DNA of 64,000 bases, taken from positions 1 through 64,000 of the forward strand of contig NZ_MSJQ01000455.1 in NCBI RefSeq assembly GCF_014596515.1, read 5' to 3'. Shown here piece after piece: positions 1 to 64,000 of this stretch. The translations under genes were made by a program, and so were the position numbers. The first letter of the stretch is position 1; each line of letters opens with the position of its first letter. The DNA is from Streptomyces sp. CBMA156 (GTDB taxonomy: Bacteria; Actinomycetota; Actinomycetes; Streptomycetales; Streptomycetaceae). The notes below the pieces were generated by a model. It was not told the DNA's origin. It worked only from the letters and a program-made list of their open reading frames with translations, and made no database searches.

Positions 1-281
1 GCGCGGCCGGAGCCCGCAAGGCACCGCGTCGCCAGGCGGGCCGCAAGGCCGGCGCGGCGGCCTCGGGCGAGTCGCTCACCTCGCCGATGCAGGGCACCAT
101 CGTCAAGGTCGCCGCCGAGGACGGGCGCCGGGTCGAGGAGGGGGATCTCATCGTCGTCCTGGAGGCCATGAAGATGGAGCAGCCGATCACCGCCCACCGC
201 TCCGGCATCGTCAAGGACTTCTCGGTCGAGGTCGGTGCCTCGATCTCGGCCGGTACCGTGATCTGCGAGATCAAGGACTGA
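1..281 (+). CDS. Acyl-CoA carboxylase alpha subunit, C-terminal biotin carrier end (partial)
   Basis: Only the last ~93 codons are present; the frame is open to the left edge. The tail is a biotinyl domain with the biotinylation motif EAMKMEQ, so the lysine in AMKM would carry biotin. An Ala/Arg/Lys-rich linker precedes it, as in the fused biotin carboxylase-carrier subunits of actinomycete acetyl-/propionyl-CoA carboxylases. Such subunits carboxylate biotin and hand CO2 to a separate carboxyltransferase beta subunit for malonyl- or methylmalonyl-CoA supply. The biotin carboxylase part lies outside the window, so the exact acc paralogue cannot be named. Confidence 0.9.
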
Positions 282-369
282 CCGGCCCCGCGCTGTGGAC
301 CGTGACGCCCGGCCCGGTACCTCCGGCCGGGCGTCACGGCTGTCCGCCGGTGCGCCCGGCTCCGGTCCG

Positions 370-1530
370 TCAGGCGGGCACCTCGGCGACCACCAGCCAG
401 CGCCTGCCGCCGTCCTCGGCGGAGGCGACGAGGGTGCCGCCGACCAGGGTGATCCGTTCGCGCATCCCGGTCAGCCCGTAGCCGGGGACGTGGTCGGCGT
501 CCGGCCGGCGCCCGCCGCGGGTCCGGTTCTCCACGCTGAGCCGCACCGCCTCGGGGCCGAAGTCCAGGGCGATCTCCACCCGCTCCCCCACCGCGTGCTT
601 GGCCGCGTTGGTCAGCGCCTCGCGGGTGGCCTGGGCGAGCGACACCGCGGCGGCCGGGGCCAGTCCCCGCACCCGGCCGGTGATCAGCAGCCGCACCTCG
701 CCGGGGTGGTTGAGCCGGTGCTCGGCGGCGAGCTGTTCGATCGCCTCGTCCAGCGGCGGGACGTCGTCGCGCAGCGCGGCCACCGCTTCACGGGCCTCGG
801 TGAGGCCCTCGTCCGCGAGCCGGTTGGCCCGCCGGACCCTCGCGAGCGCCCCCTCCGAGTCGCCCTTCTCGATCTGCGCGGTGGCGACCTTGAGCTGGAC
901 GGTGAGGGCTCCGAGCGAGTGGGCGAGCACGTCGTGCATCTCGCGGGCGATCCTGGTGCGTTCGGCGAGGGCGGCGCCGCGGGCCTGCTCGCGCTGCATC
1001 AGCCGGGACTGCGCCAGCAGCTGTTCGGCCTGTTCGGCGCGCAGCTGGGACTGCCGGCGGTTCAGGCCGATCAGGGTGAGGAGCAGGACCAGCAGGGTGT
1101 GGCCGAGCACGGCGCCGAACGGCCGCCCGGCGAGGGCGCAGCTGATCCAGGTCAGCGCGAGGCAGATCATGATCACACCGGCCATCAGCTGTCCCGGCGG
1201 GCCGGTGAGCGCGGTGAAGCGGCCGAGCACCACGCAGAGCACGATGACGGCGGTGCTGTCGTGGGCGGCGCCGACGGCGAGGGAGGGCACCAGCGCGCTG
1301 GCGGCCAGCATCGCGGCGGCGGCGCCCGGGCGGGTCCGGTCCAGGGCGATGAACAGGAGCCAGGTGACGGCGCTGAAGGTGTAGGCGGCCCAGATCCGCG
1401 GGCTGTCCTCGTGCGCGGTGCCCAGCGCCACCGCCAGGGCCAGGGTGCCGAGGCACTGGACGACCAGCCACCCGGGGGCGATGCGGTCGATGAAGTGGCC
1501 GCCGTCTGGCTTCGGTGTCATGCGTACCAT
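370..1530 (-). CDS. Sensor histidine kinase, NarL/DesK-type (HisKA_3)
   Basis: This is the sensor of a two-component system. The N-terminal ~150 residues hold several hydrophobic helices, a short coiled stretch rich in Gln/Glu follows, and then the dimerisation/phosphoacceptor segment RIAREMHDVLAHSLGAL, whose His is the expected phosphorylation site. A short HATPase domain ends with the GYGLTGMRERI glycine-rich motif. The length of 386 residues is typical. It is divergent from the response regulator at 1737, so the two probably form a pair. Two ATGs lie 9 bases apart (1530 and 1521) with no clear ribosome site; the outer one is used here. The signal sensed is unknown. Confidence 0.9.
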   Translation of the reverse strand: MVRMTPKPDGGHFIDRIAPGWLVVQCLGTLALAVALGTAHEDSPRIWAAYTFSAVTWLLFIALDRTRPGAAAAMLAASALVPSLAVGAAHDSTAVIVLCVVLGRFTALTGPPGQLMAGVIMICLALTWISCALAGRPFGAVLGHTLLVLLLTLIGLNRRQSQLRAEQAEQLLAQSRLMQREQARGAALAERTRIAREMHDVLAHSLGALTVQLKVATAQIEKGDSEGALARVRRANRLADEGLTEAREAVAALRDDVPPLDEAIEQLAAEHRLNHPGEVRLLITGRVRGLAPAAAVSLAQATREALTNAAKHAVGERVEIALDFGPEAVRLSVENRTRGGRRPDADHVPGYGLTGMRERITLVGGTLVASAEDGGRRWLVVAEVPA

Positions 1531-1736
1531 TCCGGGAGGGTGCGGTGGGCCGCGGCCGCGGCCCGGTGAACGGGCCGTCCGCCGCGGACGGGGGTGCCGG
1601 TGCGGTCGCTCCGGCGGAGTTTGCGGATTCCCGGGAAGCCGGGGTAGGAGAACAGAAGACGCGTCGTCACATCGCCCTGGCCACGGCCGGGCGGTACACC
1701 ACGGCGACGCGAACGGTACGACCTCGGGGAACGCAC

Positions 1737-2468
1737 ATGAGCGAGACGCAACGACCGACCGGCCCGGTGCGGGTCCTGGTCGTCGACGACCAGCAGATCG
1801 TCCGCGAGGGACTGATGTCCCTGCTGGACCTGATGGACGACATCGAGGTGGTGGGCGGCGCCGCGGACGGCGTGGAGGCCGTGAGCATGGTGGCCGGGAC
1901 CCGCCCGCAGGTGGTCCTGATGGACCTGCGGATGCCCCGGGGCGGCGGCGTCGAGGCCACCGCGCGGATCGTCGCCGACCACCCGGAGGTGACCGTGCTG
2001 GCGCTGTCCACGTACGCCGACGACGAGTCGATCGCCGCCGCGCTCGGCGCCGGGGCGCGCGGCTACCTCACCAAGGACGCCAACCGCGAGCAGATCGCCA
2101 TGGCGATCCGCAACTCGGCGCACGGCCAGTCGACCTTCGATCCGACGGTGACCCGCCGGCTGGCCGCCGCGCTCGCCGCGGCGCCGCCCGTCCCGCCGCC
2201 GGCCCCGGTCCAGGAGACCGAGGCGGTCCGCCGGGCGAAGGCCCGCGGCGTCCGCCGGAAGGTCTTCCCCGACGGTCTGACCAACCGCGAGGTGGACGTG
2301 CTGCGGCTGATCGCGGACGGGCTGAGCAATCCGGAGATCGCCGGCGCGCTGTTCATCGAGGAGGCGACGGTCAAGACGCACATCAACAACGTGTTCGCCA
2401 AGATCGACGCGCGCAACCGGGCGGACGCGGTCCGCTACGTGTTCCGGCAGGGCCTCGACCGGCTCTGA
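1737..2468 (+). CDS. Response regulator, NarL/LuxR family
   Basis: It has a receiver domain (VRVLVVDDQQIVREGL at the N-terminus, phosphoacceptor Asp in VVLMDLRMPRGGG, Lys in GYLTKDA), a Pro/Ala-rich linker, and a C-terminal LuxR-type HTH (LTNREVDVLRLIADGLSNPE ... ATVKTHINNVFAKI). It has 243 residues. The ATG at 1737 is chosen because it begins just before the receiver and follows GGGGAA at about 6 bases. It lies divergent from the sensor kinase at 370-1530 and is its likely phosphorylation partner. The regulon is not visible. Confidence 0.92.
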   Translation: MSETQRPTGPVRVLVVDDQQIVREGLMSLLDLMDDIEVVGGAADGVEAVSMVAGTRPQVVLMDLRMPRGGGVEATARIVADHPEVTVLALSTYADDESIAAALGAGARGYLTKDANREQIAMAIRNSAHGQSTFDPTVTRRLAAALAAAPPVPPPAPVQETEAVRRAKARGVRRKVFPDGLTNREVDVLRLIADGLSNPEIAGALFIEEATVKTHINNVFAKIDARNRADAVRYVFRQGLDRL

Positions 2469-2533
2469 GGCGACGGGGCGTCGGTGGCGGACCGGAGCGT
2501 CGCGGCCGCCTCGGCGCGACGCCCGTCCGCGGC

Positions 2534-3157
2534 TCAATCCCGGCCGCCGGCGGTCAGGTCGCGCAGGTGCAGGCGCAGGATCCGCAGCGCGGTGTCCGCC
2601 TCGATGCCGCCGGGCTGCAGGACCATGCCGAGGGCGAGGCCGTCCAGCAGGGCGGCGAGCCGCCCGGTCTCCAGTTCGACGTCGACGTCCGCGGGGAGGC
2701 CGCCGGCGGCCCTGGCCTCGTGCAGGACGCGTGAGACGAGTTCCCGGGCCGCCTGCTGCATCAGGGCGGCCCCGGGTCTGAACTCCGGCCGGGTGCGGGC
2801 GGCGAAGGTGAACGCCAGCCACAGCACGGCCTCTTCGCGCCTGGCCTCGTCCAGCGGCAGCAGTTCGGTCAGCAGGGCCTCGGTGACGGCGCGCCGGTCG
2901 ACGCCGGCGTCCGGGTCCAGCAGCTTCTCGGCGTGGACGCGGATGCGGGTGTCGATGCGCCGCCGCAGCTCCTCCATCGCGAAGATCAGCACGTCGGCCT
3001 GGTTGTCGAAGTAGTGCCGCACCGAGCCGATCGCGAGGCCGGCCTCCTCGGCGATGTTGCGCAGTGAGGCGTGTTCGAGACCGTCCCTGCTGACGATGCG
3101 CAGTACGGCTCGCGCCACGTCCTGACGGCGGGTTTCGGGGGCTACGACCTTCGGCAT
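2534..3157 (-). CDS. TetR/AcrR-family transcriptional regulator
   Basis: This 207-residue protein has an N-terminal TetR HTH (VARAVLRIVSRDGLEHASLR then GLAIGSVRHYFDNQADVL) and an all-helical C-terminal ligand domain. The start at MPKVVAPETRRQ is preferred over an upstream in-frame start because the HTH follows at the usual distance. The promoter-proximal palindrome at 3168-3183 lies between this gene and the divergent membrane protein at 3236. It is the likely operator through which the protein represses itself and possibly that gene. The ligand is unknown. Confidence 0.9.
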   Translation of the reverse strand: MPKVVAPETRRQDVARAVLRIVSRDGLEHASLRNIAEEAGLAIGSVRHYFDNQADVLIFAMEELRRRIDTRIRVHAEKLLDPDAGVDRRAVTEALLTELLPLDEARREEAVLWLAFTFAARTRPEFRPGAALMQQAARELVSRVLHEARAAGGLPADVDVELETGRLAALLDGLALGMVLQPGGIEADTALRILRLHLRDLTAGGRD

Positions 3158-3167
3158 GTTGTTGTTA

Positions 3168-3183
3168 TAGCACGGGTGCGCTA
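3168..3183. promoter_or_regulatory. Probable TetR operator palindrome
   Basis: TAGCACGGGTGCGCTA is an imperfect dyad (TAGC/GCTA ends) just upstream of the TetR start codon. It sits in an AT-richer patch of the 78-bp divergent intergenic region. Its position fits autorepression. Binding is inferred. Confidence 0.5.
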
Positions 3184-3235
3184 AATTAACTTCGGCAAGG
3201 CCGAGGGGCGGCCCGGGAACAAAGGGGCACAAGCA

Positions 3236-3901
3236 GTGAACACCTGGCTACTCGTGGCGATCATCGCCGTCGGCGCTGTTGCCCTGATCATCAAGCGCCT
3301 GATCGGCGAGCCGATCAACGTCCGTGACCTCTTCGGCCCCGCGGTGGTGCTCACCGCGCTGGGGATCTGGTCGGTCGCGGAGGTCAAGGAACTCAACGGC
3401 ACGGACATCGGCTGGGTCCTCGGCGGCTCCGTCATCAGCCTGGGCTTCGGCCTGGTGCGTGGCTCCACCGTCGTCGTCTTCGAGAAGAACGAGGTCCTGC
3501 ACCAGCGCTACACGCCGAAGACCTTCCTGGTCATCGTCGCCGCCTTCGTCGCCTCCGCGCTCTACGGCCTGCTCGCCAAGAAGATGGGCATGCACGAGGA
3601 CGCCCGGCCGATGAACCTCTCCATCGGCATCGGCTTCCTCGGCGAGGCGCTCGTCATCGGCTACCGCGGCCTGCTCAAGGGCGGCAACTTCGCGCCGGAG
3701 AAGCCCAGCCTGCTGGACAAGTACACCGGCCGCGGCGACCAGGGCCGGCAGGGGCCGGACCAGGGCCAGGACCAGGGGCAGGGCCAGAACCAGGGCGACG
3801 GCCGGCCGGGCCAGAACCGGAGCCCGGGCGCCGGCCTCCTGGACCGGTACCGCTCCGGCGGCAGCATCCTGGACGACCTCGACAAGTTCAAGCGCCGCTG
3901 A
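3236..3901 (+). CDS. Small multi-pass membrane protein with Gln/Gly-rich tail
   Basis: This 221-residue protein starts at a GTG. About four hydrophobic segments span residues 3-20, 30-45, 60-75 and 95-112, and another stretch near 130 contains GIGFLGEALVIGYRGLLKG. The arrangement recalls DUF1453/CcdC-like membrane proteins, which is a weak resemblance only. The last ~70 residues are low complexity, with repeated Gly-Gln/Asp-Gln (QGQDQGQGQNQGDG), and probably a disordered cytoplasmic tail. It is divergent from the TetR gene and may be its target. The function is unknown. Confidence 0.75.
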   Translation: MNTWLLVAIIAVGAVALIIKRLIGEPINVRDLFGPAVVLTALGIWSVAEVKELNGTDIGWVLGGSVISLGFGLVRGSTVVVFEKNEVLHQRYTPKTFLVIVAAFVASALYGLLAKKMGMHEDARPMNLSIGIGFLGEALVIGYRGLLKGGNFAPEKPSLLDKYTGRGDQGRQGPDQGQDQGQGQNQGDGRPGQNRSPGAGLLDRYRSGGSILDDLDKFKRR

Positions 3902-3917
3902 GCGACGCGCACGGTAC

Positions 3918-3956
3918 GCGAGAGGCCCGGCCGGGGTTCCCGGCCGGGCCTCTCGC
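3918..3956. terminator. Strong hairpin terminator
   Basis: A perfect 18-bp G/C-rich stem with a 3-base loop starts 17 bases after the stop of the membrane protein gene. It has no U tract, as is usual for actinomycete terminators. Confidence 0.8.
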
Positions 3957-4008
3957 ACTCCCGGGGCACTCCCGGGGCACCTCCTCGCGCGGCCCGGGAA
4001 CGCCGGAA

Positions 4009-4042
4009 GGCGGCACCGCCCACGCGTGTGGGTGGTGCCGCC
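4009..4042. terminator. Hairpin terminator between convergent genes
   Basis: A 15-bp stem with one mismatch (GGCGGCACCGCCCAC against its complement) and a 4-base loop. It lies downstream of the minus-strand nitrilase gene, so this convergent junction has two hairpins, one for each direction. Confidence 0.65.
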
Positions 4043-4118
4043 CTCCGTGACCGTCCTCGATGACCGCGACCCGTGGCTGCGGTCCATGGCCGCGGTCCGT
4101 GGCCGCGACCCGTGCGGA

Positions 4119-4901
4119 TCAGGCCGGGTACAGCTCCGGGCGCCGGTCCGTCAGGTACGGGGTGGTGGCCCTCGCCTCGGCCACCACCGCCGGGTCGACG
4201 TCCGCGAACAGCAGGCCGGCGTCCGCATCCAGGTGCAGCGCGGTGCCGTCCGGCGCGGCCACCGTGGTGTTCCCGCAGAAGCTCAGGCCCCCGTGCTCCC
4301 CCGCCCAGTTGGTGTAGGCGATGTAGAGCTGGCTCTCGAAGGCCCGGGCCGGCACCAGGGTGCGGGCCACGAACTCCCAGGGCCGCATCAGCCCGGTGGG
4401 CGCCAGCAGCAGTTCCGTCCCGGCCAGCGCGTGCGCCCGGACCATCTCGGGGAACTCCACGTCGTAGCAGATCAGCAGACCGACCGTCAGGCCGCCGAAG
4501 GACGCCTGGACGACGGCGGTGTCGCCCGGCGTGAACAGCGCGCGCTCGGCCCGCCCGTACAGGTGCGTCTTGCGGTACACCGCGAGGGTGTCACCGCGAC
4601 CGTCCACCAGACGGACCGAGTTGTAGAGCGCGTCACCGTCGGTCTCCGGCCAGCCGTGGACCAACCCGATGCCGAACTCCCGCGCGATGGCCGAGACTTC
4701 GGCGCACTGCGGGCCGTCCACCGGCCCGGCGGCCTCGTTCCGGACGCCGGGGAGCAGCGGGTAGCCGCCGACCGAGATCTCGGGGGTGACCAGGAGTCCG
4801 GCCCCCTCCTCGGCCGCACGGCGCGCCGCCTCCCGCAGCTGTTCGTACGACTGCCGGACGCCCGTCGTGCCGGACGCGGCCTGAAGGCAGGCGATTCTCA
4901 C
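4119..4901 (-). CDS. Nitrilase-superfamily carbon-nitrogen hydrolase
   Basis: This is a 260-residue amidohydrolase with the family's Glu-Lys-Cys triad visible: Glu in LLVTPEISVGGYP (~residue 41), Lys in VYRKTHLYG (~112) and Cys in GLLICYDVEFPEMVR (~147). It hydrolyses a C-N bond (amide, carbamoyl or nitrile) in the cytoplasm; the substrate cannot be assigned, though the length and motif spacing resemble the aliphatic amidase/R-amidase branch. It starts at GTG with GGAGG about 9 bases upstream. It lies 39 bases downstream of the acyl-AMP ligase and probably shares its transcript. Confidence 0.92.
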   Translation of the reverse strand: MRIACLQAASGTTGVRQSYEQLREAARRAAEEGAGLLVTPEISVGGYPLLPGVRNEAAGPVDGPQCAEVSAIAREFGIGLVHGWPETDGDALYNSVRLVDGRGDTLAVYRKTHLYGRAERALFTPGDTAVVQASFGGLTVGLLICYDVEFPEMVRAHALAGTELLLAPTGLMRPWEFVARTLVPARAFESQLYIAYTNWAGEHGGLSFCGNTTVAAPDGTALHLDADAGLLFADVDPAVVAEARATTPYLTDRRPELYPA

Positions 4902-4940
4902 TGGGGGAAACCTCCGGGATCTCGGGTACGGGCGCGGCAG

Positions 4941-6350
4941 CTAGCGCAGTTCCTGTGCCAGCTGCTCCAGCTGCCGCTTGTCCGGCTTGCCGTTGCGGTT
5001 GAGCGGGAAGCGGTCCAGGACGACGACCCGGTCGGGCTGCTCGTAGGTGGCCAGCATGCCACGGACGGCCTCCCGCCAGTGCGCCGCCTCCCGGCCCTCC
5101 TCGTCCTCGACGAAGAAGACCAGCTGCGAGCCGCGGCGCTCGTCGGGCAGCGGGACGATCCGCACCGAGCAGCCCTCGGCCGCCACCTTGCGCTCGATCA
5201 GCTCCGGGTAGAGCGTGTAGCCCATCCGGTCCACGGCGAACTTGCGGCCGAGCACGAAGAGGTTGCCGTGCTCGTCCAGGTGGCCGAGGTCGCCGGTGCG
5301 CTGCCAGCCGGTCGGGGCGGGCAGCAGCGAGCCGTCCTCGGCGAGGTGGCCCTCCATGCCGTCCGGGGTGTCCACCTCGATCTCGCCGGCCTGGCCGGCG
5401 GGCACCGTGGCGCCGTCCTCGTCGACGACGCGCAGCGCGATGCCCTCCATGACCCGGCCGGTGGCGACCGGGTTCTCCAGGGTGGCGAAGGCGATGTTGC
5501 CCAGCTCGGTGCTGCCGTAGCTGTCCAGCAGCGGCAGCCCGAACTCGGCGACGTACCGGTCGACCAGCGCGCCGTCCAGCGGGGCGGCGCCGACGCAGAA
5601 CATCCGGCTGCGCTCGATGTGCGCCCGCAGGGCCGGCTTGCGGCCGATCAGGTTGAGGATGGAGCGGTAGCTGGCGGGGGTGGCGTCGATGACGGTCGCC
5701 CCGGTGTCACCGGCCATCCGCAGCGCGCGGTCGAGCCGCTTGTACGGGGCGACCACCAGCGAACTGCGGGTGAGCCAGGCGATGAGCACCATGGACAGCC
5801 CGTACTGGTGGGAGAAGGGCAGCAGCGGCAGCAGCACGTCGTCCGCCACGTGGCCGACCTGGCGGGCGTTGCGCTCCAGGTTCTTCAGGAACTTCCCGCC
5901 CGACTTGACGACGCCCTTGGGCTGGCCGGTGGAGCCGGACGTCCACATGATCAGGCCGTCGGGCATCTCGCCCCAGGCCGTCACGTCGAGTTCGCGCTCG
6001 GCGGTCTCCCGGCCCGCCGCGGCGACCAGGAGTTCGTAGAGGTGGATCGGGTCGTGGGACGGGTCGATCGGGGAGTCCTCGTCGACCAGGACCACCTTGG
6101 CCCCGGTCCGCCGGACGATCCGGGCGGTCTCCTCCACCGTCTCCTGCTGGTCGACGAGCACGATGGAGGCTCCGGCGTGCATGAGGCCCAGCAGCGTGCC
6201 CAGCCAGGCCACCGAGTTCCCCGCCTTGAACACCACACGCTGGCCTGGGCCGACACCGCGCTCGCGGAGGGCCTCGGCGATACGCAGGGCCTCCTGTTCG
6301 AACGCGGGGAGAGTCAGCACCGTGTCGGGGCCGTAGATCTTCGAGGTCAC
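4941..6350 (-). CDS. Acyl-AMP ligase / AMP-dependent synthetase
   Basis: This 469-residue adenylate-forming enzyme would activate a carboxylic acid with ATP and load it on CoA or a carrier protein. The core motifs are LIMWTSGSTGQPKGVVKSG (A3/P-loop), DSYGSTELGN (A5), TGDLGHLDEHGNLFVLGR (A7-A8) and the catalytic Lys in NRNGKPDKRQL (A10) at the C-terminus. Motifs A1-A2 (LRERGVGPGQRVVFKAGNS) are present, so the domain is complete though compact. The start is a GTG with GGAAGGAAG about 9-10 bases upstream. Neighbours are a nitrilase and a thioesterase-like protein, suggesting a small secondary-metabolite or acyl-modification group. The substrate is unknown. Confidence 0.9.
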   Translation of the reverse strand: MTSKIYGPDTVLTLPAFEQEALRIAEALRERGVGPGQRVVFKAGNSVAWLGTLLGLMHAGASIVLVDQQETVEETARIVRRTGAKVVLVDEDSPIDPSHDPIHLYELLVAAAGRETAERELDVTAWGEMPDGLIMWTSGSTGQPKGVVKSGGKFLKNLERNARQVGHVADDVLLPLLPFSHQYGLSMVLIAWLTRSSLVVAPYKRLDRALRMAGDTGATVIDATPASYRSILNLIGRKPALRAHIERSRMFCVGAAPLDGALVDRYVAEFGLPLLDSYGSTELGNIAFATLENPVATGRVMEGIALRVVDEDGATVPAGQAGEIEVDTPDGMEGHLAEDGSLLPAPTGWQRTGDLGHLDEHGNLFVLGRKFAVDRMGYTLYPELIERKVAAEGCSVRIVPLPDERRGSQLVFFVEDEEGREAAHWREAVRGMLATYEQPDRVVVLDRFPLNRNGKPDKRQLEQLAQELR

Positions 6351-6550
6351 TGGTCGGGCGCTTCCTTCCTCGGGCCCGGAGGCGAGCGGCGCGCGCGGCC
6401 GCGAACCGGACAGGAAGCCGCCCGGGGCATACGTGCCGTCGTCGTCCGGGACGGTTGAGGGGACCTCCGGTTCGCCACCGGGACGTCGTCAACGGTCCCC
6501 ACCCACGAAGTTAGGGAGCGCACACCCGTCCGGGAAACCCTTAGCCGCCC

Positions 6551-7156
6551 CTAGAGCCCCTTGTTCTCACCCGAGATGAGCTGGTCGTGCACCAGGTTGG
6601 CGACCTGCCGGCTGTAGCCGTCCGGACCGCCGTGCGCCCGGGGCAGGACCTCCAGCGAGAACGGTCCCGTGGTGCAGGACTCCCAGGAGCGGACGTCCTC
6701 GACCAGTGCCCGCGGGCTGTGTTCCCGGGTCAGCGCGACCACCGGGCAGCGCAGTTCGGGGCCGGTGCGGGCGGGGCCGCCGCGGCCCGAGATGAACAGC
6801 GTCGCCGGCACGACGCCGGCCTCCTGTTCCAGCCGCTTCGCCACCTCGTAGGCCACGTCGGCCCCGACCCGGTGCCCGAACAGGGCCAGCGGCCGGTCCG
6901 TCCACGCCATCAGCGTGCCGAACGCCCGGTCGGCCAGCTTGGCCGTGCCGCCGATCCGCGGCGGGCCGTCGAAGTCGTACGCGCCGGGGTACTGGAAGGC
7001 CAGCACCTCCACCGTCGGCAGCAGCAGCTCCGCGAGGTCGAGCAACCGCACCGAGGAGTCGAGGAGGTGGGGGAAGAAGGCCATGCGGAACGTGCTGGGC
7101 GACATCGGGTGACGGATGTTGATGAGGTCCACATCGCCGCGGGTGTCCAAGGTCAC
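6551..7156 (-). CDS. Degenerate type II thioesterase-like protein (nucleophile Ser replaced)
   Basis: This 201-residue protein has the order of type II thioesterase elements: FQYPGAYDF, then LALFGHRVGADVAYEVAKRL, then LFISGRG, then CPVVALTREHSPRA and TTGPFSLEVLPRAHGG. Two things are abnormal. The nucleophile elbow reads GHRVG where the family has GHSxG, so the catalytic Ser is Arg. The protein is also ~50 residues short, mainly because the lid segment between SGR and CPV is missing. The His region near the end survives. It is probably inactive as a thioesterase and may be a decaying gene or a non-catalytic partner. The start is GTG 7156 with AAGGGA upstream. Confidence 0.75.
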   Translation of the reverse strand: MTLDTRGDVDLINIRHPMSPSTFRMAFFPHLLDSSVRLLDLAELLLPTVEVLAFQYPGAYDFDGPPRIGGTAKLADRAFGTLMAWTDRPLALFGHRVGADVAYEVAKRLEQEAGVVPATLFISGRGGPARTGPELRCPVVALTREHSPRALVEDVRSWESCTTGPFSLEVLPRAHGGPDGYSRQVANLVHDQLISGENKGL

Positions 7157-7197
7157 GGTACTCGTCCCTTCAGGAGCTCGTGGGGGCGGTTCGGGGT

Positions 7198-7297
7198 GAC
7201 GTTCGCGTTCGCGTTCGCGCTCACGTCGGCGTTCACGTTCGCATTCGCATGCGCATTCTGTGCTCACGTTCGTGGACGCGTTCACGTTCACGTTCAG
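7198..7297. repeat. Degenerate hexanucleotide repeat tract (GTTCGC/GTTCAC)
   Basis: About 100 bases are built from six-base units of the type GTTCGC, GTTCAC and ATTCGC, with two interruptions. It lies just upstream of the thioesterase-like gene. On the minus strand it gives GAAC-rich repeats. If translated it would be an Asn-Val or Arg-Glu repeat. No gene covers it convincingly. Confidence 0.85.
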
Positions 7298-7673
7298 TGC
7301 CGCCGACACTACGGCTTGTCGGCACCGGCGGCCTCTACCCCCGGGTCTAGTCCCGGGTGGAGAAAGGCAGTCCGCGAACGGCCCCGGCGGGCGGCCGGGG
7401 CGGCACGGGCCCTCGTCACGCCGGCCGTCGGCGCCCTGCGCCTGAGCCGGACCCCGGGGGCGGTCGAGGAACCCCCGGTCAGCGCTGGGGCGTCTAGGGG
7501 TTGTCCGGCCGAAACGGCGGCCGTTAGCGTCCCAGTGCACGCACCGTGGTGCGTGTCATCACACCCCCCGCAGCGCAGCGCGCCGACGGGGACCGATGCC
7601 ATTTCTCCGATGGGTACGGCGTGATGTTCCCATGCCCGAAGGCAGTTGCGCACGACCGGATGAGGCATCGCAG
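7298..7673. other. Intergenic region, divergent promoters expected
   Basis: No coding region is supported between the hexamer tract and the ABC operon. Promoters for the minus-strand thioesterase-like gene and the plus-strand exporter must lie here. I see no clear operator. Two in-frame ATGs at 7596 and 7632 could lengthen the ATPase. Confidence 0.5.
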
Positions 7674-8648
7674 ATGATCAAGGTACGAGACCTTGCCAAA
7701 ACGTTCCGCTCCGGGAAACAGGAAGTCGCCGCCGTCCGTGGCGTGAGTATCGACGTCGCCGACGGCGAACTGGTCGGCTTCCTGGGTCCGAACGGCGCCG
7801 GCAAGACCACCACGCTGCGGATGCTCGCCACTCTGCTGCGCCCGACCTCAGGCGAAGCCGTGGTCGCCGGGTGCGACCTGCTCTCCGACCCCGCGGGCGT
7901 GCGCCGCCGCATCGGCTACGTCGGCCAGGGCAACGGAGCCGGCACCGACCAGCGCGTCGGCGACGAACTGATCACCCAGGCCCGGCTGTACGGCATGAGC
8001 GCCGCCACCGCCAAGGCCCGGGTCACCGACCTGCTCGACCGCTACGACCTGTCCGGGATGGAGCAGCGGATCGTCTCCACCCTCTCCGGCGGCCAGCGCC
8101 GGCGGCTCGACATCGTGATGGGCGTCCTGCACCAGCCCGGGCTCGTCTTCCTCGACGAGCCGTCCACGGCGCTCGACCCGCAGAGCCGCAGCAACCTCTG
8201 GGACCACATCAGGTCGCTGCGCGACGAGCACGAGACCACCGTCTTCCTCACCACCCACTACCTCGACGAGGTCGACGCGCTGTGCGAGCGCATCCTCGTC
8301 ATCGACGGCGGCACCATCATCACCGAGGGCACCCCCGACGGGCTCAAGAGCGAGATCTCCGGCGACCTCATCACCCTCACCACCGACGACCCGGCCGCCG
8401 CCGCCGAGATCGCCGGCCGGCTGCCCGGCGCCCGCGAGATCGCCGTCGACGGAAAGGTCCTGCGGGTGCGGGTGCCGCTCAGCTCCACCGTCCTGCCGGG
8501 GCTGCTGCGCGAACTCGACCGGGTCGACCTGGCCGTGCACGAGGTGCAGACCCAGCGGCCCACCCTCGACGACGTCTTCCTCACCCTCACCGGCCGCAGC
8601 CTGCGGGACGCCGACGCCACCCCCGACGCCGAAGACCAGGGAGAATGA
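7674..8648 (+). CDS. ABC transporter ATP-binding protein, DrrA-like
   Basis: This 324-residue ATPase is of the daunorubicin-resistance type: Walker A GPNGAGKTTTLRML, signature LSGGQRRRLDI, Walker B LVFLDEPSTALD, H-loop TTHYLDEVD. The C-terminal ~80-residue DrrA extension ends in RPTLDDVFLTLTGRSLRD. It would power efflux of a hydrophobic drug, or export of a lipid-like product, through the permease encoded next. ATG 7674 is chosen because the ATPase fold starts right after it and GAGG lies ~7 bases upstream. Its stop overlaps the permease start by 4 bases (ATGA), so the two are translationally coupled. Confidence 0.94.
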   Translation: MIKVRDLAKTFRSGKQEVAAVRGVSIDVADGELVGFLGPNGAGKTTTLRMLATLLRPTSGEAVVAGCDLLSDPAGVRRRIGYVGQGNGAGTDQRVGDELITQARLYGMSAATAKARVTDLLDRYDLSGMEQRIVSTLSGGQRRRLDIVMGVLHQPGLVFLDEPSTALDPQSRSNLWDHIRSLRDEHETTVFLTTHYLDEVDALCERILVIDGGTIITEGTPDGLKSEISGDLITLTTDDPAAAAEIAGRLPGAREIAVDGKVLRVRVPLSSTVLPGLLRELDRVDLAVHEVQTQRPTLDDVFLTLTGRSLRDADATPDAEDQGE

Positions 8649-9400
8649 CGGTGCGCTACTTCCAGCAGACCGGGCACATCTTCGTCCGCTCCGTCCGCCC
8701 CTGGGTGCGCAGCCCCGCCCAGCTGCTCGTCGGCGTCTCCGGACCGCTCGTCTACCTGGTGCTCTTCGGCCCCCTGCTGAAGAACACCCTCCCCGGGGAC
8801 ATCGACGCCTGGCAGTGGTTCGTCCCCGGCATGCTGATGCAGCTCACCCTGTTCGGCGCCGCCTACGCGGGCTTCTCCATCACTCCCGAACTGCGCTCCG
8901 GCGTCATGGAGCGGCTGCGCGTCGCCCCCGTCAGCCGGGCCGCGCTGCTCTCCGGCCGCGTCCTCGGCGACCTCGCCCAGACCGGCATCCAGGGCGCCGT
9001 CCTGCTCGCCGTCGCCACCGCCTTCGGCTTCCGCGCCTCCGTGCCCTCGGTGCTGCTGCTCCTGGCGCTGTCCGCCGTCCTGTGCGCCGGGATCGCCTGC
9101 TCCTCGTACGGGCTGGCGCTGATCCTCAAGCAGGAGAACCGTTTCGCCCCGCTGCTGAGCATGGTCCTGGTGCCACTCATGCTGCTCTCCGGCCTCCTGC
9201 TGCCCATGCAGAACGCCCCGGACTGGCTGCACACCCTGGCCCGCGCCAACCCGCTCACCCACGTCGCCGACGCCCTGCGCGACATCGCCGCCGGCCACTA
9301 CGCCACCCAGGCCACCGCCACCGGCACCCTCGCCGCCCTGAGCCTGGTCGTCATCTTCGGCCTCTGGGGCATGCGCGTCATCAACCGCGAACAGGGCTGA
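8645..9400 (+). CDS. ABC-2 type permease, DrrB-like
   Basis: This 251-residue integral membrane protein has six predicted helices and the ABC-2 pattern: a cytoplasmic N-terminus ending RSVRPWVRSPAQLL, the mid motif MERLRVAPVSRAALLSGRVL (a coupling-helix region typical of DrrB), and a final helix ALSLVVIFGLWGMRVINR. It forms the channel of the exporter with the ATPase at 7674. The nearby acyl ligase and thioesterase-like genes are on the opposite strand, so a joint role is possible but unproven. Confidence 0.92.
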   Translation: MTVRYFQQTGHIFVRSVRPWVRSPAQLLVGVSGPLVYLVLFGPLLKNTLPGDIDAWQWFVPGMLMQLTLFGAAYAGFSITPELRSGVMERLRVAPVSRAALLSGRVLGDLAQTGIQGAVLLAVATAFGFRASVPSVLLLLALSAVLCAGIACSSYGLALILKQENRFAPLLSMVLVPLMLLSGLLLPMQNAPDWLHTLARANPLTHVADALRDIAAGHYATQATATGTLAALSLVVIFGLWGMRVINREQG

Positions 9401-9429
9401 CCGCCCGTCCCACTCGCCCCCACGCCGTC

Positions 9430-9459
9430 GGCCCCCCGAGCGCACCCGCTCGGGGGGCC
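9430..9459. terminator. Hairpin terminator after exporter operon
   Basis: A perfect 13-bp stem (GGCCCCCCGAGCG and complement) with a 4-base loop, 30 bases beyond the permease stop. Confidence 0.8.
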
Positions 9460-9479
9460 AGGGCATTCCTCTTCCGGGC

Positions 9480-10622
9480 CAGTGATTGCCGCGGTGTCAA
9501 TCTCCGGGCCCATCACGCCGAGCCTCTCCACAGAGTGCAGAGTCCCCGACTGCCGGCGGTGGTCGCACCTCACCCAGCATGTAGAAACCGTCATCGGCAC
9601 CGGCCTGCTTCGCACCAGCCACCGCCGCGAACACCGAACGTCATCACCGCATCCAGCGGCCACAAAACCCGCCACGTCGAGCCGGCCGTCAGAAGGTTCG
9701 CGGCTTCGTCGAGATGTACCGCCCCCGAGGCTACTGCCCCCACGGCATCCGCATAGAGCTCCCTGAAGACGTCGTCACAGAATTCGGAGGCAACAGCGGC
9801 GTCATGGAGGCGCCCCTTCGCCATCGACACAAGACGGCTTGCAAACCTTGCCTCAACCGCCCCGGACCCCAGCTTGCCCGGCACAACGACAGCGGCGCCC
9901 CACAAGGTTCGCCAGGGGTGAATCAATGCCTCCCGCAAAAGGCACGCGCAGCGTGCGACCCGTCCCGAGCCGCCCACTGCCGTCACTGCCCTCGCGTACG
10001 GTTCACAGGCAACGCGCGGGCATCAGTCCGGCCACCCACACACTCGGGCACCAGGCTTCGTCATGCCGTTCCCGCTGAAGGCGGCGCCCGCGTGACGCCA
10101 GCGTATCAACATGCGCTACCAAATGCCGCACACCGACGCCGCCTCCCTCAAGGAAGTTCTGCTGCAACAGAGACTTCCCGGTTCCAAGTTGACCGTCCGG
10201 AGCATGGAACCCGTTTTCCTCGCGCGCACGCGCGCACGCGCGAGCACAATCGAGGATGGTACAGCACTCCCACCGATTGACCACGCCAAGAGCGATTTCG
10301 CTGCTGAAAATCGGGCCCTGCACGCCTCCCTTCATCGATTTTGCAGCCTTTGTCCCGATATGACCAGCCAGCCAACCAGCTAGGAAATTTGATGCGCAAT
10401 CAATCGGAGGCTGCGTCACTTTTTCTAAGTGGAACGCCGCTTGCCACTTCCGCGGTGCGCGCTCACTCGCAGACCCACATTGAAAGAGCTCAAAAGTTCG
10501 GTACGCTGATGCCCGTTGTTGATCGGCTGCAACCGGCGACAACTGACGTCAGCCCTGCCCAGGGCTTAAGCGTTCCGTCCGGAGCATCTCCAAGCCTTTT
10601 CCTCGCAAAGGAAGCATTCGTT
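9480..10622. other. Long low-coding region, no recognised gene
   Basis: More than 1.1 kb lacks convincing codon structure on either strand. Base composition drops below that of the neighbours after ~9.5 kb. Short open frames, such as 131 codons on the minus strand at 9591-9986, match no family I recognise and lack ribosome sites. The region may be decayed sequence at the left margin of the phosphorothioate island. Confidence 0.5.
10219..10244. repeat. Alternating CG/CA tract with terminal dyad
   Basis: The tract alternates pyrimidine and purine over about 22 bases (CGCGCGCACGCGCGCACGCG core), and CTCGCGCG / CGCGCGAG arms could also pair. The sequence could adopt Z-form or a hairpin. Confidence 0.6.
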
Positions 10623-10853
10623 ATGTCTCAGACGATCCCCGACCCTGCGCCGACCGGTCCCGATGGCCGTGTTCCCTCTCCGGCGCTCGCCGCAACGTGG
10701 CAGGCGTCCCTCATCTCCGTCCTCTTGCTCGTATCCCTGTTGACAGCCTTGATCGCGCTGCTCTTCAGGGGCATGACGCTGGAGGAAGCGATTGCCGCAC
10801 TGGGCGCCGGCGGGCTGTTGGCGGCCGAGCTCCGACGCCGACTGCTCGAATAG
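10623..10853 (+). CDS. Small single-span membrane protein
   Basis: The 76-residue product has a polar N-terminus (MSQTIPDPAPTGPDGRVPSP), one strong hydrophobic segment at ~28-48 (LISVLLLVSLLTALIALLF), an Ala/Gly-rich segment and a charged end LRRRLLE. ATG 10623 is supported by AAGGAA about 9 bases upstream. It resembles nothing I can name. It stands alone at the edge of the defence block. Confidence 0.55.
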   Translation: MSQTIPDPAPTGPDGRVPSPALAATWQASLISVLLLVSLLTALIALLFRGMTLEEAIAALGAGGLLAAELRRRLLE

Positions 10854-11277
10854 CAGTCACATCGAACAAGTGCCCATGCGTGGCATGCACTTACGTCGGC
10901 GACCTGCCCGGCACGCCTCACTCAGAGAATCAGCGCCGCCTGGACCCTTCAGAGCAACAGCCGCAACGGTCTCACCGGCAAGCCTGGCCGAGCACTTCTG
11001 GGGCAAGCGATGAGATGAGCAGCTTGGTGCGACCCGGTCGATCACGAACTTGCGCGTGGTCGACCGGGTCGCACCCACCAGGCCCCCTTGGGAGCAGCCA
11101 GGGCGAAGCCCGCCCTGCGAGACACTTCCACGATTCACAGGGCAGCTCCGCGCTGCCCTGGTGAGCGAGGTGCCGGCGCAGCGGCGTTGGGAGGCAGGAG
11201 CTGATGCCGTACCACAAGGCCGGGCACCTTCCAGAACCCGACCCGGCTGCACGTTTGCGCAGGTTACACTGCGCGGC
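10854..11277. other. Intergenic region at left border of PT island
   Basis: No supported gene lies here. The region holds the long hairpin at 11026-11075 and, at its right end, a likely promoter for the DUF262 gene: TACACT at 11265-11270 is only 7 bases before the ATG, which suggests a leaderless transcript. Confidence 0.5.
11026..11075. repeat. Large inverted repeat (21-bp arms, 8-base loop)
   Basis: The arms begin GGTGCGACCCGGTCGA and pair over 21 positions with a single G-T-type mismatch. This is far stronger than a chance dyad. It could be a terminator, or the remains of an insertion or recombination site marking the island border. Confidence 0.8.
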
Positions 11278-12993
11278 ATGGCATCGGGTCACGGAAGTAC
11301 GACGCTTCAGCTGAACCTCGTTGGAATCGGCGAGATACTGCGCAGCGAGCGGCTGATCGTTCCACAATTCCAGCGAGCCTACTGCTGGAAGGTGGACCAG
11401 GAGGTACTGGACTACTGGACGGACCTGAGCCGTGCGGTCCGCGACGGGGCCGAGGAGGAGTACTTCTTCGGCACGATCGTCCTCACCCAAGACGGTGCGG
11501 AGCGACGCAAGAAAATCATCGACGGCCAGCAGCGGCTGGTCACGTCCTCACTCCTGATCGCGGCCATCCGCGACGAGCTGCACCGCCTGAACCACTCTCG
11601 TGCACAGCTGATCGGAGACGAATTCCTGGCGAGTCAGGCCTGGGATGCCGAAGGCACTGAGCCTCACCTCAAGCTCAACGAAGATGACAATCCGCCTTTC
11701 CACGGCATCGTCACCCGAACGACACTGCCCGCCCTGCCGGCGAAGCGGAGCGACTCGGACATCGTCAAGGCGTACGGCTTCTTCCGGGAGAATCTGGAAA
11801 GCCTGAGCGCACGGTACGGCGAGGAAGCCACCGGCGAGTTGCTGAAGTGGGTGAAGTACATCCAGCACCGCGCCCAACTTGCCGTGGTGGAGACGCCTTC
11901 GGAGGCGGATGCGTACGTCATCTTCGAGACGCTCAACAATCGTGGCGCGGACCTGACCACAGCGGATCTGTTGAAAAACCACCTCTTCGGTGCAGCCAAG
12001 ACGCATCTCGATCCGGTACGCAATAACTGGCACAAGGCGATTGGTGCGCTTTCATTGACGGCAGCCAACGAGAAGTTCACCAAGTTCCTCCGACACTACT
12101 GGAGTTCAAGGGTCGGAAAAGTCACGGAGCGAGATCTGTACGCTCAGATGCGAAAGCAGGTGACTCGCAGTCAGGATGCACTCAGATTCTCGGAGGAGCT
12201 GCTGACCGCGGCGCGGATCTACGCCGCTCTGTCCGACCCGAGCCACGAGATCTGGGCGGAGAAGTGCTCCACCCGTAAGCCGGCGCTCGACACCCTCGCG
12301 CTGTTCAACCTTGTCCCGAACAAGATCCTCCTGCTGGCTGCCGTCGACCATCTGCCGCCGCCCCAGATCGACAAGCTCCTGCGAGCCATGATCGGCTGGT
12401 CAGTTCGAGGCATGGTCACGGGAGGGATCAACCGTGGTCGGTACGAGGACCTCTACTCCCAGATCGCAACGGAGATCCGGCAACACAAGGTCACCACGCT
12501 GAGCGAGATCCGAGAGCGCGTGAACGACCTCATCCCTTCGGACAGTGATTTCAAGGCACAGTTCACCCTGACCACACTTGGCCGCGGCGATGGCAGCAAG
12601 ATCGCGCGTTACTACCTGACCGCCCTGGAGCGGACCGCGTTGAAGGAGGGGCAGCCGGAGTTCGTGCCCAACGACAATCCTCACGAGGTCAACCTCGAAC
12701 ACGTCTACCCCCAGAATGCGCTGACCGACCACTGGTCGGACTTCATCACTGCCAGTGGGAAGCGCGAGGACGCGGACAGCTGGATCTACCGGCTCGGCAA
12801 CATGGTGTTGCTGCCCGCCGGATCCAACTCACGGCTGGGAAACAAGCCTTTCAAGGACAAGGCCGAGGTCTTCAAGAACTCACAGCTCACCTTGACCCGG
12901 GAGGTCGGCGAGCGTGACCTGTGGACCCCCAAGGCAGTTCAGGAGCGGCAGGAGCGACTCGCAGCGCTGGCAGTGCGCACGTGGCCGCGGTGA
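11278..12993 (+). CDS. DUF262-DUF1524 protein, SspE/GmrSD-type restriction factor
   Basis: This 571-residue protein has an N-terminal DUF262 domain (VPQFQRAYCW at ~27, EYFFGTIVL at ~61, IDGQQRLVTSSLLIAAIRDE at ~81) and a C-terminal DUF1524 HNH-like nuclease domain (NLEHVYPQNA at ~470, YRLGNMVLLPAGSNSRLGN at ~503). In the families SspE and GmrSD, DUF262 is a nucleotide-hydrolysing sensor and DUF1524 cuts or nicks DNA. SspE is stimulated by phosphorothioate DNA, while GmrSD restricts glucosylated phage DNA. The location next to a dnd cluster favours PT-linked restriction, which is inference. ATG 11278 is preceded by TACACT with no ribosome site, so it may be leaderless. The gene is transcribed alone. 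Confidence 0.88.
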   Translation: MASGHGSTTLQLNLVGIGEILRSERLIVPQFQRAYCWKVDQEVLDYWTDLSRAVRDGAEEEYFFGTIVLTQDGAERRKKIIDGQQRLVTSSLLIAAIRDELHRLNHSRAQLIGDEFLASQAWDAEGTEPHLKLNEDDNPPFHGIVTRTTLPALPAKRSDSDIVKAYGFFRENLESLSARYGEEATGELLKWVKYIQHRAQLAVVETPSEADAYVIFETLNNRGADLTTADLLKNHLFGAAKTHLDPVRNNWHKAIGALSLTAANEKFTKFLRHYWSSRVGKVTERDLYAQMRKQVTRSQDALRFSEELLTAARIYAALSDPSHEIWAEKCSTRKPALDTLALFNLVPNKILLLAAVDHLPPPQIDKLLRAMIGWSVRGMVTGGINRGRYEDLYSQIATEIRQHKVTTLSEIRERVNDLIPSDSDFKAQFTLTTLGRGDGSKIARYYLTALERTALKEGQPEFVPNDNPHEVNLEHVYPQNALTDHWSDFITASGKREDADSWIYRLGNMVLLPAGSNSRLGNKPFKDKAEVFKNSQLTLTREVGERDLWTPKAVQERQERLAALAVRTWPR

Positions 12994-13004
12994 TCGTCCG
13001 GTGA

Positions 13005-13033
13005 GCGTGGCCCTCCCTTCGGGAAGGCCACGC
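13005..13033. terminator. Hairpin terminator after DUF262 gene
   Basis: GCGTGGCC and GGCCACGC arms with an inner CCC/GGG pair around a TTC loop, starting 12 bases after the stop codon. It separates this gene from the methyltransferase. Confidence 0.6.
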
Positions 13034-13112
13034 CCCACAGGTCCCACTTACCGCCTGAACTGCACGTCCACTGCGACGTTGCGATCGCCGGCACCGAAGT
13101 AAGGGTGTGCAC

Positions 13113-14552
13113 GTGAACCAGGAGTGGGCCAGTGCGCGGGGGCGAACGGCGATCGGCCGGGTGGCACTGTCGGTTCCCGCGCGTCAGGCGCTCGCGGACG
13201 GCCAACTACGGCCGGACCGTACGGTGCTGGACTACGGCTGCGGTCGTGGGAATGACGTCAGGGTGCTGAAGCGCCTTGACTGCCAGGTGGAGGGATGGGA
13301 CCCCTACCATCGGCCACATACTCACCCCGTCTCCAGTAACGTCGTCTTGCTGACCTACGTGTTGAACGTCATCGAGAATCCGGAGGAGCGTCGACGGACC
13401 CTCCAACGAGCCTGGGAGCTGGCCTCGACGCTCCTGGTGGTCTCGGCCCGACTCACGTGGGAGAAATCCAAGGTCCACGGCGAGGAATTCGGCGACGGGT
13501 TGCTCACGAGCCGCCAGACCTTCCAACACCTCTACACTACGGCTGAGTTACGCCGGTACGTCGAGGAGGTGACTGGAGCGCGGGTGGTCGCCACGGCACC
13601 CGGTGTCGTGTATGTGTTCAAGGATGACACGGCTCGTCTGAGCTACCTCGCCTATCGAGTGGTCCCGGACGCCGAATGGCTCACGTCCGAGGACACCTCT
13701 TCTGCCCTCGAGTCCCTGGTGGCCTATGTGGAGCAGCGCGGTCGGCACCCTCGAATCGAGGAGATGCCTCGCAATGTCGCAGAACTACTGGCCCATCTCA
13801 GGCCCACGGAGCTGAGGCGACTGGTTCGCCAGGGGGCCGATCCCGATCGGATCGCAGCAGGGGGCAAGCGCTCCGCCTTGAACACCCTCCTGTACTTGGC
13901 AGTAGAACTCTTCAACGGTCGTGGCCCCTTCGGGAGCCTCCCGGTGCACATTCAGCAGGACATCCGCACCTTCTTCGCCTCCTATAAGGAAGCGTGCCGA
14001 CGCGCTGATCGGCTTCTGCTGAAACTGCGCGACGACCAATACGTGCGAGGTGCGATGCAGGCCTCCGTCGCCGGCAAGATGACGCCAACCGCCCTGTACG
14101 TCCACCGTCGCGCTCTCGAACGGATTCCGACCGTCCTTCGGCTGTACGAGCACTGCGCCTCGATTGCCGCCGGACGTCCGGAGGAGTGGACGGTGGCAAA
14201 GCTCAGACACCAGGGCCGAGCGGTTTCCTGGCTGGACTACCCGAAGTTCGACCAGGACCCGCACCCTCGAATCACGGCCTCCTACGGGGTGGATCTCCAG
14301 ACGCTGGAGTCGACGCATGTCTCGTACCTGCAAGCGGCCAGCCGGCCCCTGTTGCACCGGAAGCACGAGTTCCTGGCATCGGATGATCCGGAGGTGCCGC
14401 GCTACCGGCGGTTGACGGAAGCCGAGGTACGCGCAGGGTTGTACCGGCACCCTCACCTGATCGGTACGGAGAAGGGATGGGAGGAAGAACTCGCCAGGTG
14501 CGGGCGCCAGCTACGAGGACACCGTCTGATCCGGCGCAAGGATGACACATGA
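13113..14552 (+). CDS. DNA phosphorothioation-associated putative methyltransferase
   Basis: This ~479-residue protein has a class I methyltransferase core: VLDYGCGRGNDVRVLKRLDC (SAM-binding motif I, ~residue 38) and the VVLLTYVLNVIENPEERR acidic/hydrophobic segment. It matches the family I know as the putative methyltransferase associated with dnd systems. A long C-terminal half (FNGRGPFGSLPVHIQQDI ... HLIGTEKGWEEELARCGRQL) is specific to that family. The target (DNA, RNA or small molecule) is unknown. GTG 13113 is preferred because AAGGG lies 7 bases upstream; GTG 13107 is an alternative. The gene faces dndA across 100 bases. Confidence 0.85.
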   Translation: MNQEWASARGRTAIGRVALSVPARQALADGQLRPDRTVLDYGCGRGNDVRVLKRLDCQVEGWDPYHRPHTHPVSSNVVLLTYVLNVIENPEERRRTLQRAWELASTLLVVSARLTWEKSKVHGEEFGDGLLTSRQTFQHLYTTAELRRYVEEVTGARVVATAPGVVYVFKDDTARLSYLAYRVVPDAEWLTSEDTSSALESLVAYVEQRGRHPRIEEMPRNVAELLAHLRPTELRRLVRQGADPDRIAAGGKRSALNTLLYLAVELFNGRGPFGSLPVHIQQDIRTFFASYKEACRRADRLLLKLRDDQYVRGAMQASVAGKMTPTALYVHRRALERIPTVLRLYEHCASIAAGRPEEWTVAKLRHQGRAVSWLDYPKFDQDPHPRITASYGVDLQTLESTHVSYLQAASRPLLHRKHEFLASDDPEVPRYRRLTEAEVRAGLYRHPHLIGTEKGWEEELARCGRQLRGHRLIRRKDDT

Positions 14553-14651
14553 CAATAGGGTCAGGGCACGGCCGAACACGACACAGCTCATAGGTTCTCC
14601 TCCGTGAGGCCGGATTGGAGTTCGAGCTCGCACCCTAGGGACGCCCACACC

Positions 14652-15806
14652 TCACGGGTGACCGGGCTGCATGGAAGCGATGGTCTTCACGACTCCGTCC
14701 AGATCGAAGTCCGCGGCCTGCGGAGGGAACCAGGACAGACGCAGCCCGTTGGCGGCGACATCCTCGTCCAAGCCCATGGCCTGCAGGACGTGGCTAGGGG
14801 TGTAGGAGGCGCTGGTGCACGCCGACCCCGTGGCAATCGCGATTTGGTCCTTGAGTCGGACGATCAGCGCCTCGGCATTGAGCTGGTCGAAGCTCACGTT
14901 CAGAATGTGCGGGACAGAATGTGCGGGATCCCCATTGATCCGGAACCTCGTCGCACTCAGTGCATCAAGAATTCTTTCCCGCATCGCCCACGATTCGCGG
15001 TCCCACGTCGTATGGCTTGCCGTGAAGATCTTCGCTGCCTCATAAAGGCCCATGATCAAGGGCACGGCGAGCGTACCGGGCCGTAGCTTCCGCTCCTGGC
15101 CGCCGCCGAACATGATGGGCTCCAGGGGCACCTTGTTCCACCCGCGACGCCGGGTCACGAGAGCACCGACACCCTTGGGGGCTCCGATCTTGTGGCCGCT
15201 GATGCTGATCAGGTCGATCGGAGCGGTCAGGTCCCCGGGAACCTTGCCGTACCCCTGGGCGGCATCGACGTGCAGGAACGTCTGCGTCGCCTGCAGCTCC
15301 CGCGCCAGTTCGGCGACGGGCTGGATGACACCGGTCTCGTTGTTGACGTGCATCAGTGACACCACCAGTGTGTCCGGACGCAGCCGCTCCAGGACCGCCT
15401 CCGAGCTGACGCGGCCCGAAGGTCCGGGGCGGAGGAACTCGACGTCGAAGCCACGTGTGTCACGAAGGTGAACGAGGGGTTCGATGACGGCCTTGTGCTC
15501 GATGGCCGAGGCGATGATGTGCTTGCGGCCGGCCTTCTCACCATGGGGTGCCAGGCCCAGCAGTGCGATGTTGTTGGACTCCGTAGCCCCGCTGGTGAAG
15601 ATCACCTCTTCGGTCTTGGCGTCGAGGGTCTGTGCAATGAAGGCGCGGGCCTGCTGCACCGCCTTCTTGGCTCGTGCGCCGTACTCGTGTGTACGACTGC
15701 CGGCATTGCCGAAGTCTTCCGTCATCCAGTGCAGCACCACCTCGGCGACCCTGGGATCGACTCGTGTCGTCGCCGCCACATCCAGATACGCCACCACAGC
15801 GCTCAC
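14652..15806 (-). CDS. dndA: Cysteine desulfurase DndA
   Basis: This is a 384-residue PLP enzyme that takes sulfur from cysteine for DNA phosphorothioation and helps assemble the Fe-S cluster of DndC. Landmarks are YLDVAATTRVDPRV at the N-terminus, FTSGATESNNIAL, EHKAV with the active-site His, DAAQGYGKV, the PLP Lys in ISISGHKIGAPKGVGAL (~204), and the persulfide Cys in IATGSACTSASYTPSHV (~330). The GTG at 15806 gives the length expected for DndA; an upstream frame exists but adds no family sequence. It is divergent from dndBCDE, as in Streptomyces lividans. A palindrome at 15837-15858 covers its promoter region. Confidence 0.93.
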   Translation of the reverse strand: MSAVVAYLDVAATTRVDPRVAEVVLHWMTEDFGNAGSRTHEYGARAKKAVQQARAFIAQTLDAKTEEVIFTSGATESNNIALLGLAPHGEKAGRKHIIASAIEHKAVIEPLVHLRDTRGFDVEFLRPGPSGRVSSEAVLERLRPDTLVVSLMHVNNETGVIQPVAELARELQATQTFLHVDAAQGYGKVPGDLTAPIDLISISGHKIGAPKGVGALVTRRRGWNKVPLEPIMFGGGQERKLRPGTLAVPLIMGLYEAAKIFTASHTTWDRESWAMRERILDALSATRFRINGDPAHSVPHILNVSFDQLNAEALIVRLKDQIAIATGSACTSASYTPSHVLQAMGLDEDVAANGLRLSWFPPQAADFDLDGVVKTIASMQPGHP

Positions 15807-15836
15807 CCGCCTCAGAGCCGATCCGACACCCACCGC

Positions 15837-15858
15837 GTACGTCAAGTGCTTAACGTAC
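15837..15858. promoter_or_regulatory. Palindrome upstream of dndA
   Basis: A 22-bp near-perfect dyad has arms GTACGTCAAG and CTTAACGTAC (one mismatch pair) and a 2-base centre. On the minus strand it contains TTGACG reading toward dndA, a possible -35. The half-site GTACGTC also occurs in the dndB palindrome at 16025-16052, so one regulator may bind both. Confidence 0.65.
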
Positions 15859-16024
15859 ACGCTCGGCCCTCATGGCATGAAGCCAGACCAACGCGCATCA
15901 TGCTCCCTACTGTGCAACCACCATGGCTCCGCTCCTATTCCAGTACCGCGCGGGTGCTGGCACAGCGGTCGCACTGTTACACCCGCAGCAGCATCCGAAG
16001 CCTCCGGCACGTCGACGGACCAGA

Positions 16025-16052
16025 CACGTACGTCTTCTCGAAGACGTACGTG
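16025..16052. promoter_or_regulatory. Perfect palindrome overlapping the dndB promoter
   Basis: Two 13-bp arms (CACGTACGTCTTC and its exact complement) are separated by 2 bases. It ends 3 bases before the -10-like TACAGT, so binding here would block dndBCDE transcription. DndB-type proteins are known autoregulators in some dnd systems and are the natural candidate. Confidence 0.75.
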
Positions 16053-16055
16053 CGC

Positions 16056-16061
16056 TACAGT
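16056..16061 (+). promoter_or_regulatory. -10 hexamer of dndBCDE promoter
   Basis: TACAGT lies 7 bases before GTG 16068. A start of transcription at or within a base or two of the GTG would make dndB leaderless. No Shine-Dalgarno sequence precedes that GTG. Confidence 0.45.
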
Positions 16062-16067
16062 TCATTG

Positions 16068-17207
16068 GTGCAGACTGAAGCAGCGAGCAGGGCTGCGGGG
16101 CGGGTCGTCTCGCAGGCTTCAACGGGATTCGAGTACACCTTCCCCGCCATCCGTGGCGTACAGGCGGGTCGAGAGTTCTATGCCTCGATGTGTCCGCTGA
16201 GACTCATCCCGAAGATCTTCCTGTTCGACGACGAAGACCTGTCGGCGGAGCTTCGGGCACAGCGAGTCCTCAACAAGGGACGCTTGCCGGCGCTCACGCG
16301 ATACATCCTGGACAACCCGGATGACTACGTCTTCAGCGCCCTGACCGCTTCGGTCGATGGAGAGATGACCTTCGAGAGCCAGGGCAGTGCAGGGGTGGCT
16401 CACCGCACTGGCCACCTGCGGATCCCCATGGACTCACGCTTCCTGATCAACGACGGGCAGCACCGCCGCGCCGCCATCGAACTTGCTTTGAAGGAAAATC
16501 CGGAGCTCGGCGACGAGACCATTGCCGTGGTCTTCTTCTGCGACGCCGGGCTCACGCGCTCCCAGCAGATGTTCGCCGATCTCAATCGACATGCGATCCG
16601 ACCGGCTCGATCCATTGGTGTTCTGTATGACCACCGCGACGGCAATGCGCAGATCACTCGCGCACTGGCGGAACGCTCCGCGGTTTTCAAAGGCTTTGTC
16701 GAGATGGAGAAGAGCACACTCTCGGCCCGCTCTCGCAAGATGTTCACGCTCAGCGCGTTGTACTTCGGCAACCAGTCACTGCTGCGCGGGCTGGAACTGG
16801 CACAGGAAGACGCCATTGTCCTGGCTCGGGAATTCTGGGAGTTCGTTGACGGGGTGCTTCCCGAATGGAGCCAGGTACGTTCCCGCGACCTGTCGGCTCA
16901 GGAAATGCGTCGCGATTTCATCCACAGCCACGGGATCGCGCTCCATGCCCTGGGCAGGGTGGGTAACTCCATTCTGCGCGAGTCCACCAAACCTACGAGG
17001 TGGAAGAAGGGACTAGCCCCACTGAAGGGCGTGGACTGGACCCGGTCGAATATCGACTGGGAGGGTCGGGCCATCGTCGGCGGCCGAGTCTCCAAGAGCC
17101 ACCAGAACGTAACGCTTACTGTCAACTATTTGCGTCGGCATCTCGGTCTCGAATTGAGCTCCGAAGAACAGCGCGTGGAAGACGCATATCTGCGAGGCGA
17201 TTCATGA
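16068..17207 (+). CDS. dndB: DndB, DGQHR-domain regulator of phosphorothioation
   Basis: The 379-residue protein begins near TGFEYTFPAIRGVQAGREFY, as DndB proteins do, and carries the family signature LINDGQHRRAAIELAL (~residue 127). DndB is dispensable for sulfur insertion but affects site choice and frequency and acts as a transcriptional repressor in characterised systems. GTG 16068 is chosen because the family N-terminus follows and the -10 and operator lie just upstream; no coding similarity extends further left. Its stop overlaps dndC by ATGA. Two dyads in the dndA-dndB interval are its likely binding sites. Confidence 0.92.
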   Translation: MQTEAASRAAGRVVSQASTGFEYTFPAIRGVQAGREFYASMCPLRLIPKIFLFDDEDLSAELRAQRVLNKGRLPALTRYILDNPDDYVFSALTASVDGEMTFESQGSAGVAHRTGHLRIPMDSRFLINDGQHRRAAIELALKENPELGDETIAVVFFCDAGLTRSQQMFADLNRHAIRPARSIGVLYDHRDGNAQITRALAERSAVFKGFVEMEKSTLSARSRKMFTLSALYFGNQSLLRGLELAQEDAIVLAREFWEFVDGVLPEWSQVRSRDLSAQEMRRDFIHSHGIALHALGRVGNSILRESTKPTRWKKGLAPLKGVDWTRSNIDWEGRAIVGGRVSKSHQNVTLTVNYLRRHLGLELSSEEQRVEDAYLRGDS

Positions 17208-18766
17208 GCACCATCCCACTCGATCTCGGACTCACTCCTGTGCGGCGCAAGCCGTTCAACGGGCAGACCTTGAACGAAGTGACCGAACGACTCACGGACG
17301 AGATCCGCGAACTCTATACGGCCGACCAGGTGCCGTGGGTCATCGGCTACAGCGGCGGCAAGGACTCCACTGCGGTCCTGCAGCTGGTCTGGATGGCACT
17401 TCGCGATCTGCCCACAGAACAACGCACCAAGACCGTCCATGTCATCAGCACCGACACCCTGGTGGAAAACCCCGTGGTGGCGGCTTGGGTGTCTGCCTCA
17501 CTCGACACGATGAAGGATGCTGCTCTCGCCCAGGGGCTTCCGGTCGAACCTCACCGCCTGACGCCGGAGATCAAGGACACCTTCTGGGTCAACCTGATCG
17601 GACGCGGCTACCCGGCTCCCCGACCGAAGTTCCGCTGGTGCACCGAGCGGCTCAAGATCAAGCCGTCGAACGCCTTCATCCGCAATGTCGTGGCGGCCCA
17701 CGGTGAAGCGATCATGGTCCTTGGAATCCGCAAGGCAGAGAGTCATGCGCGAGCCCGTGCCATGGAGAAGCACGAGAAGCGCCGCGTGCGTGACCGTCTC
17801 TCGCCCAACGCGAATCTACCCAATTCTCTCGTCTACAGCCCCGTCGAGGACTGGACCAACGACGATGTGTGGGAGTTCCTGATGCAGATCCCCAACCCTT
17901 GGGGCTATAACAATCAGGACCTGCTCACGATGTATCAGGGCGCCTCCGGTGACGGAGAGTGCCCGCTCGTCGTCGACTCCACGACGCCCTCCTGTGGTTC
18001 GAGTCGGTTCGGTTGCTGGACCTGCACCCTCGTGGAGCAGGACAAGTCCATGTCCGCGATGATCCAGAACGACGAGGAGAAGGAGTGGATGCTCCCCCTG
18101 CTCGAGCTGCGTGACAAGCTGGACGCGCCGTTCGGCTACTACGAGGAGGGCGATCCCGACCTGCCACCTGGTCGCAAGGCGCCGTTCGCACGCCCCGACA
18201 AGCCGGCCCGGGACTTCCGCCGGATGAATGGCTCCGTGATGCTGTTCAACAACGACGCGATCCACGGACCCTACCTGCAGTCCTACCGCGAGTCGTGGCT
18301 TCGTGAACTCCTTGAGGCGCAGACCTGGATCCGTGAGCACGCACCGGACCATGTCAAGAACATCGAGCTGATCACGCTGGATGAGCTGCATGAGATCCGA
18401 CGCATCTGGGTCTTCGACAAGCACGAGGTCGAGGACGCCGTGCCCCGGATCTACCAGGAGACCACGGGAACGGCCTTCCCCGGAGGTCCCCTCGACGAGC
18501 AGCTCGTCATGGGGTCCGACGAGATGGACGTGCTCAGGGAAGTCTGCGACGGCGACGAGCTGCACTACCACATGGTCCGTGAACTGCTAGGGGTGGAGCG
18601 GAAGTACCGAACCATGGCCCGGCGGTCCGGCCTGTTCCAGGCCTTGGAAAAGGCCGTCCAAAAGGGCTACTACGAGAGCCACGAAGATGCCGTCGACTTC
18701 GCCACCCGTAAGAAGAAGTGGCGTGATGACATCTCTGAGAACCTGACCTTCGACGACGAAAACTAA
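17204..18766 (+). CDS. dndC: DndC, PAPS-reductase-like ATP pyrophosphatase
   Basis: This 520-residue protein has the PP-loop GYSGGKDSTAVLQL (~residue 48) of the PAPS reductase/N-type ATP pyrophosphatase fold. A cysteine group for a 4Fe-4S cluster follows (GDGECPLVV, TPSCGSSRFGCWTCTLVEQD, ~247-275). DndC adenylates the DNA phosphate or activates sulfur so that a non-bridging oxygen is replaced, with sulfur from DndA. The ATG overlaps the dndB stop by 4 bases and dndD starts 4 bases after its stop, so it lies in the middle of a tight operon. All diagnostic residues appear intact. Confidence 0.95.
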   Translation: MSTIPLDLGLTPVRRKPFNGQTLNEVTERLTDEIRELYTADQVPWVIGYSGGKDSTAVLQLVWMALRDLPTEQRTKTVHVISTDTLVENPVVAAWVSASLDTMKDAALAQGLPVEPHRLTPEIKDTFWVNLIGRGYPAPRPKFRWCTERLKIKPSNAFIRNVVAAHGEAIMVLGIRKAESHARARAMEKHEKRRVRDRLSPNANLPNSLVYSPVEDWTNDDVWEFLMQIPNPWGYNNQDLLTMYQGASGDGECPLVVDSTTPSCGSSRFGCWTCTLVEQDKSMSAMIQNDEEKEWMLPLLELRDKLDAPFGYYEEGDPDLPPGRKAPFARPDKPARDFRRMNGSVMLFNNDAIHGPYLQSYRESWLRELLEAQTWIREHAPDHVKNIELITLDELHEIRRIWVFDKHEVEDAVPRIYQETTGTAFPGGPLDEQLVMGSDEMDVLREVCDGDELHYHMVRELLGVERKYRTMARRSGLFQALEKAVQKGYYESHEDAVDFATRKKKWRDDISENLTFDDEN

Positions 18767-18770
18767 CTCG

Positions 18771-20798
18771 ATGCTCCTGCGCAAGATCACCCTCGAAGAA
18801 TTCGGGGCCTACCGCGGAAAGCAGTCGCTCGATCTCACTCCGAGGAAGAACAAGCCGGTCATCCTGATCGGCGGCCTCAACGGGTGCGGCAAGACGACCC
18901 TGCTCGACGCGATCCAGCTGGTGCTGTACGGCAACCGCGCGCGTTGCAGCGGCCGCGGAACCAAGACGTACGAGACCTACCTCCGCGAGAGCATCAACCG
19001 CCAGGCCGACCCGGCGCGGGGATCCGCGGTGACACTCGAGTTCACCAGCCTGTCCGGCGGTCAAGAGCACTACTACCGCGTGGTCCGTAGCTGGCACACC
19101 AGCGGCAAGACACTCAAGGAGTTCCTCAACGTCTTCGTCGACGAGACGTACGGGGAACGTGCCAAGACCGTCCGCACTGCTCAGCCGGAACCCCGGTTCA
19201 ACCGGCTCGTCAGTGACGGCTGGGCCGATCACATCGAGTCGCTGTTGCCGTTGGAGATCGCTTCCCTGACGTTCTTCGACGGGGAGAAGATCGAATCCCT
19301 CGCCGATCCGGATCGTGCCGCATCCGTGATCGAGTCGGCGGTTCACTCACTGCTCGGTGTCAGTACGGTCCAGCAGCTGCGCAACGACCTCCTCGCCTTG
19401 CAACGGCGCCAGAAGCTCTCCGCCGAGGAGCAGCACCTCCTGGACAACATCCGCGCGCAGGAACGTGAGCGTGACGAGGTGCAGGCCACGTACGACGTCG
19501 CGCACCAGGAGCGGGGCGAGAGCCGAACGAACCTGCGCAAGGCCGAACGCACGCTGGAGAGCTTGGAGGACGCCTTCGAGAAGGAAGGCGGAAACCTGTT
19601 CAACCGACGGGTGGAGCTGGAGAACGAGAAGAAGAGCGTCATCGAGCAACTTACCCAGGTGCGGACCGACCTCGCCCACCTGTCCGCAGGTCCGCTGCCG
19701 CTGCTCATGGCCACTCAGCTGATCGCGGACCTGCGTGAGCAGGCTGCGAGGGAAGAGCAGGCCCGACAGTCTGCGCACGTCCTCGAGGTGCTGCAGCAGC
19801 GCGACAGCTGGCTCTTGGACATGCTGCCTGATGCCACTCGTGCCGAGGTGGTCGCGAAGTTGGAGGCGGACCGCGAGGTCCGGGCGAGGTCCACCGATCT
19901 CGACGTCGATCTACAACTGCCGCATGACGCCGCTGAGCAACTCGGCGTCCTGGAGGAGATCCTGCAGCGGGACACCGATCGCGGGCGGCTTCTGCTGACC
20001 GCAGCTGCCGACCTCTCCGAGCAGCTCGACCAGCTCGACCGGCAGCTGGCCGGCGTGCCGGCCCAGCACAAGGTGAAGGCCCTGCAGCAGGCCCGTGAGG
20101 AACAGCTGGTGGTGGTGGCGCAGTGCCAGGCGGCGTGCGAACGGGCCGATGCCCGCTTGGACGAGCTCAAGCGACGTCGCGAGCACGTCAAAACGCTACT
20201 GGAACGCGCACATCACGAGTTCGTCCGCACCAAGGTGAAGGCGGAGGAGGTCGAACGCATCATCAAGTACTCCGAGAGGGCGCGCGACACTCTCGAGCGC
20301 TTCGGGTCCGCTCTGTTGCGACGCCACATCGGCAAACTCGAATTGGCGGTGCTGGACAGCTTCAAGGTCCTCATGCGCAAGCAGGGGCTGGTCAAGGACC
20401 TCCGTATCGACACCGACAAGTTCACGCTCACACTGAGCGACTCCGCCGACAACCCGATCGACCCGGCACGTCTGAGCGCCGGTGAACGCCAGCTCCTGGC
20501 GGTGTCGCTGCTCTGGGGTCTGATGCGGGTCGCCGGCAACCGCCTGCCCAGCGTCATCGACACGCCTCTCGGCCGACTCGACAGCCGTCACCGCGAGCAC
20601 CTCGTCACGCGCTACTTCCCACAAGCGAGCGATCAGGTCCTGCTGCTGTCGACCGACGAGGAGATCGACGAGTACCTGTTGAGTCGGCTGAACAAGTCCG
20701 TCGCCCGCACGTACACCCTTGTACACGACGACAAGGAGTTCACCACTCAGGTGGTCGAGGGCTACTGGTGGAACGAGGGAGCGCAGAATGTCGGTTGA
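18771..20798 (+). CDS. dndD: DndD, SMC/Rad50-like ATPase of phosphorothioation
   Basis: This 675-residue ATPase has Walker A GGLNGCGKTTLLDAIQLVLY near residue 35, a long central coiled-coil region rich in Glu/Arg/Gln (~200-520), a signature-like LSAGERQLLAVSLLWGL, and Walker B LPSVIDTPLGRLD (~588). DndD associates with DndC and DndE and is thought to supply ATP-driven DNA opening or nicking for sulfur insertion. The length is normal for the family. It overlaps dndE by 11 bases. Confidence 0.95.
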   Translation: MLLRKITLEEFGAYRGKQSLDLTPRKNKPVILIGGLNGCGKTTLLDAIQLVLYGNRARCSGRGTKTYETYLRESINRQADPARGSAVTLEFTSLSGGQEHYYRVVRSWHTSGKTLKEFLNVFVDETYGERAKTVRTAQPEPRFNRLVSDGWADHIESLLPLEIASLTFFDGEKIESLADPDRAASVIESAVHSLLGVSTVQQLRNDLLALQRRQKLSAEEQHLLDNIRAQERERDEVQATYDVAHQERGESRTNLRKAERTLESLEDAFEKEGGNLFNRRVELENEKKSVIEQLTQVRTDLAHLSAGPLPLLMATQLIADLREQAAREEQARQSAHVLEVLQQRDSWLLDMLPDATRAEVVAKLEADREVRARSTDLDVDLQLPHDAAEQLGVLEEILQRDTDRGRLLLTAAADLSEQLDQLDRQLAGVPAQHKVKALQQAREEQLVVVAQCQAACERADARLDELKRRREHVKTLLERAHHEFVRTKVKAEEVERIIKYSERARDTLERFGSALLRRHIGKLELAVLDSFKVLMRKQGLVKDLRIDTDKFTLTLSDSADNPIDPARLSAGERQLLAVSLLWGLMRVAGNRLPSVIDTPLGRLDSRHREHLVTRYFPQASDQVLLLSTDEEIDEYLLSRLNKSVARTYTLVHDDKEFTTQVVEGYWWNEGAQNVG

Positions 20799-21168
20799 CA
20801 ACGTCCGCCTGTCACAACCGGCCAAGGACCGGCTGGTCTATCTCAAGCGCACCACCGGCATCACCCAGTGGAACGTGCTCTGCCGTTGGGCACTGGTGAT
20901 GTCACTCAAGGATCCTTCGACCCCCCTGGTGAAGGACATCGTCACCGACTCCAATGTCGAGATGACGTGGAAGACCTTTGCCGGCCAGCACGGTGATGTC
21001 TACCTGGCTCTGCTGAAGCAGCGTTGCGTGACCGTCGGAGAAGAGCCGTCCGACGAGAACGTCGCGCGAATGCTCACGGTGCACCTGCACCGCGGCATCG
21101 GCTATCTGGGCGCTGACAAGGAAATGGCCACGGTCGAAGGCATGGTCGGCGCCGCCCTGGTCGCCTGA
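20788..21168 (+). CDS. dndE: DndE, phosphorothioation DNA-binding subunit
   Basis: The 126-residue protein begins MSVDNVRLSQPAKDRLVYLK and contains TGITQWNVLCRWALVMSL, typical of DndE, which binds nicked DNA and completes the DndCDE modification complex. The start lies inside the end of dndD. A hairpin follows its stop, so dndBCDE ends here and the next genes use their own promoter or readthrough. Confidence 0.92.
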   Translation: MSVDNVRLSQPAKDRLVYLKRTTGITQWNVLCRWALVMSLKDPSTPLVKDIVTDSNVEMTWKTFAGQHGDVYLALLKQRCVTVGEEPSDENVARMLTVHLHRGIGYLGADKEMATVEGMVGAALVA

Positions 21169-21177
21169 CGCCGAACG

Positions 21178-21216
21178 CGTGTGGTTCGACGGAGTGCCAG
21201 GCCGCCGAACCACACG
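21178..21216. terminator. Hairpin after dndE
   Basis: Perfect 11-bp arms (CGTGTGGTTCG and complement) around a 17-base loop, 9 bases after the dndE stop. It probably ends the modification operon. Confidence 0.6.
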
Positions 21217-21479
21217 CCGTCAACGCGGGCGTTGCGGGGGCACAAGCGTCCCGACCGAGCCCTCCTCATCTCGGTTGAGGAGATCCACCGCTTTTCGGTA
21301 CAACTTCGGGGAGCACCGGGTGTCCCACAGGACTGGGGACGTTCGGCGGCGCTTCAGCCTCTCGTGGCGGTCAGCTCACGCCACGGAGTGATCGGCCAAG
21401 TGGCATCGGGGCGTCCGTCCGCCGCCTCACGGTGGCTCAGCCGATGCCTCTTCGACGACAAGGACCGGAAACACCACCG

Positions 21480-23168
21480 ATGGCAGCAAACCGCCACCAG
21501 AGCATGCGCGACCACCCTGCCGTGGCGGCGCTCAGGGACTGGTTCGAGGGCCTCGGCGCTCTTGAGCAAGACCTCGTGCAGAGGCATCTCTGCGCCCGTA
21601 ATCCGCTGACGCTGACCCATCTGGCACACAATCACGCCATACCCGTCGCCATCGTTCGACAGACCCGGAACCAACTTCACCTCAGGTTGGACGAGACCCT
21701 CCTCCAGGACACGGCAGCGTTGGGCTCCGTGACCGCAGTGGACGACGAACTCCTGGTACCCACGGAGTGGGAGGAGCTGGTCGCACGCCACGCGTGGCTC
21801 GGTGCGTCGCTGAGCGACCGCTACGACATCACGACGCTGAACATCCTGCTCGGCCTGAGATGGTGCGACGCCCAGAACGGCCCGTGGCTGTTCGAGAACG
21901 ATATTCGGAGCTGCGTCGCCGGAACACTCAAGGTCCTCGACCTCGAGCCCCTGCAGGTCATGACGTTGGAGGCGGCCCGGCGCTGCCTGACCGCGGCGAA
22001 CACTCCCGTACCGCTCCACGAACCCCAGCTGCAGCGTTGGCTCACCTACTGCGGACTTGAGACCTGGCGGACGCCCCAAGGTTGGACTGTCCGCGCATCG
22101 GCGCCTGAAGCCAACCTCGTAGAAGACGATGGCAGCCGATCAGAGATCGACGACGAGGCGCTGTACTACTCTCCTTCGCTTCCGAAGGCACTTTCTCGAC
22201 TTGCAAGCCTCATGCACGCCGAGCATGAGGGCGCGGGCCCGGTCACCTTGGGGCAGATCCTCAAGACGGCGGACAACGCGGAGGGCGAGCTTGGCCTGCT
22301 CTCACGAAGCATCCGTGACGCCGTAGCAGCTGTACCCGGCGCTTGGACTCTCGGCACCGGAAGGCGGTACACCGCCGCGGTCGAGCACGTACACACCGCC
22401 ACAGACCCGGAAGGGACTGACGATGCGGCAGAATCCGACGACGAACCTACCGACTCGAACGCTGAGAGGGCTGAGTGGCTGCAGTCTCTCCAAGACGACA
22501 GCCGAGCCGTCCTGCTCACCACCGGCGTCTCCCTGACGGCAGGAGAGATCGTGGAGCGCCTCGACCGTCGGGTACGGCTTCGGACGCTCCGTGATGTCTT
22601 GACAAAGGACGAACAGGTCATATCACTCGGACGCGACAGCTGGACCCTGGCACCCCTTCCGCCGGACCAGCCCACATCCAAACCGAAAACGCGATCCCAG
22701 CTGGATGCCCCAGCCGAAGTACTCGCACACGAGGGCTTTCCCCTCTCGACGGCCGAACTCAGGGAACGGTCCGGACTGCGTATTCAGCCCACCTATCTCA
22801 AGCAGAAGCTGGATACAGACCCGCGGTTCCATCGTTCGGCCAAGGATCTCTGGGCGCTCAGTGAATGGGGGCTACCGGTCTACAAACCGATGAAGGAACT
22901 CGTCAGTGACCTGGTCGACCGGCATGGTGGCGCAATCGGTGCCGATGATGTCGTTCGCCAACTGGTGAGGGACTTCGGAGTCAAGGAGCCGAGCCTCCGC
23001 CAGGTCATGTCCTCCCCTCCCTTCACCGTTCGCAAGGGTCTGGTGCGCCGCCTGGCGGACATACAGGAGGAGCAAGCCGGCTCCCCCGCCCCCAGCGGTC
23101 ACAGCTCATCAGACCGCCCTGGAGCCCCCACGGTTGACGACCTGATCGAAGACATGGGACTGATTTGA
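21480..23168 (+). CDS. Multi-winged-helix protein of PT restriction operon, function unknown
   Basis: The product of ~562 residues has no enzyme motif that I recognise. The N-terminal third reads like a sigma-70 region 4-type HTH (LTLTHLAHNHAIPVAIVRQT). Further helix-rich, winged-helix-like units recur around residues 220-300, 340-400 and 420-540, for example DDVVRQLVRDFGVKEPSLRQ near the end. An acidic, disordered linker (DPEGTDDAAESDDEPTDSN) separates the halves. It is the first gene of a coupled five-gene operon whose other members are dnd-associated restriction proteins. It may therefore be a DNA-binding sensor or regulator. ATG 21480 is chosen on content; an in-frame GTG at 21432 is possible. 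Confidence 0.7.
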   Translation: MAANRHQSMRDHPAVAALRDWFEGLGALEQDLVQRHLCARNPLTLTHLAHNHAIPVAIVRQTRNQLHLRLDETLLQDTAALGSVTAVDDELLVPTEWEELVARHAWLGASLSDRYDITTLNILLGLRWCDAQNGPWLFENDIRSCVAGTLKVLDLEPLQVMTLEAARRCLTAANTPVPLHEPQLQRWLTYCGLETWRTPQGWTVRASAPEANLVEDDGSRSEIDDEALYYSPSLPKALSRLASLMHAEHEGAGPVTLGQILKTADNAEGELGLLSRSIRDAVAAVPGAWTLGTGRRYTAAVEHVHTATDPEGTDDAAESDDEPTDSNAERAEWLQSLQDDSRAVLLTTGVSLTAGEIVERLDRRVRLRTLRDVLTKDEQVISLGRDSWTLAPLPPDQPTSKPKTRSQLDAPAEVLAHEGFPLSTAELRERSGLRIQPTYLKQKLDTDPRFHRSAKDLWALSEWGLPVYKPMKELVSDLVDRHGGAIGADDVVRQLVRDFGVKEPSLRQVMSSPPFTVRKGLVRRLADIQEEQAGSPAPSGHSSSDRPGAPTVDDLIEDMGLI

Positions 23169-25315
23169 TGGACCCCATCACCAGATTGCGTGACACCGGT
23201 CTTGGCCCTGAGTACCGGAGCGACCGTGGTCACATCGTCCAGGACTTCTACCTGCCGGCGCTGCGGGTCGCCACTCGCTATGACCGAGCGGTGGGGTACT
23301 TCACTTCCTCCAGCCTTGCGTTGCTGGGCCAGGGTCTGGATGACTTCGCTGCACGCGGGGGCGTGATGCGCATCATCGCCTCCCCCTATCTCGAACTGCA
23401 GGATGTCGCGGACATCGAAGCCGGCTACGCCCTGCGCGATGTTCTTGAACGAGCGGCGCTCCGTGACCTGTGCCAGGCGATCGAGGAACCGTGTGCGGCC
23501 CGGGGGCTGGGCAAGCTCGGACAGCTCGTCGCGACCGGCCGGGTGGAGTTCAAACTGGCTTACGTGTCCAGCGGGAACCGAGTCGGGATGTACCACGAGA
23601 AGATAGGCGTATTCCGCGATGACCGGGATCTGATCGCGTTCAAGGGCAGTGCCAACGAGACACGCTCTGGGCTCGTAGGAAACTTCGAATCCATCGAGGT
23701 CTTCCGGAGCTGGGATCCCCGTGACGCGGACCGGGCACTCCGCATAAGCCAGGACTTCGATAACCTTTGGCAGGACCGCACACAACTGCTGCGGGTCCTG
23801 CCATTCACCGAGGCCGCCAAACAGATCGTCGAACAGGCTGCCCGTAGCACTGCAAATCGCTCAGACCTTGATGAGCTCCCGAGCGACGGTGCGCCTATGT
23901 CGGTCGACCAGTCGGCAGGCGCGCACCGGATCCTCACCATTCCTCGGGACCTTCGTATCCGTGACTATCAGAGGGAGGCTGTTCAGAACTGGTTTGCCCG
24001 TCGGGGACGAGGCATGTTCCGGATGGCCACGGGCACCGGTAAGACGGTCACGGCGCTGGCCGCAGCGGCTCAGCTCAGCGCGATGCTCCTGAAGAGGAAC
24101 AACCCCCTGCTGACCGTGATCGTCGTCCCGTACCAACACCTCGTGGACCAGTGGGCCGATGACGTGGCACGGTTCGGTGTGACGGCCGTCCGGGCCTACG
24201 AATCCACCAGCGTCTGGAACCAGCGTGCCGCTGACCTACGGCACGGACTCGCTCTGGGGGTGACTCAGGCCGGAGTCGTCATCACGACCAACAAGACGTT
24301 CGGTGAGGAACCCTTCCAACACTTCCTGAGTGGTTACCGAGGACAGCTTCTGTTCATCGCCGATGAAGCGCACAATCTAGGAGCTGCCCGTCTGCGGACC
24401 AGACTCCCCCCGAATGCCCAGTATCGGCTCGGGCTGTCCGCAACACCGGAACGGTGGTTCGACGATGCAGGCACGGACGCCCTCACCGACTACTTCGGAG
24501 ACATCGCCTTCGAGATGGGCATCGGCGAGGCGATCCAGCTCGGCGCACTGTGCCGCTACACCTACTGGCCTGTACTGGTCGAACTGGACGACGAGGAGGC
24601 CGAGCTCTACGTCACCGTCACCAGCAAGATCGCCAAGCTGATGGCATCCCGTCAGGGCAACGATCCGCTGGACGACGACAGTCCACTCGGCGCGCTGCTT
24701 CGCAAGCGCGCCAACATCCTCGGGCACGCACGAACCAAGCTGCCCGCCCTCAAGCAGGAACTCCAACGCCGGCGGGAGCAGGGGCATCAACTCATCTACT
24801 GCGCCGAAGGCCGTCATCCCCTCTCCTACGAGAACGGCACTGCCGAGCCCACCCAGCTCGACCAGGTGATGATGATGACCGGTACCGACCTCCACATGCC
24901 GGTGGCCCGCTATACCTCCGAAACCGGACGAGCCGATCGCCAGGACGTCCTACGCCGCTTCAGCGACGGTGCGAACCTCCAAGCCATCGCCTCGATGCGC
25001 TGTCTGGACGAAGGCGTCGACGTACCGGCCGCCCGGACCGCCTACCTCCTCGCCAGCTCGTCCAATCCCCGCCAGTTCATCCAACGACGTGGCCGGGTCC
25101 TACGCAAGGCCGACGGTAAGGACACGGCCGAGATCATCGACTTCATCGTCGTCCCGCCTGAGGGCGCCAGCGCTCTGCAGTACGAGGCCGAACGACGCAT
25201 GCTCCGCGGCGAATTCGCCCGTGTCGAAGAGTTCGCACGCCTTGCTGAGAACGAAGCCCACACCCTCGACCTTCTGCGCCCGCTGCGCACGCGCTACGGT
25301 CTGTTCGACACATGA
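23168..25315 (+). CDS. PLD-nuclease/DEAH helicase, DNA phosphorothioation system restriction enzyme
   Basis: This 715-residue fusion starts with a phospholipase D-like nuclease domain (MYHEKIGVFRD then FKGSANETRSG, HxK and GSxN-type residues at ~139-162). A superfamily II helicase follows: motif I MATGTGKTVTALAAA (~284), motif II FIADEAHNLGA (~398), motif VI FIQRRGRVLRKADGK (~636). This architecture is that of the family named DNA phosphorothioation system restriction enzyme. It would translocate on DNA and cut when PT marks are absent. The ATG overlaps the previous stop by one base (TGATG), which couples translation. Confidence 0.88.
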   Translation: MDPITRLRDTGLGPEYRSDRGHIVQDFYLPALRVATRYDRAVGYFTSSSLALLGQGLDDFAARGGVMRIIASPYLELQDVADIEAGYALRDVLERAALRDLCQAIEEPCAARGLGKLGQLVATGRVEFKLAYVSSGNRVGMYHEKIGVFRDDRDLIAFKGSANETRSGLVGNFESIEVFRSWDPRDADRALRISQDFDNLWQDRTQLLRVLPFTEAAKQIVEQAARSTANRSDLDELPSDGAPMSVDQSAGAHRILTIPRDLRIRDYQREAVQNWFARRGRGMFRMATGTGKTVTALAAAAQLSAMLLKRNNPLLTVIVVPYQHLVDQWADDVARFGVTAVRAYESTSVWNQRAADLRHGLALGVTQAGVVITTNKTFGEEPFQHFLSGYRGQLLFIADEAHNLGAARLRTRLPPNAQYRLGLSATPERWFDDAGTDALTDYFGDIAFEMGIGEAIQLGALCRYTYWPVLVELDDEEAELYVTVTSKIAKLMASRQGNDPLDDDSPLGALLRKRANILGHARTKLPALKQELQRRREQGHQLIYCAEGRHPLSYENGTAEPTQLDQVMMMTGTDLHMPVARYTSETGRADRQDVLRRFSDGANLQAIASMRCLDEGVDVPAARTAYLLASSSNPRQFIQRRGRVLRKADGKDTAEIIDFIVVPPEGASALQYEAERRMLRGEFARVEEFARLAENEAHTLDLLRPLRTRYGLFDT

Positions 25316-25361
25316 TCAGCCTCAGCCAGCCAAACCTCCTGCCTTCTCAGTTGGAGCCGAA

Positions 25362-25538
25362 TTGACCACAGAGCCCACCCCCCGCCGCACCGCCCGCGAC
25401 GTGCTGAGCGCGCTCTCACCCGAGGCTCGTCAGCTCGCACATAAGGTGACACAGCTGGAGCGGGAGTTCCTTCACATCAGCAACCCCTCACAGGTTGTTC
25501 CTGGCATCGTCGAAGAAGTTAAGAGGCTGGTCAAGTGA
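25362..25538 (+). CDS. Small coupled protein (58 residues) of PT restriction operon
   Basis: It starts at TTG 25362 with GGAG 5 bases upstream and ends in a GTGA overlap with the ATPase gene, so it is genuinely translated in the operon. The sequence is charged and helical (SPEARQLAHKVTQLEREFLH, then VVPGIVEEVKRLVK), perhaps a short coiled coil that binds the ATPase. It is too short for standard gene calls and I recognise no family. Confidence 0.65.
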   Translation: MTTEPTPRRTARDVLSALSPEARQLAHKVTQLEREFLHISNPSQVVPGIVEEVKRLVK

Positions 25539-27592
25539 AGCTTCACAGGCTGAGTCTCAAAAACTTCCGGGCCTTCTACGGAGAACAGGTTCTCGACCTG
25601 GCCACCGAGGAAGGAAAGCCTGCAGTGCTGATCTTCGGCAATAACGGCGCAGGAAAGACCACGCTCCTCAATGCCTTCGCCTGGGCCTTGTACGGAACCT
25701 TCTCCGACGACGTTGAACAACAGCACCGAATCATCCACGACAAGGCATGGGCGGACGCCGGGTTCGGCGAGCCGATCAACGCCTCAGTCCGACTTGATTT
25801 CGAACACGAAGGAACACACTTCTCGGTCACCCGAGACGTCACGGTCACCAAGAATTCCGACGACCAAACGACTGCCGCACCACAGCTCACAGTCACTGAG
25901 ACCTCGGCGGACGGTGAAACCAAGAGCGTCATCAACGGGCAGGACCGCATTGAGAAGATCCTCCCTGAAGGACTGCGCCGGTTCTTCTTCTTCAATGGCG
26001 AGCGCATGGAGAAGATGTTCACCGGCGAAGAGAACAACGACGAGGTCAAGCGCGCCATCAAGACGCTGCTCAACCTGGAGACGATCGAACGCGCCATCCA
26101 CCAGCACCTCCCCAAGGTATCCAAGCAACTGGCTCGCGATATCGACAAGCGGAGCGACGCCAGACTCAGCGGACTCACCGAGACCATCGAGCGCCTTGAG
26201 CAGCAATTCGCTGATTTCGAGGCCAAGTGCCTGCAATTGTCGAAGGACGCGAGCAGCTACCAGCGAGAGGTCGAAGAAGCCGAACGGGCGCTTCGCTCCA
26301 ATAGCCAGGCTGCCCCACTACAGCAGCAGCGGGCGAGTCTGAACCGGAGGATCGCCAGCGAGTCCGAGAAGCTCGAGGAGCTGAAGGCCCGCAAGCGCGA
26401 ACGACTTTCCAAAAGTGGATTCATCGCCTTCACTAAAGGCACGGACGAAGCCGTAATGAAGCTCGCGGAGGGTATGCGCCAGCGCCGCGAACTTCCTGCC
26501 GGCATCCAGCGGAGCTTCATCGACGGACTCCTGGAAGACGGCCAGTGCATGTGCGGGCGTCCGCTCCATTCAGGAACCCCGGAGTTCGTCGAGCTTGAAC
26601 GTCGCCGCTACAACGCCGGCCTGGCGGATGTCGAATCCCGATGGCTCTACGTCGATGGACAGATGCGAAACCTCCGCGACGAACGCACCAGCCTCCTTGC
26701 AGACATCCAGCAAAATTCTCAAGATGTCCAGCTGGTGAACGAGGCGATCAACCAACTCAATGCTGAGCGAAGTGAGATTGAGCGGCAGCTGAAGGGCGTC
26801 GACATTCAGGATGTCCAACGCCTTGAGCAGCGCCGCAAGACGTACGCCGAAAAGAAGACCCAAGCTCTGGTTGATTTTCACCAAAACAAGGAACGCCAAG
26901 CCCAGATCGAAAAGGATATAGAAAACAACAGGCGCCTCTTCAAGAAGGAGGAAGGGGTGAGCGAGAAGTCCCGTAAGGTTCAGCGGCAAATGAATCTTGT
27001 CGAAGAAGTGCGAGAGGCTTTCGCGGAGGTCCTCACTCTGAAGACGGAAGAGGTTCGCGAACAGCTCGACCAGAAGATCAAGGAGGTTTTCTCTCGAATC
27101 TTCATCAAGTCCTACACTCCCGAGATCGACGACGCGTTCGAGCTGCACCTCAAGTCGCCGGCCGGCGTTGCGATCCGCTCCACCGGAGAGAATCAGATCC
27201 TCGGCCTCTCGTTCGTCGGAGCGGTATCGGAAGTCGCCAAAAATCTTCGCGACCGCAGAAGCGGCGCCGATGACGTGCTTGCCGGCGGGGGAAGCGTCTA
27301 CCCAGTGGTCATGGATGCACCGTTCGGGAGCCTCGACCTGACCTACCAGGAGGAGATCTCCCGGGCCCTCCCTGAACTGACCTCACAGATCGTCACACTC
27401 CTCTCCCAGTCCCAGGCCCGTGGCAAGGTCATGGAGAACCTTCAGGTGTCGGCGACCAGCATGTATGTCCTTCGCTCTTTCACCCCCAACAGGCAGGCGA
27501 AGGAAGAAACCATCGAGATAAACAATCGCGCGATCCCGTACGTCTCCCACGGAGAATTCGAGCACACTGTCCTGGAGAAGGTGAATTTCTGA
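25535..27592 (+). CDS. SMC/DndD-like ATPase of PT restriction operon
   Basis: This 685-residue ATPase has Walker A FGNNGAGKTTLLNAFAWALY (~33), a Q-loop region FFFFNGERMEKMF (~150), coiled coils with a CMCG pair at ~337 that resembles a zinc-hook or short hinge, and Walker B PVVMDAPFGSLD (~590). It is distinct from dndD at 18771 (different hinge and C-terminus) and starts at an overlapping GTG. Comparable ATPases accompany the helicase in PT-based restriction clusters, including the archaeal Pbe type. It probably works with the PLD-helicase as a DNA sensor or loader. Base composition is lower in GC than the backbone. Confidence 0.85.
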   Translation: MKLHRLSLKNFRAFYGEQVLDLATEEGKPAVLIFGNNGAGKTTLLNAFAWALYGTFSDDVEQQHRIIHDKAWADAGFGEPINASVRLDFEHEGTHFSVTRDVTVTKNSDDQTTAAPQLTVTETSADGETKSVINGQDRIEKILPEGLRRFFFFNGERMEKMFTGEENNDEVKRAIKTLLNLETIERAIHQHLPKVSKQLARDIDKRSDARLSGLTETIERLEQQFADFEAKCLQLSKDASSYQREVEEAERALRSNSQAAPLQQQRASLNRRIASESEKLEELKARKRERLSKSGFIAFTKGTDEAVMKLAEGMRQRRELPAGIQRSFIDGLLEDGQCMCGRPLHSGTPEFVELERRRYNAGLADVESRWLYVDGQMRNLRDERTSLLADIQQNSQDVQLVNEAINQLNAERSEIERQLKGVDIQDVQRLEQRRKTYAEKKTQALVDFHQNKERQAQIEKDIENNRRLFKKEEGVSEKSRKVQRQMNLVEEVREAFAEVLTLKTEEVREQLDQKIKEVFSRIFIKSYTPEIDDAFELHLKSPAGVAIRSTGENQILGLSFVGAVSEVAKNLRDRRSGADDVLAGGGSVYPVVMDAPFGSLDLTYQEEISRALPELTSQIVTLLSQSQARGKVMENLQVSATSMYVLRSFTPNRQAKEETIEINNRAIPYVSHGEFEHTVLEKVNF

Positions 27593-28059
27593 TGGCCTCC
27601 GTCGACCGCTTCCGCAGGCCTGCCCAGCATGAAGAACTTCTCAATGAAATTCATGGTAAAAACGGACCATTTCGCAATATGGTGGAATGCATGATGTTCG
27701 CCGCCGCACTCGGACATCGAAAGGGGCGGCGGGAAGAGTTCGAAAAGGCAGGGGAACCTATCCGACTGGCCTTGATGGACGGACGTCAGTATGGTGATGT
27801 CCTCATCGATATGCTCGCAGCCGTAGAAGTCCAGGACGACCCGAAGATTCTCGCCGATGACCGACTCGACGAGCGCGTACGAATCTTCGAGGAATATGCG
27901 AACGGCGGGCTGAGCTACATCCGCGGTGAGCTCAACACTGCAGCCGTCCGTGACCTTGATCAGATCATCGGTGCCCTGGTGCTCGAATCCCTGGTATCTT
28001 CCCCCGAAGAAGTCGATGAAGTCGGCGATTTGATGTCTTCCGCAGATCTGGACTGGTAG
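27592..28059 (+). CDS. DNA phosphorothioation-associated protein 4 (dnd_assoc_4-like)
   Basis: This 155-residue protein has NMVECMMFAAALGHRKGRRE near residue 28 and an acidic C-terminal half (RIFEEYANGGLSYIRGEL). These features match the small protein that ends many dnd restriction clusters and is named phosphorothioation-associated protein 4. Its biochemical role is unknown. The ATG overlaps the ATPase stop by one base. A strong hairpin at 28205-28240 follows. Confidence 0.8.
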   Translation: MASVDRFRRPAQHEELLNEIHGKNGPFRNMVECMMFAAALGHRKGRREEFEKAGEPIRLALMDGRQYGDVLIDMLAAVEVQDDPKILADDRLDERVRIFEEYANGGLSYIRGELNTAAVRDLDQIIGALVLESLVSSPEEVDEVGDLMSSADLDW

Positions 28060-28471
28060 TAGGCGTCGTCCAGCACCTCGACCCACTGGTCGGCTCCGGC
28101 GGCTCGCTCCTGCGGGCCCAGGATGAAGACAGCACCGAACCCAGCGCGCCCGAGCCTGCACCCAGCACACTTCCCCTGCATGAAGACAAGATGCTCCATG
28201 AAACGGCGACGGCCTGCACCCTGCGGTGCAGGCCGTCGCCCACATGTACAACCCTATCTGAACCACAGGAACCCGCCGGCCCTTGATCATCGCGGAATAA
28301 CTGGAAAGAGAGTGGCCTTGGCCTCCGATAAGTGGGCCTGAGCGGGGCAGAAATCCGGTCGATCCTCCGGCGGACACCGCGTTTCCATGGGCTTCTTTCT
28401 GTTTTCGCCCGGTATGTCGTGTCGCTTTGGCGCGTCCCGACCTCATCAGGCCGTAGAACGCCAAGAAAATC
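28060..28471. other. Intergenic region between convergent genes
   Basis: Apart from the strong hairpin at 28205-28240, no gene is supported. Composition is mixed. Two genes converge here: the PT operon from the left and the PIN-like gene from the right. Confidence 0.5.
28205..28240. terminator. Strong terminator of PT restriction operon
   Basis: A perfect 16-bp stem (GGCGACGGCCTGCACC and complement) with a CTGC loop. Confidence 0.85.
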
Positions 28472-29896
28472 CTATGCTGCTAGTAGCCCTAGCTTCCCCA
28501 TCCATCGCACCACCAGATCGCTCTGTGTCCCACTGAGTTCAAGCCCAGGAAGTGCAATCAGTAGATCTCTAAGATTCGCCGCATCGGCTCCCTCTCGCAG
28601 GAGGTTTCGCGCTTCAAAGGCCCCCTCGATCCTCTCCATAAAAAGCCGGCAGAGCAACTCTGCGTCACAAGTCTCGACAAAGCGAAGACCAGCCGACGTC
28701 AATGCAATTGAATCTCCCTGTACAACCGCAAGCCCCAGTGAAACAAGATTCAGCAATCGCCGCCGAGCCTCCGATTCAAGAGTAACGCTCGGGAATTCTT
28801 TGATGAATTTGGCAATACAAGAAGCCAGCTGCCCGCTCTCTTCGACCAACTGCGCCATCAGCAAAATGATTTCGACGTAGTCGCCGCTTCGACCACCTGG
28901 CACCTGAGCCAATCGATATCTCGCTCCTGCACCTGCCTGCCGCAAAGCCTTGCTTTCCGATTCCTCGATTTCAAAGTGCTGAAGTGCCGCGACCGAGTTA
29001 CTGTCGACTTCCTTGGGGAGGGTAAAAACTCTGTCGACTTGCTGCATGAGCACACTTGGTTCAGCCATCAAAAGGCGTCGCCCTGTCACGTCGCGCAGTT
29101 CCTCGACGAGACGAACATGAGGCAACCGAGCCAGCTGCGGATTTCCGGGTCGCCACCAGTCCTCCTTGAGGTCTCGCGTCACAAACAGAACATCGGAATT
29201 CCTGACAGAGACCTCATCGAGAAGCTGACGCCACACCAGATAGTCCCCGGCGGCTTCCCCGTCACTTTTACCATCTTCAAAGTCCTTAAATCCCGGAGGG
29301 ATTCTCTCAGCTGCCCGTCCCTTGGCAAGTGCAATCTCCGCAACGTGCCGTTCGGCATCGTAGGCCTCACCAACACGTCCAGCCAGCAGTGATTCGAGCT
29401 CACCGATCACTGGATCAGTGTTTGTGTCACGAATGCCCGGCACCGTGTCTCGATCCGCCTGTGCGCGCAGCAGTTCCTGGAGACCGTTAAATGCCGCCCG
29501 CGCCTCACTCAGCCGCAGCTCCAAAGGTGCAACGGATTCGCTAACCTCACGAATGTGGACATTCTTGGCCCAGTCCTCGATTGCCCTTTCAGCCTTGTGA
29601 TAGGCATCATCCAAGGTCTTCTTGGCCGCCTCAGCCTTCTTGTGATGATAAGTAAGCAACTCCTCACCATGTCGATTGCGCCAGAACTCGACCAGGACCT
29701 GATGGGGGACCCACAACCGCTGCTCAACCGCTTTGAGCACCGCAAGCATGTCCTCTCGGACCCGCGCGTTCATGCGATACAAGTCCAGGAGAACGTTGGT
29801 GTCGAGTACCACCATGCCCTGCTCCAACACTGCCTTGAAGTCTGTGGGACCCGGATTGCGGTAGGCCTCAAACCCATCGAACAGACCTTGCCTCAT
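28472..29896 (-). CDS. PIN-like domain protein, possible RNase toxin/effector
   Basis: This 474-residue protein has an N-terminal PIN-like nuclease domain: MVVLDTNVLLDLYRMNARVR (~28-47) with the first acidic residue, VPHQVLVEFWRNRHGEE (~63) with the conserved Glu, and FVTRDLKEDWWRPGN (~243) with the C-terminal Asp. This resembles the PIN_8-type family of bacterial defence islands. An internal ~100-residue helical insertion and a C-terminal ~200-residue unknown region (from ~280) follow. It would cut RNA, perhaps in an abortive response. It is convergent with the PT operon; whether the two work together is unknown. Several AGA/ATA-type codons and lower GC mark it as acquired. Confidence 0.8.
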   Translation of the reverse strand: MRQGLFDGFEAYRNPGPTDFKAVLEQGMVVLDTNVLLDLYRMNARVREDMLAVLKAVEQRLWVPHQVLVEFWRNRHGEELLTYHHKKAEAAKKTLDDAYHKAERAIEDWAKNVHIREVSESVAPLELRLSEARAAFNGLQELLRAQADRDTVPGIRDTNTDPVIGELESLLAGRVGEAYDAERHVAEIALAKGRAAERIPPGFKDFEDGKSDGEAAGDYLVWRQLLDEVSVRNSDVLFVTRDLKEDWWRPGNPQLARLPHVRLVEELRDVTGRRLLMAEPSVLMQQVDRVFTLPKEVDSNSVAALQHFEIEESESKALRQAGAGARYRLAQVPGGRSGDYVEIILLMAQLVEESGQLASCIAKFIKEFPSVTLESEARRRLLNLVSLGLAVVQGDSIALTSAGLRFVETCDAELLCRLFMERIEGAFEARNLLREGADAANLRDLLIALPGLELSGTQSDLVVRWMGKLGLLAA

Positions 29897-29934
29897 CGCC
29901 GTAACCCCCCAAGTGACGTCGGTGAGCCGACGGT

Positions 29935-30440
29935 ACCTCGACAGACAGGAACCCAGGAAGCGAATAGACGGACTCCCAGGGCAAGTTGAAGCAGTGTTCG
30001 ACCACGGTGCAGAGCCAGCAGTCGTGAGCCGGGGTTCGGTGAATACACCACCGGGCGGCTCGACCTGCAGATCCCCCCTTTGCGCGCGCCGGCCTCCTGC
30101 TGGTGCGCGTGTGCGATCGTGAAGTCCACGGAAATGTCCCAGGTGATCAGGCCCTTCGCATCTGCTCGGACCTGGACCTGCTCAACGATGCGGTGCCACG
30201 TGCCGCGGCGCTGCCGGCGGCAGAACAACAGCCCGTACACCGTCTCCCACGGCCCGTAGTGATCTGGGAGATCCCGCCACGGTATGCCCGTTCAGGTCCG
30301 GAACCGTATGCCGTTGATCGGTTGCCGCTTGGTGTGCACCGGCGGCCGGCCGGTCTTGATGCCCTTCGACAACAATGGTTCCAGCACCGACCACTGGGCA
30401 TCTGTCAGATCTCCCCGAGCCACGGAAAGTGCCACCGCAT
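29935..30440 (-). pseudogene. IS5-family transposase remnant
   Basis: Translation of the minus strand gives LTDAQWSVLEPLL, TGRPPVHTKRQPINGIRFRT, a stop at 30294-30292, then TGIPWRDLPDHYGPWETVYG, and finally QVRADAKGLITWDISVDFTI. This is the N-terminal half of an IS5-type transposase from streptomycetes. One nonsense codon interrupts it, and after residue ~150 the sequence diverges, with only a scrap like VVEHCFN left of the C-terminus. No inverted repeats are seen. It is inactive debris at the right margin of the PT island. Confidence 0.8.
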
Positions 30441-30446
30441 GACCTT

Positions 30447-30690
30447 GATCTATTCGGGATGCCGGCCGAGCCCAGCACCAGGGCGAGCGCGGGCCACTCC
30501 AGGCGCCCGTACCGCGCTACGGCGTACGCGCGCAGCACCACCGGCGGGTCCGAGGGCCACGAAGCGCACGCCCGGGTGCAGCGGGATACCGACAGGCAGC
30601 AGGCCCACCCCCATTCCGGCGGCGACCATCAGCTGCATCAGGTAAAGACCTCCGCCGACGAGCCCGCACGGACATCCGGACACCGGGGCA
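30447..30690 (-). pseudogene. LysR-family regulator C-terminal remnant, frameshifted
   Basis: One minus-strand frame gives MQLMVAAGMGVGLLPVGIPL then GVRFVALGP, and another frame continues VVLRAYAVARYGRLEWPALA. Together these match the end of a LysR substrate-binding domain, so a frameshift lies near 30545. The N-terminal HTH and most of the effector domain are absent. It abuts the transposase remnant directly, consistent with an insertion followed by decay. Confidence 0.6.
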
Positions 30691-30799
30691 GCGCCCGCAA
30701 AGCCACCCACGACCTCGTCCGCGGCCGCGGGTACGCACCAGCTCACAGAGCCCGGCCGGACCGGGGCCGCTCCGGGAGGTGGAACGGCCCCGGTGGACA

Positions 30800-31735
30800 T
30801 CAGCGGGTGCTGAAGTCGGCGTTCCAGGAGGCCGCGCCCGTTCGTGCCAGGCCGACCTCGTTGTAGTCGCCGATCATGATCCCCAGGTGGCCCGGGGAGT
30901 TGGTCCAGCCGTCGACGGCCGCGTCGATGTTCGTGGGCCCGTAGAAGGCGATCTCGCCGAAGCCCCGCCCGGTGTAGCCGAGGCCTGCCGCGATGGCCGA
31001 CGAGTTGCAGAAGTGCCCGGAGACCCGGCGCTGGTCCATCTGGTCGGCATTGCACTTCGCGGCCTGGGAGAGCGTCGAGTTCAGCCGCACCGGCGCCTTG
31101 CCGTACTGGGCGCGCACGGCGTTCAGCCGGTCCAGGAAGCGCTGCTGGTCGGAGGTGACCGGGCCCGGGCCCGGGCCGGTGCCCGACCCGACCAGGTCGA
31201 ACCGCTGGGACATGCTGCCGTCGCAGCCCTCGACGGTGACCTCCCGGTCGAGGCCGTGGTAGGTCAGGCAGCCGTTGCCCTTGGCGTTGTGGAGGTAGGT
31301 GCCGCCCTGGGCGGCGGACTCCAGGGTCCACTGCTGGTTGTCGCCCGCCCACCAGTGGATGAACTGGGTGGACCGGCCGTCCCGGGTGTCCATCTCCAGC
31401 ACGCGCTCGGTGCCGTTGACGTTGCGGGCGAAGTCGACCCGGTCACCGGGCTTGTTCGATATCCAGAACGAGGTGGAGGCGTCCTGGTAGCCGCGGGCGA
31501 CGATCCGCGAGCCCTCGCCGTCGGAACTGGCCAGCGAGTGGTGGTTCTGGTGGTCCTGGATCGTGATCATCTGCTCGACCACGCCCGCGGTCGCGGCGTT
31601 CGCCGGCGCCGCCAGCAGCGTGGCACCGCTCGCGGACACCGCGGAGACGGCGAGCGCCAGGGCCGCCAGCCGGGTGCGGCGGCGGGTGGCGGTGCCGGTG
31701 CCGGGACGGAGGGCGCGGGTGGACGGGTGGGACAC
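30800..31735 (-). CDS. Secreted protein: trefoil-like domain plus CAP/SCP domain
   Basis: The protein has 311 residues. A Tat- or Sec-like signal (RRRTRLAALALAVSAV ... APANA, cut near residue 46) is followed by a beta-trefoil-like region with Q-x-W-like ends (NQQWTLESAA, SQRFDLVGSG). A Gly-Pro linker and a CAP domain (FLDRLNAVRAQYGKAPVRLN, MDQRRVSGHFCN, GWTNSPGHLGIMIGDYNEVG) follow. Such secreted CAP proteins occur in many actinomycetes; their activity is unclear. It starts at GTG 31735 with AGGAG 6 bases upstream. It is transcribed alone. Confidence 0.85.
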   Translation of the reverse strand: MSHPSTRALRPGTGTATRRRTRLAALALAVSAVSASGATLLAAPANAATAGVVEQMITIQDHQNHHSLASSDGEGSRIVARGYQDASTSFWISNKPGDRVDFARNVNGTERVLEMDTRDGRSTQFIHWWAGDNQQWTLESAAQGGTYLHNAKGNGCLTYHGLDREVTVEGCDGSMSQRFDLVGSGTGPGPGPVTSDQQRFLDRLNAVRAQYGKAPVRLNSTLSQAAKCNADQMDQRRVSGHFCNSSAIAAGLGYTGRGFGEIAFYGPTNIDAAVDGWTNSPGHLGIMIGDYNEVGLARTGAASWNADFSTR

Positions 31736-32273
31736 GGGGATCTCCTGCTCTCGGTGGACCGCGTGCGGATGAGCAGGCGGGCGCAGAGCAGGACATCAGG
31801 GCCGGGTAGACAGCCGATCAACGACGTGTCGACGCGGGCGGGGAAGGTGGGGGTGCGGTCGACCCGGGCACCTCGCTCCGGGCCCCGGGGCGGCATCCAC
31901 CACGCCCCGGGTTGCTCTTCCGCTCATGGGCCGCAGCGAGAACGGCCATCCGAGCCGCCGGGATGAATCAGAGGACGAGACGAGGCGCCGTCATCGCCGA
32001 TGCCCTGATCGCCCGTTGGGGCCGCAACGGCCACCGCTGGACGGACGTACCCGGAACCACGCCCCGACCGGACGGTTCGCACGTCTGGATCCGCGCCCGG
32101 AGGGGCATCCCACCATCACCCTGCCGACGGGCCCGGCTGAGACTCCCCCACGAGTTCAACCGGGCCTCTGGCCGGCGTCCGGGCCCGGACGCGACTCCCC
32201 CCACGGAGCGGCAACCGGGCCCGCATGGCGTTCAACCAGCGACACGCAGCGTACCTGTCACATCCACTCAGCG
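31736..32273. other. Intergenic region, no gene seen
   Basis: It contains a 9-bp hairpin (CCCGGGGCG, 31884-31892, with 31903-31911). No coding region is supported. It holds the promoter of the secreted CAP protein at its left end. Confidence 0.45.
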
Positions 32274-32417
32274 CTACCTCGCGACGGAACGCTCCCGCAG
32301 CTGTGCACCGCGGCGACGCAACGCCCGTGGGTCGCGCAGCACCTGGCGCGCCCGGGTGGCGCCGAGGATCGCGACGTCGTAGCCGGTCCTGAGCCCGTCG
32401 GCCGCCGGGTGCGTCAT
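32274..32417 (-). CDS. Small coupled ORF downstream of sugar kinase
   Basis: The 47-residue frame MTHPAADGLRTGYDVAILGA... starts in an ATGA overlap with the kinase stop, so ribosomes finishing the kinase would enter it. The sequence looks like the N-terminus of a larger protein that stops early (RARQVLRDPRALRRRGAQLR end), and may be a truncated second gene of the operon. I cannot name a family. Confidence 0.4.
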   Translation of the reverse strand: MTHPAADGLRTGYDVAILGATRARQVLRDPRALRRRGAQLRERSVAR

Positions 32418-33379
32418 GCGCCGCCCCTCGCGGACTCGGCCGTCCGTGCGGTCCGGGTGTCCGCGGACGAGGCCGGCAGCAGCTCGGCGGCCCTGGCCAG
32501 CAGGTCGTCGCGGCCGATGGCATCGGCGCGGGTGGACGGCACCGTGCACGCGTACGCGCCGGCCACCACGCCGTACAGCGCGCAGCGGCGTACCTCCTCG
32601 CCGGCGAGCCAGCCGAGCAGGAAGCCGGAGGCGAAGGCGTCGCCGGCGCCGTTGGTGTCCACCACGGGGCCGGGCGGGGTGACGGCGGGGACGTGCGTCA
32701 ACTGCCCCTCGGCCAGCAGGTACGCCCCCTCGGCGCCGGCGGTGGCCACGACGATCCTGGCCCGGCCGCGCTCCGTGATGTCGCGCATGGTGCGTTCCGG
32801 GTCGGCCAGGGCGGTGGTGGACAGGAAGACGAGGTCCGCGGCGAGCGCGAAGGGCTCGTGGTAGGGGTTGGCGCCGTCCCAGTTGTGCAGGTCGGTGGAG
32901 ATGGTGACGCCGGCCTCGCCGAGGGCGGGCAGGGCGAGGGCGCACGGGTAGGTGATCACCACGTGGGCGTGCCGGCCGGCCGCGGCCAGGGCGCGCACCG
33001 TGGCGTCCGGGAGTCGGTCGCTCTCCTGGGAGCGGGTGTCGTCGTACAGCGAGAGCCGCCGCCCGTCCGGGCCGACCAGGTTGACCGCCCGCTTGGTGCC
33101 CCGGGCCGAGGGGACCTCCGTGAACGGGATGCCCCGGTCCCGGTGGAACGCCCGGACCAGGTCGCCCTCGGGGTCGTCACCGAGCAGGTCCATGTGGTGG
33201 GCGCGCAGGCCGAGCGCGGTCACGCCGAGGGCCACGAAGTCGCCGCTCTGCCCCGCGCGGGTCACGATGCCCGGTTCGATCATGTAGCTGTCGGCGTACG
33301 GGAGCGGCAGCTCGGGGACGTGGACGATGGTGTCCACACCGGCGCCGCCCAGCACGAGGATGTCGGTCGTGGTGCTCAT
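32414..33379 (-). CDS. PfkB-family carbohydrate kinase
   Basis: This 321-residue ribokinase-like enzyme would phosphorylate a sugar or nucleoside with ATP. The N-terminal strand TDILVLGGAGVDTIVHVPEL, the substrate motif GQSGDFVALGVTALGL with GLRAHHMDLLGDDPEGD, and the C-terminal anion-hole/catalytic-base motif VVDTNGAGDAFASGFLLGWL (Asp of GAGD) are all present. ATG 33379 has GAGGA ~9 bases upstream. It has a small coupled frame after it and no other metabolic neighbour, so the substrate is open. Confidence 0.9.
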   Translation of the reverse strand: MSTTTDILVLGGAGVDTIVHVPELPLPYADSYMIEPGIVTRAGQSGDFVALGVTALGLRAHHMDLLGDDPEGDLVRAFHRDRGIPFTEVPSARGTKRAVNLVGPDGRRLSLYDDTRSQESDRLPDATVRALAAAGRHAHVVITYPCALALPALGEAGVTISTDLHNWDGANPYHEPFALAADLVFLSTTALADPERTMRDITERGRARIVVATAGAEGAYLLAEGQLTHVPAVTPPGPVVDTNGAGDAFASGFLLGWLAGEEVRRCALYGVVAGAYACTVPSTRADAIGRDDLLARAAELLPASSADTRTARTAESARGGA

Positions 33380-33499
33380 GGGGTGGGATTCCTCTCTGGT
33401 GCGGGTGGTGTCACAGGTCGCGGTGGAGGTCGGCGACCGCCCTGGGGCCCGAGTGGTGGGCCAGGGCTCCGGTTCCGTGTCGCCGACCCCGTGCGGGAC

Positions 33500-33668
33500 C
33501 GAGACGCTCGCCCTGGTCGCCATGAGGCTGACCAACAAGCAGATCGCGCGTGTGCCCGGCATCTTGACGCACGGCGCCAAGCGCCCGGTCGGCTCCGTCC
33601 TGCTGAAGCCCGGCTCGCCCGACCGGACGGCCGCCGTGATCACGGCGCTGAGGGAAGGGCCGGCCTGA
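33500..33668 (+). pseudogene. LuxR-type HTH C-terminal remnant
   Basis: The plus frame reads LALVAMRLTNKQIARVPGIL then PVGSVLLKPGSPDRTAAVIT and ends ALREGPA. It parallels the C-terminus of NarL/LuxR regulators (helix-turn-helix then VPDRTAAV), but conserved helix residues are altered and no receiver domain precedes it. It overlaps the promoter side of the sugar kinase gene. Confidence 0.55.
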
Positions 33669-33686
33669 CACGACGGCACCGGCCTG

Positions 33687-33710
33687 CCTGCCCACGAGCG
33701 CGCGGGCAGG
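33687..33710. terminator. Possible terminator of MFS gene
   Basis: Arms CCTGCCC and GGGCAGG with a 10-base loop lie 56 bases beyond the end of the minus-strand transporter gene. Confidence 0.4.
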
Positions 33711-33765
33711 CCGGCCGGTCGGGTTCGGAGGAGGACCGGTCACCCGGTCCTCCCCGTCGCCCCTG

Positions 33766-35025
33766 TCATGACTCGGTGGCCGGCGACACCAAGGCGCCAC
33801 CGGCCGGCCTCTCCGTGCCGCCGCCCTCCTCCGCGTCCTCCGGCGCGGTGTCGGCGGCCCGGAGCCGCTCGGCACCGAGCACCGAGACGACCAGGGCCAC
33901 CACGGCCGCACCCGGGGCCAGCCAGTAGCCGGTGGCCGGGCCGAAGCGGTCGACCGCCACACCGGCCAGGGCCGAACCCAGCGAGATGCCGCCCAGCAGA
34001 CTGGTCACGGCCAGCGCCATGCCCTCGTTGATCTGCGAGCGCGGCACCAGCTTCTGGACCATCGTCATGCTGGTGACCATGGTCGGCGTGTTCGCCATAC
34101 CGGCGACGAACATCAGCAGGCACAGCGACCAGAGGTTCCCGGCCAGCTGGAGCGGCAGCATCAGCACCGCCATGGCGGCCAGGCCGAGCAGGAACCGCGT
34201 GGTGATCCTGCCCTTCGGCACCACCAGCCCGAACAGGACACCGGACACCGCCGAGCCGGCGGCCTGGAGGGCGATCACCACACCCGCCGCCGAGGCGTTC
34301 CCCAGCTCCTCGGTGTACGCGACGGAGGCGAGGTCCAGGGAACCGAAGATAGTGCCGGTGAAGAGGAACGTCAGCAGCATGACCTGGAGGCCCCGGTTGC
34401 GCAGCGGCGCCGGAGCCGACGGGTCGGGCTCCTGCACCGGCGGTTCCGTGGACTTCTGGGCCGCGAGCAGCAACGTGCCGCCCAGCGTCAGCACCATGGC
34501 CACCAGCCGCCCCGCCTCGGGGAACAGCGCGGTGCAGAGGAAGACGGTGAGGATGGGGCCGACGATGAAGCAGATCTCGTCCAGCACCTGCTCGAAGGAG
34601 TTGGCGACGTGCAGGGACTGCTCGTCGTCCCGGTAGATCTCCGCCCAGCGCGCCCGCACCATGCCGCCGGCGTTGGGCGCGGTGGAGAAGAGGCCGGTCG
34701 CGAAGAGCGTCCAGGCCGGGGTGTCGTAGTGGGCACAGAGCATCAGGGCGACGGACCCGAGCGCCGAGACCGCGGCGGCGGGAACGGCGACCCTGGCCTG
34801 CCCGTACCGGTCGATCAGCCTGCTGATGCGCGGAACCGTCACCAGCGTGGCCGCCAGCGAGACGCCCGAGACGGCACCCGCCAGCGCGTAGGAGTCGCGC
34901 AGGGAGGCGACCATGATCACGGTGCTCACGCCGTACATGGACAGCGCGAGGCGCGCGAGGAACCCCGACAGGGTGAACGCGAGGCTCCCCTTGGGGGCGA
35001 AAAGACGGCGGTACGGGGCGAACAA
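33766..35025 (-). CDS. MFS transporter
   Basis: This 419-residue, 12-helix major facilitator protein has SRLIDRYGQARVAVP after helix 2 (the loop 2-3 position of the MFS motif) and long hydrophobic segments throughout. A C-terminal Glu/Gly-rich tail (EDAEEGGGTERP) is cytoplasmic. TTG 35025 is chosen because GGAAGGAG lies 8 bases upstream and the first helix region follows (FAPYRRLFAPKGSLAFTLSG); a longer open frame upstream has no membrane-protein character. It probably exports a small molecule; the substrate is unknown. Confidence 0.88.
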   Translation of the reverse strand: MFAPYRRLFAPKGSLAFTLSGFLARLALSMYGVSTVIMVASLRDSYALAGAVSGVSLAATLVTVPRISRLIDRYGQARVAVPAAAVSALGSVALMLCAHYDTPAWTLFATGLFSTAPNAGGMVRARWAEIYRDDEQSLHVANSFEQVLDEICFIVGPILTVFLCTALFPEAGRLVAMVLTLGGTLLLAAQKSTEPPVQEPDPSAPAPLRNRGLQVMLLTFLFTGTIFGSLDLASVAYTEELGNASAAGVVIALQAAGSAVSGVLFGLVVPKGRITTRFLLGLAAMAVLMLPLQLAGNLWSLCLLMFVAGMANTPTMVTSMTMVQKLVPRSQINEGMALAVTSLLGGISLGSALAGVAVDRFGPATGYWLAPGAAVVALVVSVLGAERLRAADTAPEDAEEGGGTERPAGGALVSPATES

Positions 35026-35238
35026 GAAGCGTCTCCTTCCCTCGTCCGGATGTCGTGCGGTGCTCCGCCCGGTCCGGGGCCGCCCCTCCCCGGGCGTCCT
35101 CTCGCCGAACGCCCCTTCGCCGGCCGGCCGGTCGGGGACCGCGGCCCGTAGCGTAGCCGCCGGCCGCTCGGGGTCGGCCTCGCTCACCCACGCCCCGAGC
35201 CGGGAGACCGGCCCCACACCGCACGTCGGAACCACTCG

Positions 35239-36672
35239 TCAGCCACCGGCCGGCGGGGCGAGGGTGCCGGGGTAGAGGTACTCCTTCGGGGGGATCACCG
35301 TGCTGTGGGCCCAGGCGTCGAAGAAGCCCCTGAGGTCCTTGCCGGACACCTTCGCGGCCAGGGCCTCGAACTGCGGGAAGGAGGCGTTGCCGTAGGCGTG
35401 GTCGGCGGTCCAGCGCTTGAGGGTGCCGAAGAACGCGTCGTCTCCGACGGTGCGTCGCAGCGCGTGCATCATCAGGGAGCCCTTGAAGTAGAGGGCCGAA
35501 GCGAGTTCCTTGCCCTGGCCGGGGTCGTACAGCTTGGTGGACCAGTACGCCGGATCGTTCCTGTTCCCTTCGATGCCTGCGGCGTAGAAGGCCGTGTCGA
35601 GGTTCGATCCCTTGTGCTCCTCCCACAACTGGTTGGCGTACTGGGCGACGCACTCGGCGATGCAGCCGTCGCGCCAGTCGGTGAACGAGACACTGTCGCC
35701 GAACCACTGGTGGGTGATCTCGTGGACGACCGCGGCGTCCCAGAAGTAGTTGGTGTAGGTGGGGCGGCTCTGGGTCTCCAGGTCCGGCGCGCCCGTGCCC
35801 GACTCCTTGGGCCAGCTGCGGACGATGGCGCCCGCCGAGGAGAACGGGTACGGGCCGAACTTCGAGGCCAGGAAGGCGAGGATCTCCGGCTGCTGGGCCT
35901 CGGTCGCCCGGGCCGTCTCGTCGATCGGCACGTCCGGGCCGTAGGCCGTGATGACCGGCGTCCCGTCCGGCAGCTCCGAGCGGTGGACGGTGAACCTGTC
36001 GATGGCGACCGTGCTGAGGTAGGTCGCCATCGGCTTGTCCTCGCGCCAGCGGAAGGTCGTCGAACCGCCCGCGCCGGTGGTCGGACCGGGCCGGCCGTTG
36101 CCGATGGCCGTCCAGCCGTCGGGCACGGTCGCGGCGAGCGAGAAGGTGGCCTTGTCGGACGGGTGGTCGTTGGACGGGAACCAGGAGGTCGCGGAGTGCG
36201 GCTCGCCCATCGCGTTGACGCCGCCGGACACCAGCAGGTGCCAGCCCTCGGGGTCGGGCTTTCCCGCGTACACCACCCGCACCGCGAAGGTGGCGCCGCC
36301 GGCCACCCGGCGGGCGGGTTCGATGTCCAGCTTGTGCGCGCCGGAGCGGGAGAACGATTTCGCCGGGGTGCCGTTCACGGTGACGGAGGCGACCTGGAAG
36401 CCCTTGAGGTCCAGGGAGAGGCGGTCCAGCGACCGCAGGGCCCGGGCGGTGACGGTGGTGTCCCCCTTCAACAGGTCGGGCTGCGCCGGGTCGTAGGCGA
36501 TCCGGACGTCGTAGTTCGCCACGTCGTAGCCGGCGTTGCCGTCGTCGGGGAAGTACGGGTCCCCGACCCCGGCCGCTCCCGCGGGGACAGCGGTCAGGGC
36601 GATGCCGAGGGCGGTGGCGGTCGCCACCAGGATGGCGGCCCTGCTGCGGCGGTGGCTCGGTGGTGTGCGCAT
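35239..36672 (-). CDS. Secreted M1-family metallopeptidase
   Basis: This 477-residue secreted peptidase has a signal peptide (RRSRAAILVATATALGIALT ... AGA, ~28) and an N-terminal beta domain (YDVANYDVRIAYDPAQPDLL). The thermolysin-like domain has the zinc motif VVHEITHQWFGDSVS (HExxH at ~315) and downstream Glu in GCIAECVAQY. The M1 GxMEN motif is replaced by a divergent GAPDLETQS, as in short bacterial M1 proteins. It lies 23 bases after the M28 aminopeptidase on the same transcript, so both act on extracellular peptides. Confidence 0.9.
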   Translation of the reverse strand: MRTPPSHRRSRAAILVATATALGIALTAVPAGAAGVGDPYFPDDGNAGYDVANYDVRIAYDPAQPDLLKGDTTVTARALRSLDRLSLDLKGFQVASVTVNGTPAKSFSRSGAHKLDIEPARRVAGGATFAVRVVYAGKPDPEGWHLLVSGGVNAMGEPHSATSWFPSNDHPSDKATFSLAATVPDGWTAIGNGRPGPTTGAGGSTTFRWREDKPMATYLSTVAIDRFTVHRSELPDGTPVITAYGPDVPIDETARATEAQQPEILAFLASKFGPYPFSSAGAIVRSWPKESGTGAPDLETQSRPTYTNYFWDAAVVHEITHQWFGDSVSFTDWRDGCIAECVAQYANQLWEEHKGSNLDTAFYAAGIEGNRNDPAYWSTKLYDPGQGKELASALYFKGSLMMHALRRTVGDDAFFGTLKRWTADHAYGNASFPQFEALAAKVSGKDLRGFFDAWAHSTVIPPKEYLYPGTLAPPAGG

Positions 36673-36695
36673 CTGTGGCTCCTGGGGACGGGTGG

Positions 36696-37655
36696 TCAGG
36701 ACCGGTCGGTGGCGGGGGTGGTGGCAGGGTCGGTGGCGGAGTTGGCGGCGGCGGGCGTCTTCGCGACGAACTGCCACACCACGCCGATCAGGGCGTTGGT
36801 GCTGGTCGCCTGCGTCGCGGGGTCGACGTTGGCGAGGTCGTCGCACGCGCTGTGGAGGCAGTCCGAGACGCCGCTGCTGAACCCGGACGACGGGATGCCG
36901 GCGTCCCCGAACGACTGGGTGTCGGAGCTGTCCAGCGGAATGTCGAACGTGGCGTGGCCCCGGGCGCCGAACCAGTTCTCGAAGGCCTGGAAGGCCGCGG
37001 TCTCACCGTTCTTCGCGTCCTTCACCACGAGGTACTGCTGGACGTTCTTGCTGCCCGCCTGGTCGAGGTTGAGGTACAGGTCGATGGCCTTCCGGTCGGC
37101 GGCGGACAGGTTCCTGACGTAGTCCGCCGAGCCGGCCATCCCCAGCTCCTCCGCTCCCCACCAGGCGAAGCGCAGGTGCCGCTCGGGCTTCAGCCTGGCC
37201 TTGGCCACCTGGAGAGCGGTGGTCAGGACGGCCGCCGAGCCGGAACCGTTGTCGTTGATCCCCGGACCCATCGGGACGCTGTCCAGGTGGGCGCCGGAGA
37301 GCAGGACGTGGTTCGGGTCGCCGCCCGGCCAGTCGGCGATCAGGTTGTAGCCGTCCTTGCCGTCGTGGGAGAAGTGGCGCAGCTGCGTCCGGAAGCCGGC
37401 CCGGTCCAGGGCCTGCTTCACGTACGCCACCGACTCCGCGTACCCCCGGGTGCCGTGCGCGCGGTTGCCGCCGTTGCGGTCCGCGATCCGTTGCAGGGCC
37501 TGGAGGTGCGGCATCACCTCCGCCGCTGTGACGGTGGGCGCGGCGGGGGCCGACCCGTGCGTGGCCGCCGTCGCCGCGGCGGCGGGGACGGCGGACAGCA
37601 GCAGGGCCGCCCCGAGGGCGCGGGCGGTGAGGGAGACCGGACGAGGGGAGGGCAT
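36696..37655 (-). CDS. Secreted M28-family aminopeptidase
   Basis: This 319-residue exported zinc aminopeptidase is of the Streptomyces griseus type. The signal sequence ends near ATAATHGSA. Zinc ligands are visible in LLSGAHLDSVPMGPG (His, Asp), INDNGSGSAAVL (Asp), WWGAEELGMAG (catalytic Glu, Glu ligand), and DSSDTQSFGDAGIP (Asp), with a late His in DCLHSACDDLANVD. The start at MPSPRPVSL is placed just before the signal peptide. It is the first gene of a two-gene peptidase operon with the M1 enzyme and is divergent from an OmpR-type response regulator. Confidence 0.92.
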   Translation of the reverse strand: MPSPRPVSLTARALGAALLLSAVPAAAATAATHGSAPAAPTVTAAEVMPHLQALQRIADRNGGNRAHGTRGYAESVAYVKQALDRAGFRTQLRHFSHDGKDGYNLIADWPGGDPNHVLLSGAHLDSVPMGPGINDNGSGSAAVLTTALQVAKARLKPERHLRFAWWGAEELGMAGSADYVRNLSAADRKAIDLYLNLDQAGSKNVQQYLVVKDAKNGETAAFQAFENWFGARGHATFDIPLDSSDTQSFGDAGIPSSGFSSGVSDCLHSACDDLANVDPATQATSTNALIGVVWQFVAKTPAAANSATDPATTPATDRS

Positions 37656-37797
37656 CACACGGGAGCCTTTCGGAGGCGCGGCCGGGGCGCTCCCCCGGCG
37701 GATTCCACCCACCCTGGTCCTTCGGTGTCAGGAACTTGTCGGGAGGCTGTCATCGACCGGTGGGGGTGCCTCCGGAGAGCGACTTACGATCATCCTC

Positions 37798-38535
37798 ATG
37801 TGTGCACACGTCGTGGTCGCCGAGGACGATCCCAAGCAGGCCGACCTGGCCCGCCTGTACCTGGAGCGGGAAGGGCATCACGTGGTCGTCGTCCACGACG
37901 GGCGCGCCGCACTGGAACAGGCCCGGAGCGGCCCCACCCAGCTCCTGGTCCTCGACGTCATGATGCCCGTCATGGACGGACTCGACGTCTGCCGCGCCCT
38001 GCGCGCCGAATCCGCCCTCCCGGTGCTGATGTTGACCGCCCGCACCGCCGAGGAGGACCTGCTGCTCGGGCTCGACCTCGGCGCCGACGACTACCTCACC
38101 AAGCCCTACAGCCCCCGCGAACTCGTCGCCCGGGTCCGCGCCCTGCTGCGTCGCGGCTCCGCCCCACTGCCCCAGGACGCCGTCGCACCGCCGGTGACGC
38201 CCGTCTCCCCGCCGTCGGCCGTGCTGAACGCCGGGGCCCTCACCGTCGACCCCCTGCGCCACGAGGTCACCGCCGACGGACGGCCCGTCAGCTGCACCCC
38301 CGGTGAGTTCCGGCTGCTGGAGGTCCTGGCCGCCCAGCCCGGCCGGGTCTTCACCCGGGCCCAGCTGCTGGACCACCTGCACGGCATCGACCGGTACATC
38401 ACCGCCCGGACCGTCGACACCCACGTGATGAACCTGCGTCGCAAGATCGAGCCGCAACCAGGCAGCCCCACCCGCATCCTGACGGTCTACGGCATCGGCT
38501 ACAAGCTCGCGGAGGGGCCGCGCGGTGCGTCGTGA
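37798..38535 (+). CDS. Response regulator, OmpR/PhoB family
   Basis: This 245-residue protein has a receiver domain (VVVAEDDPKQADLARLYL; phosphoacceptor Asp in LLVLDVMMPVMDGLD; Lys in DDYLTKPYSPREL) and a C-terminal winged helix (TPGEFRLLEVLAAQPGRVFT ... VDTHVMNLRRKIEP). It overlaps the sensor kinase gene by 11 bases and clearly pairs with it. The divergent peptidase operon across 142 bases is a plausible target. Confidence 0.93.
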   Translation: MCAHVVVAEDDPKQADLARLYLEREGHHVVVVHDGRAALEQARSGPTQLLVLDVMMPVMDGLDVCRALRAESALPVLMLTARTAEEDLLLGLDLGADDYLTKPYSPRELVARVRALLRRGSAPLPQDAVAPPVTPVSPPSAVLNAGALTVDPLRHEVTADGRPVSCTPGEFRLLEVLAAQPGRVFTRAQLLDHLHGIDRYITARTVDTHVMNLRRKIEPQPGSPTRILTVYGIGYKLAEGPRGAS

Positions 38536-40387
38536 CGCCCCGCCGCGCCGCGGCCTGCTGCTCCGGCTGCTCGCCCTCTCCGCCCTGGTCTCCCTCTGCT
38601 CCATCGCCGCGACGGCCTGGCTGACCGCCCGCACCACGACGGGCGTGATCACCCAGGAGCGCCGCCAGGTCCTCGCGGACCAGACCCGGATCTACCACGA
38701 GCTGCTCGGCTACGCCGCGACCCACCCCGACTGGAGCGGCGCGGAGCCGACCGTCCGGCAGCTCGCCGCCGACACCGGGCAGCACATCCTGCTCACCACG
38801 CCGCGCTTCGAGCCGGTCTTCGGCTCCGCGCCCCCGGCACCGGCCCCGGACCCAGCCGCCGGCCACACGGCACTGCCCCGTACGCCGACCACCACCGTCG
38901 ACCCGCTCTCCGTCGATCTCGCCATGCTGCCCGACGCTCCCGCCGACCGGATCGACGCCCGCGCCGTGGGCCCGTTCCGGCTGACGGCCGCCGAGCGCGC
39001 GGCCATGGAGGAGGCCGCGCGGAACCGCGCCGGCTGCCTGCGGTCGGAACTGGGCGTCGAGGCCACCGTCGTCGACGACGCCGCCGGGCGCCCCGTGGTG
39101 AGCGTCCCCGGCGCCGGGGTGCCCGGCCCGCGCTGCGCGTCCCCCCTGGTGCTGGACGCCCCGACCCGCACCGAGAGCAGCGCCCTCGCCGACCTCACCG
39201 CGCTCGTCAACGCCTGCCTGGAACGCCAGCAGGTCCGGCCCGTCACGCTGTCCCTGGCACTGCGGTGGTCCCCGCCCCGCGACCGGGAGCAGGAGCAGGT
39301 GATCTCCGCCTGTCTCGCCAACTCCCGTCGGCAGCAGCTCGTCCGGTACGTGGCGCCGCCCGTGCTGCTGTTCGTCGGTGCACCCGCCGGGGCGGAGGGT
39401 CCGGCCCCCGCCCTGTCCCTCCACCACGGGCGGGTCGCCGAGGTCGCCGCGCTGGTGCTGGCGATCACGGTGGCGATCACCACGACCGTCGTTCTACGGC
39501 TCTCCCGGCCGCTCAACGCACTCACCCGCGCCGCCCGGCGGATGACCGACGGAGACCTCTCCGCCCGGGTGGCCACGACCGGCCGCGACGAGATCGCCGG
39601 ACTCGCCGCGGCCTTCAACGCCATGGCTGAGCGCCGCGAACAACTGGAGGAGCTGCGCCGGACGATGGTGGGCGACATCGCGCACGAACTGCGCACCCCG
39701 CTCAGCAACATCCGCGGTTGGCTGGAGGCCGTCGAGGACGGCATCGTCACCGCCGACGGCGCCCTGACGAGCTCGCTGCTGGAGGAGGCCCTGCTGCTCC
39801 AGCACCTGATCGACGACCTGCGGGACCTCGCTGCCGCCGACGCCGGTGAACTCGCCCTGCACCGCCGGCCCGTGGACGCCGGGGACCTGCTCGCCCAGGT
39901 CGCGACCGCCCACCGTGCCCGGGCGCAGGCCTCGGGCGTGACCCTGGTCGTCGAACCGATCGCGGCCGCGGCCGGGTGCGAGGCCTTCGCCGACCCGGTA
40001 CGTCTGCGCCAGATGGTGGGCAACCTGGTCGCCAACGCCGTCCGGCACACCCCGGCGGGCGGCACGGTCACCCTGCGGGCCCACCTCGACGCCGAGGCCC
40101 TGCTCGTCGAGGTCGCCGACACCGGCACCGGCATCGCGGCGACAGACCTGCCACTGGTGTTCGAACGCTTCTGGAGGGCCGACAAGTCCCGCAACCGCCA
40201 GAGCGGCGGCAGCGGTCTCGGCCTCGCCATCGTCCGCAAGCTCGCCGAGATCCACGGCGGCGACGTCCACGCGGCCAGCACGCCCGGCACCGGCTCGGTG
40301 TTCACCGTGCGCCTTCCCGTCACGGCCGCCGCCCCACCCGAGGCCCTCAGCGGCCGGCGGCGCCCGCGGAGCGCCTCCACCGCGTGA
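38525..40387 (+). CDS. Sensor histidine kinase, HAMP-type
   Basis: The protein has 620 residues: an N-terminal helix (LLLRLLALSALVSLCSIAAT), a large ~270-residue extracytoplasmic sensor with Pro/Ala-rich parts, a second helix (VAALVLAITVAITTTVVLRL), HAMP, and HisKA with the phosphoacceptor His in MVGDIAHELRTPLSNIRGWL. The HATPase follows with LVANAVRHTPAGG (N), DTGTGIAATDLPLVFERF and GGSGLGLAIVRKLAEIHGG. It starts at a GTG inside the response regulator gene. The sensed cue is unknown. Spacing and overlap show one operon with the regulator. Confidence 0.93.
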   Translation: MRRDAPPRRGLLLRLLALSALVSLCSIAATAWLTARTTTGVITQERRQVLADQTRIYHELLGYAATHPDWSGAEPTVRQLAADTGQHILLTTPRFEPVFGSAPPAPAPDPAAGHTALPRTPTTTVDPLSVDLAMLPDAPADRIDARAVGPFRLTAAERAAMEEAARNRAGCLRSELGVEATVVDDAAGRPVVSVPGAGVPGPRCASPLVLDAPTRTESSALADLTALVNACLERQQVRPVTLSLALRWSPPRDREQEQVISACLANSRRQQLVRYVAPPVLLFVGAPAGAEGPAPALSLHHGRVAEVAALVLAITVAITTTVVLRLSRPLNALTRAARRMTDGDLSARVATTGRDEIAGLAAAFNAMAERREQLEELRRTMVGDIAHELRTPLSNIRGWLEAVEDGIVTADGALTSSLLEEALLLQHLIDDLRDLAAADAGELALHRRPVDAGDLLAQVATAHRARAQASGVTLVVEPIAAAAGCEAFADPVRLRQMVGNLVANAVRHTPAGGTVTLRAHLDAEALLVEVADTGTGIAATDLPLVFERFWRADKSRNRQSGGSGLGLAIVRKLAEIHGGDVHAASTPGTGSVFTVRLPVTAAAPPEALSGRRRPRSASTA

Positions 40388-40458
40388 TCGCCCCGGACAT
40401 CGGCCAGGGCGTTTCGAAGCCCCGGTGGCCACGCGAGTGCGCGGGGGTCGCAGTGGCG

Positions 40459-40496
40459 CGAGGAACGCGGGCCGGACCGAGGAACGCGGGCCGGAC
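40459..40496. repeat. Direct tandem repeat, 2 x 19 bp
   Basis: The unit CGAGGAACGCGGGCCGGAC occurs twice without a gap in the non-coding stretch after the sensor kinase. Confidence 0.85.
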
Positions 40497-40615
40497 CGTC
40501 GCGCATGCAACGAGGCCCGGTTGAACGGGGTGCCTTCCCAAGCCGCCCCGAACCACCGGAACTTCGACCCGAGGTTGCGACGGACCGACTGCGGCAGACG
40601 GTGACGGAACGCCGG

Positions 40616-40780
40616 TCACTCGCGGTAGAGCAGGAGGGTGCCGCCGGCCAGGACGGCGCCGGCGACCAGGGCCCAGGCGGTCTGCCCGTGCAGCACGAGA
40701 ACGGCGCCCGGGGCGGCACCGGCGAGCGTGGTGGCGACGGAGAGGATCTTCCTGCGCTGACGGGGGGGCGGTGCCGCCGG
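40616..40780 (-). pseudogene. Remnant of a small membrane protein
   Basis: The frame ends in two hydrophobic stretches (ILSVATTLAGAAPGAVLVLH and TAWALVAGAVLAGGTLLLYR). No start codon lies in a suitable place before the sequence merges into the AraC remnant on the other strand. It may be the surviving end of a small membrane protein; confidence is low. Confidence 0.3.
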
Positions 40781-40796
40781 CGAGACGGGAGTCGGC

Positions 40797-41244
40797 GGCC
40801 AGCCGACCTGGTGGCCACCCTCGTCACCGAACAGGCCGCCCGTGCCGCGCCGACCGCGGAGGACTCCCGCTACACCCGGATCTGGGAGATCCGCTCCTAC
40901 ATGGACCGACACCTCCGGGACACGGAGCTCGGTCCGAAGGCGATCGCGGCCGCGCACGGCATCTCCGTGCGCTCCCTCCACAAGCTCTTCGAAGGGGAGG
41001 ACGTCACCGTCAGCCGCCTGGTCCAGCGCCGGGCCGGCTCCAGGCGACCGCCCAGGAGTTCACCCGCCAGGACGGCGGCGACAGCACGGTCTCCGGCGTG
41101 GCCCAGCGGTGGGGCTTCACCGACGCGGCCCACTTCAGCCGGATCTTCCGCGCCTGGTACGGCATCTCGCCGAGCCAGTGGCGCGACACCCGCGGCGGCA
41201 CCGAGCCGTCCGACGGGCAGGACACCCACGGCCCGGTGTCCTGA
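40797..41244 (+). pseudogene. AraC-family regulator remnant, frameshifted (copy 1)
   Basis: The first frame gives DLVATLVTEQAARAAPTAED, IWEIRSYMDRHLRDTELGPK and ISVRSLHKLFEGEDVTVSRL. Near 41035-41045 the reading moves to another frame with LQATAQEFTRQDG and GVAQRWGFTDAAHFSRIFRA. This is the C-terminal double HTH of an AraC regulator with a one- or two-base indel between the two helices. The N-terminal AraC_binding_2-like domain is missing. It is followed directly by a second, similarly damaged AraC gene. Confidence 0.75.
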
Positions 41245-41270
41245 CGGCCCATCGACCCGAGAGGCACCCG

Positions 41271-42250
41271 GTGTCCGCATCTCTCTCCACCGCGTCGTTG
41301 TCCGCCTCCGGCCGGGCGGAGTGCTGGCACGAAGCGGTGTCCCACGCCTTCGTGCCGATGGCCGTGAACCTCCTGGAGGAGGTGCCGTCGCCCGGGAGGA
41401 TCATCGGCCACCGGCTGGGTTCCGTACGGATATCGAGGGTCCAGGCGGGACCGCAGACGGTGACGCGCAGCAGGCGCATGATCGCCGACGGCGATTCGTC
41501 CTCGCTCATCCTCAGCCTCCAGGAGCGCGGCACCGCGCTCAAGGAGCAGGACGGGAGGGAGACGGTCGTCCGGCCCGGCGAGTTCTCCATCACCGACACG
41601 TCCCGCGCCTTCCGGAAGAAGATCGAGGAGGGGTTCGTCTTCACGTCATTCCTCTTCCCCCGCGCGGAACTGGACGTGCGGGAGAAGGACCTGCGGGCGC
41701 TCACCGCGACGACGTTCAGCGGCACCGAGGGCAGCGCCGCGCTGGTGGCGACCTATCTCTCACGGATGGCGCACGAGGCGGAAGGGCTGACAAGGTCCTC
41801 GGGTGCCGCGCCGCGGCCACCGCGCTCGACCTGCTCGCGATGCTCGTCGACGACCGGGGCGGACGTGCTCGGCCGCAGGAGTCGCGGGCCGCCGCCTCGT
41901 TGGAACGGGTCAAGGACCACATCCTGCGGAATCTCCACGATCCGGACCTCTCACCGTCCACGATCGAGGAGGCGAACTTCATGTCGGTCCGCTTCCTCCA
42001 CAAGCTCTTCCAGGTCGAGGGCGTCACGGTCGGCGGGTGGATCCGAACGCAGCGGCTGGAGCGCTGCGGCCGGGACCTCCTGCGGCCGATGGCCGGGGAG
42101 GTCGGGGTGGCGGGGATCGCCCGGCGCTGGGGCTTCGCCAACTCCAGCCTCTTCAGCCGCGCCTTCCGCGCCTTCCGCGCCTTCCGCGCCTTCCGCGCCA
42201 CCTACGGTATGTCGCCGAGGGATTGGCAGGTCGGCGGCAAGTCTGCGTGA
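41271..42250 (+). pseudogene. AraC-family regulator, frameshifted (copy 2)
   Basis: GTG 41271 with GAGAGG upstream opens a frame with the AraC_binding_2-like domain (ECWHEAVSHAFVPMAVNLLE, LSLQERGTALKEQDGRETVV, FSITDTSRAFRKKIEEGFVF). Around 41795 the frame shifts and continues TALDLLAMLVDDRGG, FMSVRFLHKLFQVEGVTVGG and GIARRWGFANSSLFSRAF. One indel therefore separates the sensor part from the DNA-binding part. A run of four Phe-Arg-Ala triplets from a 9-bp repeat disfigures the second HTH. As read it is inactive unless the shift is a sequencing error. Confidence 0.8.
42161..42196. repeat. Minisatellite, 4 x 9 bp
   Basis: Four exact copies of GCCTTCCGC lie in frame within the AraC copy 2 HTH and encode repeated Phe-Arg-Ala. 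Normal relatives have one such unit, so this is an expansion. Confidence 0.9.
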
Positions 42251-42264
42251 GTGGCGTTGCGCGC

Positions 42265-42560
42265 CTACGCGTACGGGTCGCGCAGCGGCCGGGGTTCGCG
42301 GACTCCGCGCGTGATCTCCTCGGGAGGATCCGGGTCGGCGGCGCAATGGCGGCCCTGGGCCTCGCCCTTGACGGTGAGCCGGCCGGCGCGGACGAGTTCG
42401 CGGATGTCGCATTGGGCCTGCCGCTGGTGGTGTGCGCGCAGGCAGGACCGGATCCAGGGCAGGGTGTCGCGTGCTGGAGTCCGGACAGGGCCGCCGACCT
42501 CGGCGAGAACGTCGCAGTAGCGGTAGGAGTTGCCGGCCCGGCCGTCCGTCCAGCGTCCCT
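42265..42560 (-). pseudogene. Fic protein C-terminal fragment
   Basis: The minus frame reads GRAGNSYRYCDVLAEVGGPV, TPARDTLPWIRSCLRAHHQR, then QAQCDIRELVRAGRLTVKGE and ends GVREPRPLRDPYA. It is nearly identical in order to the end of the intact Fic protein at 59827-60960. About 70 residues between the two Gln-Ala-Gln motifs are deleted, and the catalytic HPxxDGNGR part is missing. It is a broken paralogue left by an earlier related element or by recombination. Confidence 0.8.
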
Positions 42561-42665
42561 CTCGGCGGCCTGCGCCCGGCCGGTCCCGTTCGCGAAGAGT
42601 GAGCAAGGCCACACCCCGACATGGTCCGCCACGTCCACTAAGGTCGGCTTGGGACCCGCCCTGAA
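42560..42665 (-). pseudogene. LacI-family regulator N-terminal fragment
   Basis: The minus frame gives KPTLVDVADHVGVWPC then LFANGTGRAQAAERDAGRTA, the pattern of a LacI HTH and hinge start, with a damaged recognition helix. It breaks off where the Fic fragment begins. It lies divergent from the amidase at 42728, so it was probably once that gene's repressor. Confidence 0.55.
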
Positions 42666-42727
42666 CTGGGATTTTGCGTCGGCCACAGCGATGTGACCGC
42701 CGCGGGTCCAGCCTTTCTGGAGATCGC

Positions 42728-44176
42728 ATGACCGATCCGGCATTTCGCTCCGCAGGCCAACTCGCTGCCGCCATCGCGGCGAAGGAGATGTCGAGCACCG
42801 AGTTGCTCGACCACTACCTCGCCCGGGTGGAGCGGCTCGATCCGAAGGTGAACGCCATCGTCGCCCGGGACGAGGAGGGCGCGAGGGCCGCGGCACTGGC
42901 GGCCGACCGCGCGGTCTCCCGTGGCGAGCCGCTCGGCCGCCTGCACGGCGTCCCCGTGACGATCAAGGACAGTCTCGAGGTCGCGGGCATGCGGACCACC
43001 GGGGGTTCGGCCCGCTGGGGAGAGCACGTCTCGACGAACGACGCCGAGTCGGTCGCCCGGCTCAGGAACGCGGGAGCGATCGTCTTCGGCAAGTCCAACC
43101 TGCCGGCCGACGCCAGGGACTGGCAGACCTACAACGAGGTCTACGGGACCACGAACAACCCGTGGGACCCGACCCGCGGACCCGGCGGTTCGTCCGGCGG
43201 GTCCGCCGCGGCGGTCGCCGCGGGGCTGACCGGCCTGGAGCTCGGCGGCGACACGGCGGGATCGATCCGGGTGCCCGCCCACTTCTGCGGCGTGTACGGG
43301 CTGCGCCCGTCGTTCGGGATCGTGCCGAGGCACGGAAGCGTCTCGGGACACGCTCCGGGCACGCTGGCGGACTTCGACATGGCGGTACTCGGCCCGCTCG
43401 GCAGGCACGCCGAGGACCTCGACCTGGGCCTCGACGTCCTCGCCGGAGCGGACCACGACCGCGCCCCGGGATGGCGGCTGGAGCTGCCCGCCGCCAGGTC
43501 GAGCACCCTGCGGGACTTCCGGGTCGCGGCCTGGTTCGACGACCCGTTCTGCCCCGTCGACAGCGAGCTGGCCGCGATCATGCGGGCCACGCTGGAGGCG
43601 GTCCGGGCCGAGGGCGCCGTCGTGGTCGAGGGCAGCGGGCCGGTCGGGCTCGAAGAGACGATGGCCCTCTACCAGCCGCTGCTGATGGCGCAGAGCGGGC
43701 TGGTCGAGCCGGACGAGTCGTATGCCGGGCTCGTGGAGCTCGCCACGGCGGAAGGGGCCGCCGGCGGGTTCGCGTCGGACCTGACGATCAGCTTCCGTGA
43801 CTGGCACGCGCTCGACGAACGCCGGCAACACTCCCGCCGCCGCTGGGCCGAGTTCTTCCGCGACGTCGACGTGCTCCTCTGCCCGGTGAGCCCCACTGCC
43901 GCCTTCCCCCACGACCAACGCCCCGATCCCGGGTGGTCGGTCCGGACACTGCGGGTCGACGGCGCCGACCGGCCGTACCGCGAGATGCTCACGTGGATGG
44001 CACCGTCGGCGGTCAACCACCTGCCCGCGGCGGTGGCGCCCGTCGGCGCGACCCGGGACGGGCTCCCGGTCGGCATCCAGGTGATCGCGCCCTACCTGCA
44101 CGACCGCACCGCAGTCCGGTTCGTGCAGTGCCTCGCGGAGGTGATCGGCGGCTTCCGCCGTCCGCCGGGATTCTGA
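42728..44176 (+). CDS. Amidase (amidase signature family)
   Basis: This 482-residue Ser-cisSer-Lys hydrolase has catalytic Lys in VPVTIKDSLEVAG (~80), the Gly/Ser-rich signature GPGGSSGGSAAAVAAGLTGL (~156-175) with the cis-Ser, and the nucleophile Ser in LGGDTAGSIRVPAHFCGVYG (~180). It hydrolyses a carboxylic amide; the substrate is unknown, and GatA identity is unlikely since no gatB/gatC is near. ATG 42728 lies just before the conserved helix FRSAGQLAAAIAAKEMSSTE. The gene looks intact in the middle of a region of decayed genes. Confidence 0.9.
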   Translation: MTDPAFRSAGQLAAAIAAKEMSSTELLDHYLARVERLDPKVNAIVARDEEGARAAALAADRAVSRGEPLGRLHGVPVTIKDSLEVAGMRTTGGSARWGEHVSTNDAESVARLRNAGAIVFGKSNLPADARDWQTYNEVYGTTNNPWDPTRGPGGSSGGSAAAVAAGLTGLELGGDTAGSIRVPAHFCGVYGLRPSFGIVPRHGSVSGHAPGTLADFDMAVLGPLGRHAEDLDLGLDVLAGADHDRAPGWRLELPAARSSTLRDFRVAAWFDDPFCPVDSELAAIMRATLEAVRAEGAVVVEGSGPVGLEETMALYQPLLMAQSGLVEPDESYAGLVELATAEGAAGGFASDLTISFRDWHALDERRQHSRRRWAEFFRDVDVLLCPVSPTAAFPHDQRPDPGWSVRTLRVDGADRPYREMLTWMAPSAVNHLPAAVAPVGATRDGLPVGIQVIAPYLHDRTAVRFVQCLAEVIGGFRRPPGF

Positions 44177-44688
44177 GAGCCGCCGCCGGGCCGTCCGCCT
44201 GCCGCGTAGCGGCGGCCGGCCCGGCCACCGCGCTCCCGTCGCGTGCGCAGCGCTCCCCCGACCGAGGGCACCTGCCGGCAGGCCGGGCCTTCCCCGTCGC
44301 GGATCCTGGGACGCCGCCCCTCACACCGGTCCCGCGCCACCCCCGGGACGCGGTCGGTCAATTCGGTCCTGCGCGTGACGTCGGCCTTCAAGACCCGCAC
44401 CACCGTGTCACCCCGCGCCTGGACGGACACCTCCCGCACGTCGTCCACGACGGCGTGCCCGCCCCGGGCAGGGGCGCTGAGCCACGCCCACAGGAAAGGC
44501 GGCCCGCCGATGTCCAGATGGAATTCGATAAACCTCAGGAGGAACACGAAGCCGGTCCCCGGGAGTTCCTCGCAGAGAATCCCACTGTCGCCGCCCCGGC
44601 CCGCGGCCCCACCCGCGGTCCCGGAGAGCGCCGCAGGGCGAGGCTGATGGGATCCAGGCCGTTTCCCCAGCTCAATGAAGTGATCGCC
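44177..44688. other. Intergenic region, no gene recognised
   Basis: About 510 bases without supported coding function. Short frames exist but lack codon bias and ribosome sites. The right end leads into the integrase remnant. Confidence 0.45.
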
Positions 44689-45587
44689 ATGCGTTCCTCA
44701 GCCCAGCGCGGCCGCGTCTACCGCCGCTGCGGCTACCGCGACAACCAGCGTTGGCAGCTCGGCACCTGGACCTTCGCCGTCGACAGCCACAGCGCCCTCG
44801 ACGACCTCGCCCGCCCCCACCAGCGCGGAGAGGTCACCGTCCACCGCATCCTCGCCCCCTCTCCAGCGCCCTCGGCGACGGCGTCCGCAACGACCGCCTG
44901 CCCCGCAACATCGCCCGCCCGGTGATCATCAGGCAGCCCCACCGCGGCGAGGCCCTCGCCCTACACGAGGACGACGCCTACCTCGACAAGCGCTCCGAGT
45001 ACATCCGCCGGACACTCGCCGCCATCGACAACAACCAGCTCGTCTTCACCGCCCCCCAGACACGCTCCAGCCGCAACTGAGCCGCCCTCTCCAACCGCGC
45101 CACCGACGCCATCGCCGACCAGATCACCCCACCGCCTTCCACCGCCCCAACCCACCCCCGGCCATGGCCTCGTCTTCCACCGCCACGACCAACCGATCTG
45201 CCCCGGCTACGTCCTCGACCGCTTCCACCACCTCTGCCCTGACGCCGACGCCCCGTCATCCGCCTGCACGACCTGCGCCACCTCGCCTGCACCCTCTCCA
45301 TGGACGAGCACGTCCCGGCCCCCATCGCCTCCAAGACACTGCGGACGACCGTGAACATCCACCACTCCCTCAGCGCCCGAGCCGCCCACGAAGCCGTCAA
45401 CGCCATCGACCACGCCCTCAACCAAGCCGACAGCGACACCAGATACGGCCGCCACACCACCCCAAGAAACACGACCCGGCCGATCACCAGCCCCACCCAC
45501 CGAAGCACCGCACCGGCACAACGGCAGGACCACGCCGCGACCACCAGCCGACGGAACATCAAAAAGGCCGCCTCCACCTTTCGGTGA
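44689..45587 (+). pseudogene. Decayed tyrosine integrase (older element)
   Basis: Pieces in different frames line up with a streptomycete phage-type integrase. The N-terminal arm-binding start is MRSSAQRGRVYRRCGYRDNQ; the core-binding scrap is LSSALGDGVRNDRLPRNIAR then PVIIRQPHRGEAL; the catalytic end is RLHDLRHLACTL (HxxR) followed by AVNAIDHALNQAD. Large parts, including most catalytic residues, are deleted, and frames change at least twice. It ends 29 bases before the tRNA-Pro repeat at 45616, the normal place for an integrase at its att site. Confidence 0.75.
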
Positions 45588-45596
45588 AAGCGGCCT
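45561..45596. terminator. Hairpin at end of integrase remnant
   Basis: AGGCCGC and GCGGCCT arms enclose an inner CACC/GGTG stem. It lies immediately before the att repeat. Confidence 0.5.
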
Positions 45597-45615
45597 ACGA
45601 CCTGCGAAAACGCTG

Positions 45616-45662
45616 GTCGGGACGACAGGATTTGAACCTGTGACCCCTTGATCCCCAGTCAA
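45616..45662. repeat. Left attachment site (orphan tRNA-Pro 3' half)
   Basis: This 47-bp copy of the tRNA-Pro 3' half starts GTCGGGACGACAGGATTTGA and differs from the right copy at two positions (T for C). It contains the T-arm and half of the anticodon arm but no 5' half, so it is not a working tRNA. Confidence 0.9.
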
Positions 45663-46191
45663 TAGGTTCAACTAGTGTCGACAGCCCAGGCCTTGAGTAC
45701 TCGGCTTCTTCTTTTCCCAACTTCACTGAAACTAGAGAGAGTTGAGTCTCACCGTGACCATCAGGAGTCGGCAGATCCCAAACCCGGTCGATGCTAAGCC
45801 GGGTTCAAGTTCGTACATAGATGTCCGTAAGCGCCCACGGGCGCTCACCAGGTGCGGTCCGAAGCTGGTCCCCAAATGGTCCCCAGGTCCCCGGAGCGGC
45901 CTTCGTCACCGCGAGTAGCAGCAATCTGTCGGCCCTTCAGCAGGGCCCTTCTGCCGACCGCTGCGGCCCGTCGTGCATTCCCCTGGCCAGACGAGGTGGT
46001 CCGGACGGATCAGGGTCGACTACCCACTGGATACGGATAGTGATCTTCCGGACGGTGTGTCGTCTTGAGCGTGTCCCCGCCATCCAGTTCTGAGTGCTTC
46101 GCGCACCGCCCGACGCGCTATGCCGCCACACCCGACACAGCAGCCACTCTTGCCCCAGATTCACCAGGCAGTCCAGGCGAAGGGGAAGCTC
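45663..46191. other. Left-end region of the island, AT-richer, non-coding
   Basis: Composition falls sharply here compared with the flanks. No gene is supported. It contains an inverted 21-bp site at 45868-45888 that may be an integrase arm site. Confidence 0.55.
45868..45888. repeat. Putative integrase arm site, left copy
   Basis: The 21-bp site contains GTCCCCAAATGGTCCCC. It is matched in inverted orientation, 20 of 21, by 62560-62580 near the right end. Placement inside both island ends fits arm-type recombinase binding. Confidence 0.55.
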
Positions 46192-46440
46192 ATGGGACAG
46201 CGTGCGCAGCGGGGCAGGGCGTACCGGCGGCGCGGGTGCCGGGACGAGGGCGGGAAGCGTTTGGTGCGTGGTGTGTGCGGCTGTTGGAGGGGGCAGAGTA
46301 CGGGTCGTGGACGTAATGCGTCGACCCGGTACCGGAGGGCGGCAGGCGGCCTACCCGGCGACGGCGAGGGTTCACAACCGAGGCCGAGGCCGCGCAGGAG
46401 CTGGCGGCGGTGCTGGAGGGTGAGCTGAGCGGGGCGCACG
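46192..46440 (+). pseudogene. Second integrase N-terminal remnant
   Basis: MGQRAQRGRAYRRRGCRDEG begins the frame after an AAGGGG site and matches the zinc-ribbon-like N-terminus of streptomycete integrases (YRRCGCRD). Other frames carry FGAWCVRLLEGAEYGSWT and RGFTTEAEAAQELAAVLEGE, which would follow in an intact gene. At least two frameshifts are therefore present and the catalytic domain is gone. Confidence 0.65.
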
Positions 46441-46611
46441 AGGATAGTCGGACTCCGGCGGTGTGCCTCCTGCGGAAGCGGCTCGCCGCGCAGGGGGGTA
46501 TTGGAGTCGCTGCTCGTTCTGCCACCGGATTTGCCGGACACGCCGGCGACTCGGTTGAGCCTCCCAACCGTCTCGCCGACGTGTCCACCTTCAGCTCCTG
46601 CTGAAGCACCC

Positions 46612-46833
46612 CTACTCGAGATCGTCGAACAGCTCAACCTCGTAGACTCGCTGGGCCGTCGGACGGACCGGCCTCAGCCAGCCCGGGTACGCCGTGGCCG
46701 CGCCCTGCTGCGGCGCTGGCACCGGGTTCGGGCGGGGCCGGCGCTTCCGACGGGGCGGGATCGTCGCCTTGGGCGAGCGAGTGGTCGCCGGGCGCGTGCT
46801 GCGCTGCCGGCTCTTGCGCTGGTTCGAAGTCAT
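46612..46833 (-). CDS. Small very basic protein, hypothetical
   Basis: This 73-residue frame is rich in Arg, Lys, Pro and Thr (MTSNQRKSRQRSTRPATTRS), with a Pro/Arg middle and an acidic end VYEVELFDDLE. AAGAG lies before the ATG. It could be a small DNA-binding or disordered protein of the island. I recognise no family, and translation is uncertain. Confidence 0.4.
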   Translation of the reverse strand: MTSNQRKSRQRSTRPATTRSPKATIPPRRKRRPRPNPVPAPQQGAATAYPGWLRPVRPTAQRVYEVELFDDLE

Positions 46834-47102
46834 GGTCGTCTCTTGGGTGTTCGTTGGATACCGACGAGTCCGAGCCGCTTCACCGGAGTGATTCCGGTAG
46901 CCGCCTCGGAGGCCCGCGACTTGATGGTGCGCCAGGCGACCATCATCGAGCTCGGGCCGATGACGCAGCAGCGTGCCAGATATCCCCGCAGCCCAACAAC
47001 TCCGAGGCGTTAACCGAACGTTACAGGCCTCCCGACGGCTCGTGCGATGCTGTCCAAGACGCATCTACCAGGCCAATTCGCGCTTCAACATTGGTGATTG
47101 AC

Positions 47103-49814
47103 ATGAAGTTTCGCCTGCTTGGACAGTTGGTCGCACTCGACGACGGAGAATCGATCGATGTTCCGTCAGGCAAGACCTGCGAGCTCCTAGCTCTTCTGCT
47201 ACTGACCCCGGGCGAGCCGGTTCCCCATCGCAAAATTTTTCGATTCCTATGGCCGGGTGAGGACACGAAGCCCTCGAACATCCGGCAGTACTGCCTCAGG
47301 TTGCGCCGCGCCGTGGGGCTGGAGGTAGGAAACAGCGGAGGCGCCTCCCACATCCGGGTAAACCCCGCCAGCGTCGACCTGGTCCGTTTCCGGAGCCAGT
47401 ACGCCAGCGCGCTCCGCACCGGGAATCCACAGAATCGGCGCGCCACACTGCTGACTTCGCTAGCCGAATGGCGCGGATCCACCCCGCTGGAAGACCTGCC
47501 AGGTGAAGCCTTCGCCCGGCAGCGGGCTCGAATCCTCCGCGAGCTACACGACGCGTTCGCGGACTGCGTGCGCACCGACTTGGAGTGTTCCGAACCTCAC
47601 ATCGCGCTCCAGCGGGCGGACGATGCGCTGGTCCACTGGCCCGACAGCGAGACCCTGCTCGGCCTCAAGGTCCAGTCGCTAAGCACGCTGGGCCGCCACC
47701 ACGAGATCGACCCGCTGCTCGCTCAATGGAAGCGCCGGTTCAACCAGCCGACCGCCCATCTGCTGCTGGCAAGGACGAGCAAGAAGAACATCACCTCCGG
47801 CATCACGTCCCCGGATCTGGGGTTCCCTGAGCGGCCGAACCAGCTGCCGTCCCTGCAGGGACGACTGATCGGCCGTCGGTCAGAGCTGGGACTCCTCGCC
47901 GACGTCGTGCTGGGCAGGGAGCCCGGATCGGGGCCGATCGCCGTCGTGGCGGGCCTGGCGGGCGTCGGGAAGACATGCCTCGCGGTGGCCGCAGCCCAGC
48001 AGCTTGCGCCGAACTTCCCGGACGGGGTCCTGTACATCGACCTCAGGGGATTCTCCGTCCTGGAACCCGAGGAAGTCGCTTCTGTCCTCGTCCGGTTCCT
48101 GAACGACTTGCGGACGACCCCGGCCACCGTGAACCTCGACGGGCTGGTTTCGGCCTACCGTTCGGCGCTGTTGGACCGCCGCGTGCTGGTCGTCCTGGAC
48201 AACGCCCGGAACGAAGCGCAGGTCCGACCGCTGCTGCCCGGTCCAGGCCGAAGCGCCGCAATCGTCACCAGTCGCCGGCAGCTGGAGGGAATGGTCGTCA
48301 AGGAAGGTGCGAAGCTGATCAATCTCACGCCGCTCGACCGCCCCGAGGCCGCCGAGTTGCTGGAAGCAGCTCTGGGAGAGGAACGGATGGGCCTTGCCAG
48401 ACCGTTCGCCGGTTCCTTGCTCGACTACTGCTCCGGATTACCGATCGCTCTGCGCATCGTGTCCGCCCAGATCACCCGCCGCCAGCCCCGGGACCTACCG
48501 AGCGTCGTCCGCAGACTGCTGGAGGAGAGTTCTGGGCTGCGCCCTCTCGACCTGCGTACCGATGAGTTGAACGTCGGCTCCCTGCTGGAGAACTCCTACC
48601 GTCTCTTGTCTGCTCCTGCCGCCAAGCTGCTGTGGCAACTCTCCGTGCATCCCGGCCCGACGATCAGCTGGCGGGCAGTCCAGGCACTGGGGCACGGCCG
48701 TGTCGCGGTCGACGGATCGCTGAATGACCTGATCCACATGAGCCTGGTGACTGAACCGACCTTCGAGCGCTATGCGATGCACGACCTGGTGCGCATCTAC
48801 GCTGCACAGCTGGCCGATCAGCAAGATCCTGGAGATCGCGACGAAAGCCTCGCGACGGTAATGGAGTTCCTCCTGCAGAACGCCTGGTCCTGTGATCGGG
48901 TACTCGACCCGGATCGCCAGCTGCCGATCACCACGAGCGGGGATTTCGCTGTGGTCTCGCCCACAGACCACGCGGCCGCGACGGCCTGGTTCGACGCCGA
49001 GTACGCCACCCTGGGCGCTGTGCTCCAGCTGGCTGGGAGACTCCAGCTCGACCGGTACACCTGGCTTCTGGCGCTCACTGTGCTGACCTATCAGTGGCGG
49101 TCCAACCGATACCTGGACGCCCTCGGCCACCTCACCGACGCCCTCCCGGCGGCCAGACGGATCGCAGGCCCGGGAGACGTGGCCATGATCCGGCGTCTGC
49201 TCGCCGGGACCCACCGCGGACTCGGCGATCGTAGGAGGGCCATGGCGGAACTGCGCGGGGCGGTCCGCACCAGCCAGGACCACGGCGACCTGAAGGGCAC
49301 TGCGCTGGGCCGTTACAGCCTGGGCATCATGCTGCACGAGGACGGCGCCATAGACCAGGCGGTGGTGGAACTCAGGGCCGCCCTGACCGGCTTCGAGGCT
49401 CAGGAGGACCGGCTCGGCCAGGGAGCCGCACTCGACGGCCTCGCCAACGTCCACCACCGGGCCGGCGACCACTTCTCAGCCCTCGAGCACTGCCGCCGGT
49501 CGTCGGCCCTGCTGAACGATACGGCCGATCTCAACGGCCAGGCACACAGCTCGTTCACAATGGGCCGTATCCGGGCTGCGATCGGCGAGCACGACGCGGC
49601 GGCGGCGGCCTACCGCCACGCGCTGATGCTTTACCGCTCGATGGGGTACCCGAGCCGGGAGGCCAGGACGCTGGTCCGGCTCGCCGACTCGCTCAGCGCA
49701 CTGGGTCGTGACCAGGACGCCCGGCAAGCCGTCGAGGAGGCCCGTGCTCTGCTTGCAAGGCTCGGCGAGGAAGACCTCGATGCCGCGGTGGAGCGTCAGC
49801 GGCAACTCTCGTGA
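47103..49814 (+). CDS. SARP/AfsR-type regulator with NB-ARC ATPase and TPRs
   Basis: The protein has 903 residues: an N-terminal winged helix (MKFRLLGQLVALDDGESIDV, RQYCLRLRRAVGLEV), a BTAD domain to ~240, a STAND/NB-ARC ATPase with P-loop VVAGLAGVGKTCLAVAAAQQ (~278) and Walker B RRVLVVLDNARNEAQVRPLL (~355), a winged helix with MHDLVRIYAAQL (~559), and C-terminal TPR-like repeats (~700-890). AfsR-type proteins activate transcription after sensing via the ATPase and TPR modules. Here it sits in a defence island, so a surveillance or regulatory role for the PIWI-RE operon is possible but unproven. The ATG is placed at the start of the winged helix. Confidence 0.9.
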   Translation: MKFRLLGQLVALDDGESIDVPSGKTCELLALLLLTPGEPVPHRKIFRFLWPGEDTKPSNIRQYCLRLRRAVGLEVGNSGGASHIRVNPASVDLVRFRSQYASALRTGNPQNRRATLLTSLAEWRGSTPLEDLPGEAFARQRARILRELHDAFADCVRTDLECSEPHIALQRADDALVHWPDSETLLGLKVQSLSTLGRHHEIDPLLAQWKRRFNQPTAHLLLARTSKKNITSGITSPDLGFPERPNQLPSLQGRLIGRRSELGLLADVVLGREPGSGPIAVVAGLAGVGKTCLAVAAAQQLAPNFPDGVLYIDLRGFSVLEPEEVASVLVRFLNDLRTTPATVNLDGLVSAYRSALLDRRVLVVLDNARNEAQVRPLLPGPGRSAAIVTSRRQLEGMVVKEGAKLINLTPLDRPEAAELLEAALGEERMGLARPFAGSLLDYCSGLPIALRIVSAQITRRQPRDLPSVVRRLLEESSGLRPLDLRTDELNVGSLLENSYRLLSAPAAKLLWQLSVHPGPTISWRAVQALGHGRVAVDGSLNDLIHMSLVTEPTFERYAMHDLVRIYAAQLADQQDPGDRDESLATVMEFLLQNAWSCDRVLDPDRQLPITTSGDFAVVSPTDHAAATAWFDAEYATLGAVLQLAGRLQLDRYTWLLALTVLTYQWRSNRYLDALGHLTDALPAARRIAGPGDVAMIRRLLAGTHRGLGDRRRAMAELRGAVRTSQDHGDLKGTALGRYSLGIMLHEDGAIDQAVVELRAALTGFEAQEDRLGQGAALDGLANVHHRAGDHFSALEHCRRSSALLNDTADLNGQAHSSFTMGRIRAAIGEHDAAAAAYRHALMLYRSMGYPSREARTLVRLADSLSALGRDQDARQAVEEARALLARLGEEDLDAAVERQRQLS

Positions 49815-49829
49815 CCCTCGGCGGCTGGC

Positions 49830-50720
49830 TCACCGGTTCGGCTCGGCCAGCCGGAAGTAGGTCGAAGGGTCGGGGCGCGCGGCCTTCGGACTCCGGTCGG
49901 AGCCGACCCTCGGCAGCCAGCACTCGAGGTAGCCGCGGACCTCTCGAACCTCGGGACGCTCGCGCGGGTCAACGGCGACCATGGCAAGGCCGAGGCTCTT
50001 CAGCTTTCCGGGCATATGGGCATCGAATCCGTTCAGGAAGGCTGGCTCCGTCTCGCCGGGCGGGCCGTCGACATGACTGTAGGGCAGTTCCGAGGTCATC
50101 ATTTCGAAGAGTAGGACGCCGAGGGCGAAGACGTCGGATTTCGCGGTTGACTCGGAATCCTGCACATACTGCTCGGGAGCGGCGTAGCCCGGTGTCCCGC
50201 GGGGATCGTAGTTCGGGGTCGAGAAATCTGTGGAGATGCCCACGTCAAGGAGTCGAATCCGCCCGTCGGGTTGGATCATCACGTTGTTCGGTGTTACGTC
50301 CCGGTGGACGTAGCGCTCGTGCACCAGCGCCAGGGTGTCGCAAAGCTGGGCCACCACACAGACCGCGTCGGTGGCGGACACCGGCTGGTGCCTGCCCATC
50401 CAGGACCGGAGGGTGGAACCGTCGATCAGTTCCATTACGATGTATCGCTGCTTTCCCCAACCATCATGCCAGCCGTCGTCCAGCACGCGGGGAATCCCGG
50501 GCACCGATTCCATGAACCGCAGTCGACCCAGTTCTTCCTCGAGAGGCTTGGCCTCCCCGGAGTAGTCGGTCACTGGTTGGCCGAAGCGTCGAAACTGTGC
50601 CTTGACAGCAACATCTCGGCGGCCATATTCATCACGGGCGACGAAGAGCTCGCCTTCGCCGCCTTGGCCGAGTTCCCGCAGGATCCGAAAGCGATGATTC
50701 AGGAGGGCACCAGGACGCAA
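49830..50720 (-). CDS. Serine/threonine protein kinase, soluble
   Basis: This 296-residue Hanks-type kinase has a Gly-rich loop LRELGQGGEGELFVARDE, VAVK with the ATP Lys, Glu in the following helix, HRDVTPNNVMI with the catalytic Asp, the metal Asp in LLDVGIS (DVG instead of DFG), and GTPGYAAPEQ. There is no transmembrane helix or extracellular sensor, unlike most actinomycete PknB-type kinases. It starts at TTG with GGAG 8 bases upstream and is divergent from the PIWI-RE operon across 71 bases. It may control or complement that system. Confidence 0.88.
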   Translation of the reverse strand: MRPGALLNHRFRILRELGQGGEGELFVARDEYGRRDVAVKAQFRRFGQPVTDYSGEAKPLEEELGRLRFMESVPGIPRVLDDGWHDGWGKQRYIVMELIDGSTLRSWMGRHQPVSATDAVCVVAQLCDTLALVHERYVHRDVTPNNVMIQPDGRIRLLDVGISTDFSTPNYDPRGTPGYAAPEQYVQDSESTAKSDVFALGVLLFEMMTSELPYSHVDGPPGETEPAFLNGFDAHMPGKLKSLGLAMVAVDPRERPEVREVRGYLECWLPRVGSDRSPKAARPDPSTYFRLAEPNR

Positions 50721-50791
50721 GACGTGAACTCCAGGACCAGATCCGCCCGGTACCGGGCTCGGATGGCAATAGACAAGAAGTGGGGGACAGT

Positions 50792-52342
50792 ATGACAGGA
50801 ACCTGGCCGCCCGAAGGCTTGGTCGGACGTTCTTCCGTGATCGACATCCGACTGGGGATGTTCGGGCCGGAACGCTATCGGTGCCCGGCTTCGGATGCGC
50901 TCAAGGCCCGCGGAATGCGACCGGCCCGGTCAGCCGCGTGGAAGCCCGAAGCATTGGAAACGTTCACCAACGGCCCGTTCATGGCCGCGCTCGACCAGAT
51001 CGAACTGCCGGACGACGACGCAGACTCGAACAGGTCCAACAAACCCGCTCACGACGGGGTGCACCTGTGGACCCGACATGCCCTCCGGATGTACGAGACG
51101 GCGTTCGCCGACAGCTCGGAACTCCAGCCGGCCCCACGCCCCTGGGGCTACCGACACCGCGGCTCGCGGGGTGACGGGTCGGTGAGCACGGAGTACCGGA
51201 TCAGTGTCTGGGGGCGTTGCTTCGAGTCGGTGGACGGCCGACTGCGAGAACTCCGGCTCCCGGTGAACCGCCTACGCTGGCGCACGGATGCCGAGCGGGC
51301 GATCGCAGCCTTGGTCGCGGCGGAAGGCGAGCCTGACGAGCGATTGGAGCGCGTCCGAGTGATGCAGTTCGCGCTCTCGGACGGGCGGACCGAGAAGCTG
51401 TTCGACGGCACCCGGGCAGAAGCGCTGGCCCTCTATCGGCAGGACGGAGCGCCCGCGGTCCGGTCGCTCCTGGACCGTCCGGAGTATCGGCCCGGATCTG
51501 CCTGCGTGTCCTGCCGGGTGGCACCCGTCTGCCCTGCGCTGCCGCGAGCCCCGGGATTGCTCGGGATAGCCGATCGCACCCGGCCACGCCGGAGCTGGTC
51601 CCCGACCACGGGCCGCGGGCACAGCTCTTGCCCGGCGCGCGGCTACCTCCGCGGCTTGCGCCTCCCGGTGGACGACTCCGTCGAACGCAGTGCCGCGGCC
51701 GAGCGCGGACGCGCCGTCCATGCTTTCCTCTCCGCCCGGCACAGCCAGGAGCAACGGACGCCGTGCACCTCCGATGTACCCGCCGACTGGGTCCCCGACG
51801 GTTACCGGCTCCCACAGTCCGAGCGTCTCCTCGGTGCCCGCCTCCTGCGTCATCACGCCGAGGTGTGCCCGCTCCGCATCGCCGATCCGCAGTCCGAGAG
51901 GACGCCGGAACCCCTCCTGGTGTTCGACGACCCCGCAGCCGATCTGCTGGTGCTGACGGAGCCCGACCTGCTGTACCGCGAACGCGGCTCGTGGGTATGG
52001 CGTGAGACCAAGACCTCCGCTGGCAGGAGGATGCCGCGCGACCTGCTCTCGGCCTACCCTCAGCTGGCGCTGGCGGTGAGGATCATCGCCAAGGGCATGC
52101 TGGCCGCCGACCGGGTTGAGCTCGAACTGCTACGCCCCGGCGGCGTGGACCTCCGGAGCCTCGACCCGTTCGCGCCGGAGACCGTAGCCGCAGCCGAAGC
52201 GGTGCTGCGCGATCAGGTCACCAGCTGGCACCAGGAGCGACTGTTCGAAGCAACGCCGAGCGCGGAGTGCGACAGCTGCGAGATGGCGCGCTGGTGCTCG
52301 GCACGCCGACTGTCAGAGCCTTCACAGGAGGCGCCGAAGTGA
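50792..52342 (+). CDS. PD-(D/E)XK nuclease of RecB/Cas4 type, PIWI-RE operon
   Basis: The 516-residue protein ends with a RecB-like nuclease: AERGRAVHAFLSARH (~308), LVLTEPDLLYRERGSWVWRE then TKTSAGRR (Asp and Glu-x-Lys, ~387-405), YPQLALAV (QxxxY-like motif), and a terminal CDSCEMARWC cluster (~491). An additional CVSCRVAPVC group lies near 238. Together these suggest a Cas4/AddB-like Fe-S exonuclease. The N-terminal half has no recognised fold. ATG 50792 follows GGGGGA; the stop overlaps the next gene by GTGA. It is the first gene of a four-gene PIWI-RE operon. Confidence 0.8.
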   Translation: MTGTWPPEGLVGRSSVIDIRLGMFGPERYRCPASDALKARGMRPARSAAWKPEALETFTNGPFMAALDQIELPDDDADSNRSNKPAHDGVHLWTRHALRMYETAFADSSELQPAPRPWGYRHRGSRGDGSVSTEYRISVWGRCFESVDGRLRELRLPVNRLRWRTDAERAIAALVAAEGEPDERLERVRVMQFALSDGRTEKLFDGTRAEALALYRQDGAPAVRSLLDRPEYRPGSACVSCRVAPVCPALPRAPGLLGIADRTRPRRSWSPTTGRGHSSCPARGYLRGLRLPVDDSVERSAAAERGRAVHAFLSARHSQEQRTPCTSDVPADWVPDGYRLPQSERLLGARLLRHHAEVCPLRIADPQSERTPEPLLVFDDPAADLLVLTEPDLLYRERGSWVWRETKTSAGRRMPRDLLSAYPQLALAVRIIAKGMLAADRVELELLRPGGVDLRSLDPFAPETVAAAEAVLRDQVTSWHQERLFEATPSAECDSCEMARWCSARRLSEPSQEAPK

Positions 52343-53385
52343 GCCCGGACTTCGAACTACTGGCGGCGGTGGCTCGCGGCGTGCTGGACCTGAGCGACGT
52401 TCCCCGTCCGGCGGCGCTCCGGCTCCCGTACCCGACGAGCACTCAACTAGCCTTCGATCGTGTCGTGTGGACATGCCTCAAGCAGGACCGGCCGGCACCC
52501 CTGAGCGTTCCCGATCTGCTGTCCCGCTGCCGGGACCTCCTCACGACCTGGCCGCTGGCACTCCCGCCAGGCGTCCTTACCGATGACGCCCGGCTGATCG
52601 ACCGAGGCTCGGCCGAGCCGACCCGAACCTGTGCCGAACTCGCCTCATACGGCCGCCTCGGCAGACTCGAACAAGGCGCCGACAGAGTAATCGCCGATCT
52701 CGCCGACGCCTGCGGGGCCCCCGAGCGGTTCGCCTCCTGTCGGGACTTCCTGATCGCGCACCCCGTCATCCTGAACCCTGACAGCTCCAAGCTCATGCGT
52801 CCGGCCACCATCCGCACCTGGCGACTGGTTCGGGAGCTGTACGAGCCGGTGCCCGAGAACTTCTCGACCGACCACACGGTCTCCACCTGCACAGAGTGCC
52901 TACTTTTTGCCAAGCCGACAGAGGGCGCCGGGGCGTGGTGCGAGGGAGAGTGCAAGAAGCCGCCCGGAGGGCTCGAGAAGGCGGAGGTGCCCAAGCACCC
53001 GATCGCCCTCCCCCGCGCTGTCCGGCTCTTCCTCACCCTCCCCGCCCGCACCGAACTGGCCTTGCGCGAGAAGCTGGCTGGTTGGTCCGGGCTTGTTCCG
53101 ACGGGGACGGGCAGCCTCCGACTCGTCCACGAGAACGGGACGGGCAGGGCCGTCCGGGTGCTCGACCGTGAGCAGCCGGCGCTGGCCGCGTTCAGGGCCT
53201 CCGAGTTGGCCACCCTCGAAGACTCCCCGCTCGATGTCGTGATGCCCGACGCAGTCGTCGACCGACCGGGCTACCGGAAGGCCTTCGACCACAACCTTCC
53301 CGATGGCGCCCTGGTGCGGCTCAGATCCGTCAGCGAATTCACAGCTCCGTATCAGAACGACCGACCCGGGAGAACTCGTGCGTAG
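52339..53385 (+). CDS. PIWI-RE-associated REase-like protein with Cys4 motif
   Basis: This 348-residue protein starts at GTG with an excellent AGGAGG 7 bases before it. A zinc-like motif CTECLLFAK and CEGECKK lies at ~183-205. The C-terminal part (FRASELATLEDSPLDVVMPD, ~295) resembles the degenerate restriction-endonuclease fold proteins predicted beside PIWI-RE genes. Whether it keeps a full active site is not clear: an Asp is visible but the usual E-x-K is not. It overlaps the neighbours on both sides (GTGA, and 8 bases), indicating balanced expression with the helicase. Confidence 0.65.
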   Translation: MSPDFELLAAVARGVLDLSDVPRPAALRLPYPTSTQLAFDRVVWTCLKQDRPAPLSVPDLLSRCRDLLTTWPLALPPGVLTDDARLIDRGSAEPTRTCAELASYGRLGRLEQGADRVIADLADACGAPERFASCRDFLIAHPVILNPDSSKLMRPATIRTWRLVRELYEPVPENFSTDHTVSTCTECLLFAKPTEGAGAWCEGECKKPPGGLEKAEVPKHPIALPRAVRLFLTLPARTELALREKLAGWSGLVPTGTGSLRLVHENGTGRAVRVLDREQPALAAFRASELATLEDSPLDVVMPDAVVDRPGYRKAFDHNLPDGALVRLRSVSEFTAPYQNDRPGRTRA

Positions 53386-56300
53386 CACTGCCAAGGCCCT
53401 GCACCAGGTGGTGCGGGAGCTCCGCTCCAGCAGCTCTGCACTGCCGCGCCGCAAGCTGGTCGACCTGTGTGAGATCGAACTCGGCCTGTTCCTCCAGGAA
53501 CAGCTCACTCCCGGTGCTCCTGCCGCGGAGGGCTGGACCCTGTTCAGCGGCTATCCGTTCGCTCGTGAGCGCGACGACATCTCTGACCGGCAGGAGCACA
53601 TCCGTCGCACCGCGCGCTACGCCCTGTGGACCTGGGGGCGCCGACTGGCCTGGTCCGAGGCGCTGAAGGACTACCAGCAGCAGGACCGCCAACTCAGAGC
53701 CTTCGACGTACCGGACCTGAACGCCCCCGCCGTCCGCCGTCCGTCGCTCTCCGTGGCGGAGGACCGGTGGGCCTCCTACGAGCGCCTGCTGAACCAGGCG
53801 CCGCCGTTCACCGGAGAGCCGGCCACCTTCGCCGCCCCCGGCCGGTACGCCTTCCCCATCGGCCGGCACCTGACCACCGTGCTGATCCCGGAACATTCAG
53901 CCCCCACTCCGCCCGGTCACGACCTCGGACGGCTTCCGGTCCATGCGGGCAGGCCGCTGACCTTCACGTGGAAGAAGCTGATGATCACGGCTGCGACCAT
54001 GGACGCCCGGAAACCGGCCGGCTGGCTCACCCGCTTGAAGGCGATCCGGCTGTCCACACGCCGCCGCGGAGGCTTCCGTCCCGCCCGCGACTTCTCCGTG
54101 TCCGGCATCGAGCACCTGCTCGGGATCGTCGGAGCCGGCAAGAGCACGCTTCGGGACGTCTTGGCCGTGCACCTCGCCGGGCAGGGACGGAACCTGACGG
54201 TGGTGGTCGGCGACGTCGCGGAGCAGCTCAAACTGGTCGAGCTCTACAACACCCACGTTCCCGCCTCCGCCGCACCCGTCCTCGGCGCGACGGGCCGTCA
54301 GCAGCACGCCGAACGGCTCCACCGAAGGACCGCAGGACGCGGCGAACCCAACCTGCTCGCCCACCTGGACCCCGGCTTCCAGTACCTGAGCACCTCCTGT
54401 GCTTTGAACGCGCTGCGCCACGCCGACGGCCACCCCGCCGACGACCTCCTGGGATTCGGCGAAGCACCGTGTACCAGGCTCCAACCGCCCAAGAAACGCG
54501 AGGTGGACCCCGACGACCCGTGGACCCCCTACCGGACTGCCTGTCCGTTCTGGTCCCAGTGCCCGCGCCATCACGGGCCACGGTCCCTGGTCGACGCGAG
54601 GATCTGGGTATCCACCCCGCCCAGCCTAGTGGATACCCGTGTCCCGCACCCACAGAACCCGGAGCGCATCCGCTACCTCGAACTCGCCTGCCGACGCAGC
54701 GACCTGGTGATCGTCGACGAGGCGGACCGGGTGCAGATGCAACTCGACCGCATGTTCGCCCCCGCCATCCCACTGCTCGGCGGTGGCCCCGATACCCGCT
54801 CGTTCCTCGACGAGGTCAACCAGCACCGCATCCGGGAGCTGGCCAGCGCCGGACGGGTGCAACTATCCGATCGCGACGTGGAGAACTGGTCGGCGGCGGT
54901 GAACACCACCCAGGCTGCCGCAGACCGGCTGGTGGCGATGCTGGTCCGCGACTTCGACCTGCGCAAATGGGTCCGAACCGGCTACTTCAGCGCCGGAACC
55001 CTCCAACTGCGCCTGCTGGAGGAACGCTTCCCCCTGCCGGAGGACTACGACGGCCAGGCTGGGCCCCCAGCCGAGGACCCGCACCGGGAACCGCGGAAGC
55101 ACCTGATGGAACTCCTGGACGCCTTCCGGGACAACCCGTTCGGGGACCGGCGACCGCCCAAGGACGACACCCTGCCACTGCTCGGGTTGCTCGGAGAACT
55201 GCTCCACACCAACTACCGCGAGCACACCCGTGCCCGGCTGCGGGAGGTGGTGTGCGACCTCTTCGAGATCACCCCACTCCTGGGGGAGGAGGAGGCGAAC
55301 CAGGACCGGTACCGCGAGCTCAGGTCACTGGTGAACGGGAACCGGGACACGTCGGCAGGGCAGCAGGAGAGTGCTGGCAAGAACACGAAGCGACGGCGAC
55401 GCGCTCCCCTTCCCGAGGACTCGGACGACTGGCTGGATGCCCTGCTCGACCGGTTCGAATTCACCCTGCTGCTCAGCGCTCTGGAGCCCAAGCTCGCCCT
55501 GATCAACACCATGTGGCCGCGGGTCGCGGACGCACTCAGCCTCGGCTTCAACGAGATGTACCGTCGCCCCCTCGACTACGCGCCGATGGTCCCCGAGTCC
55601 CCGATGGGCAATGTGATCGGGTTCCAGTTTCTCCTGGAGGGGCGCGACGAGGGCGGTGTCCGCAGCGGCGAGCTCCGTTTCTTCCGCTGCAGCGGGGTGG
55701 GGCGTGAACTGCTGCGCGCCATGCCGGACCTACCTATGGTGGACGGCTTGCCGGGGACCAACGTCCTGCTGATGTCTGGCAGCAGCTGGGCCGACAAGTC
55801 CAGCCGCTACCACGTTCCGGTACCGATCGGCACACTGATCGAACCCGACCCTGCGGAACTGGAACGGATCGCCGACCAGAGCGAGTTCCGCTTCGAGTTC
55901 GTTCGAGAGGCCTGTGCCTGCCCGACGCGGTGCACATGCGACAGTCCGAGCGAGGCCCTGCGGCTTTCCGGAGCGCCGATCGACCGGCGCGAAGACGTGC
56001 TGCGCCGGATGGCCACCGAGCTCGGCCGCAACGACCGAGGCCAGGGGCGCCTCCTTCGGGAACTGCATAGACTACCGGAACCCCGTCGGCACATCCTGCT
56101 CCTGGTCGGCAGTTACGACGAGGCCGCATTGGTGGCGGACACGCTGCACACACTCAACGAGCGTTGGCGCGGCAAAGTCCGGCGGCTGGTGTCCGACGAC
56201 GACCCGGATGCCGCCGGCCGTCCACTGGACGACGAGCACCACGCCCCAGTACTGCGCCGCGGTGACGTCGAGACGCTCGCCGCCACGGACGCCGAGATCT

Positions 56301-56935
56301 TGGTGGCGCCGCTGCTCGCGGTGGAGCGCGGGCACAACATCCTCGCCGTTGACAGCAAGGAGGCCGCCATCGGCTCAGTCTACTTCCTGGCCCGGCCCAA
56401 CCCCCGCCCTGACGACCTCGGCCTCGCGGTGCACGCGATCAACGACTGGATCGTCCGGCTGATGGACGGCACCGGGTTCTCCGATCTGGTGCGCGGCGCG
56501 CCCACCCTCGGTCTGGGTGCGCGTAGATTCCGCGACGCCGCCCGGTCCAAGTGGTTCCACGTCCTCGCCAGGAGCATGGCCTGGAGTCACCTCGACGAAG
56601 AGGACCGCGTCCAGGTCACCTGGGACATGCTGGTTCTGATCTGGCAGGTCATCGGCCGCTCCGTCCGGGGCGCGGTACCCACTCGGGTCGCCTTCGTCGA
56701 TGCCGCGTTCGCGCCCTGCCTGGCAGCGGCCGACTCAACCGGGCCCACCGACACGCCGAAAACGAGCCTGCTGTACAGCATCCGCGCCGTGCTCACCCCC
56801 TACTTCGGCCCGGACAGCACCGAGCCGGAGGCCGAACGCCGCATCGTCCAGGCCCTCTACCGGCCGCTGTGGACCGCTCTCAACCGCTGCCTGACCGAAA
56901 CCACTGAAGGGCGAGGTTCCGCATGTACCCACTGA
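53378..56935 (+). CDS. DinG-type Fe-S helicase of PIWI-RE system
   Basis: This 1185-residue superfamily II helicase has motif I LLGIVGAGKSTLRDVLAVHL (~246), four cysteines spaced as in XPD/DinG Fe-S domains (STSCALNAL ~339, EAPCTRL ~364, ACPFWSQCPRHHG ~387-393), the DEAD-type motif VIVDEADRVQMQLDRM (~446) and motif VI WQVIGRSVRGAVP (~1090). A second unusual cysteine group REACACPTRCTCDS lies near 847. The protein is much longer than DinG, as known for PIWI-RE partners. It would unwind DNA or R-loops for the PIWI protein. It overlaps the PIWI gene by 13 bases. Confidence 0.88.
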   Translation: MRSTAKALHQVVRELRSSSSALPRRKLVDLCEIELGLFLQEQLTPGAPAAEGWTLFSGYPFARERDDISDRQEHIRRTARYALWTWGRRLAWSEALKDYQQQDRQLRAFDVPDLNAPAVRRPSLSVAEDRWASYERLLNQAPPFTGEPATFAAPGRYAFPIGRHLTTVLIPEHSAPTPPGHDLGRLPVHAGRPLTFTWKKLMITAATMDARKPAGWLTRLKAIRLSTRRRGGFRPARDFSVSGIEHLLGIVGAGKSTLRDVLAVHLAGQGRNLTVVVGDVAEQLKLVELYNTHVPASAAPVLGATGRQQHAERLHRRTAGRGEPNLLAHLDPGFQYLSTSCALNALRHADGHPADDLLGFGEAPCTRLQPPKKREVDPDDPWTPYRTACPFWSQCPRHHGPRSLVDARIWVSTPPSLVDTRVPHPQNPERIRYLELACRRSDLVIVDEADRVQMQLDRMFAPAIPLLGGGPDTRSFLDEVNQHRIRELASAGRVQLSDRDVENWSAAVNTTQAAADRLVAMLVRDFDLRKWVRTGYFSAGTLQLRLLEERFPLPEDYDGQAGPPAEDPHREPRKHLMELLDAFRDNPFGDRRPPKDDTLPLLGLLGELLHTNYREHTRARLREVVCDLFEITPLLGEEEANQDRYRELRSLVNGNRDTSAGQQESAGKNTKRRRRAPLPEDSDDWLDALLDRFEFTLLLSALEPKLALINTMWPRVADALSLGFNEMYRRPLDYAPMVPESPMGNVIGFQFLLEGRDEGGVRSGELRFFRCSGVGRELLRAMPDLPMVDGLPGTNVLLMSGSSWADKSSRYHVPVPIGTLIEPDPAELERIADQSEFRFEFVREACACPTRCTCDSPSEALRLSGAPIDRREDVLRRMATELGRNDRGQGRLLRELHRLPEPRRHILLLVGSYDEAALVADTLHTLNERWRGKVRRLVSDDDPDAAGRPLDDEHHAPVLRRGDVETLAATDAEILVAPLLAVERGHNILAVDSKEAAIGSVYFLARPNPRPDDLGLAVHAINDWIVRLMDGTGFSDLVRGAPTLGLGARRFRDAARSKWFHVLARSMAWSHLDEEDRVQVTWDMLVLIWQVIGRSVRGAVPTRVAFVDAAFAPCLAAADSTGPTDTPKTSLLYSIRAVLTPYFGPDSTEPEAERRIVQALYRPLWTALNRCLTETTEGRGSACTH

Positions 56936-59685
56936 TCCACCAAACCGCCTACGAGCCCGACCCCGATCACGGGCCGTGGTTCGAGCAGTTCCGCGTGATG
57001 TATTTCCCCGAGGAGTGGCGCACCGAGTTCCTGGACCTCTACCACCGCCGACGGCACCGCCGGAGCGAGCCCCCGGGCCTGCCGATCCGCAGGCTCAACG
57101 CCCTACTGAGGGCCACCGCACCCGGTGTACTGGCAACCGGCCGGGGGGCAGGGTCCAGCTCCGAGGTGCCGTGGTTCTACGCCACCGATGACCAGCCAGC
57201 CGAGTTGGTGGCCCCGCTTCTGGCCTCCTGGGTGATGACCCTGTCTCCTGGTACGGACAAGGATCCGGTACGGGCCGCCGGGCACGAGGCCGCGCTCGAC
57301 CGCGCCCTCGCACTGATCGACGAGGTGACCCCGGGCTGGCGCGACGAGAGCGTCGACCTCACGGCCACGGAAGTCTCCGCAGGCGGCACCGCCGAGCCCG
57401 ACCGACGGCTCTACCACCTGCTGCCGGAGCGGATCGGCGCGTTGCTCGCGGCCCGACCGCTGCTGATGGACGGTGCCGAACTGCGTTTCCGCCAGGTCAC
57501 CCGGGACCAAGGGGTGGAGCTGGTCAGCTGGCCGCCGCGCACCTATACCAAGTACAAGCGCACCTGGTACTACTCGGCGCTGGTGACGGTCACCGTACAG
57601 ACCGCACCCTTCACGGATCGTTTCCGGGTGCACGTCTCGTACGGCGTGCGGCGCTGGGTCACCGACTCTCCGGTGAAGCTGCAGAACGGCAGTGGGGCAA
57701 CCGTCCTTCTCGACGCACCGATGCCCTGGGCCGAGACTTCCGACCGGCGCCACCGGCTCGCCGTCAACTCAATCTCCCTGGACCGGACCCTCCGCGTGCC
57801 CGTGTGGAGCAGGCAGAGCCTGGTCGACCTCCTGCCGGAACTGGACATCCAGCACGTGTACCCGAAGCCCGCCGAGCTGACCGGCGAAGCAGCCGAGTGG
57901 CTGGCAGGCCGGGACGGGGTGGCTGCCGGCATCCTCTACGACACCGGCTTCGGCAAGCACGGTGTGGGCGCCGGCCTGATGCCGCTGGAACGAATGCTCC
58001 TCGACCGGTGGATCGAGGAGGGCATCCGCCCGTTCCTGCGCCGGGTACCGGCCCTCGAACGGGTGCACCGCCGATCGAACCCCAGACTGCTCGCCACCTC
58101 ACACACCAAGGACCCAGGGAAACTGGCCGAACGCGCACGGCTACGCGTCGAGGCCAGGCGCGCCGCCATCCGCACGGTACTCGACGGCCAGCCGCTGTCC
58201 GTGGACGTGGTCTGGCAGACCGAGGAGACCCGGGACGGACTCGTCACGGCACTGCGCCAATGGCTCGACCTCCCGCCTGCTGTCCCCGATGCGGACGGCA
58301 CGTACGAGTGGCACGCCGACGAGCTGTGTGTGGTGCTCCGTGCCCGTCCGATGGAGTCTCTCGGCAGCGCCATCCGAGTGGTCCGGGAGACTGGCCTCTC
58401 GCGCGCCCAGTCGGTGGCGTCGGCCGTTCGGGAGCGCGCGGCACGAATGACCGCCAGGCTTGGCGCGCACCGGAAGACGGCCGGAATCGCATTCGTGGAG
58501 ATCCTCGGACGCGACCGTTTCCCGGCAACCGATACCGATCCCAAGTCGGCACTGCGTCTCGGGTGCGCTGGAGCCGGGCGGGTGAGTCAGTTCATCGTCG
58601 TGCCGGAGGACGCTGACGGCCCACTGTCCGAACGGGCCGGCTCTGCGGTCGCGGACGGGATGCGCCAACTCGGCGCAATGGTCCCTCCCGAACAAAAGCT
58701 CGACAAGGCCCTGACCGACGACATGCAGTACCTGGCGCTCTGGCACGTTCGCCATCAGGCCAGCGGCTCCACCCGGCAGGCCAGCCGTCACCTCGTCGCA
58801 CTACGCATCCGCCCGCGCGACCCGGTGCACCCCGTCCAAGGCTGGGACGAGGCCAAGAAGCGCTGGGTCCCGTACGCCCGGCTGCTGCTCACCATTGCTG
58901 CCTCCGGCGCCACTCCGACCCACCGAGAGGAAACGGATCGGACCGGCACAATGGCGGCGGAAACCCGCTACGAGGCCGAACGGCAGATCAGGTCACTGCT
59001 CTACCAGGTCCGGGACCGCCCTACCCTGTTGCTCGCCAACAGTGGCAACCTGCGCAAGGTCTGGCCTGGCCTGAGCAATGGCCAACTGGTCAAGGACAGC
59101 CTGGTCTTCGACGGAGAGCGCCCCGCCCGGCTCTCACTGTTCGGCACCGACCTGCGCGTGGTCCTGCTCCGGGACGCTAACAGCCGCGAGGAGACCGCCG
59201 AGTGGTACGCCCCAGGGGCCCAGGAGGACGACACCCCGGGGGTGTCCATCGGACTGTGGGCGCCGCAGGACGCCGATCCGGACAACCGGGTCTTCACCAG
59301 CACGGTCGGGAAGCCGCCGACCGCCGGAACGGTCCGTACTGACCTGCGCAAGATCGTCCCGACCACGCGCTGGCCACACGGCCCCGCAGCCACTGCCTGG
59401 AACCCGCAGGCACTTGAGCTCACCGTGCTCGGCTGCCTCTCCGAACAGGCTCTGGAGCAGACCCGTCGGACCGACTGGCCCGCGGACCGGACCGCGCTTT
59501 TGGCCGCCGCCGTGCATCAGTTGCGTCTCCACGACGAGTACCATCCGCTCTCCCGGCCGCTGCCGCTCCATCTCGCCAAGCTGGCCGAGCAGTACGTCCT
59601 GCCTCTCGCCGCAGAGGCGATGCCGACGGCCGAGGCGGCAACCAGCGACGACGTCGAAGCCGGTAGTCCGTCAGTGGAGCAATAA
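56923..59685 (+). CDS. PIWI-RE protein (prokaryotic PIWI of the R-E class)
   Basis: The product has 920 residues. It shows the traits of the predicted PIWI-RE family: an N-terminal LIHQTAYEPDPDHGPWFEQF and LPIRRLNALLRATAPGVL, a MID-like region, and the PIWI core with IAFVEILGRDRFPATDTDPK (~520) and ALRLGCAGAGRVSQFIVVPE (~541), which hold the R and E residues that name the family. The C-terminal TAWNPQALELTVLGCLSEQ and RPLPLHLAKLAEQYVLPLAA are typical. These proteins are predicted to bind guide nucleic acid and target foreign DNA or R-loops together with the DinG helicase and nucleases. GAGG lies 7 bases before the ATG. No PAZ domain is seen. Confidence 0.85.
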   Translation: MYPLIHQTAYEPDPDHGPWFEQFRVMYFPEEWRTEFLDLYHRRRHRRSEPPGLPIRRLNALLRATAPGVLATGRGAGSSSEVPWFYATDDQPAELVAPLLASWVMTLSPGTDKDPVRAAGHEAALDRALALIDEVTPGWRDESVDLTATEVSAGGTAEPDRRLYHLLPERIGALLAARPLLMDGAELRFRQVTRDQGVELVSWPPRTYTKYKRTWYYSALVTVTVQTAPFTDRFRVHVSYGVRRWVTDSPVKLQNGSGATVLLDAPMPWAETSDRRHRLAVNSISLDRTLRVPVWSRQSLVDLLPELDIQHVYPKPAELTGEAAEWLAGRDGVAAGILYDTGFGKHGVGAGLMPLERMLLDRWIEEGIRPFLRRVPALERVHRRSNPRLLATSHTKDPGKLAERARLRVEARRAAIRTVLDGQPLSVDVVWQTEETRDGLVTALRQWLDLPPAVPDADGTYEWHADELCVVLRARPMESLGSAIRVVRETGLSRAQSVASAVRERAARMTARLGAHRKTAGIAFVEILGRDRFPATDTDPKSALRLGCAGAGRVSQFIVVPEDADGPLSERAGSAVADGMRQLGAMVPPEQKLDKALTDDMQYLALWHVRHQASGSTRQASRHLVALRIRPRDPVHPVQGWDEAKKRWVPYARLLLTIAASGATPTHREETDRTGTMAAETRYEAERQIRSLLYQVRDRPTLLLANSGNLRKVWPGLSNGQLVKDSLVFDGERPARLSLFGTDLRVVLLRDANSREETAEWYAPGAQEDDTPGVSIGLWAPQDADPDNRVFTSTVGKPPTAGTVRTDLRKIVPTTRWPHGPAATAWNPQALELTVLGCLSEQALEQTRRTDWPADRTALLAAAVHQLRLHDEYHPLSRPLPLHLAKLAEQYVLPLAAEAMPTAEAATSDDVEAGSPSVEQ

Positions 59686-59706
59686 CACCAACCGGTCCGT
59701 CACCGT

Positions 59707-59749
59707 CCCTGCTTCTGGCCAACCGCCCTGCGGGCAGCCGGAAGCAGGG
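59707..59749. terminator. Terminator of PIWI-RE operon
   Basis: Arms CCCTGCTTC and GAAGCAGGG enclose a loop with its own GCCCTGCGGGC hairpin. It starts 22 bases after the PIWI-RE stop. Confidence 0.6.
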
Positions 59750-59826
59750 GACCGCGCTTGCCTTGATGCGCGGATGAATGCGGCATAGGTCCCCTCCTGT
59801 TCCGCCTGGCACCCACTGGGTGAACT

Positions 59827-60960
59827 TCAGGCATAAGGATCGCGAAGCGGCCGCGGTTCCCGTACACCTCGAACGATGGCTTCGGGAAGGTCCGAGCCAG
59901 CGGTGTAGTAGCGCCCCTGGGCTTCACCCCTGGCTGTAAGCCAGCCTGTGCGGACGAGTTCGCGAATGTCGCGTTGGGCCTGCTGCTCGCTGAGCTCGGC
60001 GTCGGCCTGGTAGGTCGCGCGGCGCAGGCGGTTGCCCATGGCCGCGGGGTAGAGGGCGTAGAGCATGCGGTCGGGCCAGCCGCGCTGCTCGACGGCTTCA
60101 TCGAGGGCGGTCCAGACCTCGCGGGTGGTGTTCACCTGGCGCTCGACGCTCTGGGCCTGCTGGTGGTGGGCGCGCAGGCAGAACCGGATCCAGGGCAGGG
60201 TGTCGCGGTCGGGGGTCCAAACGGGGCCGCCGACGTCGGCGAGGATGTCGTAGTAGCGGTAGGTGTTGCGGGCCCGGCCGAGCCATTCCTCGATGCTGGA
60301 GAACTCCGGCGCCATGATCCCCTCACGGGCCAGGACCAGGGTGTGCAGGGCGCGGGACATCCGCCCGTTGCCGTCCGACCACGGATGGATCGCCACCAGG
60401 TTCAGGTGCGCCATAGAGGCCCGCACCAGTCCCGGCGCGTTCAGGTCGCCCTCGTTCAGCCACTCGACCAGCTCGTCAGTCAGTACTGCCAGCTGCTGGG
60501 CATCAGGGGCGGTGTACGCGGCGATGGTCGGGTCTTCGGCGGAGGTGACGTACACCGGCCCGGTACGCCACCAGCCGGGCCGTTTGATCAGGTGGTGGCC
60601 CTGCATCATGAAGTGCAGCGCGTTGAGCAGGCCCTTGCTGTAGGCGAAGTCGTCGCCCGCTTCGGCGAGGCGTTGGATGTAGGTCATCGCCTGCCGATAA
60701 CCCTCGATCTCGGCCGTGACGGTGTCGTTCGCCTCGATCGGCGCTTCGCCGACCATGATGTCCTCAACGTCCGACACGCTCGCGGCGTAGCCCTCGATCG
60801 TGTTCGATCCGGCGATCGCCCGCGCCGTGAGGTTACGCCGCAGCTGCCCTTCCCAGCGACGTGAAGTGCGCAGATGGAGACGCAGCCGGTCGCGCATCTC
60901 GTCGATCTCCGCGAGGACGGACTGGTCGATGTCCTGCAGCGATGGCACACCATAGAGCAT
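59827..60960 (-). CDS. Fic/DOC-family AMP transferase
   Basis: This 377-residue Fic protein has the catalytic loop AIHPWSDGNGRMSRALHTL (~190), matching HPFx[D/E]GNGRxxR, and an N-terminal inhibitory helix with SNTIEG (~50), the (S/T)xxxE(G/N) autoinhibition motif of class II Fic enzymes. A C-terminal winged helix (AQRDIRELVRTGWLTARGEA) follows. It would AMPylate or otherwise modify a target protein when the inhibition is relieved. It is divergent from the integrase, with 14 bases between starts. A broken paralogue lies at 42265. Confidence 0.92.
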   Translation of the reverse strand: MLYGVPSLQDIDQSVLAEIDEMRDRLRLHLRTSRRWEGQLRRNLTARAIAGSNTIEGYAASVSDVEDIMVGEAPIEANDTVTAEIEGYRQAMTYIQRLAEAGDDFAYSKGLLNALHFMMQGHHLIKRPGWWRTGPVYVTSAEDPTIAAYTAPDAQQLAVLTDELVEWLNEGDLNAPGLVRASMAHLNLVAIHPWSDGNGRMSRALHTLVLAREGIMAPEFSSIEEWLGRARNTYRYYDILADVGGPVWTPDRDTLPWIRFCLRAHHQQAQSVERQVNTTREVWTALDEAVEQRGWPDRMLYALYPAAMGNRLRRATYQADAELSEQQAQRDIRELVRTGWLTARGEAQGRYYTAGSDLPEAIVRGVREPRPLRDPYA

Positions 60961-60974
60961 GAAGCAATGACACC

Positions 60975-62273
60975 ATGACGGCATCAAACAAGCAAGGTGA
61001 ATCGGCGCAACCATGGTGCATGAGTACTTCAACGCACCCCTGGAAATCAGCCACCCCGGACCCGTTCAGCGAGATCACCACCGCCGCCCCTCCCGCTCCG
61101 CCGAGTGCCCTGCGCTCGCAATACCGCACTTCACCACTCACCAACCTCCGCCCGCCGGCCAGCCAGGCCACCCCGGCGCAGACGCAGGCATGGGCCAGCT
61201 TCCTGGCAGGGGCCGTCCACAATGGACTCGACCCGACACTGGTCACCCAATGGCTGACCATCCTGGCCGACGCCACCGGCAGCCCCGTCCTCCCGTCTTT
61301 GGCCTCCATGCCGTTGGGCGACTATGTCAACCTCCGCCTCCCGGTCATCCTGACCGGCCTGGAAAGCACCACACACGCCCCCTACCTCGCCGGCTGTCAC
61401 CTGCGGATCGAGCCCGAGCTCGGGCAGCTCCCCCTCCGCCTGATCACCACCGCTCTCATCACTGCGGCGGTTCTCGGCTGGATCGCCGATGGCTGCGGCC
61501 GCTCCACGATCAAGAACACCCTCGCCATGCTCTCCCGCATCTTCGAGCAGGCCATCGTGGACGGCATCCTCGAACGCAACACCGCCCACATCACCGGCTG
61601 GCAGCGCGAATACCAGCAGGTCGAAGACGAACTGCGGGACCCCCGCTCCCTTGCCCTGCGCAACTGGGACGCCCTCACCGAACTCGCCGATGCCCTGGTC
61701 GCGGCCTCATACAACCGCTATCGCGGATGGGGTGATGTCGTCGTCCACAGCGCCTGCACTGCCACACGGATCGGCGAGGTCTCCGGAGTCCGGGCCCGCG
61801 ACGTCGATACCGACAAGTGGCTCCTGACCTGCCGCCGACAGACCACCCCCGCTCCCGGCGGCCTGGTCGACAAGCACACCAAGGGTAGGGTCGCCCGCCT
61901 CATCCCGATCATCGAACCATTGCGCCCACTCATCATCAGGCGGCTCCAAGCGACGCGAGGCGACCCGGACGCCCGCCTCTACACCGGCCCGCGCGGCGGT
62001 CGCATCAGCACCGCTGTCCTGCGCGACGCCACCCACTGGGACGACGTCACCCGGAACCTCGGCTATGAACACCTGCGCCACACCGGCCTGACCTGGATGG
62101 CCGACGCCGGCATCCTTCCGCACATCCTCAAGGAGATCGCAGGCCACCGGCTCATCACCACCACCCAGCGCTACTTCCACCCCGACGCGCTCCGGATCCT
62201 GGAAGCCGGCCAAGCCCTCACTCATCACCTCGAGAAGCTCCAACGCGACGGCCAGATCACCCGCCGCTGGTAA
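60975..62273 (+). CDS. Tyrosine recombinase, integrase of the tRNA-Pro island
   Basis: This 432-residue site-specific recombinase has the catalytic Arg in CTATRIGEVSGVRARDVD (~261), Lys in KHTKGRVARLIP, HxxR in YEHLRHTGLTWMADAG (~364), His in IAGHRLITTTQRYFHPD and the nucleophilic Tyr in the same stretch (~399). The gene points toward the tRNA-Pro gene ~400 bases away, the standard position for the enzyme that inserted the island there. The start is set at ATG 60975; an N-terminal ~60 residues rich in Pro/Ala/Ser has no recognised function. Confidence 0.9.
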   Translation: MTASNKQGESAQPWCMSTSTHPWKSATPDPFSEITTAAPPAPPSALRSQYRTSPLTNLRPPASQATPAQTQAWASFLAGAVHNGLDPTLVTQWLTILADATGSPVLPSLASMPLGDYVNLRLPVILTGLESTTHAPYLAGCHLRIEPELGQLPLRLITTALITAAVLGWIADGCGRSTIKNTLAMLSRIFEQAIVDGILERNTAHITGWQREYQQVEDELRDPRSLALRNWDALTELADALVAASYNRYRGWGDVVVHSACTATRIGEVSGVRARDVDTDKWLLTCRRQTTPAPGGLVDKHTKGRVARLIPIIEPLRPLIIRRLQATRGDPDARLYTGPRGGRISTAVLRDATHWDDVTRNLGYEHLRHTGLTWMADAGILPHILKEIAGHRLITTTQRYFHPDALRILEAGQALTHHLEKLQRDGQITRRW

Positions 62274-62420
62274 CACGCCGTAACTGCCATCGCCTCGAAA
62301 ATGGCCGCTGACAAGCCGCTTCGATGCTGCCCGAGTCACACCACGGCAAGCAGTAGGCGCCAGAAAGGCCTTAGAAATGCCCCGATATGAACCAGTTTTA
62401 CCCACTTGACCCGCGACCGA

Positions 62421-62445
62421 CGCACTTGACCGAAGGTCAAGTGCG
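62421..62445. terminator. Hairpin after integrase
   Basis: A perfect 11-bp stem CGCACTTGACC with a GAA loop, ~150 bases after the integrase stop. The sequence echoes the tRNA-Pro anticodon arm (CACTTGAC). Confidence 0.5.
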
Positions 62446-62559
62446 CCGCCACGCCTCGCTCCAGCAAAACGACAGGAGATCTCTCACTTCACCTTGAGAT
62501 CGAAGAACAATCCACACACCAGCCACCCGAGCAACGGGTGGCGACGGACCTGCGGCCAA

Positions 62560-62580
62560 ACCTGGGGACCATTTTGGGAC
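62560..62580. repeat. Putative integrase arm site, right copy
   Basis: It matches 45868-45888 in inverted orientation at 20 of 21 positions and contains GGGGACCATTTTGGGAC. It lies 86 bases from the att repeat. Confidence 0.55.
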
Positions 62581-62666
62581 CGCCCGGGATCAAGAAACGG
62601 GCCCCAAAAACCAGTAAGAGCGGGCCCTTGGTTTCCCAAGTACCCGCTCCCACAACCGACTTCACA

Positions 62667-62741
<75 letters not shown>

Positions 62742-62874
62742 TGGTCTCGGCACCTGAAGCGAGAGCCTGAGGGGCTCTGCTGTGGGCTTCTCGACCTTGT
62801 CTCCGGTGTCCCGGCGACGTGGAAAACAATACAGCACGTCGGGGGGTGCTCGCTGCCAGGTTCGGGGTGGTGGG

Positions 62875-64000
62875 TCAGGGGGTCGGGTGGCGGGCGTCGT
62901 AGGCGAGGAAGGCGGGGCGGCGGGCGGCGAGGAGGAGGACGGCGGCGACGCAGGCGAGGCCGCCGGTGATCACAGAGGTGGCGGGATTGGAGAGGGCCGC
63001 GACGGTGCCGGACTCGAAGTCGCCGAGGCGGGGGCCGCCGGCGACCACGACGATGAAGATCCCCTGGAGGCGGCCGCGCATCTCGTCGGGGGCCGCGACC
63101 TGCATCATCGTGTTGCGGAAGATCATGCTGACGGTGTCGGCGCAGCCCGCGACCGCGAGCAGCAGGAGACCGAGCCAGAGGTTGTGGAGGGCGCCGAAGG
63201 CCGCGATGGCCAGGCCCCAGGCGGCGACCGCGGCGAGGATGGCGATGCCCTGGCGGCGCACGCGGCCGACCCAACCGGAGAACAGCGCTCCGACCAGGGC
63301 GCCGACGGCCGGGGCGGAGGCCAGCAGGCCGACGGTGCCGGCGTCGCCGCCGTAGAAGGTGACCGCGATGGCCGGGAAGAGGGCGCGCGGCATGCCGAAG
63401 ACCATCGCGGCCAGGTCGGCGAGGAAGCTGGTGCGCAGGTTGGGCTGCTCGCGCAGGAATCGGAGGCCGTCGAGGACGGAGGCGCGGCCCTTGCGATCGC
63501 CGAGCGGCCGCATGGCGGGCAGGCGCCACATCGCGTAGAGGGTGGCGGTGAAGGCGACGGTGTCGATCAGGTAGGCGGCCTGGACGCCGTACGCGCCGAT
63601 GAGGACGCCGCCGAGCATCGGGCCCACGGTGAGGCCGAGGTTCATGCTGACGGTGTTCAGGGCGTTCGCCGCCGGCAGCTGGTGGCTCGGCACCAGCCTG
63701 GGGATCATCGCGGAGCGGGCGGGCGAGCTGAGTGCGAAGAAGCCGGCCTGGACGGCGACGGCGGCGTACAGGACGGCGACCAGGCCGAGGCCGGCGAGCG
63801 CCTGCGCGGCCAGGACGGCCGAGACGGCTGCCAGGCCGGCGGAGCCGATCAGGCCCAGCCGGCGTCGGTCGACGGTGTCGGCGATCGCGCCGCCGTAGAG
63901 GCCGAAGACGACGAGTGGGACGAGCGAGAAGATGCCGACCAGGCCGGTCGCGAAGGCGGAGCCGGTCAGATCGTAGACCTGGACGGAGACGGCGACGGCC
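62875..64000 (-). CDS. MFS exporter, EntS-like (partial, start beyond right edge)
   Basis: The minus frame is open to the right edge, giving at least 375 residues of a major facilitator transporter. After SVQVYDLTGSAFATGLVGIF come LYGGAIADTVDRRRLGL (MFS motif A region), PARSAMIPRLVPSHQLPAAN and LTVGPMLGGVLIGAYGVQAA. This layout is that of MFS_3/enterobactin exporter-like and drug efflux proteins. The C-terminus RRPAFLAYDARHPTP is complete. The substrate is unknown. Confidence 0.88.
   Translation of the reverse strand, partial: AVAVSVQVYDLTGSAFATGLVGIFSLVPLVVFGLYGGAIADTVDRRRLGLIGSAGLAAVSAVLAAQALAGLGLVAVLYAAVAVQAGFFALSSPARSAMIPRLVPSHQLPAANALNTVSMNLGLTVGPMLGGVLIGAYGVQAAYLIDTVAFTATLYAMWRLPAMRPLGDRKGRASVLDGLRFLREQPNLRTSFLADLAAMVFGMPRALFPAIAVTFYGGDAGTVGLLASAPAVGALVGALFSGWVGRVRRQGIAILAAVAAWGLAIAAFGALHNLWLGLLLLAVAGCADTVSMIFRNTMMQVAAPDEMRGRLQGIFIVVVAGGPRLGDFESGTVAALSNPATSVITGGLACVAAVLLLAARRPAFLAYDARHPTP

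What the first reader, a model, noticed from the sequence alone, without database searches (positions are those of the whole stretch)
50792..59685. Complete PIWI-RE operon: nuclease, REase-like, DinG helicase, PIWI-RE protein
Four genes overlap or abut so tightly (GTGA, 8 bases, 13 bases) that they form one translational unit. The last product has the R/E-type PIWI core (DPKSALRLG...GRVSQF) and the third an XPD/DinG Fe-S helicase. The predicted PIWI-RE class (Burroughs, Iyer and Aravind) has little experimental work. This copy is complete and lies on a mobile island with a kinase divergent from it, a good candidate for a guide-directed anti-invader system.
Basis: partly seen in the sequence, partly recalled or inferred. 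Interest (0 to 1): 0.95.

Follow-up and report, generated by a model that had tools for sequence, protein, structure and literature searches.

The report
Kinase- and AfsR-linked PIWI-RE defence cassette
This is a complete copy of a known but poorly understood Argonaute-like (PIWI-RE) gene set on a mobile island; in its close relatives it travels with a protein kinase and an AfsR-like regulator, and its restriction-enzyme part has lost its active site.

Summary
The operon is real and complete: PprPDDEXK, PprRE, PprDinG and PprPIWI match PADLOC and Pfam PIWI-RE models, and the PIWI model folds as an Argonaute. As such it is a known kind. It lies on a 17,051-bp tRNA-Pro element with 47-nt att copies and its own integrase; 11 of 29 relatives' loci show the junction without it.

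(1) The conserved unit is six genes: in 26 of 28 loci of the window's PIWI clade a divergent Ser/Thr kinase and a convergent AfsR-like SARP-STAND-TPR protein flank the operon; the other two are cut short. Both diverge in step with PIWI, nearly as the core genes do. In sister clades the kinase is mostly paired with an HTH-N6-methyltransferase. (2) In class A the REase triad is gone (0 of 27), and PIWI has no acidic residue on RNase H strand 1. Among its three nuclease-fold proteins only the Cas4/AdnA-like Fe-S nuclease keeps its motif. I read it as an inert PIWI directing a helicase and nuclease, DdmDE-like in action, under a kinase/AfsR-like switch. Function is untested.

The parts
45616..45662 (.). 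attL-like 47-nt copy of the tRNA-Pro 3' end (left end of the 17,051-bp element)
   Evidence: direct repeat D1, 96% identical to 62667-62713; in 11 of 29 relatives' loci the left flank runs on into the tRNA junction without the element
47103..49814 (+). AfsR-like protein: SARP-type HTH/BTAD, NB-ARC (STAND) with Walker A, TPR; probable start ATG 47103
   Evidence: Pfam NB-ARC 4.8e-9, BTAD 2.6e-6, TPR_12 3.7e-13, Trans_reg_C 19.7 bits under its cut-off; AfsR model 283 bits, under its cut-off of 1430; start; convergent to the kinase in 26 loci of the clade
49830..50720 (-). Ser/Thr protein kinase, divergent from the operon; K40, H139-x-D141, D159 present
   Evidence: Pkinase 7.7e-31; these residues in 73 of 73 PIWI-adjacent kinases; best four foreign hits in the 199-genome search are all beside clade-A PIWI-RE
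50721..50791 (.). 71-bp divergent intergenic region, presumed shared promoter
   Evidence: sequence; promoter function not tested
50792..52342 (+). PprPDDEXK: Cas4/AdnA-like nuclease; D392, E405-x-K407, H317, Q424, C280/C493/C496/C502 present; N-terminal half carries a second Cys set C31/C238/C241/C247
   Evidence: PDDEXK_1 5.5e-17; PprPDDEXK 1.9e-127; residues in 88 of 88 or 89 of 89; model pLDDT 90.3, VIA Z 12.6 AdnA and 12.0 ACE1
52339..53385 (+). PprRE: Y domain, zinc-ribbon Cys, REase-like domain with catalytic triad lost (S-R-L)
   Evidence: pPIWI_RE_Y 2e-34, REase 19.3 bits under cut-off; triad 0 of 27 in class A
53378..56935 (+). PprDinG: Z domain + DinG/XPD-type helicase with Walker A, DEAD box and four Cys
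   Evidence: pPIWI_RE_Z 2e-41, PprDinG 5.9e-248; K255 94 of 94, D447/E448/D450 and C341/C365/C389/C395 95 of 95
56923..59685 (+). PprPIWI (PIWI-RE): X, MID, RNase H-fold PIWI; R745/E832 present, no acidic residue on RNase H strand 1
   Evidence: Pfam X/MID/RNaseH; Argonaute fold, VIA Z 15.2 TtAgo; residues
59827..61032 (-). Fic-domain protein: element cargo, not part of the conserved cassette
   Evidence: Fic 4.3e-12; found in 1 of 26 other class-A loci
60975..62273 (+). tyrosine integrase of the element
   Evidence: Phage_integrase 2.6e-10; found in 1 of 26 other class-A loci
62667..62741 (-). tRNA-Pro(ggg), integration site; its 3' end is the right att copy
   Evidence: ARAGORN, Rfam tRNA at 62668-62741, repeat D1

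Best explanation
A mobile six-gene PIWI-RE cassette. Shown by sequence: (a) four PIWI-RE core genes; (b) a co-inherited Ser/Thr kinase and AfsR-like SARP-STAND-TPR protein; (c) of the three nuclease-fold proteins only the Cas4/AdnA-like Fe-S nuclease keeps its active-site motif. Inferred: PIWI-RE, catalytically inert, holds a short guide and marks invading DNA (plasmid or phage R-loops or single strands). DinG unwinds there, PprRE serves as a DNA-binding or bridging subunit, and PprPDDEXK degrades the DNA. This is the division of labour of DdmDE (inert Argonaute plus helicase-nuclease). The kinase and the AfsR-like protein gate the system: the STAND/TPR protein senses a signal and drives transcription from the divergent region, and the kinase tunes it.
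For: Core families. Argonaute fold. Helicase and PDDEXK motifs intact. REase triad 0 of 27 in class A, and PIWI strand-1 columns 604-609 non-acidic in 95 of 95. Kinase divergent and AfsR-like convergent in 26 of 28 loci of the clade, the other two cut short. Distances of kinase and AfsR track PIWI, r 0.958 and 0.959, against 0.966-0.983 for core genes. In the 199-genome searches the four best foreign hits of both kinase and AfsR are the four other class-A genomes typed there. Fic and integrase of the element recur in only 1 of 26 other class-A loci. dN/dS 0.20-0.26 for all six genes, one pair. AfsK phosphorylates AfsR, a STAND SARP activator (PMC10936776, passages).
Against: No experiment and no guide, target or phenotype. 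The published PIWI-RE (P. stutzeri) is catalytically active and its deletion affects ciprofloxacin survival, not a tested defence. In PMC10936776 AfsK phosphorylation hardly activated AfsR, so the switch may not be activating. Distance correlations partly reflect species history. The gap between PIWI-linked and other hits is small at the lower end (kinase 140 against 130 bits, AfsR 340 against 327). The PIWI strand-1 site is inferred from the model's strand, not from a residue-level alignment with PsPIWI-RE D525. The window's genome has a homologue of the sister clades' methyltransferase near another kinase on contig C389, so such a pair also exists away from PIWI-RE and could act in trans.
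Confidence: 0.5

Rival explanations
1. The 2013 model: PIWI-RE senses DNA-RNA hybrids, DinG unwinds and the REase cuts the invader; the kinase and AfsR-like genes are incidental.
For: Conserved gene order and overlapping genes as in PMC3702460 (section 6 read). REase triad intact in 36 of 37 class B, 13 of 13 class D and 3 of 3 class M loci.
Against: Triad present in 0 of 27 class-A loci, the window included; Pfam REase score under cut-off in the window and in L026, though over it in L027. Kinase and AfsR conservation.
Confidence: 0.15
2. Kinase and AfsR-like genes are part of the inherited block but regulate something else, or act as a separate abortive-infection or stress module beside the PIWI-RE operon.
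For: They are separate transcription units, the kinase facing away from the operon. Kinases of this general type occur among known defence genes (PD-T4-6 and mad6 models). A methyltransferase homologue lies near a kinase elsewhere in the window's genome, with no PIWI-RE match on that contig.
Against: A kinase is next to PprPDDEXK, or one gene away from it, in classes A, B and C, with the partner differing between AfsR-like and methyltransferase.
Confidence: 0.2
3. Not defence but replication or DNA-damage tolerance, as proposed for P. stutzeri PIWI-RE.
For: Deletion of piwi-re lowered survival under ciprofloxacin and caused filaments (PMC10991935, section 16). AdnA, AddA and RecB, the closest folds of the nuclease besides ACE1, are repair enzymes (their role recalled).
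Against: Patchy, mobile distribution: 20 of 199 genomes searched, own included; the same element in another genus at the same tRNA-Pro.
Confidence: 0.15

Closest known systems
pPIWI-RE three-gene island (Burroughs, Iyer, Aravind 2013; PADLOC Ppr set)
   Same: All four PADLOC proteins, Pfam X/MID/RNaseH/Y/Z domains, gene order REase-DinG-PIWI, overlapping genes
   Different: REase active site lost; PprPDDEXK as the only nuclease-fold protein with its motif; a conserved kinase and AfsR-like flank, not mentioned in the section and passages read
Class B/C actinobacterial PIWI-RE loci seen here (kinase + HTH-N6 methyltransferase)
   Same: Same core operon and a nearby kinase
   Different: Methyltransferase (Pfam N6_Mtase; PADLOC mad2 and, in part, mad1 matches) in place of AfsR; longer kinase (median matched length 500 in B, 427 in C, 303 in A), some with weak TPR matches; REase triad intact in 36 of 37 of B but in 1 of 8 of C
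DdmDE plasmid-elimination system
   Same: Guided Argonaute with a DNA-unwinding nuclease as proposed working parts (passages; inertness of DdmE and nuclease type of DdmD recalled); DdmE 9bgk_E is among the Foldseek hits, as are many other Argonautes
   Different: Helicase and nuclease are separate genes here, the helicase is DinG/XPD type with Fe-S cysteines, PIWI is RE type, and there is a kinase/AfsR module
ACE1, Argonaute-associated Cas4 family protein (PDB 9iab, 9iac)
   Same: Fold of the PprPDDEXK C-terminal half, VIA Z 12.0, 223 residues, 3.9 A
   Different: No sequence match in the PDB search; tandem Cys sets and an extra N-terminal half here
AfsK-AfsR of Streptomyces
   Same: Ser/Thr kinase in one locus with a SARP-NB-ARC-TPR protein
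   Different: Below the AfsR equivalog cut-off (283 of 1430 bits); genes adjacent and convergent, whereas AfsK and AfsR are two genes apart; tied to PIWI-RE

Membership tests
pPIWI-RE protein family | X, MID and RNase H pPIWI_RE domains | tested here: met
   3.6e-112, 3.8e-26, 4.1e-65, all over cut-off
pPIWI-RE protein family | conserved R and E in the sheet extension | tested here: met
   R745 93 of 95, E832 95 of 95, in predicted strands; which R/E pair is the published one is inferred
pPIWI-RE protein family | Argonaute/PIWI fold | tested here: met
   Foldseek 4e-10 KmAgo; VIA Z 15.2 TtAgo
PADLOC PIWI-RE (Ppr) gene set | PprPDDEXK, PprRE, PprDinG, PprPIWI together | tested here: met
   all four models matched; PADLOC's system rule itself was not seen
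pPIWI-RE three-gene island | order REase gene - DinG - PIWI-RE, with Y and Z domains | tested here: met
pPIWI-RE three-gene island | REase-fold domain recognisable on the Y-domain protein | tested here: inconclusive
   Pfam 19.3 bits against cut-off 26.1; fold not predicted separately
REase-executed restriction (mechanism proposed in 2013, not membership) | intact REase catalytic triad | tested here: not met
   window S-R-L; 0 of 27 in class A
MADS / BREX-like methylation-linked defence | DNA methyltransferase in the locus (recalled as defining) | tested here: not met
   no methyltransferase match in window 44001-64000 by my profile or among the genes scanned with Pfam; a homologue cut by a contig end lies elsewhere in the genome
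AfsR equivalog | NCBIfam AfsR model over cut-off | tested here: not met
   283.2 bits, cut-off 1430
DdmDE | helicase-nuclease fused in one protein (DdmD; recalled) | tested here: not met
   DinG and PDDEXK are separate genes
Guide-directed defence | bound guide and restriction of plasmid or phage | not testable with these tools
   needs experiment

The most novel reading that the evidence does not exclude
Actinobacterial PIWI-RE is a phosphorylation-gated machine whose ancestral unit included a dedicated Ser/Thr kinase. In one branch the kinase works with an HTH-DNA methyltransferase and an active REase, a methylation-linked PIWI-RE. In the window's branch a STAND-type AfsR-like sensor stands in the methyltransferase's place and the REase has died, leaving an inert Argonaute that directs a Cas4-like nuclease.
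Probability: 0.4. Interest if true: 0.8.

Novelty: new variant of a known kind. Interest (0 to 1): 0.62.

Why it matters
PIWI-RE is one of the least understood branches of Argonaute-like proteins: 13 papers in the held library carry the word, and of the three of those that I opened only one reports experiments on a PIWI-RE protein. This copy makes clear, testable predictions: which gene cuts, which do not, and that two flanking genes should be included in any heterologous test. An experiment that clones only the four-gene set could miss the system's control.

Tried and rejected
Single-protein scan of genome contigs found no relative; the alignment scan did. Viral contigs and phages: no relative. 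Plasmids: 7 records, 23-29% identity. I fetched 3 of the 7, two Nostoc and one Streptomyces; my profiles found RE, DinG and PIWI there but no kinase, AfsR, N6-methyltransferase or PDDEXK gene. The annotation of one (L146) does list a DNA adenine methylase and a HaeIII-family enzyme further upstream. No PDB sequence match for the PIWI or PprPDDEXK profiles. No RNA family but the tRNA in window 45500-63000. A 15-base motif (TKGACTNAGTTCACA) in the class B divergent region (31 of 37 at 13 or 14 of 14, shuffles at most 12) is absent from class A (best 10 of 14), so it does not explain the window. I considered the kinase to be a chance neighbour and rejected it. Paper searches for PIWI-RE names and for MADS and Argonaute-associated Cas4 showed me nothing on a kinase or methyltransferase link; this covers only listings, abstracts and the passages seen, not supplements or papers outside the library.

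Rows dropped or set by hand: 7 duplicate loci (L087, L089, L112, L125, L127, L139, L143), whose kinases still stood as 'other' rows. Of the 20 genomes with a match, G112 and the second place of G118 were not typed; of the 13, 10 were not typed. One search kept 78 distinct loci (its best 80 of 187 relatives). L073 was set to class A by hand in the tree and class counts (automatic label: kinase only; its AfsR side lies beyond the flank).

Full report
Observation. Pfam and PADLOC name them: PDDEXK_1/PprPDDEXK, pPIWI_RE_Y/PprRE, pPIWI_RE_Z/PprDinG, and X+MID+RNaseH/PprPIWI. The AlphaFold model of the PIWI protein (21-row alignment A1, pLDDT 78.6, pTM 0.83) matches Argonaute and Piwi proteins at the top of both lists: Foldseek 4e-10 (KmAgo), VIA Z 15.2 over 516 residues at 5.2 A (TtAgo).

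Island. A tyrosine integrase lies next to tRNA-Pro(ggg), and a 47-nt copy of the tRNA's 3' end lies 17,051 bp away. In 11 of 29 loci from relatives (L200-L228) the window's left flank continues past the 47-nt core into the tRNA junction and the element's right end is missing; in several of them the extra stretch is short (25 to about 125 bases), and the longest collinear flanks are in L203, L206 and L208. Another genus (G093) carries the cassette at 89.9% over 13.2 kb and the Fic/integrase end at 94.4% over 2.3 kb, between tRNA-Pro and an att copy about 26 kb apart. G044 has a 94% identical integrase end at the same tRNA; it is not among the matches and other genes follow it, so the site is a hot spot with exchangeable cargo. 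I saw no relaxase among the genes that I had scanned; the small ORFs at 45.7-46.8 kb were not scanned.

Distribution. PIWI-RE is in 20 of 199 genomes of the relatives search and 13 of 394 of the class search, the window's own genome included in both. The scan that gave the 78 was seeded with A1, so it favours relatives of these sequences; most loci are from Streptomycetaceae.

Neighbourhood. Six of the 95 show no PprPDDEXK gene; two of these, L088 and L140, are cut by a contig end. None of the six shows a kinase, AfsR or methyltransferase match, which for the two cut ones says nothing. Of the other 89: kinase divergent then AfsR-like convergent 26; kinase then methyltransferase convergent 32; kinase alone 6; kinase then co-directed methyltransferase 1; methyltransferase then kinase 8; methyltransferase only 3; none of these 13. 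So 73 of 89 have the kinase and 16 do not. Ten of the 13 carry another upstream set instead: a protein of about 372-392 aa before a longer one of about 490 aa, mostly with a 291-aa protein in front. The L032 examples of these three have no Pfam match at E 0.05.

Trees. On the PIWI tree (95 rows, FastTree) the seven architecture labels need 9 changes, the least possible being 6; shuffles average 49.9. The window's clade holds 28 rows: 27 labelled class A and the cut L088. The label of L073 was set by hand. Long branches meet near the root, so the order of the deepest splits is unsure, and so is which neighbour came first. On the kinase tree the class A kinases are one group (SH-aLRT 99) whose inner order resembles that of PIWI; the split of all kinases in PIWI loci from 22 rows of own-genome kinases (two identical pairs) is weakly supported (54), and seven 'other' rows are identical copies from the dropped duplicates.

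Specificity. In the 199-genome search the window kinase's best foreign hits are 579, 281, 193 and 140 bits, in G093, G034, G131 and G022, all beside clade-A PIWI-RE; the next is 130. The AfsR-like protein's best are 1701, 816, 420 and 340 bits in the same four genomes; the next is 327. The gaps at the lower end are small. Distance correlations with PIWI in class A: kinase 0.958 (27 loci), AfsR 0.959 (26), PD 0.978, RE 0.966, DinG 0.983 (27 each); shared species history contributes. Control: Fic and integrase occur in 1 of 26 other class-A loci, while PD, RE, DinG, PIWI and the kinase occur in 26 of 26. The tblastn count for AfsR was also 26, but its weakest hit is 61 bits and may be another protein, so for AfsR I rely.

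Against. The window's genome holds a homologue of the sister clades' methyltransferase on contig C389 (38% over residues 330-665, cut by the contig end), with a kinase about 0.9 kb away and no PIWI-RE match on that contig. A methyltransferase-kinase neighbourhood is thus not exclusive to PIWI-RE loci, and a methyltransferase might serve in trans.

Active sites. DinG: K255 94 of 94, DEAD-box D447/E448/D450 and C341/C365/C389/C395 95 of 95; other Walker A positions 91-94 of 94. PprPDDEXK: D392, H317 and C280 89 of 89; E405, K407, Q424, C493, C496, C502 88 of 88; second cysteine set C31/C238/C241/C247 89 of 89. Kinase: K40, H139, D141, N146, D159 73 of 73. PIWI: strand 602-609; the columns 604-609 printed hold no acidic residue in any of 95, and 602-603 read Q-Y in the window. 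REase triad D-D-K: class A 0 of 27; B 36 of 37; D 13 of 13; M 3 of 3; C2 1 of 1; C 1 of 8; no-PDDEXK set 4 of 5 (one of the six has no RE gene in its cut contig), the miss reading VRY. By elimination this is L088, which lies in the window's clade. Loss of the triad is therefore shared by this clade and largely by class C. It does not simply track the lack of a methyltransferase, since class D has none and keeps the triad, while class C has one and mostly lacks it.

PprPDDEXK model (31-row alignment A2): pLDDT 90.3, pTM 0.88; closest folds are AdnA (VIA Z 12.6, 228 residues, 4.4 A) and the Argonaute-associated Cas4 protein ACE1 (Z 12.0, 223 residues, 3.9 A). The rows cover residues 240-510; the N-terminal half is barely tested.

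Selection. Window against G093, one pair: dN/dS PD 0.216, RE 0.259, DinG 0.200, PIWI 0.203, kinase 0.210, AfsR 0.238, Fic 0.070, integrase 0.542; RE N-terminal part 0.196, C-terminal part 0.380. All six cassette genes are constrained, the REase-like domain less so.

Literature. Burroughs 2013: abstract, section 6 and search passages read: three-gene island, 'without an associated methylase gene'; the passages on kinases concern Mediator. Huang 2022: abstract, part 1 of the results, and section 16 read: PsPIWI-RE is an RNA-guided DNA and DNA-guided RNA nuclease needing D525 and D610, not R639 or E718. PMC10936776: passages: AfsK phosphorylates AfsR; ATP binding relieves inhibition, phosphorylation counteracts it. 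PMC12904381: passages on DdmDE; its text and table assign the D and E names differently, and I follow the table. PMC7641849: passages only, which concern 'Piwi-related' proteins. PMC10573157: passages.

Mechanism. From these parts I think an inert PIWI-RE directs DinG and the Cas4-like nuclease to invading DNA, with PprRE as a non-cutting partner, and that the kinase and AfsR-like protein control it. Presence, order, co-inheritance and loss of active-site residues are shown by sequence; guide use, target, order of events and the direction of phosphorylation control are inference.

Noticed in passing
L036:2662-4668 and other class B/C loci: PIWI-RE operons of sister clades sit beside an HTH-N6 methyltransferase (PADLOC mad1/mad2-like) and a longer kinase; motif IV reads NPPF in 24 of 32 class B but also NPPS, TPPY, YPPT or NPPA.
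   Followed up: partly
L238:7101-10709 (G000 contig C389): In the window's own genome a homologue of that methyltransferase, cut by the contig end, lies about 0.9 kb from a kinase gene, with no PIWI-RE match on the contig.
   Followed up: partly
L032:1642-6601 and nine other class D loci: A conserved upstream gene set; the 291-, 372- and 505-aa proteins of L032 have no Pfam hit, and a helicase-like AAA protein follows.
   Followed up: partly
class B divergent regions, e.g. L034, L096: Conserved 15-base motif TKGACTNAGTTCACA between kinase and PprPDDEXK; 31 of 37 score 13-14 of 14, shuffles at most 12; weaker forms in classes C and M.
   Followed up: partly
window:50792-52342 (protein residues 1-260): The N-terminal half of PprPDDEXK repeats the secondary-structure order and Cys pattern of the nuclease half (C31/C238/C241/C247), suggesting a degenerate second domain.
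   Followed up: partly
L073:1204-9965: PprPDDEXK and DinG genes each appear split by an insert of about 1.2 kb; nature not examined.
   Followed up: no
L099 and L126, 13.1-17.6 kb: The methyltransferase lies downstream of PIWI-RE together with two further kinase genes.
   Followed up: no
L100:13216-15981: An AfsR-like gene follows PIWI-RE in a class C locus.
   Followed up: no
G018 contig C3, 47-94 kb: A class B PIWI-RE gene lies about 3 kb from the same tRNA-Pro gene, with two further partial tRNA-region copies at 81 and 94 kb: perhaps the same hot spot.
   Followed up: partly
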